Shown: positions 1 through 30,837 of the stretch, piece after piece
How positions within the stretch are numbered: the stretch's first letter is position 1
Layout: every line of letters starts with the position of its first letter
DNA from: a virus
Length of the DNA stretch: 30,837 bases
Strand: one strand, 5' to 3'
Virus record (IMG/VR): IMGVR_UViG_3300043434_000479
Span: 1 to 30,837 of that record
Translations under genes and position numbers: made by a program
Notes under the pieces: generated by a model
What the model saw: only the letters and a program-made list of their open reading frames with translations
The model's database searches: none
Told to the model about the DNA's origin: nothing

Positions 1-180
1 AACGGTGAAGATTTAAGCAAAAGATTAGAAAGGATTGAAACGCTTTTAAACATTCCTTCCCGAGATGTAGAAATGGAAAAAGAATTTCCTAAATTAAAAC
101 ACCTGTGGGAAGAATACAACTCAGAACTAGAAAAATATAAAACTTGGAAAAGGCTAAAGAATGAAGATCGAAAAACTTAA
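1..180 (+). CDS. C-terminal end of an unknown phage protein (5' truncated)
   Basis: Frame 1 is open from the first base to the TAA at 178-180 and encodes 59 residues with no start in the window, so this is the tail of a longer gene. The visible part is strongly charged and helical, with many Glu/Lys/Arg and a heptad-like LERIETLL stretch, and ends in a Lys/Arg-rich segment. I do not recognise a catalytic domain. It overlaps the start of the phosphoribosyltransferase gene by 20 bases, which suggests the two are translated from one message. The function cannot be judged from this fragment. Confidence 0.6.
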   Translation, partial: NGEDLSKRLERIETLLNIPSRDVEMEKEFPKLKHLWEEYNSELEKYKTWKRLKNEDRKT

Positions 181-658
181 AAACAAGACTTTTAAAAAAA
201 TGGCATTAGATATCTGCCGACAAATTGAAGGAAGCGGTTGGAAGCCGGATTATATCGTAGGGCTTACTCGAGGAGGTTTAGTTCCTGCCGTATATCTTAG
301 CCATTACTTTAATATTCCTATGAATACCCTAAAAATTTCATTAAGGGATCATGAAGATATGGAAAGTAATTGCTGGATGTCAGAAGATGCATTTGACGGT
401 AAGAATATATTAATTGTTGACGATATTAACGATACCGGGGCAACTCTTAATTGGATAATGGACGATTGGAAATCTACTTGCCGCCCTAAAGAAGATCACT
501 GGAATACAAAGGTCTGGAATCACAATGTTAAATTTGCAGTATTAGTTGACAATCTATCTAGTAAGTGTAATGCAAAAATGGATTTTTGTGGAATGGAAAT
601 TAACAAAGCAAACGAAGATGTTTGGATTGAATTTCCGTGGGAGAGATTTTCAAAGTGA
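161..658 (+). CDS. phosphoribosyltransferase (type I, purine-salvage-like)
   Basis: A 165-residue protein with the type I phosphoribosyltransferase signature. A hydrophobic strand ends in VDDINDTGAT at residues 86-95, the classical PRPP-binding loop with adjacent Asp87-Asp88. An upstream GLTRGGLVPA stretch (residues 34-43) matches the pyrophosphate-binding loop of xanthine/hypoxanthine transferases. Family members join a nucleobase to PRPP to make a nucleotide; the base used here is not evident. The length suits the compact xanthine-guanine (Gpt-like) branch. The ATG lies inside the previous gene. It is followed by a GTGA overlap with a small ORF, and folE lies about 230 bases downstream, so a role in purine or deazapurine nucleotide supply is plausible but inferred. 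Confidence 0.85.
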   Translation: MKIEKLKNKTFKKMALDICRQIEGSGWKPDYIVGLTRGGLVPAVYLSHYFNIPMNTLKISLRDHEDMESNCWMSEDAFDGKNILIVDDINDTGATLNWIMDDWKSTCRPKEDHWNTKVWNHNVKFAVLVDNLSSKCNAKMDFCGMEINKANEDVWIEFPWERFSK

Positions 659-819
659 GTGATTTGACTATAGAAGAATTACAAGAAAAGATTAATCAAG
701 TTGTAAAGGATCTTGAGAATTTAAATCAGGCTGGCGAAAGTGGTAGAAAGTTTGAAGTTTTGAACGAATATAAAAAATATCTCGAAGATGAACTTCATAA
801 TATTAAACGTAATCATTGA
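655..819 (+). CDS. small helical protein, unknown
   Basis: Encodes 54 residues if translation begins at the GTG at 655. That GTG overlaps the TGA of the phosphoribosyltransferase gene in a GTGA junction and has a GGGAGAG Shine-Dalgarno-like run about 10 bases upstream (about 639-645). An in-frame GTG at 637 would add six residues, but it lies in the upstream coding region and is less likely. The product is Glu/Lys/Asn-rich and probably a helical hairpin: a first helix around residues 5-25 and a second around 33-52. No known domain is evident. It is probably translationally coupled to the gene before it. Confidence 0.6.
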   Translation: MSDLTIEELQEKINQVVKDLENLNQAGESGRKFEVLNEYKKYLEDELHNIKRNH

Positions 820-845
820 CAAAGATCTAAATAAGAATGTATATT
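816..845 (+). promoter_or_regulatory. sigma70-like promoter for folE
   Basis: A perfect -35 TTGACA at 816-821 is followed after 18 bases by TATATT at 840-845. The -35 overlaps the stop codon of the preceding small gene. Transcription would begin near 852 and give a leader of about 35 bases before the folE ATG. The leader contains an imperfect inverted repeat (ATGAT 847-851 with ATCAT 872-876, CGCA 856-859 with TGCG 866-869) and a GGAGA ribosome-binding site at 878-882. This is a consensus match only. Confidence 0.6.
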
Positions 846-886
846 AATGATATATCGCAATCCACTGCGTTATCATCGGAGAAACT

Positions 887-1576
887 ATGGAAATAAAAAA
901 CACACCAATAAGCGACATTATTCGTACAAGAATTTATCAAGCAAATAAAAGATTTCACTGTAACGACAACATTGCAGACTACATTCGAGAAGGAGAGTTA
1001 GATCTATTAGTCGACGAAGTAGCAGACAAGTTCGAAGATGTCCTCGATTCGTTAGTAATAGATCTTGACAACGATCATAATACACACGATACTGCAAGAC
1101 GTGTTGCTAAAATGATGATTCTTGAAACATTTAGCGGCAGATATCGTCCTGTACCAAAAGTTACTGCATTTCCAAATATGGGTTACAAAAGTTTATACAC
1201 TACTGGGCCTATTTCAATTAGATCGACTTGCGCACACCATTTTCAAAATATTGTAGGAAAATGTTGGGTCGGCATCGTTCCTGATGAGGAAGTCATCGGC
1301 CTTAGTAAATTTAATCGATTAGTGCATCATATTTGTGAACGTCCGCAGATTCAAGAAGAAATGACTACACAGATTGCAGATGCTTTACAAGAATATGCAA
1401 AGACACAGCATATTGCAGTTGTTGTTAAAGCAGAACATCATTGTATGACTATGCGAGGAGTTAGAGAACACGAAAGTGATATGACTACTGCTATCATGCT
1501 CGGTGCTTTCCAATCAGACTCGGCGTTAAAACAAGAATTTTACGATATCTGTTTGTCGATGAAAGGACATAAGTGA
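887..1576 (+). CDS. folE: GTP cyclohydrolase I (FolE)
   Basis: A 229-residue FolE-type enzyme, which converts GTP to 7,8-dihydroneopterin triphosphate plus formate. It is the entry step to folate and to 7-deazaguanine (queuosine/preQ0) synthesis. The zinc/catalytic signature is visible: STCAHHF at residues 113-119 gives Cys115 and His117/His118, and HHCMTMRGV around 184-192 gives the second zinc cysteine, Cys186. The usual bacterial motif is CEHH; here Ala replaces the Glu. The family's helical core is present (the TARRVAKM helix at 69-76). The start has a GGAGA ribosome-binding site and its own sigma70-like promoter. The 3' end overlaps the radical SAM gene by a GTGA junction. With queE nearby, a deazaguanine role is as likely as folate supply; DHFR and ThyA downstream keep the folate option open. 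Confidence 0.95.
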   Translation: MEIKNTPISDIIRTRIYQANKRFHCNDNIADYIREGELDLLVDEVADKFEDVLDSLVIDLDNDHNTHDTARRVAKMMILETFSGRYRPVPKVTAFPNMGYKSLYTTGPISIRSTCAHHFQNIVGKCWVGIVPDEEVIGLSKFNRLVHHICERPQIQEEMTTQIADALQEYAKTQHIAVVVKAEHHCMTMRGVREHESDMTTAIMLGAFQSDSALKQEFYDICLSMKGHK

Positions 1577-3369
1577 AAAACGTTTATCTGTTTCAGCCTC
1601 AATATACCATTTTCTTTAATGGAAAATTAAGTAATTGGATCCCATATTCTGTTGGGGTCCTCTGGAACTATGCCTCAAACTTTAAGGATGTAACAGATAA
1701 CTTTGTATTAAAAGATCTATTTTTTAAAAGAAATCCGATCCCCGAACTTCTTGATAAAATTGAAAATCCAACTATATGTGGGTTTAGTTGCTATATTTGG
1801 AATATTGAATACTGTCTAGTTGCGGCAGAAGAAATAAAAAGAAAATGGCCCGAATGTGTAATATTATTCGGCGGACCTCAAATTAGCAAAAGATATCTTT
1901 CTTATTCTTTTATAGATTGCATAGTTCTAGGAGAAGGTGAAGAAGCATTTGTTAAAATTTTAACAGATATACATAAAGGAAATAAGTTAGATTCAATTGT
2001 TCCAAAAACTCGACTACAAGATTTATCCCATTCCGGGCCATACGTTAGCGGAGTGTTCGATCGTCTTCTCGAAGAAAATCCGGACATTACATGGAATGTA
2101 ACTATCGAAACTAATAGAGGATGTCCTTATTCCTGTAGTTTTTGCGACTGGGGGAGTCTTACCTATTCTAAAGTTAAAAAGTTTGCACTCGAAAATGTAC
2201 AACAAGAATTAGATTGGATTCGAGGAAAACCTATCGGATACCTGATGATTGCAGATGCAAATTTTGGTATTTTTAAAGAACGAGATTTAGAACTCGCTAA
2301 GTTAATTAAGGCAGCAGCCGACGATTCTTCAGTCGATGTTGTTAATGTACAAGGAGCAAAAAATAGCACCGAGCTAGCATTTGAGATTGAACAAATTTTA
2401 GGCGATAAGGCTATCGGAGTTACTATTGCATTGCAAAGTATGAATCCTGATACATTAGATGCTATTCATAGAAAAAATTTGCCTATTAACGATGTAAAAG
2501 AATTAATTCGATTGTCAAAAAAATATAATGTACCGTCATACTCGGAATTATTATTAGGCCTTCCTTTAGAAACTAAAGAAACGTGGTGTCGAGGTCTTTG
2601 TGAATTACTCGAGATGGGACAGCATAATGCTTTAGAAATTTGGTTTACACAGCTACTCGAAAATAGCGAATTGTCAAAACCCGAATCACGAGAAATGTAT
2701 CAGCTCAAAAGTGCGATTTACGTTAATTACTACAATTTTAACGAATATAAAAAACACAATCACGACGGAATTAATGAAAAGATTGAACTTGTAATTTCAA
2801 CAAGCACTATGAATACTCACGAAATGACCGAATCCTATTTATATGGATGGATGATTATACAATGGCATATGCAAGGGTACTCGCAAATTATTTCAAGATA
2901 TCTACGATTTGTGCATAATGTTCCGTTTAGGACGTTCTATGACTTTTTGCTAGAAAATATTATAACCGACGAAGTTATGTCTAAAAAATATCAATCGTTA
3001 TATAATACAATCTATACATACCTAACTACGGGTTCACTAGATTCGTCAGTCGGGGGACATGCCTTGCACACTTCAACTAAGGCATGGATGTCAGAAAATC
3101 GGTTTGAAATTTTTAATTTTGTTTACGATGTAGGAAAAAAATTGAAGGATATTCCTATATGGGTACACGAATTGCAAAAAGAATTCTTATATAACTCCGA
3201 ATCGACATATCCAATTTTAATAAATGGAACCTGCGATATTATTAACGAAGTAGACGAATCTGTAACTTATTCTGTACAACCGAAAGATTTAATTATTACA
3301 AGTGGTGCGCGTGATAGAAGAACAGGCACATCAAAAAATATCATTTCAATCGTTGACAATACAAACTAA
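1573..3369 (+). CDS. B12-binding-type radical SAM enzyme, substrate unknown
   Basis: A 598-residue protein. Residues 1 to about 140 resemble the B12-binding Rossmann domain that precedes many radical SAM cores (CGFSCYIWNIEY at 69-80, FGGPQIS around 99-105, VLGEGEEAF around 118-126). The DxHxxGG corrinoid-His motif is not seen, as in many members. The radical SAM core begins about residue 175 with RGCPYSCSFCDWG: Cys184, Cys188 and Cys191 form the CX3CX2C cluster motif. Residues 400-598 are a helical extension I cannot assign. Such enzymes use a 5'-deoxyadenosyl radical for methylation or rearrangement; the substrate is unknown. The GTG start overlaps the folE stop and has AAAGGA about 10 bases upstream. 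The position between folE and queE suggests nucleobase chemistry, but this is inference. Confidence 0.85.
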   Translation: MKNVYLFQPQYTIFFNGKLSNWIPYSVGVLWNYASNFKDVTDNFVLKDLFFKRNPIPELLDKIENPTICGFSCYIWNIEYCLVAAEEIKRKWPECVILFGGPQISKRYLSYSFIDCIVLGEGEEAFVKILTDIHKGNKLDSIVPKTRLQDLSHSGPYVSGVFDRLLEENPDITWNVTIETNRGCPYSCSFCDWGSLTYSKVKKFALENVQQELDWIRGKPIGYLMIADANFGIFKERDLELAKLIKAAADDSSVDVVNVQGAKNSTELAFEIEQILGDKAIGVTIALQSMNPDTLDAIHRKNLPINDVKELIRLSKKYNVPSYSELLLGLPLETKETWCRGLCELLEMGQHNALEIWFTQLLENSELSKPESREMYQLKSAIYVNYYNFNEYKKHNHDGINEKIELVISTSTMNTHEMTESYLYGWMIIQWHMQGYSQIISRYLRFVHNVPFRTFYDFLLENIITDEVMSKKYQSLYNTIYTYLTTGSLDSSVGGHALHTSTKAWMSENRFEIFNFVYDVGKKLKDIPIWVHELQKEFLYNSESTYPILINGTCDIINEVDESVTYSVQPKDLIITSGARDRRTGTSKNIISIVDNTN

Positions 3370-3381
3370 TTATTATACAAT
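3353..3381 (+). promoter_or_regulatory. sigma70-like promoter for queE, predicted leaderless transcript
   Basis: TTGACA at 3353-3358, a 17-base spacer, and TACAAT at 3376-3381. The -35 lies in the last codons of the radical SAM gene. Start-site spacing of 6-8 bases would put transcription at 3387-3389, on the queE ATG (3387-3389). No Shine-Dalgarno is visible in the AT-only stretch before the ATG. Confidence 0.65.
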
Positions 3382-3386
3382 ATATT

Positions 3387-4238
3387 ATGAATCAGATAAA
3401 AGTATCAGAACTATTTTATAGTTTACAAGGAGAAGGAAGATACATGGGTGTCCCTTCTGTGTTTTTAAGAACATTTGGATGTAACTTTCAATGTCGGGGC
3501 TTTGGAATGCCGAAAGGTAAACTAAGCGAAGAAGCAGATATTATTGCAGAATCGGGGCCATATAGAAATTATGAGTCTTTACCGTTAGCCGATACTGGAT
3601 GCGACAGTTATGCAAGTTGGCATCCTAAATTTAAAGATCTTAGTCCGTTTAAAAAAATTGACGATTTAGTTGAAGAAATTCTCGACCTACTTCCTTATAA
3701 AAAATGGATGGATGAACATCTTGTAATAACCGGAGGTGAACCATTGTTAGGTTGGCAAAAAGCATATCCTGCATTGTTAGGACATCCTAAAATGGTAGAA
3801 CTTAAAAATATTACATTCGAAACGAATGGTACACAAACACTTGATACAAATTTTAAGTCATACTTATTAAGTTGGATAGAAGAACGCGAAACAAACACTA
3901 ATAATATTACTTTTAGTGTGAGTGCTAAATTAAGTTGTTCCGGAGAAGCAAGAGAAAATGCTATCCGGCCATCAGTAGTCTGTGAATACGAAGAAGTTGG
4001 TTATACATACCTTAAGTTTGTTGTAGCTACCGAAGATGACGTAGAAGAAGCATTAGAAACTGTCGATGTTTATCGAGCAGAAGGATTCGAAGGCCCGGTA
4101 TACTTAATGCCAGTCGGCGGTGTTAACGAAGTATACAACCTCAATGCAAAGAGGGTTGCTGAACTTGCATTAAAAAATGGACTTAGATATAGTGACAGGC
4201 TTCACTTACCGTTATTCGGAAATAGCTGGGGAACTTGA
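3387..4238 (+). CDS. queE: 7-carboxy-7-deazaguanine synthase (QueE), variant cluster motif
   Basis: A 283-residue radical SAM protein of the QueE/NrdG-like family. QueE converts 6-carboxytetrahydropterin to 7-carboxy-7-deazaguanine, the ring-contraction step toward preQ0/queuosine. The N terminus carries the family hallmark SELFYSLQGEGRYMGVPSVF (residues 7-26), then FGCNFQC with Cys32 and Cys36. The canonical third cysteine of CX3CX2C is missing at that place (Phe39). Cys72 in TGCDSYA looks like the displaced CDTYA element, implying an insertion of about 33 residues between the second and third cluster cysteines. The GGEPLL motif (residues about 116-121) is intact. The start lies 6 bases after a sigma70-like promoter with no ribosome-binding site. 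The TGATG junction couples it to the next gene. Identification as QueE is strong for the family; the exact reaction is inferred. Confidence 0.88.
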   Translation: MNQIKVSELFYSLQGEGRYMGVPSVFLRTFGCNFQCRGFGMPKGKLSEEADIIAESGPYRNYESLPLADTGCDSYASWHPKFKDLSPFKKIDDLVEEILDLLPYKKWMDEHLVITGGEPLLGWQKAYPALLGHPKMVELKNITFETNGTQTLDTNFKSYLLSWIEERETNTNNITFSVSAKLSCSGEARENAIRPSVVCEYEEVGYTYLKFVVATEDDVEEALETVDVYRAEGFEGPVYLMPVGGVNEVYNLNAKRVAELALKNGLRYSDRLHLPLFGNSWGT

Positions 4239-4726
4239 TGAAAATTAAAAAGTTTATTAGAGATATTACAGGTATTACTGCTCGAGAAGAACAAGCAAAG
4301 GCAGAAGAACTAAAAAGACTAGAGCTTGTTAAAAGAGCAAACGAGTCGTTAAAGAAAGAAAAAGCAGAACTTCGAAAAAAGGCAAAAGAAGAAAAACTTC
4401 GTAAACAAGCAGAAGAAGATGCAAAACTTACACCAAAGGAACTTGCTACAAAGCGTAAAGAACCTTGGGTTGACGCACGCTTAAATGTTACTAAGAATAG
4501 TGTCAGATACGGCTTTTATGATATCGACTGGAACGAGTATTGGATTTTACAATTAAAGCAAGAAGGATACGGTGTAGACGGAGATCCAGATGAAGCAATC
4601 ATAGATCGATGGTTACGCGATATCAGTGCATCGGTTGCTGCAGAAGAAGGAATTGATATGTCCGAAAGAGATATGGGATATATTAATATTGTTAAACGTG
4701 ATGACGGTAAATCAGAGGTTTCATGA
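4238..4726 (+). CDS. coiled-coil protein, unknown
   Basis: Encodes 162 residues from the ATG at 4238, which shares its A with the queE TGA. A TTG three bases earlier is less likely. Residues about 14-75 are almost entirely Lys, Glu, Ala, Arg and Leu and should form a long charged alpha-helix or coiled coil. Residues 75-162 look globular, with aromatic segments such as YGFYDIDWNEYW and an acidic helix. No enzymatic motif is visible. It lies between queE and the FEN exonuclease, overlaps the latter by an ATGA junction, and is most likely translated with both. The function is unknown. Confidence 0.75.
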   Translation: MKIKKFIRDITGITAREEQAKAEELKRLELVKRANESLKKEKAELRKKAKEEKLRKQAEEDAKLTPKELATKRKEPWVDARLNVTKNSVRYGFYDIDWNEYWILQLKQEGYGVDGDPDEAIIDRWLRDISASVAAEEGIDMSERDMGYINIVKRDDGKSEVS

Positions 4727-5706
4727 CATATATTATTGTCGATACAGCAAATACATTTTTTCGTTCTAGACATGTAGTACGAGGTGATGCTAGTATTAAA
4801 CTCGGCATGGCTTTACATATTATGTTTAACAGCATTAAAAAGGCATGGCAAGATTTTGACGGTGATCATGTAGTCTTTTGTTTAGAAGGTCGTAGCTGGC
4901 GTAAAGACTTTTATGAACCTTATAAAAGAAATCGTGCAGAAACAAGAGCCGCAATGTCTCCTAAAGAACAAGAAGAAGATAAGCTGTTCTGGGAAACTTT
5001 TGATGAATTTAAAAAGTTTGTAACTGATAAAACTAACTGTACTATTTTGCATCATCCTCAACTTGAAGCTGACGACTTAATTGCAGGATTTATTCAAAGT
5101 CACCCTAATGATCAACATGTTATCATTAGTAGCGATTCCGATTTTTATCAATTGTTAGCATCGAATGTAAAACAATATAACGGTATATCCGAAGAACTAC
5201 ACACTATCGAAGGTATTTTCGATAAGAAAGGAAATCCTGTTATTGATAAAAAAACTAAGGAACCTAAGAAAATTCCTAACCCTGAATGGCTCCTCTTTGA
5301 AAAGTGTATTAGGGGCGATTCGTCAGATAACGTATTCAGTGCCTTTCCAGGTGTAAGAGTAAAAGGTTCTAAGAACAAAGTAGGATTAACTGAAGCATTT
5401 GAAGATCGTAATGGTAAAGGCTATAACTGGAACAACTTAATGTTACAAAGATGGTCCGATCACAACGGTATCGAACATCGAGTTCGTGACGACTACGAAC
5501 GCAATCGTCGATTAATCGATTTGTCTTATCAACCAGACCATATAAGAGAAATTATCAACACCACAATTAAAGAGTTGTGTAAGCCAAAAGATATTACACA
5601 AGTAGGTATTCGTATGCTAAAATTCTGCAATTCATATGATATGAATAAAATTGCTGAATCTATACAGCAGTATGCAGAACCATTTCAAGCAAAATATCCA
5701 GAATAA
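4723..5706 (+). CDS. rnh: FEN-family 5'-3' exonuclease (T4 RNase H-like)
   Basis: A 327-residue flap-endonuclease/5'-3' exonuclease family protein, like T4 RNase H, which removes RNA primers and flaps at the phage fork. The metal-binding acidic residues appear in the expected order: Asp7 in IIVDTAN, Glu115/Asp117/Asp118 in LEADDLI, Asp138/Asp140 in SSDSDFYQLL, and Asp199/Asp202 in RGDSSDNV followed by the helix-hairpin-helix-like FPGVRVKG region. The arch/basic segment is visible as GRSWRKDFYEPYKRNR (residues 56-71). At the position of the second metal Asp (usually FD-G) the sequence reads CLEG, with Glu55. AGAGG precedes the ATG. The length matches the phage family (about 300-330). It is in the same operon as the preceding coiled-coil protein. 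Confidence 0.9.
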   Translation: MTYIIVDTANTFFRSRHVVRGDASIKLGMALHIMFNSIKKAWQDFDGDHVVFCLEGRSWRKDFYEPYKRNRAETRAAMSPKEQEEDKLFWETFDEFKKFVTDKTNCTILHHPQLEADDLIAGFIQSHPNDQHVIISSDSDFYQLLASNVKQYNGISEELHTIEGIFDKKGNPVIDKKTKEPKKIPNPEWLLFEKCIRGDSSDNVFSAFPGVRVKGSKNKVGLTEAFEDRNGKGYNWNNLMLQRWSDHNGIEHRVRDDYERNRRLIDLSYQPDHIREIINTTIKELCKPKDITQVGIRMLKFCNSYDMNKIAESIQQYAEPFQAKYPE

Positions 5707-5707
5707 T

Positions 5708-6187
5708 ATGACCGAAATTCATGCCAAACCTGTTATCGAAGGAAAATATTGGATTGTCGAACAAGATGGATCTAAAATTGCTACTTTGCAGAAAAAAGAA
5801 AATAATAAGTTTATTTTGAGTAGTAGAACTGGAGAGATCATGTTTAACAAAAAAGAAGACTTGACTAAAGAGTTTGGTCAAGATTTCTTCTTAACTAGTC
5901 AAAAAGTTAAAGTTTCGACTACGCAAGTTAAAGAAGTAAACGGTTATCCGTGTTCTTGTAAGCCGTATAATTCTATGTTTGATGTTCGACAGAAATTGCC
6001 ACTGTTCACAAAAAGCGAACAAAGTAAAAGTATCTATTGTGCAGGGTATTATGTTATTAAGTTTGATAAAGGATGGGTTAAAAGTTTTTGTCCTAAGCTA
6101 ATTACTATCGAACGATATCCACATAAAGGCCCGTTCAAAACAGAAACAGAAATGAAATCAGTGCTATCAAATGCAAAATCAAATTAA
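5708..6187 (+). CDS. conserved phage protein, unknown function
   Basis: Encodes 159 residues from the ATG at 5708, one base after the exonuclease stop. An in-frame TTG at 5651 would extend it by 19 residues into the exonuclease gene and is unlikely. The N-terminal half looks like beta strands (YWIVEQDGSKIATL, then KFILSS). The C-terminal half has paired cysteines (PCSCKPY, then SIYCAGYY, then KSFCPKL), a spacing that could bind a metal, although no standard zinc-ribbon CX2C pair is present. I recognise it only as the kind of hypothetical protein found in marine T4-like phages. The 3' end overlaps the next gene by 17 bases. Confidence 0.75.
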   Translation: MTEIHAKPVIEGKYWIVEQDGSKIATLQKKENNKFILSSRTGEIMFNKKEDLTKEFGQDFFLTSQKVKVSTTQVKEVNGYPCSCKPYNSMFDVRQKLPLFTKSEQSKSIYCAGYYVIKFDKGWVKSFCPKLITIERYPHKGPFKTETEMKSVLSNAKSN

Positions 6188-6413
6188 TATATCCCCTGTT
6201 GCTCAATTTATACAACAAGTAAAGTCTGCCGAACTAACTCAATCAAAAGATGTTAAGATGACTATACTTCAGGCTCGATTGCTAAGTCTTACATTAACAG
6301 AGCTCTTAGATAAAGTTAATCAAGATTACGAGCAGTTACTACACGAGCTTAAAACTAATTCGTCGTCGGATGTAGTTTCGATTAGCATGGACGGCGGGAA
6401 TTTCGACGAATAA
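6171..6413 (+). CDS. small helical phage protein, unknown
   Basis: An 80-residue protein whose ATG lies inside the end of the preceding gene. It appears mostly alpha-helical: a first helix around residues 8-24 (SPVAQFIQQVKSAE) and a second around 29-62 (MTILQARLLSLTLTELLDKV), then a polar Ser/Asp-rich tail. The pattern resembles small oligomerising or regulatory proteins of T4-like marine phages; no function can be assigned. It is the last gene of the exonuclease operon before a candidate late promoter. Confidence 0.7.
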   Translation: MQNQINISPVAQFIQQVKSAELTQSKDVKMTILQARLLSLTLTELLDKVNQDYEQLLHELKTNSSSDVVSISMDGGNFDE

Positions 6414-6417
6414 ACTA

Positions 6418-6425
6418 GATAAATA
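6418..6425 (+). promoter_or_regulatory. candidate T4-like late promoter box (GATAAATA)
   Basis: GATAAATA at 6418-6425 resembles the T4 late promoter element TATAAATA and lies in the 35-base gap before the gene at 6449. The same GATAAATA octamer occurs on the - strand at 24911-24918 before a structural gene. A single 8-base motif is weak evidence in AT-rich DNA. Confidence 0.4.
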
Positions 6426-6448
6426 TACGTAGTTATCCGGAGAGATAA

Positions 6449-6733
6449 ATGTCGAGACCGAAACCGCGTATAATATTAGAACACGTAAATAAAAAAAATT
6501 ATCGTGCAGAACAAATTTTAGAAGCAGATGCAATTTGGGCTGTCTTTTATAAAAATGAACCTTTCAATTTAAAGAGCTTTAATAGCCTTACAAGTTACCC
6601 TGGTCCTAAATATAAAAAGGTTAGTTTTAGTAATCCTGGACATGCTCGTAATTTAGCTAAAAAATTGAATACTACTTTTAATACAACCGACTTTGAAGTT
6701 GTTAAACTAACATCTGGCACTATTGTAAAATGA
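6449..6733 (+). CDS. conserved small phage protein, unknown
   Basis: A 94-residue basic protein starting at an ATG with GGAGAG (6439-6444) five bases upstream. It opens with SRPKPRIILEHVNKKNYRAE, followed by AIWAVFYKNEPFNLKS and YPGPKYKKVSFSNPGHARNL. The Lys/Arg content and the small alpha/beta pattern would suit a nucleic-acid-associated or regulatory protein, but no named domain is visible. It overlaps the next gene by an ATGA junction, so the two are probably coupled. A late-promoter-like box precedes it. Confidence 0.7.
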   Translation: MSRPKPRIILEHVNKKNYRAEQILEADAIWAVFYKNEPFNLKSFNSLTSYPGPKYKKVSFSNPGHARNLAKKLNTTFNTTDFEVVKLTSGTIVK

Positions 6734-7119
6734 TCACTAGAAACTCGTTAACAAAAATATTTCTCAATCAATGGGGTAAAAGTGTTGACGACGCAAATGT
6801 AAAACTGTATAGTTACAAGTGGTGGCAATGCAACAGAGCTAGTAAGCAATCTGCGTTACGACTTACTGACGAAGGGTTAGAGTTTCTTCAACAAACTTTA
6901 AACTTAAAATCGTACGAAATCCCATTTACTGAATATGTTGAATTAAGTCCTCAAACTATTATATTTTTAGAAAGGTATATTGATTGTCCTTATCATTTAA
7001 GAAAAGATAGCATTACAGTATTTTCAGAAAAGAAATCATTTGAACTTTGTTTATTTTCAGATGACATTCGAAAATACGGCTTAATTAAAGCTATGACAGA
7101 ACGTGAAAAAAATTCTTAA
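6730..7119 (+). CDS. conserved phage protein, unknown
   Basis: A 129-residue protein beginning at the ATG that overlaps the previous stop by four bases. It contains YSYKWWQCNRA near residue 27, a central ALRLTDEGLEFLQ segment and a C-terminal LFSDDIRKYGLIKAMTERE segment. The mixed alpha/beta pattern has no recognised catalytic motif. The gene ends 7 bases before the -35 of the moxR promoter, so it appears to close this small operon. Confidence 0.65.
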   Translation: MITRNSLTKIFLNQWGKSVDDANVKLYSYKWWQCNRASKQSALRLTDEGLEFLQQTLNLKSYEIPFTEYVELSPQTIIFLERYIDCPYHLRKDSITVFSEKKSFELCLFSDDIRKYGLIKAMTEREKNS

Positions 7120-7126
7120 AAACTTA

Positions 7127-7155
7127 TTGACACATTATGCCGTTGGCTATACAAT
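7127..7155 (+). promoter_or_regulatory. sigma70-like promoter for moxR
   Basis: TTGACA at 7127-7132, a 17-base spacer, and TACAAT at 7150-7155: an almost consensus promoter. An odd 5-bp palindrome (ATACA-A-TGTAT, 7149-7159) covers the -10. Transcription would start near 7162, giving a leader of about 50 bases before the ATG at 7212. AGG at 7199-7201 is the only weak ribosome-binding signal. Confidence 0.7.
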
Positions 7156-7211
7156 GTATGCATAGTAAGAAATTACTTAACTTTTTCAACCACACACATA
7201 GGTAATTATAC

Positions 7212-8300
7212 ATGAGTGAAATTATTAGCCGTACTGTTGGTCCTAAAGGTGCTAAGAAGGCACTGCGTAAGGCGTTCAATAGTAAGCGTCCAATCTTTTT
7301 GTGGGGACCTCCTGGTATCGGCAAGTCGGACATTATTAAACAGCTTGGTTCTGAGCTCGATGCTCATGTAATCGATGTTCGACTTTCATTGTGGGAACCG
7401 ACTGATATTAAAGGCATTCCGTACTTTGATAGCAATGACAGTACTATGCGATGGGCACCGCCTGCTGAATTGCCGAGTAAAGATTTTGCCGCAAATCACA
7501 AGATGATTATCTTGTTTATGGACGAAATGAATAGTGCAGCACCGGCTGTACAAGCAGCAGCATATCAGCTTGTTCTTAATCGCCGTGTTGGTACTTATGA
7601 ACTTCCTGACAATGTTGTAATGGTTGCAGCAGGTAATAGAGAAACCGACAAGGGTGTAACATATCGTATGCCGGCTCCGCTTGCAAATCGTTTTGTGCAT
7701 CTCGAAATGCAAGTTGACTGGGATGACTGGTTTGACTGGGCTGCTGACAATAGGATCCATAAGGATGTACTCGGCTTCCTTACTTTTAGCAAGAAGGACT
7801 TGTATGATTTTGATCCGAAGTCTTCTTCACGTGCATTTGCAACTCCTCGATCATGGTGCTTTGTAAGTGAATTGCTTACCGACGACGACACCGATGCAGA
7901 TACTTTATCAGATCTGACTTCTGGGTCGATCGGTGAAGGTCTTGCTGTAAAGTTTATGGCACATCGTAAGATTGCTAGCAAGATGCCTGCTCCGACTGAC
8001 ATTCTTAGCGGTAAGGTTACTAAGATGGAATCTAAAGAGATTTCAGCAATGTACTCTTTGACTGTGTCACTGTGCTATGAATTGAAGGAAGCATGTGATA
8101 AGAAGGCTAATGACTGGAACAATCAAGTTAATCACTTCTTTAACTTTATTATGAACAATTTCGAAACTGAACTTGTTATTATGGGTACTAAGATGGCGCT
8201 GTCTACTTACAAGTTGCCACTGGATCCGGACGAAATTGACTGCTTCGACGAGTTCCATTCAAAGTTCGGTAAGTATATTGCACAGGCAACCGAAAAATAA
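7212..8300 (+). CDS. MoxR-type AAA+ ATPase
   Basis: A 362-residue single-domain AAA+ ATPase. Walker A GPPGIGKS is at 32-39, Walker B ILFMDE at 100-105 (Asp104/Glu105), sensor 1 is Asn142 in AAGNRETD, and the arginine-finger-type PLANRF (Arg160) follows. The VxAxxNPxxxG-like stretch and the short spacing to the finger fit the MoxR branch, whose members act as chaperones with VWA/MIDAS partner proteins. Residues 240-362 are a helical C-terminal domain. The next gene encodes just such a VWA protein, so the two probably form a remodelling complex. Lysine codons are strikingly AAG-rich (about 23 AAG to 5 AAA by hand count), unlike thyA, in this AT-rich genome. The gene has its own strong promoter. 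Confidence 0.92.
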   Translation: MSEIISRTVGPKGAKKALRKAFNSKRPIFLWGPPGIGKSDIIKQLGSELDAHVIDVRLSLWEPTDIKGIPYFDSNDSTMRWAPPAELPSKDFAANHKMIILFMDEMNSAAPAVQAAAYQLVLNRRVGTYELPDNVVMVAAGNRETDKGVTYRMPAPLANRFVHLEMQVDWDDWFDWAADNRIHKDVLGFLTFSKKDLYDFDPKSSSRAFATPRSWCFVSELLTDDDTDADTLSDLTSGSIGEGLAVKFMAHRKIASKMPAPTDILSGKVTKMESKEISAMYSLTVSLCYELKEACDKKANDWNNQVNHFFNFIMNNFETELVIMGTKMALSTYKLPLDPDEIDCFDEFHSKFGKYIAQATEK

Positions 8301-8320
8301 TTATTCGGATATTGTAGTAA

Positions 8321-8349
8321 TTGACACCGCCTCCGGGCGGTGTTATACT
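8321..8349 (+). promoter_or_regulatory. sigma70-like promoter for the VWA gene
   Basis: TTGACA at 8321-8326, a 17-base spacer, and TATACT at 8344-8349. The spacer is almost wholly a GC-rich perfect inverted repeat. Expected transcription start is near 8356, about 24 bases before the ATG at 8380. The AGGACA at 8370-8375 is a plausible ribosome-binding site. Confidence 0.7.
8324..8343 (+). repeat. perfect inverted repeat inside the promoter spacer
   Basis: ACACCGCC (8324-8331) and GGCGGTGT (8336-8343) are exact reverse complements separated by TCCG. In RNA this is an 8-bp GC-rich stem closed by a C(UCCG)G tetraloop of the stable UNCG class. It starts within the -35 hexamer and ends at the base before the -10. 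It lies 23 bases after the moxR stop. It could be an operator, a moxR transcript 3' end (no clear U-run follows), or both. Confidence 0.7.
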
Positions 8350-8379
8350 ATATACTATTGTAAAACGTAGGACATTTAT

Positions 8380-9558
8380 ATGGCACACTTAGATCCAGTT
8401 ATTGACAAGATTATTGTAGCACGAGTTGGATTGTTACTAAGACATCCGTTCTTTGGTAATATGGCTACACGTCTTAAAATCGAAGACGGCAGTGACTGGT
8501 GTAAAACTGCTGCAACCGACGGTCGATCAATTTATTTTAATCGTGATTTCTTTGAAACACTTACTAACAAAAATGTTGAATTTGTTATTGCTCACGAAAT
8601 TCTGCATAACGTATTTGACCACATGGGACGATGTGAAGGTAGAGATCGAAAGATTTTTAATGCTGCCGCAGACTACTGTGTTAACGGGCAACTAGTAAGA
8701 GATCGTATCGGAGATCCTATTAAGGATTTTCAAATGTTTCACGATCAAAAATACTACGGGTGGAGTGCAGAACAAGTCTATGATGACATCTATGAAAAGA
8801 TGGACTCTGATATGCTTGATGCACTCGGTAAGCTACTTGACGAACATATCGACTGGGAAAAAAGTTCCGGAAACGGTCAGCCTACATATACTAAAGAAGA
8901 ACTGAAAGCAATTAGAGACGAGATTAGAGAAGCTACTGTATCGGCTGCACAAGCCGCAGGTGCAGGTAATACTCCTGCAGGCGTAGCAAGACTAATTAAA
9001 GAACTAACTGAACCGAAGATGAACTGGCGAGATATTATCCGTCAGCAAATTCAAAGCATTATTCGAAACGACTATACATTCATGCGTCCTAACCGTAAGG
9101 GCTGGCATATGAACGCTGTTCTTCCAGGTACTAGTTTTGCCGAAACTATCGATGTATGTGTTGCACTCGATATGTCCGGATCAATCGGTGCTGTAGAAGC
9201 AAGAGACTTTTTAACCGAAGTCAAAGGCATTATGGACGAGTTTAAAGACTTTAAACTTAAACTGTGGTGTTTTGATACTGCTGTATATAACGAAGCAGAT
9301 TTTGATGGTTACAATTCAGATGAATTTGTAAACTATCAAATCGCAGGCGGCGGTGGTACTGCATTCGAAGCTAACTGGGAATACATGAAGGAAAACGAGA
9401 TTCAACCGAAGAAGTTCATTATGTTCACAGATGGTTATCCGTGTGGTTCTTGGGGTGATGAAGGATATTGCGATACTGTGTTCATTATTCACGGTAATAA
9501 CACTATTGTTCCGCCGTTCGGTGAATATGCATACTATACGTTTTCAGCGGGAACTTAA
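8380..9558 (+). CDS. metallopeptidase-like domain plus VWA (MIDAS) protein
   Basis: A 392-residue two-domain protein. The N-terminal part has AHEILHNVFDH, i.e. an HExxH motif with His72, Glu73 and His76, as in the putative metallopeptidase domain of the DUF2201 family. The C-terminal part is a VWA domain with a MIDAS site: Asp264-x-Ser266-x-Ser268 in LDMSGS, Thr327 in GGGGT and Asp351 in FTDGYP. The middle (about 140-215) is a helical linker. In MoxR/VWA pairs the MIDAS protein binds the ATPase hexamer through a bound metal and recruits the substrate, which fits the upstream moxR gene. Whether the HExxH site is catalytically active is unknown. It has its own promoter with an unusual hairpin spacer. 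Confidence 0.88.
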   Translation: MAHLDPVIDKIIVARVGLLLRHPFFGNMATRLKIEDGSDWCKTAATDGRSIYFNRDFFETLTNKNVEFVIAHEILHNVFDHMGRCEGRDRKIFNAAADYCVNGQLVRDRIGDPIKDFQMFHDQKYYGWSAEQVYDDIYEKMDSDMLDALGKLLDEHIDWEKSSGNGQPTYTKEELKAIRDEIREATVSAAQAAGAGNTPAGVARLIKELTEPKMNWRDIIRQQIQSIIRNDYTFMRPNRKGWHMNAVLPGTSFAETIDVCVALDMSGSIGAVEARDFLTEVKGIMDEFKDFKLKLWCFDTAVYNEADFDGYNSDEFVNYQIAGGGGTAFEANWEYMKENEIQPKKFIMFTDGYPCGSWGDEGYCDTVFIIHGNNTIVPPFGEYAYYTFSAGT

Positions 9559-9560
9559 TA

Positions 9561-9848
9561 GTGGCTTTAAAGAACGGTAAACCTAATCCGTTAAATTATT
9601 TTAAGATGCGGAGAGTAGAATTTTCTCCTCCGCATTTTAAATATACAACTTTCAACGAATATAATCCTACTCTCGTTAGATTATTCGATAAGTGGATTTT
9701 GACTAACTTAAACAATCGATATTACATCGGCCAGGACATTGGCTTAGATGCTAATAACAATATTATCTACACTACGAAACTTGGATTTGAATCAGAAAAA
9801 GATCTAAGTTTTTTCAAGATTGCCTGTCCTCATTTAAATACAAGATAA
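9561..9848 (+). CDS. small conserved phage protein, unknown
   Basis: Encodes 95 residues from a GTG at 9561, two bases after the VWA stop, with AGCGGGA about 10 bases upstream. An in-frame ATG at 9606 (residue 16) begins at the well-conserved-looking MRRVEFSPPHFKY, but it has no ribosome-binding site and lies in a strong hairpin. The rest is YNPTLVRLFDKW, an NNRYYIGQDIGLD segment and a LSFFKIACP end. No domain is recognised. It is probably read through from the VWA gene. Confidence 0.65.
   Translation: MALKNGKPNPLNYFKMRRVEFSPPHFKYTTFNEYNPTLVRLFDKWILTNLNNRYYIGQDIGLDANNNIIYTTKLGFESEKDLSFFKIACPHLNTR
9601..9640 (+). repeat. long hairpin inside a coding region
   Basis: ATGCGGAG (9606-9613) is the exact reverse complement of CTCCGCAT (9628-9635). 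The flanks TTAAG/TTTAA (9601-9605, 9636-9640) continue the stem with one G-U pair, giving about 13 bp. The inner AGAA/TTCT (9617-9620, 9623-9626) can pair further. A TTTT run is at the 3' side (9635-9638). It lies 43 bases after the VWA stop, so it could be a terminator or processing site for that message, or a structure shielding the internal ATG at 9606. Confidence 0.6.
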
Positions 9849-9865
9849 CTACATAGTACTTTGCA

Positions 9866-9873
9866 AAGGAGGT
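9866..9873 (+). promoter_or_regulatory. exceptionally strong Shine-Dalgarno (AAGGAGGT)
   Basis: AAGGAGGT is a full match to the anti-Shine-Dalgarno complement, three bases before the ATG at 9877. Other genes in the window have only 3-6 base matches, so this protein may be made in large amounts. Confidence 0.75.
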
Positions 9874-9876
9874 ATT

Positions 9877-10110
9877 ATGTCAGAAGAAAAAGATCAGATT
9901 CAAGAAAACTCAGAAGTACAACCTGAATCTGCTACAGAATTAAATTTAAATGATCTAAATGCAATGAAAGTAATTATTGACATTGCAAGTTCTAGAGGCG
10001 CATTTAAACCGAACGAAATGTCTGTTGTTGGCCAAACGTATACTAAGCTAACAGCATTCTTAGATCAAGTGGCTAAGCAAGCCGAACAACAAGGTAAGAA
10101 GAATGGCTAA
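9877..10110 (+). CDS. small acidic phage protein, unknown
   Basis: A 77-residue protein. Residues 1-28 are acidic and probably disordered (Glu, Gln, Ser rich). Residues 28-70 look like two helices, with NDLNAMKVIIDIASSRG then MSVVGQTYTKLTAFLDQVAK. The N-terminal tail plus helical hairpin would suit a small adaptor or inhibitor, but nothing identifies it. It is preceded by the strongest ribosome-binding site in the window and overlaps the next gene by 8 bases. I recognise this only as a type of hypothetical protein common in marine T4-like phages. Confidence 0.75.
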   Translation: MSEEKDQIQENSEVQPESATELNLNDLNAMKVIIDIASSRGAFKPNEMSVVGQTYTKLTAFLDQVAKQAEQQGKKNG

Positions 10111-10717
10111 TCAATTAAAACATGTAGGTCGTATGAAACAGTCGGGCCGTAAAGTTTTAGTTGCATTTAGAACATTACCCGGTGATGCATATAACTGTTT
10201 AGTTATCCCTACAGAATCGTTAGACGATAGCTATCACAATGCTCTTATTAACTTAGTCGAAAGTGCTGCTGCGCAAGAAGCAAACGAATTAGCCGAAGCA
10301 TTAGATAGAACACAATTTCCAGACGGAAGCCGTATGTTACCGTCATTACATGCAAAAGGAAAACTGATTAAAGTTGCAACTGGCGAAGTTGAAATGCTGC
10401 CGACTATCGGAACTTCAATTTTGCTGTCCGAATTAAATCAGATTATTGCTGAGCAAAGAGGAGTTGCAATTGACGACTTGGCTGTTAAAGACGGATTAGG
10501 AAATTCAAAGGCAGAGATAAAAGAAGTTGCTACTGCAACAGAACTTAAAACTTCTCCAGCAGAAGAACCTGCTGTAATTAACGTCGATCCAGTGTCGTTT
10601 GATACCGTGGAAGACGAAGCAAAATATTATCGCTCACAAGCCGATAAACTTTCTAAAGAAGCAGCATCTTTTAGAAGGAAAGCAGAGGAGTTGGTTCCGA
10701 CCAAAAAGTCTAAGTGA
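10103..10717 (+). CDS. conserved phage protein, unknown
   Basis: A 204-residue protein. Residues 1-100 look alpha/beta, starting with MANQLKHVGRMKQSGRKVLVAFRTLPGDAYNCLVIPT and including a DRTQFPDGSRMLPSLHAKGKL stretch. Residues about 130-165 are a low-complexity Glu/Ala/Pro linker, and residues 168-200 (KYYRSQADKLSKEAASFRRK) form a predicted coiled coil. No enzymatic motif is seen. The start overlaps the preceding gene by 8 bases and the end overlaps the next by a GTGA junction, so three small genes appear translationally linked. Confidence 0.75.
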   Translation: MANQLKHVGRMKQSGRKVLVAFRTLPGDAYNCLVIPTESLDDSYHNALINLVESAAAQEANELAEALDRTQFPDGSRMLPSLHAKGKLIKVATGEVEMLPTIGTSILLSELNQIIAEQRGVAIDDLAVKDGLGNSKAEIKEVATATELKTSPAEEPAVINVDPVSFDTVEDEAKYYRSQADKLSKEAASFRRKAEELVPTKKSK

Positions 10718-11034
10718 TTAATAAGGGACGGATCCTTCCTAAAGAAGCAATCGATTACTGGCCAGAAGTATTCGAAGAGGTAACAATTAATGTGTTGCCT
10801 CTTCAATATCTTCATTCTGTCTTAATTAATTTTCAAGATGGAAAAAGTTGGGAAATTAAAGTAACTTCAAAAATAAAAAAAGATGGATGGGAAACATTTG
10901 AACAAACACTTAGTGAGCTTGTTCAAAACTACGAAACATCAATCATTGATATCGACTTTCAATTAGATATCGAAAAAGTTAAAAAAGACATCAAGAAAAA
11001 AACTCAAAAATTCTTCAATAAAAAAAATATATGA
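10714..11034 (+). CDS. conserved phage protein, unknown
   Basis: Encodes 106 residues from a GTG at 10714, embedded in the stop of the preceding gene (GTGA). It opens with INKGRILPKEAIDYWPEVFEEV, followed by a strand-rich middle (LHSVLINFQDGKSWEIKV) and a Lys-rich helical C terminus (KKDIKKKTQKFF). The GTG lacks a clear separate ribosome-binding site beyond GCAGAGGAG about 30 bases upstream, so it probably depends on coupling. The ATGA junction at its end links it to DHFR. The function is unknown; position suggests association with the nucleotide-metabolism genes that follow. Confidence 0.7.
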   Translation: MINKGRILPKEAIDYWPEVFEEVTINVLPLQYLHSVLINFQDGKSWEIKVTSKIKKDGWETFEQTLSELVQNYETSIIDIDFQLDIEKVKKDIKKKTQKFFNKKNI

Positions 11035-11528
11035 TTATAGGTATGTTTGCTGTTGATGATAACAGTGGTGTCGGAAATAACGGCGGAATGCCTTGGCCTC
11101 CAAATAAAGAAGACTTTAAATGGTTTAGAGAAACTACTTTAAATCACATTGTAGTAATGGGTAAAACTACATGGAATAGTCCCGATATGCCCAAGCCTCT
11201 TCCAAAAAGAACAAATGTTGTAATTGCAAACAATTGCACCGAAATTAAACATGCAGATGTTGTATTCTCCGGAAATGTACCAGATGCACTAAAATTATTA
11301 ACTCTTCAATATTTAGATAAAGATGTTTTTGTCATCGGTGGAGTTAATATTCTATTGCAGGCAAAACCTGTTTTAGAAAAATTATACATTACTCGTATTC
11401 CTGGAATATATGATGCAGATACTCAAATCAATTTAGAAAACTTCTTAGAAGGCTTTATACTAACTAATACTAGAGATTTAGGATCTTGCAAGGTAGAGGA
11501 ATATGAAGCAATACAACGAAGCACTTAA
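11031..11528 (+). CDS. folA: dihydrofolate reductase
   Basis: A 165-residue DHFR, which reduces dihydrofolate to tetrahydrofolate with NADPH and regenerates the folate consumed by ThyA. The N terminus IIGMFAVDDNSGVGNNGGMPW (residues 2-22) is the typical opening strand and Met20-loop region. The catalytic acid is most likely Asp28 (motif ED-F-K-W-F, one residue longer than E. coli). VVMGKTTWNS at 41-50 and FVIGGVNI around 100-107 are the NADPH-binding segments, with Gly103-Gly104. The start is coupled by ATGA to the previous gene. The 3' end overlaps thyA by 26 bases, so the two are translated as a pair. T4 encodes a similar frd-td pair. Confidence 0.93.
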   Translation: MIIGMFAVDDNSGVGNNGGMPWPPNKEDFKWFRETTLNHIVVMGKTTWNSPDMPKPLPKRTNVVIANNCTEIKHADVVFSGNVPDALKLLTLQYLDKDVFVIGGVNILLQAKPVLEKLYITRIPGIYDADTQINLENFLEGFILTNTRDLGSCKVEEYEAIQRST

Positions 11529-12375
11529 ACAAATTTTAGAAAACGGCAAAGAAAAAACTGATCGTACAGGAACAGGTACGCTTAGTATATTCGGCATGCA
11601 GCTACGTTTTGACCTTAGACTGGGTTTTCCTGCTGTAACAACAAAAAAGCTAGCATGGCGCGCTGTAGTAAGCGAGCTGCTGTGGTTTTTAGAAGGGTCT
11701 GGCAGCGAACTTAGGCTAAAAGAGATTTTGTACGGCACTAGTGCTACTGATAGAAGTACTATTTGGTCAGCAAATGCAAATTCCGAATACTGGAAACCGA
11801 TGGCAAAAACCGACGGAGATTTAGGACGTATATACGGTGTACAATGGAGACACTGGAGAACTCCGCATCGTAAATGGCTTAATTCAAGCACTTTCGAGCC
11901 AGTTGTGATCGATCAATTACAAGAATTAATTAATGGTATTAAGACTGCACCCGATAGTCGCAGGCATATTCTTACTGCATGGAATCCTGGAGAATTAGAT
12001 TTAATGGCTCTTCCTCCTTGTCATGTTATGTGTCAATTTGATGTTACAGATGGATATTTAAGCTGTCAACTATATCAGCGTAGTTGCGACATGTTTTTAG
12101 GAGTCCCGTTTAACATTGCAAGTTATAGCTTACTTACACACATTATTGCTAGAGAATGCGATTTAAAAGTAGGAGATTTTATTTGGACAGGTGGCGATTG
12201 TCATATTTACAAAGACCATCTTGATGCTGTAAAAGAACAATTAACTAGAGAACCGAAAGATCTTCCTACTTTATATTTTACAGTAGGTAAGAAATTTGAC
12301 GAATATAATATAGATGATTTTAAACTAGAAAATTACGATCCGCATCCTGCTATCGTAGCACCGATGTCAGTTTAA
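11503..12375 (+). CDS. thyA: thymidylate synthase (ThyA-type)
   Basis: A 290-residue ThyA-type enzyme, converting dUMP to dTMP with methylene-tetrahydrofolate. Catalytic Cys173 is in LPPCH, phosphate-binding Arg153-Arg154 are in DSRRH, and Arg21 is in TDRTGTGT. Asn204 in VPFNIASY is the residue that selects uracil over cytosine. Phage dCMP hydroxymethylases carry Asp there, so dUMP is the expected substrate. It is slightly longer than E. coli ThyA (264) and like T4 td (286). No intron or intein is present, unlike T4 td. Its last 26 bases overlap the end of the opposite-strand glycosyltransferase gene, and a terminator-like hairpin follows inside that gene. Confidence 0.95.
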   Translation: MKQYNEALKQILENGKEKTDRTGTGTLSIFGMQLRFDLRLGFPAVTTKKLAWRAVVSELLWFLEGSGSELRLKEILYGTSATDRSTIWSANANSEYWKPMAKTDGDLGRIYGVQWRHWRTPHRKWLNSSTFEPVVIDQLQELINGIKTAPDSRRHILTAWNPGELDLMALPPCHVMCQFDVTDGYLSCQLYQRSCDMFLGVPFNIASYSLLTHIIARECDLKVGDFIWTGGDCHIYKDHLDAVKEQLTREPKDLPTLYFTVGKKFDEYNIDDFKLENYDPHPAIVAPMSV

Positions 12376-14347
12376 ACTTTTCCTCTAACCATTTAAAATC
12401 GTTAATTTTTGAAAGTGCCGGTAAATTTCCGGCATTTTCTTCTCCATATAATCTACCTGCTCTTGCACCTTGGATAGCATTAATTGCAAATGGTCCTTCG
12501 GCAACCGTACACCATACATTCAATCTTTCTTCAGTTTCTGCATTAACTTGTCCTTGAATAGTTTTTGATGCGAGTTTTGCACATTCTCGAAATGCCGATT
12601 TCCATGTATTAAATGGATCTGTATTAAATGCTGTTATATTTGAAACTTCATTTACAACCTTAAATCTTTTGCTTATTGCTGTTGTCATATCAGGGGTATT
12701 AACATCCATATTCAGTGTTAGATCTCTGGGCAACAGTTTTACTCCTCCGTATCCATAAATTAGATTATTCATAGGATTTTTACTATTCCATGTATGTACA
12801 ATATCTCTCTCGTATCTAGTAACTAAATAATCAAACTTAAAATTATCCTCTATGATAGCATCACCGTCTACTACCCAAAACATATGAGTAGTTGCTTTTT
12901 TTGCTGCTTCTATATGTGCTTTATGTATTCCTTTAACTTTGTGTACACGTTTAGCAAATGGATATTTTGATTTAAGAATTTTATAATTTTCATCAGCATT
13001 TGGCTCGTTATAGCTGATAAAGACTATATCATATAATTTTGTTTTCGATGCAATGATATTATGTTCGATTTTATCCATTAAAAATCTAAAATTTATTTCC
13101 CTTTCTGTAACGGGTTTTTCGGATGTCATTAACATTATTGATCCGGTATACACTTCTTTATTGCCAAATATATTCTTAAAAACATGATTCATGCTTCTTT
13201 CATATTCGTACTTTTGAGACTTCTGTGTATAGTATAGATCAAAATTAAATGTATCTAATGGTTCAACTTCTGAAGGAATAACCCAGAACAGTTCAGTAGT
13301 TGTTTTTCGAAATGCATTAAGATAGTCATTATAATTTTCAACTATAAATTGATCATACAGTTTTGGTTTACTTGCTACAATATTCCACTCTTTTCTATTA
13401 ACTGGAAATCTAAATTCTATTTCTCGCTTGCTTAATTGAACATTTTTACTTAATAAAAAGATTCCATCATATGTTTCGTTTCCATCTTCTTGATGTATAA
13501 ATGCATGATTATATTCTCTATCATAATCATGATTATGATTCTTTTTTGAAAAATATAAATCAAATTTAAAATTATCAACTGGTGTAATATTCTTCGATGT
13601 CATCCAAAACATCTCAGTTGTGGTATTTTCTAACGCATCTAGATATTCTTGATATGTATCAATTGTGAAGATGTCATATAGCTTTGGTTTACTTGCTACA
13701 ATGTTCCATTCTTTCCTATTAACCGGAAACCTAAATTCTATTTCTTTTTTACTTAACTGGACATTTTTACTTAATAGAAAAATTCCGTCATACGTCTCTT
13801 TCTCATCTTCTTCATGTATAAATGCATGATTTGAATTTCGATCCTGATAAAATTCATTTGTTCGTTTTGTAAAAAATATATCAAATTTAAAATCATCAAC
13901 CGGACTGATGTTTTTTGACGTCATCCAAAACATCTCAGTTGTAGTATTTTCTAATGCATCTAGATATTCTTGATATGTATCGATTTCAAAAATATCATAA
14001 ATTTTAAGTGGTGTACTAGATTGTATATCAACTTCTTTTTTGTTTAGAAAAAATCGATATTGAAATTCTCTCTCAGATATCGATGCTGTTTTAGGTACTA
14101 AACACACACCGTTAAAAGTAGTGTCATTTTTAAACACATGTATGTATTCTTGATCCCAAGTCGGAACTTCGTAATCAAAGTTAAAACTATCCTTTAAAAC
14201 GATGTCATCCCATACTACCCAAAACATCGATGTAAAAGCCTGAGATTTTGCTTCTGTTAATGTGCTAGCGTGTTTTGCAAAAGGATAACGTGTACGAAGT
14301 TTTTTTAACCCTGCAGGAATATCCGATATGTAAAATATATCGTACAT
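12350..14347 (-). CDS. GT2-like glycosyltransferase with four degenerate N-terminal repeats
   Basis: A 665-residue protein. Residues 439-665 form one GT2-like domain: IVFISYNEPNADENY, a KRVHKVKGIHKAHIEAA helix, the metal-binding VVDGDA (Asp494-x-Asp496), then YGYGGVKLLP. This matches the neighbouring 301-residue protein. Residues 2-116, 117-223, 224-330 and 331-438 are four repeats of about 107 residues that copy only the domain's front part. Their FW(V/M) strand aligns with MFWVVDGDA, but the two catalytic Asp are lost (VVWDD, MTSKN, MTSKN, VIPSE). Repeats 2 and 3 are nearly identical. It probably glycosylates a phage or host component; the acceptor is unknown. The ATG shares one base with the upstream stop, and the 3' end overlaps thyA on the other strand. 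Confidence 0.78.
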   Translation of the reverse strand: MYDIFYISDIPAGLKKLRTRYPFAKHASTLTEAKSQAFTSMFWVVWDDIVLKDSFNFDYEVPTWDQEYIHVFKNDTTFNGVCLVPKTASISEREFQYRFFLNKKEVDIQSSTPLKIYDIFEIDTYQEYLDALENTTTEMFWMTSKNISPVDDFKFDIFFTKRTNEFYQDRNSNHAFIHEEDEKETYDGIFLLSKNVQLSKKEIEFRFPVNRKEWNIVASKPKLYDIFTIDTYQEYLDALENTTTEMFWMTSKNITPVDNFKFDLYFSKKNHNHDYDREYNHAFIHQEDGNETYDGIFLLSKNVQLSKREIEFRFPVNRKEWNIVASKPKLYDQFIVENYNDYLNAFRKTTTELFWVIPSEVEPLDTFNFDLYYTQKSQKYEYERSMNHVFKNIFGNKEVYTGSIMLMTSEKPVTEREINFRFLMDKIEHNIIASKTKLYDIVFISYNEPNADENYKILKSKYPFAKRVHKVKGIHKAHIEAAKKATTHMFWVVDGDAIIEDNFKFDYLVTRYERDIVHTWNSKNPMNNLIYGYGGVKLLPRDLTLNMDVNTPDMTTAISKRFKVVNEVSNITAFNTDPFNTWKSAFRECAKLASKTIQGQVNAETEERLNVWCTVAEGPFAINAIQGARAGRLYGEENAGNLPALSKINDFKWLEEKFKLTSVLR
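12416..12438 (+). terminator. intrinsic terminator for the thyA operon
   Basis: TGCCGG (12416-12421) pairs with CCGGCA (12429-12434) over a 7-base loop, followed at once by TTTT and then CTTCT. It lies 40 bases after the thyA stop and within the 3' end of the opposite-strand gene, where it encodes Asn-Ala-Gly-Asn-Leu-Pro-Ala. On the - strand the following run is poorer, so it is mainly a + strand terminator. Confidence 0.7.
13358..13999 (-). repeat. tandem 321-bp direct repeats in a glycosyltransferase gene
   Basis: Repeat 2 (13679-13999) and repeat 3 (13358-13678) are adjacent, each exactly 107 codons long. They share runs such as TYQEYLDALENTTTEMFWMT and SKNVQLSKxEIEFRFPVNRK at the same offsets. 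The flanking repeats 1 (14000-14344) and 4 (13034-13357) are more diverged. The near identity of 2 and 3 points to a recent in-frame duplication of one unit. Confidence 0.85.
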
Positions 14348-15252
14348 TAATCTCTTCTCAAAATTCGTCTATTGTTATTATATACTGTTTTGAAGAATGT
14401 AGAACTGTCGGGCTCTAGATCGGCAATTTCTAATCCACATTCTCTTTTTAAAGTGTGTCCTAATCCTAACACTTCGTAAGGCAACATATCTAAATCTATA
14501 GTATACTTGCTATATTTTGATTCCCATTGTTCTGTTAACCAATCAAAATCTCTAACTAGACTATAATCCCAATCAGTACAATTTGTAAGATATGCACCTT
14601 CTCGTGCACCATATATAGACCATATTCCGTGTTGAACATCCATGCCGACACTACACCAAATTAACAATCGCTGATAATTTTGCCACCAAACTTTTTTAAT
14701 ATCTAATGCTTTTGCACCTTGATCAAGGCTCATCTTTACGCCTTCTCGAAATCCTGCTCTCCATGCTTGAAACGGGCTTGCATTTGTATAGCTTTCAGAA
14801 TAGCACTCGTTGAACTGAAAATACCTCTCATCAAAACAAAATTCAACTTTTCCTTTAATATCATCAGGATCCGAATTTTCATGTGTTCTCATTTCGTTAA
14901 CAAACTTTCGAGTCCACATTTTTAAACCTCCGTTACCGTACATTAATCCGTTAACATGAACTTTTCCGCACCAACTAAAAACATGATCTTTTGTTAATCC
15001 TAACTCATCTAAATTTAGTTCTAATCTCAAAAACTTTGGATCTACTATATTATCGGCATCAACTGTAACAAAATATTCTGTTTCACTTTCTGCTGCACAT
15101 GCCTTATGAGCTGCATCACTACCTTTTACTCCGTGTACTCTCTTTGCCCACGGAATTTTACTTAATAAATCTGCATAGTTTTTTTCAGCGTTCGGTTCGT
15201 CATAGCTGAGGAAAATTATATCTTGATCTATAATCTTAATTATGTTACTCAT
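14347..15252 (-). CDS. GT2-like glycosyltransferase
   Basis: A 301-residue protein paralogous to the C-terminal domain of its downstream neighbour. DIIFLSYDEPNAEKNY (residues 11-26) and AKRVHGVKGSDAAHKA (36-51) are shared, followed by a DxD-type metal/nucleotide-sugar site VDADN (Asp65, Asp67). LMYGNGGLKMWTRKF, FQAWRAGFREGVKMS and IYGAREGAYL follow in the same order as in the other protein. Asp65-x-Asp67 is intact, so this copy should be catalytic. The sugar and acceptor are unknown; candidates are modified DNA, tail fibres or host surface sugars. The ATG is at 15250-15252, overlapping the upstream gene by 8 bases. It is the fifth gene of the 17.85-12.35 kb operon. Confidence 0.82.
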   Translation of the reverse strand: MSNIIKIIDQDIIFLSYDEPNAEKNYADLLSKIPWAKRVHGVKGSDAAHKACAAESETEYFVTVDADNIVDPKFLRLELNLDELGLTKDHVFSWCGKVHVNGLMYGNGGLKMWTRKFVNEMRTHENSDPDDIKGKVEFCFDERYFQFNECYSESYTNASPFQAWRAGFREGVKMSLDQGAKALDIKKVWWQNYQRLLIWCSVGMDVQHGIWSIYGAREGAYLTNCTDWDYSLVRDFDWLTEQWESKYSKYTIDLDMLPYEVLGLGHTLKRECGLEIADLEPDSSTFFKTVYNNNRRILRRD

Positions 15253-15835
15253 ATACTGTTTTTAGCCCGTATGATTTAAATACTATCTTTGAAGATATCG
15301 ATAACTTTGTAATATCTAATTCTTTTTTACTTGTAAACTGAAATTCAATGTTTTCTAAATCTAATAAATCTTTTATATCAATATACATAGTTCGAATTAA
15401 AAAATCAAAATCATTTTCTAATGTAATAAAGATTACTATTTTTGAAAGTAAAAGCTCTGTTTTGTAATGTTCTTTTACAGAGCTATCTAAAGAAACTACC
15501 CATTTCTTTTTTGGTAAATTCCATTCTACTACTAACTCAGAAAACTTTTTTGTTTCTTCGATCCATTCGAATACATTATTTCGAAACACATAATCTTGAT
15601 CTAATACCGGCATTATACATTTAATTGTAATACCATTCTGCTTCTTTCTGCCAACAATATATTCAGAAAATTTCCATTCTCCTGATATTAACTTTGTTGC
15701 TTCATATTGCGGTATTTCTATTCCGTGTTCATAGTCGATACTTTTTTCGTTAGACACTGATAAAATTTCACCGGACTTTTGATCGTAAAATGCATAAAAT
15801 TTTACTGGAATGTCAATGAACTTTTTCTTTGCCAT
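15245..15835 (-). CDS. unknown protein in the glycosyltransferase operon
   Basis: A 196-residue protein, strongly beta-rich at the start (IPVKFYAFYDQKSGEILSVSNE) and Lys/Glu-rich later, with an ISSKIVFKSYGLKTVYE C terminus. I see no DxD, Rossmann motif or membrane segment and recognise no family. Its start overlaps the upstream gt8-like gene by 23 bases and its stop overlaps the GT2-like gene by 8 bases, so it belongs to the same operon. A helper, acceptor or structural role is possible; nothing in the sequence decides it. Confidence 0.65.
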   Translation of the reverse strand: MAKKKFIDIPVKFYAFYDQKSGEILSVSNEKSIDYEHGIEIPQYEATKLISGEWKFSEYIVGRKKQNGITIKCIMPVLDQDYVFRNNVFEWIEETKKFSELVVEWNLPKKKWVVSLDSSVKEHYKTELLLSKIVIFITLENDFDFLIRTMYIDIKDLLDLENIEFQFTSKKELDITKLSISSKIVFKSYGLKTVYE

Positions 15836-16685
15836 TTACTAATCCTTCTAACTTTTTAATCATTTGCGATGTTAAGAAACTATTTTCTATGTAATGTGCA
15901 ATCTTCGACTGTTTAATATTACCGATTACTAATTCTCCTCTAGAATTAAATGCACACGGTACAGCATCTTGCCAACTTTCAAATAATATCGGCCATCCTT
16001 GTATCCCTGGTTTTAGATGTATAAATTCTAAGGGAGAACAGTCGTCAATAACTGTTTCGTTAACTCCAAATATTTCAATTGCTATTGCTGTTGCTAAATC
16101 CATACTTAAACAATCTTGATATTCTTTTAATGCAAATCGATCATAACACCATTGCCAGTTATTACATACAAATTCCAAAATTTTATAAAAGTCGTGTGTT
16201 TCTTGGCATTTTTTAAAATAATGCAATGCATAATACGGACTTGGCAAATTGTTTGCAGTAAATGTTTTTCGGTAAACATTAGTTGTATCATTAACTACTT
16301 CTAATTTATAATTTTTAATTCTCGAACAAAATTTTAGATTATAATTACTACAATAATCCCACCATTGCGAGATATCTTCTAATATTAACATATCCGAATC
16401 TAATACAATTGTTTCGTCGTACGGAGTTACATGATATAATTTCCATCTATGTTCCCCTCTATATCTTGTAACTTCTTCTGTGTTAACCCAAGGAATTTCA
16501 ATTATATGATCAAATACTTTTTGGTGTTTTTTAATTACTTTATCGTTAGTAACTAAAGACACATTTGTTACGTTTTTTTGACTATTTTTAATAGATAATG
16601 CTAGAGCATACGCTTGCTGAACATAATTTGTATCTTTCGTATTTTGTGCAAATATTAAAAATCCTTTAGACACCGGTACCTCCAT
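15813..16685 (-). CDS. GT8-like glycosyltransferase
   Basis: A 290-residue protein of the glycogenin/GT8-like type. The opening FLIFAQNTKDTNYVQQAYALALSIK (about residues 9-33) is the usual nucleotide-binding start. Next come SLVTND, a DHIIEIPW strand, and the metal site VLDSDM with Asp96-x-Asp98. The later WQWCYDRFALKEYQD and ECxxxD-like segments fit the family's acceptor half, and FIHLKPG resembles the conserved His-x-x-G metal element. Members transfer a sugar from a UDP or other nucleotide donor with retention. The start at 16685 overlaps the upstream paralogue by 20 bases. The sugar and target are unknown; with its paralogue and two GT2-like genes it forms a phage glycosylation cluster. 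Confidence 0.75.
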   Translation of the reverse strand: MEVPVSKGFLIFAQNTKDTNYVQQAYALALSIKNSQKNVTNVSLVTNDKVIKKHQKVFDHIIEIPWVNTEEVTRYRGEHRWKLYHVTPYDETIVLDSDMLILEDISQWWDYCSNYNLKFCSRIKNYKLEVVNDTTNVYRKTFTANNLPSPYYALHYFKKCQETHDFYKILEFVCNNWQWCYDRFALKEYQDCLSMDLATAIAIEIFGVNETVIDDCSPLEFIHLKPGIQGWPILFESWQDAVPCAFNSRGELVIGNIKQSKIAHYIENSFLTSQMIKKLEGLVNGKEKVH

Positions 16686-17505
16686 CGATAAATCTTAAAA
16701 GGCTCATTTTATTCATTACGTGAACATCTATTCCTGATGTTTTTACTGCAAGATATTCACCATAACTATTTGGTTTTTGAATTAAAAATTGCATATCAGT
16801 GTCATTCATATCGATCAAGTAATCTTGCTCTAAAATATATGTCATTTTACCGGGTAATTCTGTTGCAAATTCACCGTTTGTTTTACCATTCATTATGTGA
16901 ATTGCAATACTAAACGAATAATCATTTCGATATAAGATCGATTCAATGTTATATAATACTTTGAAGTAGCCCCAGTTTTCTTTTATGTAATTTATCAAAG
17001 TAAAGAAACATTCCATTACCGGATGTTTTTCAAATACAAATGCAGTTGCCCAATAGAATGGGACAGAATATGGATTTACCCGAGTAAAATACTCGTCTTT
17101 TCTCCATTGAGACAAGTCAAAGCTATTGTGATAAATTTGAAACAATGCATCTCGGTCGAATGCTTGTTTTAATTTTGAAGAATTGATAATAAAATCACTG
17201 TCAATTACTAGAGTTTTTTGATAAGGTGTAAGTTCGTATACTTGATTTCGTGAGGTATTTTTCCATTCTACTTTTTTAGAACTTAATGTACCGTCATAAA
17301 ACAATTTTTGTGTACAATTTTCGTATGGAATCTTGATGATCCTATCGAATGTATCTTTAGGATATTCTAAAAAAGAATCAGGATTATCTGTAATAATGCT
17401 AACAGGAAGATCTAAATACTTCTTAATTCGTACTGCACAAAAGTATGCTAGTTTACTGTAGTCAATAATTCCATTATTTTGAGCAAAGATTACTGCTCCA
17501 TTCAT
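16666..17505 (-). CDS. GT8-like glycosyltransferase, paralogue of the next gene
   Basis: A 279-residue protein with the same layout as its downstream paralogue: AVIFAQNNGIIDYSKLAYFCAVRIKK at the N terminus, SIITDNPDS, FDRIIKIPYENC, and a metal site VIDSDF with Asp102-x-Asp104. VFEKHPVMECFFTLINYIKENW matches the FKKCQETHDFYKILEFVCNNW region of the partner. The C-terminal IDVHVMNK segment is where the second metal His would be. The ATG overlaps the previous stop by four bases (ATGA). The tandem pair looks like an old duplication, and both metal sites are intact. The acceptor is unknown. Confidence 0.72.
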   Translation of the reverse strand: MNGAVIFAQNNGIIDYSKLAYFCAVRIKKYLDLPVSIITDNPDSFLEYPKDTFDRIIKIPYENCTQKLFYDGTLSSKKVEWKNTSRNQVYELTPYQKTLVIDSDFIINSSKLKQAFDRDALFQIYHNSFDLSQWRKDEYFTRVNPYSVPFYWATAFVFEKHPVMECFFTLINYIKENWGYFKVLYNIESILYRNDYSFSIAIHIMNGKTNGEFATELPGKMTYILEQDYLIDMNDTDMQFLIQKPNSYGEYLAVKTSGIDVHVMNKMSLLRFIDGGTGV

Positions 17506-17852
17506 AACGAGACAATATCCTCTACTCTTCTTTTGTTTTTTATGTCTGCAAATCGAGTAGCATACTCGTTTACTGCATTAAAATAGGTATTTACAACATC
17601 ATCGTAAAATTTATTAACATCATTTACAATTACAGGAAAATTATTTGCATCAATAAAGGCTGCATCCTTAACAATTCCTCGATGAATCATTAAATTAGTA
17701 AAAGATATTAATTCAGGAGTTATTTTAAAAGTACCACCGTTAATGTAGTATACAGTTTTTTGTTCAAATTCTTCTAAAATAACACGTCTTTGATTTGATA
17801 AAGATGCAATATAATTTGCTACATCAAAGGCTTTTTCAACTTTTTCATCCAT
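17502..17852 (-). CDS. small helical phage protein, first gene of the glycosyltransferase operon
   Basis: A 116-residue protein, largely helical. An N-terminal helix (EKVEKAFDVANYIASLSNQRR) leads into EEFEQKTVYYINGGTFKITPELISF, then NNFPVIVNDVNKFYDDVVNTYFNAVNEYATRFADI. AGAGGTT lies just upstream of the ATG. It directly follows a sigma70-like promoter whose -10 sits in an inverted repeat. I recognise it as the kind of hypothetical protein found beside structural genes in marine T4-like phages. No catalytic motif is visible; it may be a structural or assembly factor rather than part of the glycosylation pathway. Confidence 0.7.
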   Translation of the reverse strand: MDEKVEKAFDVANYIASLSNQRRVILEEFEQKTVYYINGGTFKITPELISFTNLMIHRGIVKDAAFIDANNFPVIVNDVNKFYDDVVNTYFNAVNEYATRFADIKNKRRVEDIVSL

Positions 17853-17862
17853 ACTTAACCTC

Positions 17863-17884
17863 TTTTAGTGATTTTACACTAAAA
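17863..17884. repeat. perfect inverted repeat around the -10 box
   Basis: TTTTAGTG (17863-17870) and CACTAAAA (17877-17884) are exact reverse complements. The six bases between them (17871-17876) are precisely the -10 hexamer of the - strand promoter. The geometry suits a repressor or activator operator; no U-run follows on either strand, so it is not a good terminator. Confidence 0.65.
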
Positions 17885-17899
17885 TAATTATCAGGTCAA
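17871..17899 (-). promoter_or_regulatory. sigma70-like promoter for the glycosyltransferase operon
   Basis: On the - strand, TTGACC at 17899-17894, a 17-base spacer, and TAAAAT at 17876-17871. The start would be near 17864, close to the ATG at 17852. It lies in the only gap between the structural genes and the glycosyltransferase genes, so these two blocks can be expressed separately. Confidence 0.6.
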
Positions 17900-17911
17900 G
17901 TATTAAGATTA

Positions 17912-18820
17912 CTATAAAGTGGATGTCGGTGATGTTGGCTGTAAAATAGATACATTACTACCGGTTGCACGATATGTTTGAACTGTGCTAGTTAATGTAC
18001 CGTCGACTGATTCGTCTGTTCCCCAAGGTGGATTTGGTTGTCCTGAATCGTCGGCAAAATATATTGTAAAAGTAATTTGATTTCTATTGGTTGTATCATT
18101 TACTCGCGCATTAATGTAATACTTGTTTGGATAATAAGATTCAGCCGATGTTAATGCTCTAGTAAAAATTGTTTGATCAGAAGTAGTTAAATCATAAAAA
18201 CCAATACCTGACCCTGTACCCTGTCCTGATGTTGATGTAGTATCATAATCAAACGTAATTGTACCCATGTTTGTTAATAGAGTTGTCCAAGATGTATTCT
18301 TAGAACCGCTATTTCCTCCGGTTCGACTTGCAGTAAACTCTATCTTTCCTCCAGAGTTAAAGAAGTATCGTGAATTATATGTTCCTGGATAAATTGTTGA
18401 TTCGGTAAAGTTAACAACAACAGTATGCGACACTACAGTATTCCACGACGCCACCCGTTGAGCCGAATTAATAGTTGCCCTAGTTGCTTGTCCAGCAGGT
18501 AATGCAAATCTTCCAGGTCCAATTGCATCCGATACTAACTTGTATTCGTCATAAATTTCTGATGCTAATGTTACGTTTGCAGCAGGCGTAGTTAAATTGT
18601 TTGCATAACTAGTATCAGTTTGATGTTGTATACATTTTAACAAATCATTTCGTAAATTTTCCCATTGAGATATCGAAATTCTAGTACCTGTTGATACTTG
18701 AGAACTAGTTACTGATTGCCCGTACCCATAAGTTCCGGATCCTTGTCCTAACACAAGTGCTGCCGACGATTGCAATGCATTAAAATCCGACGCTAGTATT
18801 AGAGTATTTTTACCTGCCAT
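17912..18820 (-). CDS. virion structural protein (tail/fibre-associated type)
   Basis: A 302-residue protein with a Gly/Ser/Thr-rich, strand-forming composition typical of phage tail and fibre proteins. N-terminal DFNALQSSAALVLGQGSG then YGYGQSVTSSQV and ISISQWENLRNDLLKCIQHQ leads to a beta-rich body (NSRYFFNSGGKIEFTAS, FDYDTTSTSGQGTGSGIGFYDL) and a VDGTLTSTVQTYRATG end. This matches a common structural protein of marine T4-like phages; its place in the virion is uncertain. It is the last gene of the structural block in transcription order and ends just beyond the glycosyltransferase-operon promoter. A weak late-promoter-like box precedes it. Confidence 0.72.
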   Translation of the reverse strand: MAGKNTLILASDFNALQSSAALVLGQGSGTYGYGQSVTSSQVSTGTRISISQWENLRNDLLKCIQHQTDTSYANNLTTPAANVTLASEIYDEYKLVSDAIGPGRFALPAGQATRATINSAQRVASWNTVVSHTVVVNFTESTIYPGTYNSRYFFNSGGKIEFTASRTGGNSGSKNTSWTTLLTNMGTITFDYDTTSTSGQGTGSGIGFYDLTTSDQTIFTRALTSAESYYPNKYYINARVNDTTNRNQITFTIYFADDSGQPNPPWGTDESVDGTLTSTVQTYRATGSNVSILQPTSPTSTL

Positions 18821-18835
18821 AAATTATCCTTTGTT

Positions 18836-18843
18836 TATTTAAT
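18836..18843 (-). promoter_or_regulatory. weak late-promoter-like box (ATTAAATA)
   Basis: On the - strand the 24-base gap before the 302-residue gene holds ATTAAATA, one mismatch from ATAAATA-type late boxes. An AAAGGAT ribosome-binding site follows. Weak on its own in AT-rich DNA. Confidence 0.25.
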
Positions 18844-18844
18844 C

Positions 18845-20371
18845 TTAAAGTATTACACACTCGACTAATTTGACGTCGAACGAGCTATTTGACTCTAATG
18901 CAATAGCAAATACTCTACTATCTACTGTATTAACTATACTAGCTGTTCCGTCTGCTGCTGCTACTAATGAATCTCCTTTATTAACAGGTCCACTAACTTT
19001 AACAGGAACTCTTCCTTTTAATGCAACATACACGCCGCCTTCTAATTCTGAATTCATCATATATGCAGGATTTTCAGATATAACACCAATTGCACGTTTT
19101 CCGTATGAGCTTGCTGTAATTTCTTTTTCTCCGCCAACAACCATTACTGTACCAACTTCGTAATCAGCATCAGGTAAGTATTTTTCTGCTAAGTCTGCGT
19201 AATTTGCCGATGTTGCTGTACCTACAAAGAACGATCCTTTAATCGCACCTGCCGGAATTACTGTCGAATTAATTGTTTGTTGTGCAGAAGTTCTTACAAC
19301 TACTGTTCCCGAAGATTGATATTCACTTGCAGTTGCCGGTGCCGGTGATAATTCGGTATTAACTACCATCTTATTAGCTAAAGATGCTGTTCCTTCAAAG
19401 TCATATGCATATACTTTCTTAAACTTATAAGAAACTGTACCTAAATCAGTGACGTTATCTTCACCCGGACGAACATTAAGATCAACTAACTGCAACGGAG
19501 TTCTAGTAGTAGAGTTTACAGTTGTCTGGAACTTCATTGTTCCGCCTGCTTGGTTCCTAAAAATTGGCGTTTCAGCACTTTCGTTCTTAATAAGTAACTT
19601 TGGAGGATTAGTTGATCCTACTGTGAATCCGTCATCTCCAAATGATACTACACCAGTAAATGTTGCATCACCTGTTCTAACGAAGTCAGATTCAGTATAT
19701 CCGCCCAATCTCTCAGCATTTGTAGCAGTTCCCCAGAATCGATGTGCCGATGTTGTTTCACCGATATGACTTGGATCATCATTATTAGTATAAATTAATG
19801 TTAAACCTTCATGTATCTTTGAAAAACCTGTAATATCATCTGTACCTGGCTTTAATGTAAATACCGGATCAGAACTAATAATGAATACAGTAACTCCGTT
19901 TGCAACACCTTCAACAATTGCATGTGTATTACCTAAAGTATCTGTTACCTTTCTTGATCTCATCTGTGTAGTAGCAGAACCAGGGATTCCTTGCGGCCCA
20001 ATTAAAACATATTTGGATCCGTCCCATACATAAAATTGATTATTAGTTGTATCAAACCAAAAGTCTCCAACAGATAACCCGGAAGGTTCTACAGTTCCGG
20101 TTTCGGATCCTCCGATAGTTCTAAATTTTAAACCATCGTAAAATTTTACTTTACCGTTAGATGAATCATACCAAATTTGTCCTGCAATTGGTCTCGGAGG
20201 AGGAGATGAATTAGCAAAGTTTTCAAGCATGAACACAAAATTTTCATTTTGTACTTCACCATATCCGGCATAGTTTTTACCGATTAACTTAATGTCTAAT
20301 CTGTTGTCGATAGTACCGTCTGTAATAACAGTAATCTGATCTCCGTTATATTTGTTTATAGTATATGGCAT
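18845..20371 (-). CDS. tail fibre-like structural protein (paralogue 1)
   Basis: A 508-residue protein. Residues 1 to about 75 share a domain with the next two genes: INKYNGDQITVITDGTIDN, LIGKNYAGYGEVQNENFV and PIAGQIWYD. A second shared unit, GDFWFDTTNNQFYVWDGSKYVLIGPQG, follows near residue 100. The middle has TDLGTVSYKFKKVYAYDFEGTA, and the C terminus (residues about 370-508) starts with YADLAEKYLPDADYEVGTVMVVGGEKEIT and RAIGVISENPAYMMNS, a module seen at the ends of phage fibre proteins. Probably a trimeric tail fibre or baseplate-attached protein; receptor binding is inferred, not shown. A late-promoter-like box precedes it. Confidence 0.8.
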   Translation of the reverse strand: MPYTINKYNGDQITVITDGTIDNRLDIKLIGKNYAGYGEVQNENFVFMLENFANSSPPPRPIAGQIWYDSSNGKVKFYDGLKFRTIGGSETGTVEPSGLSVGDFWFDTTNNQFYVWDGSKYVLIGPQGIPGSATTQMRSRKVTDTLGNTHAIVEGVANGVTVFIISSDPVFTLKPGTDDITGFSKIHEGLTLIYTNNDDPSHIGETTSAHRFWGTATNAERLGGYTESDFVRTGDATFTGVVSFGDDGFTVGSTNPPKLLIKNESAETPIFRNQAGGTMKFQTTVNSTTRTPLQLVDLNVRPGEDNVTDLGTVSYKFKKVYAYDFEGTASLANKMVVNTELSPAPATASEYQSSGTVVVRTSAQQTINSTVIPAGAIKGSFFVGTATSANYADLAEKYLPDADYEVGTVMVVGGEKEITASSYGKRAIGVISENPAYMMNSELEGGVYVALKGRVPVKVSGPVNKGDSLVAAADGTASIVNTVDSRVFAIALESNSSFDVKLVECVIL

Positions 20372-20396
20372 GTTATAAATCTCTTAAATCTTTATG

Positions 20397-20404
20397 TATT
20401 TATT
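20397..20404 (-). promoter_or_regulatory. candidate late promoter box (AATAAATA)
   Basis: On the - strand AATAAATAC lies in the 37-base gap before the 508-residue fibre-like gene. It is close to the T4 late consensus TATAAATA, about 25 bases from the ATG. Consensus match only. Confidence 0.45.
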
Positions 20405-20408
20405 CCTA

Positions 20409-22124
20409 TTAACTTGGATAAGGAAGGTCGAGTACATGAGACCATATTCCGCTAACCATTTGATATTCTCTGACGATATACCCTTGTGGTGCTATAGCAG
20501 AATCGACGCAGTAAATTCGACATATTGTATCATCATCAACATAATCTGACGGATACACAATGTCTAAAATTTTTGATCCTATTAATGTAGTGCTTAGTCC
20601 TGTTGTATCTGCATAAAATGCTACTTGTTTTGTTCTTACTTCTGAGGTTAGTGTTTGATAATTAACTGCATCAGTACTGCTTACAGGGTCCGATACGCTA
20701 GTAATTCTTTTACTACTAACATCAACTGTTCCGCTACCTTTCGGTGCTAATGTTATTGTTCCAGTTGCGCTTGAAGGGTTAGTATATGTAACTATTGAGA
20801 TATTATTCATATCATCATGAGTTATAACTAATTTTGCTGCAACTAACGATCCTAGTTCTCCTATACTATGCAACCCAGGCGCAGATACTACCGATATACC
20901 TAATGCAGTTTCACTTAAAACTTGAGATCCGTCAATATGAAACGCCTTACCAGATAATAAATCGATGTTTTCAGACGAAGTCCATGCTGTAGTCGATTGC
21001 TGCCATAACCATGTTTTATTCCCATCTAAACCGGCCTGTAGAGAAATACCCCCTCCATTAGCAGTACTATCAGTTGGGGTGTCTACTTTGCCTATTTCGA
21101 ATACTAAATCTTCAATGTAGATGTTAGTTGTATTAATCGTAGTAGATGATCCTTCAACTGTTAAATTTCCACGTATTCTTACTCCCCCGTTAACATCTAA
21201 TGTATCAGTCGGTGTTTCAGTGTATAAACCAATATGTTCGTTATATGCATCAATAAATATCGACGGCTTTGTGCCTAACGAATTCAACATATTGATCGAA
21301 AAATTTTGATCACTAATAGTTGAATTTATTCGCACACTTCCTGTTGTAATGTTAACTTCTAAATTTTGAGTTGGTCCTAAAACTAAAGGTACACTATTTT
21401 GAATAGTAATAGATCCGCTAGCAAATGTATCTTCAAATGCTGATAAGAAGCTTTCAGCAGTTCTTAATGAGTCGTCACCTGCAATCAGAGCCGATGCCTT
21501 TGTAACCGGCACGTCATAACTTATGCCACTATAAGTGCCTACATTAAATCCTACATTAATTTGTTTTGGTGTTAAAGATGTAGAATATCCTGCAATAGGT
21601 GATGCAGGAATAAATTGATCTTTACTATAAATTCCTATTAATACTTCCGATACATATAATAAAACAATAGTGTGTAATAGTTGATTAGTGTCGAATACAT
21701 CCTCGGCTACAAACCCCGAGACTCCCTGAGTGGATGAATATATAGGTCCTGCTAAAATTCTACTCTCGCCGTCATAAAAATGAACTTGTTTTTTAGTACT
21801 ATCAATCCATATGTCGCCTTGTGTAAACGAGGTAGGCAGTGTTCCAGAAACAATAGTGCCTCCTGATACCTTAAAAGTCGAACCGTCATATACTTTTAAT
21901 CTTCCTTCCCCAATATCGTACCAAATTTGTCCAATAATTGGATTAGCTGGGCTAATTGAATCTGCAAAATTTTCTAAAATATGAACTAAATTTTCGTTAA
22001 TAAACTCTCCGTAAGAGCTAGAGTTTTTACCTATTAATGTAATATCAGTTGCTGTTTGATTAATTGTACCATCAACAACTTCAACTAGTACACTCCCGTC
22101 GGTTTTGTTTATAATATAGCTCAT
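20409..22124 (-). CDS. tail fibre-like structural protein (paralogue 2)
   Basis: A 571-residue protein with the same opening as its neighbours: YIINKTDGSVLVEVVDGTINQ, LIGKNSSSYGEFINENLVHILENFAD, NPIIGQIWYD, then GDIWIDSTKKQVHFYDG. The central part has VEGSSTTINTTNIYIEDLVFEIGK (about residue 330), a repeat type common in phage fibres, and GTITLAPKGSGTVDV followed by RITSVSDPVSSTDAVNYQ. The last 70 residues are unlike the other two paralogues. It lacks the collar domain. Coupled by ATGA to the upstream paralogue and probably co-transcribed. The exact position in the tail is unknown. Confidence 0.8.
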   Translation of the reverse strand: MSYIINKTDGSVLVEVVDGTINQTATDITLIGKNSSSYGEFINENLVHILENFADSISPANPIIGQIWYDIGEGRLKVYDGSTFKVSGGTIVSGTLPTSFTQGDIWIDSTKKQVHFYDGESRILAGPIYSSTQGVSGFVAEDVFDTNQLLHTIVLLYVSEVLIGIYSKDQFIPASPIAGYSTSLTPKQINVGFNVGTYSGISYDVPVTKASALIAGDDSLRTAESFLSAFEDTFASGSITIQNSVPLVLGPTQNLEVNITTGSVRINSTISDQNFSINMLNSLGTKPSIFIDAYNEHIGLYTETPTDTLDVNGGVRIRGNLTVEGSSTTINTTNIYIEDLVFEIGKVDTPTDSTANGGGISLQAGLDGNKTWLWQQSTTAWTSSENIDLLSGKAFHIDGSQVLSETALGISVVSAPGLHSIGELGSLVAAKLVITHDDMNNISIVTYTNPSSATGTITLAPKGSGTVDVSSKRITSVSDPVSSTDAVNYQTLTSEVRTKQVAFYADTTGLSTTLIGSKILDIVYPSDYVDDDTICRIYCVDSAIAPQGYIVREYQMVSGIWSHVLDLPYPS

Positions 22125-24280
22125 TCTGCAACCCCAGTATAAATTATGTAGTTAATAGTTAAATAAGGATTCATAATGTTTAGAGGCTGTGATAGACTTG
22201 TTGATATCACCCCTCCACTATTTGGTAATCCGTATCCGTCAATAGTGCCTGTTGGCAATCCTCTTCCTGGTAAGGCATTGATGTCTGTTGTTCCTGGGAC
22301 ACCGGCTGCATAATATTGAGCCGACGAACTGCTCATATTGTGTTTGTGTTCCGGTAAGTTATTAAGTTGTATTGTAGTTTGCTCAGATCCAGAACCACTT
22401 CCTAACGAGTCAGCTACTGCCGAAGTAACACGGTTTGAAGATCCGCCGCCTGCATCTATTAATACTTCTGGAGAGTTTTTATCAGGAATGGTTTTTTCAT
22501 TGTCCATATTGTCACGGCCTAATGCAAATCTACCTCTCAAATCAGGTAATGCAAATGCTGCTTGTCCCGACATGTTACTAGATGGTTTATATGCATAACC
22601 GATAACTTCGAATAATTTAATATATCTCGATATACTAACTTCACTACCGTCACATAGTAAGTATCCAGACGGAGGTGTCGGACCGGCAAACGGAAATATT
22701 GCACCAACCGGTACTGTCGGTATATTTGCAATAAAAGATGCTTTTGTTGTCTTTTTAAGACCCGGACTAACGTTCCCACCTCTGTATACAATTAACGTAT
22801 CGCTATCATATGTGTCAAACACTTCGGTCTTAGCATTAATAATATCAGCACCGATAATAGTGTTAAAAGTAACTGTGCCGTCGGTCGTTTCGCCGTCGAA
22901 TTGTATATCAGGGGAAGAAGTGACATCGCCTCGAATTCTAAAAGTTGTTGCATTTTCTAATTTTTTTGCAATGTCGGCTGTACCGGATAGAGGTCCTGAA
23001 AAAGTTCCTTGAACATTACCGATTATGGTACTTGCCCAAATATTTCTAAATCTAAGACTTGATGAACCTATATCGTAACTATTCGTTGCACCGGGCACAA
23101 TAACACTAGTTCCAATTATTGGACTACCACTATGTAAATCTTGTAATTTATTAAGAGTAATCGGACCATATGTAACAACACTATCTCCTAAGAACGATTT
23201 ACCATTAATTGATAAACTACCTTCAGTGGCAATACTGTTATTTTCGTCCCCTAGGTATGTTCCATTCGCAGAACTTCCGGTATTTGTTACGTAAATATTA
23301 CCCGAAGATCTAAAATCTCCCTTAACATCAAGTGTAGCAAGAGGATTTACATTATCCGGACCAATTCCAATTTTTGTATTTGACCCAATCGATAGTGCAA
23401 TGTATTCTCCTGGGTTTAACTCAGCATCACCCGCGTGATTCACGCGAACATTGATATTTTTACCGCTACTTTTAGAATAAAATAATGTAGATGTATCAGT
23501 GCTTATACTGAAAGATAAATCAGCACCTATTGATATTCCATTTTTTGATCGAATATTAAACTGATTGTTAGTAGTACTTGTGATATCACTTCTTAAAAAG
23601 TTACTAGCATCAATTGTAGATCCATTAACATTTAATGCATCTGCCTCGCTTGAACGTCCCCAAAACTTCGACGGATTTGTTGCACTTGCTGAATCAACCT
23701 TGCTTAAATTAAGTCCTTGGTTGATAGCAGGAAATCCGATAAGTGTTGTCTTTGGAGTAAAAGCGGATTTACTTACAATTGCAATTCTTTCATTTTCTGC
23801 AAAAAGTGTTGTTACTAAATGATCAACATTGTCAGTATCAGTGATTGTTTCTGTCTCTGGCCCTGTTTTAATACCGTTACTATATTGAGGTCCTACAAGC
23901 AACCATGTCGATCCTGACGAAATATATAACTGTTTCTTTAGTGTATCAACCCATATATCACCGGTTGTATTTGTTAATGTCGGTGCTGTATTAGATTTTT
24001 TAATCGATCCCGTCGGAGCCCACTCTGTTCCATCAAAGACTCTTAATATGTTTGTTCCATTATCATACCAGAGTTGACCTTCTACTGGATTTGCCGGTGA
24101 TTCGTTATTAGCAAAATTTTCTAATAAGTGTAAAAAATTTTCAGCTATCGGCTGTCCATATCCCGGATAATTTTTACCCACGAATCTTAAACTTGTCTGT
24201 GTGTTTAGTTGTTGATCGTCAACAGTTAGTGACGGTTTCGACGGATTAGATGTTTCAGTAAATTTGACTTGATATGTCAT
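22121..24280 (-). CDS. tail fibre protein with gp12-like collar domain (paralogue 3)
   Basis: A 719-residue protein, the longest of three paralogues. Residues 1 to about 250 repeat the shared N-terminal modules (LRFVGKNYPGYGQPIAENFL, GQLWYDNGTNILRVFDGTEW, GDIWVDTLKKQLYISS). The middle holds PGATNSYDIGSSSLRFRNIWA-type and GDVTSSPDIQF repeats. Residues 523 to about 575 are a phage tail collar domain (VGAIFPFAGPTPPSGYLLCDGSEV, LPDLRGRFALG). A Gly/Ser-rich loop region with NNLPEHKHNM (His645, His647) follows, a candidate metal site as in T4 gp12. The end YLTINYIIYTGV is also collar-type. This is probably the short-tail-fibre-like protein. GGAG precedes the ATG. Confidence 0.87.
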   Translation of the reverse strand: MTYQVKFTETSNPSKPSLTVDDQQLNTQTSLRFVGKNYPGYGQPIAENFLHLLENFANNESPANPVEGQLWYDNGTNILRVFDGTEWAPTGSIKKSNTAPTLTNTTGDIWVDTLKKQLYISSGSTWLLVGPQYSNGIKTGPETETITDTDNVDHLVTTLFAENERIAIVSKSAFTPKTTLIGFPAINQGLNLSKVDSASATNPSKFWGRSSEADALNVNGSTIDASNFLRSDITSTTNNQFNIRSKNGISIGADLSFSISTDTSTLFYSKSSGKNINVRVNHAGDAELNPGEYIALSIGSNTKIGIGPDNVNPLATLDVKGDFRSSGNIYVTNTGSSANGTYLGDENNSIATEGSLSINGKSFLGDSVVTYGPITLNKLQDLHSGSPIIGTSVIVPGATNSYDIGSSSLRFRNIWASTIIGNVQGTFSGPLSGTADIAKKLENATTFRIRGDVTSSPDIQFDGETTDGTVTFNTIIGADIINAKTEVFDTYDSDTLIVYRGGNVSPGLKKTTKASFIANIPTVPVGAIFPFAGPTPPSGYLLCDGSEVSISRYIKLFEVIGYAYKPSSNMSGQAAFALPDLRGRFALGRDNMDNEKTIPDKNSPEVLIDAGGGSSNRVTSAVADSLGSGSGSEQTTIQLNNLPEHKHNMSSSSAQYYAAGVPGTTDINALPGRGLPTGTIDGYGLPNSGGVISTSLSQPLNIMNPYLTINYIIYTGVAE

Positions 24281-24281
24281 A

Positions 24282-24890
24282 TTATACTCCTGCCAATCCT
24301 GTTAAACTTTGAATTCTAACAGTATAATCTATTTGAATTAATCTGTTTAACGACTTTTGAACTGGATGAAAAATTACATGAGTTAGTAATAGTTGATTTC
24401 CAGTTGTACTATAGGACTTAAGACCTAGTTCATCAAAAATATAAGCTGCATCGTTATTTGTTGAGTTATCAAATGCTAACTGGCCTGTTGGTTCGCCGTA
24501 GTCTAATAAACAAGTTACAAATACATCAGTATATGTTGTTCCAGTTACATGTCGTGTTTCGATAAAATTTCTAGTCGGATCAACATTATTATCAGATCGA
24601 TCATCGACAATTTTTTTATAAGTTTCGTTATATAAACTAGAATTTGAACCTGAACTATTTGGAGTCAAATATGTAATAATTCCTGTCGGATCTATTGCGG
24701 TTCCGCCGTTCCCTAATGCTAATTCATATATAAATCCTTGTCCACTATTTGCAATACTTTGTGCCATTGCAATACTCATGTTTTCATAGTGAATTGCATT
24801 TCTTTTGTTTACAAAGGTAACTTTTTCAACTGGATCATGAATATGTATATGACCTTCTATGTGGAACCCGGTTAGATCATTAATTTGCAT
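24282..24890 (-). CDS. virion structural protein, unknown
   Basis: A 202-residue protein. It opens with MQINDLTGFHIEGHIHIHDPVEKVTFVNKRNAIHYENM and SIAMAQSIANSGQGFIYELALGNGG, then polar, strand-forming segments, ending in LNRLIQIDYTVRIQSLTG. The four His in the first 20 residues (HIEGHIHIH) are notable. It is probably a tail/baseplate component, judging by context between fibre-like genes and by a late-promoter-like box in front. The SD is AGAGAG. No enzymatic motif. Confidence 0.7.
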   Translation of the reverse strand: MQINDLTGFHIEGHIHIHDPVEKVTFVNKRNAIHYENMSIAMAQSIANSGQGFIYELALGNGGTAIDPTGIITYLTPNSSGSNSSLYNETYKKIVDDRSDNNVDPTRNFIETRHVTGTTYTDVFVTCLLDYGEPTGQLAFDNSTNNDAAYIFDELGLKSYSTTGNQLLLTHVIFHPVQKSLNRLIQIDYTVRIQSLTGLAGV

Positions 24891-24910
24891 AATACTCTCT
24901 CTTTATTCAA

Positions 24911-24918
24911 TATTTATC
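24911..24918 (-). promoter_or_regulatory. candidate late promoter box (GATAAATA)
   Basis: On the - strand GATAAATA lies in the 48-base gap before the 202-residue structural gene, about 21 bases upstream of the ATG. It is the same octamer as at 6418-6425, which supports a shared late-type element. Confidence 0.45.
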
Positions 24919-24938
24919 TATATGAATTATATGCTAAG

Positions 24939-26156
24939 TTAATTGGTGCTCGATAATTCATCTGCTTTTACAGTAAAGTATGCAGTTGTAGTCGAACTTA
25001 AATTTGTTGCTAATACATCTATTTGACTTGTATTTGAATTCCACTGTGCATTAAACTCACATAACGATGCTAATCCTGTGTACACAATTCCGTATACCGA
25101 GCATGTTACTACATTGCTATTACTTCTAGATACTATAATTTCACAAGATTGAACTTCTCCTCCGCATTTAGCAAGTACCAATAATTTTAAAGTTTGCGAA
25201 TTTGCGCCAACTGACGAAAATATAACCGATGTTGCTGACTGTAATACTGTGCTTGTTTGAGGTTTAGCCCAAGTATGTAAATTACTGTAAAGAATACCGG
25301 TGTCGTCAAATGTAAAATTATCTACTGTTAGACTAGGAAGATCAAGTTCTCTACTTATCGAACAGTTCAAGTTAACTGCATTATAAAGAATATCAGTATA
25401 AGGTGTAGTTAATGTCGGAGAAAAATCGTTAATCGTCGCTGTTAAAAGATCTTGTTCGGTTTCTTTATTTGATAACTCAAGAGTTGCTCCGTCAATTTGT
25501 GCTTGTACTGATATTAACTGACCCGAGATACTTAGTAATGCTGCTGTCTTCTGTGAACTTTCAGGTTGCGAATTCCAATATGCTTGATCGTCTAATAATT
25601 CTTGTTTTTGTAATTGATAACTCTCTAGAGATCCTTGTAGTATAATAATTTGATTTGCTAATATCGATTGTTGAGAAATTAACGAATCATAATAACTTTG
25701 TGCTGCTTCTTCGTTCCCAAGTATCCTAACTCTACTTGAATTAAGGTTGCCAGTTAAATCACCAGTAAATGATCCTGTAAAATCACCATCAAATACTTGA
25801 TCTTGTAAACTTTCGACAGAAATTGTAACACTTTTAGATACTGGATTTGTAAGTAACTGAATATTTTGCCCTGCTACAAGTGTTAACGTATCTGTTAATT
25901 GGCTTGTTTCTATTGCTTGTTGACCTGCAACTTCGACACTATTAAACGACCCTCTATTTGGAAGATTATTTGTAATTGTTATTTGTCCAAACGATTGAGT
26001 AACTAGTATCCCTTCACCGTCGTATATTCCGGTTATCATCGATTCTGTTCGATTATATAGTTCTGTAAAATTTTGATTAATTTTAACAGCACCGGATCGT
26101 AATGTATCACCTGTGCCGTCGTTTACAGATTCTCCTATATTAATTGTTTCTTTCAT
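24939..26156 (-). CDS. tail structural protein with coiled coil
   Basis: A 405-residue protein. It opens with INIGESVNDGTGDTLRSGAVKINQNFTELYNR (residues 5-36), an N-terminal module shared by many phage tail proteins. DGDFTGSFTGDLTGNLNSS (about 122-140) is a short Gly/Thr repeat. A long Gln/Leu/Ser-rich coiled coil (about residues 150-240) connects to a beta-rich C-terminal domain (260-405) with paired cysteines (LAKCGGEVQSCEIIV). This layout fits a trimeric fibre or baseplate connector. The ribosome-binding site AGGATAAT overlaps the stop of the giant gene before it, so they are likely co-translated. The exact role is unknown. Confidence 0.75.
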   Translation of the reverse strand: MKETINIGESVNDGTGDTLRSGAVKINQNFTELYNRTESMITGIYDGEGILVTQSFGQITITNNLPNRGSFNSVEVAGQQAIETSQLTDTLTLVAGQNIQLLTNPVSKSVTISVESLQDQVFDGDFTGSFTGDLTGNLNSSRVRILGNEEAAQSYYDSLISQQSILANQIIILQGSLESYQLQKQELLDDQAYWNSQPESSQKTAALLSISGQLISVQAQIDGATLELSNKETEQDLLTATINDFSPTLTTPYTDILYNAVNLNCSISRELDLPSLTVDNFTFDDTGILYSNLHTWAKPQTSTVLQSATSVIFSSVGANSQTLKLLVLAKCGGEVQSCEIIVSRSNSNVVTCSVYGIVYTGLASLCEFNAQWNSNTSQIDVLATNLSSTTTAYFTVKADELSSTN

Positions 26157-26160
26157 ATTA

Positions 26161-29100
26161 TTATCCTTGATCGAATGTTATATCTGTGCTGTCGAATGTT
26201 CCTGCACTGCTATCGAATGTGCTAACAGTCTCATCTGATTTACTTTCATATTTATCGATAGCTGTATACCATATACCCGGTGTTGCTTTTAAGAACTGTG
26301 CAATCTTTGTATCGGAATATTGAATATTATCAAAAGAATCCCAATCAGTACCTGTTCGTTTTATCACAACAATTTGTGTTCCAAAATCGTACTGCTTAGT
26401 TAATAAAATTTCATTAGTAACTCCGTTTACAGAAAATTCTGCATCAAATTGAACATCACCTTCGGGACTTTCAGGATGTATTGAACTATCATAAAGCATA
26501 TACGGCTTCTTTTTTAATCTAATTCCGCCAACAAATACTTCAATTTCATCAGCTTGTCCATACCCTGCCGGAATTAATGATTCAAAAGTACTATCTTGAT
26601 AATCCCATTCCACTAATTCTTCAGTTCTAGAAAGCTTCGATATGCTTATAGCCGGTAATGTTGCTCTTGCCGGAGTAAATGATAGATTTACTACATTTGA
26701 ATTTCCGTCGCATAAAGATTTTTCAATAATATCGATTTCGGTGTACGGTAAAGTTTCACTAGGACCGATACATTGCACTTTAGCTCCTTTTCTGTGAATC
26801 TTAGAAGCTCCTGTTCCTAACGTTCCTCTTCTTAATTTTCCAAGTACTGAAATTTCTCTTGTACCATCTTCGTCAGTAAATTCTTCTTGAATTATGCTAA
26901 AATATTCAATTCTCTCGCCTCGAATCTCGATTACACCCGGCTTGTTTTTTGTCGGATTTGGTAAGTCAAACGATAATGCATCCTCTACCTTAATAACAAG
27001 ATCGTTGTATCTTAAATCTTTTACTAAGATAGTTTGTTTGTTTCTACTCAATCTCTTAAAATGATATCTGTTTAACATATCCTTAAATTGCATATATGCA
27101 ATACCAGACGTTAATACATTAGACCCAAATGTCATTATCGAATATTCATCGTTATTATTTGGCTCTTTTGAAAGAGTGATACTCGATTTATTTGGATTTA
27201 ATTTGAAATCTACACTCGGGGTTAATAATGAACCGTTCTTAATTACCCAAACAAAGCTATCATCTAACACTGCGCGGTCTAACTGAATCACGCCTGTAGA
27301 AACTTTTAAGTAATTAAAATATTCAATTGTATCAGGAGTTAACGACAACTGATCTACATATTTTGCTCTAGTTCTTTGAGCATCTAAAATATCATGATTA
27401 TATGCAGTAATTACTTCAACTACTTCATTATTATTATATAAATTATTAAATTTAATTCTTGCAGGAGAATCGGAAATATATTCATATTCTGCCCCTGCTA
27501 TAATTGATATAATCAAACTCTTTCCTGCATATTTGTTATATACACTCTTAATTAACTTGATGTTAATTCCTTTAACATCTACTATATAATCAACATTTTG
27601 AACTAAAATATTTTGATCAGCTATTACAATAATGTCATCTACTGAGACTGAATACGGAGCAAACTTAATAGTATCTAACTTATATGTTAATCTATTGTTT
27701 TTAATAGTGTAATAGCAATTCATTGGAGATTTTAAAATCTTGTTGTTTACTCTTACAATCATATTTGATTCTATAGGTTTATTTGTTCCCGCAATATAAT
27801 CTAAGGTATATTCATCGGAGCCATTAACTAAAATACGCTGAGTATTCATAACCGAGAATGTTTGTACTGATCCGTCGACTATTAAATAATTTATTAAAGA
27901 ATTTTCGACCGGTGTAGTTAAGAATCGTATTCCAATTCTATTAGGACTTGGATCCGATGTTTGGAATAACTCTACTTCGGTTCCTGTAACCTGTATACCG
28001 TTAAGATAGATTAATGATACAACATTATTAGACCATCTTGCAGATGTAACAAATTCAGATGTAAATCCATCTGCAATTACATAATCAATATCAAGAATAT
28101 TTAATCCGTTAAATCCAAAACTAGTAATTGAAATTACTGCATTTTCTGCAGGAGCAACATTGAATACAATCTTATTTTGAACATAATCAATTGTATATTC
28201 ATCTTCAAATATGTTAATTTGTATATCTGTTAACTTTTCACTTGTTCCTGTTTCGGTCTTAACAATAACTGCTCGATTGCTGTTTATCTGTTGTGTAATA
28301 ACAAATTCTGTAGTTAACCCGTCACCGATATAGTTGTCGACTTTAATATTTGCTGATCCGTTTTTAGGTCTATCAAATACTTTAATTGCAACTGCATCTA
28401 CTACTTGTCCGGGGACAACTTCTTCTGTAGCCGGACTGGTATTAGGAGTTACAAATCCGTCACCGTCTACTAATATATCGTCGGCTGCTATTCCTGTTGC
28501 TGAATTATATGCTAGGTCTCCACCGCTTAATGCTGTATCATAATCAAAATCTTGAGGATTAATAGCACCGTCGCTAGTACTCTTTCTAAAGATAAATTTG
28601 TCCCCTGCACTAACAACTAATTCAGATGGAATTTCAATAGTGTCAGTTAAATTGTCACCATAAAATGTTTCCATAATTGCATTGCTATTTTCAATAGGAT
28701 CTACTCCACCGTAATTTGGATCATCTATTCTTATCGGTGTGAGAGGTGATGTAATTATTAATTTACTTCCAATTGCAAGTGCATCAACTAAAAATACCGT
28801 TCCGTTTTGATTTATAGTACAATCTGTCGGATCAATTAACTCTCTTGTAAATGTAATTGTTCTTCCGGAAGGAATATCAATATAGAAGATCTGACTTAGA
28901 ATAAGAACATTACCTACAATATCAATTACTTTGGTGCCAAATCCGAACGGGTTCTGTAAATCTCCGTCAACTAATACTGGATCTGTAGATATTACATCAT
29001 CTATTTTAATTCCTGTCGAGTCAACTACTGTAAACTGTGTAAATCCTTTATAATTGATTACATTAGTTATAGCTGTTTTAGTAACAGAAACTTTAGGAGG

Positions 29101-30837
29101 ATATACTACAACTGGATCATAAGAAAATACTGTTGTATTATTATTTTCACTTGTAATATCTGTTATGAATGTCTTTAATGTTGAATAATAAACATTAATT
29201 TCAACACCTTGATCTGGGATATACGGTAACGTAAAAATGTGTTTATCTGCCGATACTGTTTCTATGTAGTCATCAAAAGATCCATCATAACTATCCCACT
29301 TTCCTGAATAATAAGGAACACTATCCCAACCAAAACTTACATCAAATCCCATACCGTTGATAACAACGCCGCCGTAATCAACTCCAGTCATTAATTGAGC
29401 TAAATCTTTACCTAACTGCCCTTCGGTCGGATTGTAATAATATTGTATCCTATCAGCCGCATTTAATATAGACCAATCTTTTAGATAAGTCACCGATATA
29501 GACGATCCGCTTGTCGGCGGTGTTTCAAAAATAATCGATCCGCTATAACTAGTATACCCTCTTGAAGTAGATTTAACTATCGATAATCTATAGTTTTCTC
29601 TTAACTCTTCAATTCCGTTAACAAGAACAGTAGATTTTCCAATTCGAATATCCGGAGCCCATGTTAATGGATATTGCAATCTTGATCCTGTTCCAGTAAA
29701 TGTCTCTGTTTGTTGTAAAGAAGTTAGGTAATATGAATTTGTAATTCGATCAAATTTCATTTTAAGATGATTTGACCTAACTACACTATCACCGATAATA
29801 GCTACAATTTTAGCCGGAGTACCGCCGTCTTCTAAACTTCCATTTACTTCAATCGTCGGAGCACTTAAATATCCTTCTCCGGAACTTATTAATATAACTC
29901 GATTAACTTTTCCTTGAGTAATATATGCTTTTGCAACTGCGCCACTTCCGGATAAACTATTAAATGTTAAAGTCGGTGCTGACAAATATCCAGAACCTCC
30001 GTCTACTATTTTTATTTCAGTTACTTTAAATCCTGCATTATCATACCAAAATTTCCACGGGTATGTTAGAATTTGATTTGTATTTGATACAATTTCTCCA
30101 TTAATAACTTCAACATTTACTGGTTCTAATTTTCCGTTTTCATACACAGATGGTAAGTCAAAGTCAGTAAAGGCTGTATAACTATTATCTAATTTGTTGT
30201 AAGAACTTATATATTCTCTAATTTGAGTCCTATAAGGTTTTACTTCAGCAACATATGCTTCAAAATCTGATAAGTTATCGTTATTATAAGTAACTTTCTC
30301 TTTTAACTCTCCAACATTATGTCTTGCTTTTACAAAACTAGTTTTAAAGATCCAATCAACATATAATTGTTCACTTAATAAGTATCGAATTGATGTAAAG
30401 AATAAATTTAAATACTGTTCTTTTAAATTGTCGATAAAAATATTATCTCGCAATGCTTCTAAAATGTATCTAATTTCAATCGCTGCATAATCATCAAATC
30501 CTTGTGTGTCATATAATGATCCATCATATCCGTATATAGAATCAATGTACTTGTATATCGAAGACTTAAATTGAATGGTACCTTCTTGTAATCCAACAGT
30601 ACGGTATGATTGTGTCCAATCACTTGAATCCGAAGTATTATACTTTTCTAACAGTATCCACTTATTATCACCGGTTCTTCTAATTTTAACAATATCGCCA
30701 ATAGAAGTTTCGAGAGAATTTAATTCTGAAAAAGTATCAATTGCATGATCGAAACTTACAAATTGATTATATCCCTCTTCAAACCAATCGATATATTCCC
30801 AATATGTTCTAGTATCATATGATTGAGCTTTGATTCT
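26161..30837 (-). CDS. giant virion structural protein (5' truncated)
   Basis: The frame is open to the right edge, so the true start lies outside. At least 1558 residues are encoded; the TTG at 30453 is an internal codon, because the open frame continues upstream with no stop. The visible upstream part has TYWEYIDWFEEGYN, AIEIRYILEALRDNIFIDNL. Near 29.8-30.0 kb there are two GSGYLSAPT-type repeats (GGSGYLSAPT, then SGEGYLSAPT). Several GDG-TEF/FxxxGxxS-type repeats with VNG and VLVNGIEEL segments follow, as in many phage tail proteins. It is probably a baseplate or tail-attached fibre component. Large proteins of this type occur in marine T4-like phages, but I cannot name the ortholog from this window. 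Confidence 0.78.
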   Translation of the reverse strand, partial: RIKAQSYDTRTYWEYIDWFEEGYNQFVSFDHAIDTFSELNSLETSIGDIVKIRRTGDNKWILLEKYNTSDSSDWTQSYRTVGLQEGTIQFKSSIYKYIDSIYGYDGSLYDTQGFDDYAAIEIRYILEALRDNIFIDNLKEQYLNLFFTSIRYLLSEQLYVDWIFKTSFVKARHNVGELKEKVTYNNDNLSDFEAYVAEVKPYRTQIREYISSYNKLDNSYTAFTDFDLPSVYENGKLEPVNVEVINGEIVSNTNQILTYPWKFWYDNAGFKVTEIKIVDGGSGYLSAPTLTFNSLSGSGAVAKAYITQGKVNRVILISSGEGYLSAPTIEVNGSLEDGGTPAKIVAIIGDSVVRSNHLKMKFDRITNSYYLTSLQQTETFTGTGSRLQYPLTWAPDIRIGKSTVLVNGIEELRENYRLSIVKSTSRGYTSYSGSIIFETPPTSGSSISVTYLKDWSILNAADRIQYYYNPTEGQLGKDLAQLMTGVDYGGVVINGMGFDVSFGWDSVPYYSGKWDSYDGSFDDYIETVSADKHIFTLPYIPDQGVEINVYYSTLKTFITDITSENNNTTVFSYDPVVVYPPKVSVTKTAITNVINYKGFTQFTVVDSTGIKIDDVISTDPVLVDGDLQNPFGFGTKVIDIVGNVLILSQIFYIDIPSGRTITFTRELIDPTDCTINQNGTVFLVDALAIGSKLIITSPLTPIRIDDPNYGGVDPIENSNAIMETFYGDNLTDTIEIPSELVVSAGDKFIFRKSTSDGAINPQDFDYDTALSGGDLAYNSATGIAADDILVDGDGFVTPNTSPATEEVVPGQVVDAVAIKVFDRPKNGSANIKVDNYIGDGLTTEFVITQQINSNRAVIVKTETGTSEKLTDIQINIFEDEYTIDYVQNKIVFNVAPAENAVISITSFGFNGLNILDIDYVIADGFTSEFVTSARWSNNVVSLIYLNGIQVTGTEVELFQTSDPSPNRIGIRFLTTPVENSLINYLIVDGSVQTFSVMNTQRILVNGSDEYTLDYIAGTNKPIESNMIVRVNNKILKSPMNCYYTIKNNRLTYKLDTIKFAPYSVSVDDIIVIADQNILVQNVDYIVDVKGINIKLIKSVYNKYAGKSLIISIIAGAEYEYISDSPARIKFNNLYNNNEVVEVITAYNHDILDAQRTRAKYVDQLSLTPDTIEYFNYLKVSTGVIQLDRAVLDDSFVWVIKNGSLLTPSVDFKLNPNKSSITLSKEPNNNDEYSIMTFGSNVLTSGIAYMQFKDMLNRYHFKRLSRNKQTILVKDLRYNDLVIKVEDALSFDLPNPTKNKPGVIEIRGERIEYFSIIQEEFTDEDGTREISVLGKLRRGTLGTGASKIHRKGAKVQCIGPSETLPYTEIDIIEKSLCDGNSNVVNLSFTPARATLPAISISKLSRTEELVEWDYQDSTFESLIPAGYGQADEIEVFVGGIRLKKKPYMLYDSSIHPESPEGDVQFDAEFSVNGVTNEILLTKQYDFGTQIVVIKRTGTDWDSFDNIQYSDTKIAQFLKATPGIWYTAIDKYESKSDETVSTFDSSAGTFDSTDITFDQG

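Follow-up and report, generated by a model that had tools for sequence, protein, structure and literature searches.

What purpose could be served by four degenerate copies of a glycosyltransferase (GT) domain placed in front of a single intact one? The question is raised by a gene in the window, the whole 30,837-nt stretch of viral DNA that was analysed (IMG/VR record IMGVR_UViG_3300043434_000479, positions 1 to 30,837). The first-pass annotation had described a 665-residue protein, and the corresponding open reading frame was found on the minus strand with the following organization.

12350..14347, minus strand: coding region of the 665-aa protein, in which one intact GT-A domain follows four degenerate GT-A units (open reading frame; AF2 model)
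14003..14347, minus strand: first unit, residues 1-115, with helix 1 and strand 2 retained and DGD changed to WDD
13682..14002, minus strand: unit 1, residues 116-222, with SKN where DGD is expected
13361..13681, minus strand: unit 2, residues 223-329, SKN motif, 81% nucleotide identity with unit 1
13037..13360, minus strand: unit 3, residues 330-437, PSE motif
12353..13036, minus strand: intact GT-A glycosyltransferase domain, residues 438-665 (alignments, model, structure matches)
12860..12868, minus strand: DxD motif D494-G-D496, invariant in GT alignments of 25 and 49 rows

The five FW anchors, at residues 42, 140, 247, 354 and 490 (spacings 98, 107, 107 and 136), are followed, in order, by VVWDD, MTSKN, MTSKN, VIPSE and VVDGD. 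The annotated intact domain with Asp494-x-Asp496 and the four preceding copies, which keep FW and carry other residues in place of the catalytic motif, were therefore all recovered, and the invariance of both aspartates in the 49-row alignment is that of a GT-A/GT2-like catalytic domain. The copies had also been described as the front part of the GT domain; the homology holds, but they are not merely a front half. Each unit reaches through the GT-A core as far as the strand at residues 562-572; an internal stretch is deleted, and the C-terminal helical part is not included. Helix 1 and strand 2, present in the first unit, are absent from units 1-3. The claims concerning duplication did not stand. 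TRF detects a 321-bp tandem in the gene (score 896), so that the repetition exceeds chance, but copies 2 and 3, our units 1 and 2, annotated as nearly identical, share 81% of their nucleotides and 81% of their amino acids over 107 codons (77% over an ungapped 300 nt). Over these codons dN is 0.11 and dS 1.15, so the duplication is not recent, and near-identical repeats are ruled out for this protein. Nor is a change in unit number visible in the window's own phage, since its two complete contigs, L001 and L002, are nearly identical and each carry four units.

The units are homologous to the GT domain, lack the DxD motif and always lie N-terminal of the GT domain. When the GT domain alone was used as query, it matched the four units of its own protein with domain E-values of 8e-10, 1e-3, 1e-3 and 2e-3. 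A unit profile matched all four with E-values of 8e-32 to 3e-41, which is partly by construction, as it was seeded with units 1-3. Profile-profile comparison (hhalign) with the GT domain gave a probability of 97.2% (E 2.8e-11) for the unit profile and of 99.3% (E 1.2e-20) for the first-unit profile, and self-BLAST of the 665-aa protein returned the trivial full-length match only. The first Asp of DxD was found in none of 147 units, one of which has no recognizable FW motif. In first units, W-D-D is invariant among 14 aligned sequences and is the commonest motif (25/39) in a wider set.

Structural models agree with this assignment. The AF2 model of the full protein reached a pLDDT of 92.4 and has the GT-A (nucleotide-diphospho-sugar transferase) fold. 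Its GT domain gave B4GALNT1 as the best PDB match (Z 11.5, range 361-574); 289 chains had a Z of at least 8, and most of the matches listed cover residues 438-574. Each unit was modelled by AlphaFold as a miniature GT-A domain (pLDDT 92-96; 95.8 for a unit pair), as the first-pass annotation had anticipated when it proposed structure prediction as a check. The nine best PDB matches of a unit align 97-99 of its residues with GT-A enzymes at Z 6.4-7.4, although Z values below 8 can be background and the unit pair's fold matches have poor E-values (best 0.04). Searches against named families were much less informative. The 665-aa protein matched nothing above cut-off in Pfam (best E 0.031), did not reach the 23.3-bit cut-off of PF00535 (Glycos_transf_2; 0/1 in the window record), gave a 13-residue PHROG match only (E 6.5e-4, with no stretch passing alone) and had one match among PDB sequences, dolichol phosphate mannose synthase, at E 0.63. 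Five of 25 GT domains match PF00535 weakly (best E 0.015), while the GT alignment matched no PDB sequence at E 1 and gave weak Pfam and PHROG matches.

The family is widespread in metagenomes. IMG/VR holds at least 598 confirmed stretches, and a search of 50,697 GenBank phage records, from which records very near the window may have been left out, returned no family match, so the family seems to belong to phages not yet cultured. The carriers seem to be uncultured T4-like phages: gp23 was present in 9 of 13 relatives' records. The cyanophage marker psbA was found in none of the 13. Loci L142-L152 were excluded, and unit number was counted in proteins that reached a GT score of 250 bits or more; 225 proteins were reduced to 218 with complete 5' ends and, after identical sequences had been collapsed, to 146 distinct relatives, a sample biased by the queries used and yielding pairs that are not independent. 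These relatives carry 0-8 or 16 units (the latter by profile count), none of them C-terminal of the GT domain. The possibility that repeat number varies between strains was thereby borne out, and neither of the two outcomes named as refutations, a fixed repeat number or residues 2-438 unlike the GT domain, was found. The 52 unit-free relatives are plain GTs, which indicates that the core reaction can proceed without the arm. Two loci with five and four units, L206 and L215, are 99.8% identical over 9.8 kb apart from an offset of 321 bp, and their four common units are 100% identical; unit number is therefore still changing in some lineages. L092 (four units) and L098 (three) likewise differ by an in-register change. 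A quick GT tree, of a kind that leaves many forks open, requires at least 23 changes in unit number and at least nine in presence or absence, again nine when bacterial rows are included. Repeated independent origin of the units was nevertheless not retained, because a single clade of unit-bearing GTs was not rejected by the AU test (p 0.49). In L022, a relative of L013, an in-frame deletion of 183 nt lies within a unit and off the unit boundaries; it is possibly an assembly error and was left out of the evidence.

The neighbourhood of the gene, all on the same strand, comprises the following.

14347..15252, minus strand: PAR, a GT paralogue of full length that has no units, immediately upstream of the 665-aa gene
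15245..15835, minus strand: conserved 196-aa protein, function unknown, in 17 of 77 loci
15813..16685, minus strand: glycogenin-like (GT8-like) putative glycosyltransferase (family profile against glycogenin-1, E 7.6e-7)
16666..17505, minus strand: second glycogenin-like putative glycosyltransferase (same cluster and family profile)
17502..17852, minus strand: conserved 116-aa cassette protein (recurrence across loci)
17912..18820, minus strand: conserved protein of about 300 aa, flanked by the fibre-like genes on one side and the 116-aa gene on the other (recurrence across loci)
18845..20371, minus strand: tail-fibre-like protein heading the cassette (PHROG tail fiber, E 2.7e-11)
22121..24280, minus strand: tail collar-domain protein (PF07484, E 1.1e-17)

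For the locus comparison, 139 GT proteins were reduced to 77 at 85% identity. In relatives the order is often tail-fibre genes, two glycogenin-like GTs, PAR and the unit-bearing GT, frequently at the cassette end, and then radical-SAM genes; a radical-SAM cluster flanks 59 of the 77 loci and is absent from the window's flank. At the position of the 196-aa protein, 28 of 77 loci carry a 205-aa family instead. Single members of the glycogenin-like family give a weak Pfam match or none, the PAR alignment has no convincing named-family match, the protein of about 300 aa has no Pfam family at E 1 and one PHROG at E 0.25, and the best PHROG of the tail-fibre-like protein (E 8.8e-23) is without assigned function. 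A promoter and terminator scan showed no clear excess over shuffled sequences (30 against 39.7, sd 5.6, and 4 against 2.5, sd 1.8). A ruler relationship between unit number and the length of neighbouring genes was rejected, as no ruler was seen in any of the six families compared (13-42 loci each, p 0.05-0.63, uncorrected).

The architecture is well supported, and from it we infer the function. In the reading that we favour, tentatively and at somewhat less than an even chance, the C-terminal domain is catalytic, the N-terminal arm is non-catalytic and binds an acceptor or a partner, and the protein is part of a late glycosylation cassette; its neighbourhood, with tail-fibre genes ahead of it and three further GT genes beside it, points to such membership. 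The acceptor would be a glycan of repetitive structure or a fibrous protein, the partner another enzyme, and such binding would lend the C-terminal active site greater avidity and specificity. The target of the cassette may be the tail fibres of the phage itself or the surface of the host. The variation in unit number among relatives suggests a changeable recognition arm, and gain, loss or exchange of units could retune what it recognizes. That dead-enzyme copies, up to 16 per array and changing by whole units, form a rapidly retunable modular recognition arm of T4-like aquatic phages is possible, if a little more doubtful.

Four other explanations were weighed. The units could be functionless, decaying duplicates left by near-neutral repeat expansion, as their variable number and the absence of a full DxD from every one might indicate. 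The arrays are, however, under purifying selection: dN/dS was 0.08-0.17 in five phage pairs whose arrays have four to 16 units (it is about 0.4 when the window protein's units 2 and 3 are compared with each other), L012 and L021 have complete 16-unit arrays in identical order at 11% nucleotide divergence, and G72, L75 and E86 are invariant among 91 unit pairs. This explanation is accordingly disfavoured and very improbable. Also rather improbable is a role of the array in the virion or at the surface: the protein would be carried on the tail or exposed, unit turnover would vary its antigens or its receptor binding, and the GT domain would be a remnant or serve as an anchor. The gene does lie on the same strand as the tail-fibre and collar genes and behind them, and repeat adhesins show similar unit turnover; but the GT domain retains DxD and about 40 further invariant residues (25- and 49-row alignments), and the unit-free versions are plain GTs.

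More deserving of attention, though still unlikely, is a scaffold that docks PAR, the two glycogenin-like GTs and the radical-SAM enzymes and binds no acceptor. It is consistent with the recurrent gene order, with the position of PAR, which immediately precedes the GT gene in 32 of 39 scorable unit-bearing loci but in 11 of 33 loci without units (Fisher 3.5e-5, relatedness ignored), and with PAR-GT and radical SAM-GT fusions in bacterial-binned contigs, the radical-SAM part of L151 being just under the Pfam cut-off. A scaffold should nevertheless have a constant number of units, whereas the number varies, and PAR also adjoins those 11 unit-free GTs. The units also diverge faster than the GT domain in most comparisons, and faster than PAR: over aligned lengths of at least 200 residues, 11 pairs with GT domains 95-98% identical averaged 84.6% for best-matched units and 97.0% for PAR. 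The exception is formed by the 26 most similar pairs, those with a GT identity of 98% or more, in which the units were no more diverged (98.8% versus 98.5% for PAR, the latter in 17 pairs). As for an enzyme like TAGT or T4 glucosyltransferase, a GT that modifies DNA and whose repeats bind it, DNA modification by phage GTs is known, and a thymidylate synthase gene adjoins convergently in the window. That gene was present in just 1 of 13 records, the gene under study sits behind tail genes, and TAGT (PF20691) was found in none of 13 phage records (its control in 1 of 14) and was not among the families matched by the 25 GT domains at E 0.1, which makes this explanation very unlikely. A TET search was negative in 13 records, with an equally silent control.

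For the favoured reading of a non-catalytic binding arm, two known systems are instructive. Tandem GT-A domains in one chain are found in two-domain GT-A polymerases such as E. coli K4 chondroitin polymerase (K4CP), the top Foldseek match of the full model (E 1.4e-5). Both GT-A domains of K4CP are catalytic, unlike the units, which all lack the first Asp of DxD. Human LH3 (PLOD3) is closer: a catalytic GT domain (33-277) is accompanied by a GT-like accessory (AC) domain, thought to be non-catalytic, for which the authors suggest collagen recognition or partner binding (PMC6082870). Judged from models and sequence, the units share with the AC domain a GT-A-like fold without DxD, predicted to be non-catalytic, in line with an active GT, and the unit model aligns with LH3 residues 298-536, outside the catalytic domain. 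Whereas LH3 has one AC domain C-terminal of the GT, the phage proteins have an N-terminal array of miniature units, 1-16 in unit-bearing relatives. By this precedent, the sugar binding or substrate recognition proposed for the repeats in the first-pass annotation is plausible. Single pseudo-GT accessory domains are thus already known, but an array varying by whole units before one active domain is apparently undescribed; a literature search, covering mostly papers outside subscription, found no description of one. The relatives provide a natural series of 0, 1, 2 and up to 16 units with catalytic domains 48-68% identical to that of the window, and together with the pairs differing by one unit they allow direct measurement of how the number of accessory domains affects a glycosyltransferase.

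The genomic setting of the relatives resembles the host recognition cluster of the T4-like pelagimyophages and cyanomyophages, in which tail fibres, several glycosyltransferases and radical-SAM cassettes share one variable region and UDP-glucose dehydrogenase is among the LPS-related genes; GT8 glycosyltransferases are described in the excerpted text, degenerate GT arrays are not (PMC7029224). The relatives show the same clustering, the window flank lacking radical-SAM. For the capsid gene of the L001 record, the best 15 of 2,484 records were large phages, among them Sinorhizobium phage Phosso (78.5%), and not pelagimyophages or cyanomyophages. GT domains 40-46% identical, with no units N-terminal of them, occur in Bdellovibrionia/Oligoflexia MAGs (L146-L152), where PAR is adjacent to or fused with the GT in three of seven loci (L146, L147, L148) and radical SAM in four of those tested (L146, L148, L150, L151). 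Finally, two BFVD proteins, A0A6J5LK21 (804 aa) and A0A6J5L5L5 (1076 aa), matched the structure over most of its length (E 2e-35 and 1.5e-30) at 16-17% identity over the structural alignment. Both are uncharacterized proteins of uncultured Caudovirales phages, carrying neither a function nor a repeat description, but as by far the strongest viral matches (the next at 1e-5) they probably have the same or a sister architecture.

This analysis revealed that the window's 665-residue glycosyltransferase (GT) carries an array of degenerate copies, or units, N-terminal of its catalytic domain. The units are homologous to that domain and share its fold in models, have lost its DxD motif, are gained or lost as whole units and remain under constraint. 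The gene and its product are arranged as follows.

14347 down to 12350, minus strand: unit-GT gene, 665-codon ORF
Residues 1-115: first unit
Residues 116-222: unit 1
Residues 223-329: unit 2
Residues 330-437: unit 3
Residues 438-665: 228-residue C-terminal domain

FW anchors are found at residues 42, 140, 247, 354 and 490, and TRF reported a 321-bp tandem in the gene. The first-pass annotation had read the motifs and DxD residues correctly. It was mistaken in calling copies 2 and 3 nearly identical: they agree at 77% over 300 ungapped nucleotides, or 81% at both nucleotide and amino acid level over 107 codons (dN 0.11, dS 1.15).

With regard to the catalytic domain, D57 and D59 of the DxD motif and 41 other positions were invariant among 25 aligned GT domains, and DxD was also invariant in a 49-row alignment. 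Pfam gave only sub-threshold GT2 similarity, in 5 of the 25 members (best E 0.015). In the AF2 model of the protein (pLDDT 92.4, pTM 0.70; 49-row alignment), most rows among the matches listed placed a GT-A fold at residues 438-574, and the best structural match was B4GALNT1 (Z 11.5, rmsd 2.7 over 138 residues, span 361-574).

A profile built by iteration from units 1-3 of the window protein identified 84 units across 21 proteins. In profile comparisons the GT domain was matched by the units (97.2% probability, E 2.8e-11) and by the first units (99.3%, E 1.2e-20), and no tie (probability 0.5%) emerged between the units and PAR, the unit-free, full-length GT paralogue encoded directly upstream (14347..15252, minus strand). 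The suggestion that the repeats would fold like part of the GT was borne out by a model of units 1-2 (pLDDT 95.8, pTM 0.85; 91-row alignment), which resembles GT-A enzymes. Foldseek returned nothing for this model at E <=0.001 (best E 0.04); GT-A enzymes and related nucleotidyltransferases made up most of the 50 rows listed. A second-look aligner matched ThuS to 98 residues of one unit (Z 7.4) and, in its next eight rows, further GT-A enzymes to 97-99 residues of one unit (Z 6.4-6.6). A Z below 8 is weak alone; combined with the sequence profile, the case for the unit as a GT-A relative is convincing. Helix 1 and strand 2 are missing from units 1-3, and the C-terminal helices from all four units.

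Among 147 units scored for DxD, one of them without a recognisable motif, the first position was Asp in none and the second in 55. In the first unit, W-D-D was invariant among 14 aligned examples, and WDD was the commonest motif in a wider set (25/39). Because the first Asp is absent yet W-D-D is kept, the first unit appears, from its sequence, to be conserved for something besides standard DxD catalysis.

The number of units varies widely among related phages, as the first-pass annotation had anticipated. An IMG/VR scan with the 665-residue protein yielded 61 loci, and one with the GT-domain alignment gave at least 600 pattern matches, of which at least 598 were confirmed and 80 kept. Four such scans provided 146 distinct proteins whose genes are complete at the 5' end, carrying 0 (52 proteins), 1 (16), 2 (6), 3 (20), 4 (23), 5 (14), 6 (5), 7 (1), 8 (4) or 16 (5) units; none of the 146 had units C-terminal of the GT. 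Variation within the window's own phage was not seen, its contigs L001 and L002 encoding the same 665-residue protein; L001 may be the same genome as the window. In L012 (2470-2890), the 16-unit protein has an extra N-terminal stretch of ~140 residues with a W-IVHEDLD-like motif, which could represent a further, heavily degraded unit. In L070 (6395-8669), a frameshift or an error in sequencing divides the gene between two overlapping ORFs, one with three units and the other with one unit plus the GT.

When distinct proteins were compared in pairs of which one or both members carry units, unit number was the same in 23/27 at GT identity of at least 99%, 7/12 at 95-99%, 4/14 at 90-95% and 56/134 at 80-90%. 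To one side of the array, the contigs L206 (five units) and L215 (four) share 99.83% identity across 9.8 kb; to the other side, along 2.2 kb that run into the array, identity is 96.4%. Their GT domains and four units are identical, and the alignment offset shifts by exactly 321 bp. Assembly collapse could produce such a difference, but is less likely because the extra L206 unit is 23-26% different from the units most like it. Unit number also differs between L170 (eight units) and L195 (six), with GT domains 99.6% identical, and between L092 (four) and L098 (three), which are 86-91% identical around the gene, share their first 55 residues and then diverge, one unit fewer in register.

Five pairs had accumulated enough substitutions for an estimate over the array (L013/L016, L012/L021, L094/L116, L006/L119 and L013/L100), the remainder having too few or a saturated dS. 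In those five, array dN/dS was 0.08-0.17, close to the values for their GT domains wherever these could be calculated. Between units of the window protein itself, dN/dS was 0.10 (units 1/2) and 0.40 (units 2/3). Units have mostly diverged more than the GT. Mean identities of best-matched unit, GT and PAR, in four GT-identity bins of non-independent pairs, were 98.8, 99.7 and 98.5 (26 pairs, GT at least 98%; PAR in 17), 84.6, 96.2 and 97.0 (11 pairs, 95-98%), 88.4, 92.8 and 97.0 (14 pairs; PAR in 13) and 77.1, 83.9 and 86.2 (120 pairs; PAR in 106). Units were thus no more diverged than PAR where the paired GTs are closest (98.8 vs 98.5). The units are mostly old: for 8/147 the nearest relative lies within the same protein, and 38 of the 42 first units listed best matched another protein's first unit.

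The array could act in non-catalytic recognition, with either the tail fibre or the host surface as acceptor of the GT; we prefer neither. The closest precedent is the AC domain of LH3: according to PMC6082870, it retains the GT fold, is apparently no longer catalytic and has been proposed to recognise collagen or partners. A pelagimyophage paper (PMC7029224) describes GTs in a cluster similar to the present cassette and proposes that they modify the host O-chain; phage virion glycosylation is cited in PMC12619734. GTs with non-catalytic GT-like domains are already known, and the novelty here lies in the expandable array: no description of a comparable one was found in the literature covered, which omits most subscription papers. 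Two uncharacterised BFVD models resemble the array-GT architecture by structure comparison.

The cassette was surveyed across 77 non-redundant loci, for many of which only a short flank was available. Its recurrent order is tail-fibre-like genes (24 loci), a ~316-aa gene (30), a 116-aa gene (34), a set of mostly two related GT genes (48), a 196-aa (17) or 205-aa (28) gene, PAR, unit-GT and often a radical-SAM cluster. A family profile relates these two GT genes to glycogenin (E 7.6e-7), and single sequences do so weakly. PAR lies directly upstream in 32/39 unit-bearing and 11/33 unit-free loci that could be scored. The radical-SAM cluster, defined by single linkage with one tested member above the Pfam cut-off for Radical_SAM and below it for SPASM, comprises 176 genes in 59/77 loci, in tandem runs downstream of the GT (e.g. 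L013, L006, L018). Beside tail-fibre and GT genes, these runs form a candidate peptide- or sugar-modifying island.

No relatives were found among 50,697 GenBank phage records, a set that may exclude those most similar to the window. T4-type gp23 was present in 9/13 larger records; for that of L001's record, the best of 2,484 matching records was Sinorhizobium phage Phosso (78.5%). In genome collections, 28 stretches matched a pattern and gave 10 loci, none with units; seven are Bdellovibrionia/Oligoflexia MAGs (40-46% identity). L144 is probably a phage contig, since it equals the IMG/VR contig of L053 in bases (46,940). PAR adjoins the GT in L146 and L147 and is fused to it in L148 and in L145 (binned as Neisseriaceae). 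Radical SAM genes lie beside the GT in L146, L148 and L150, and L151 has a radical SAM-GT fusion (E 2.8e-6, just under cut-off). Judged from sequence, the fusions in L145, L148 and L151, contigs binned as bacterial and mostly Bdellovibrionia/Oligoflexia, would link the three functions.

The window flank contains no member of the radical-SAM cluster. The neighbour downstream of the unit-GT gene is thymidylate synthase, found in 1/13 related records; it overlaps a dihydrofolate reductase gene (11031-12375), both convergent to the GT gene. Downstream of the cassette, on the other strand, lie genes for an AAA (MoxR-like) ATPase and then a DUF2201 metallopeptidase/VWA protein (7212-9558), as they do in some relatives (9 and 10 of the 77 loci, respectively). 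Positions 887-4238 encode, in this order, GTP cyclohydrolase I, a B12-binding radical SAM protein and a further radical SAM protein with a sub-threshold Radical_SAM match, which we take to be QueE-like. An imperfect 27-bp tandem repeat lies within a Lys/Glu-rich ORF at 4355-4429.
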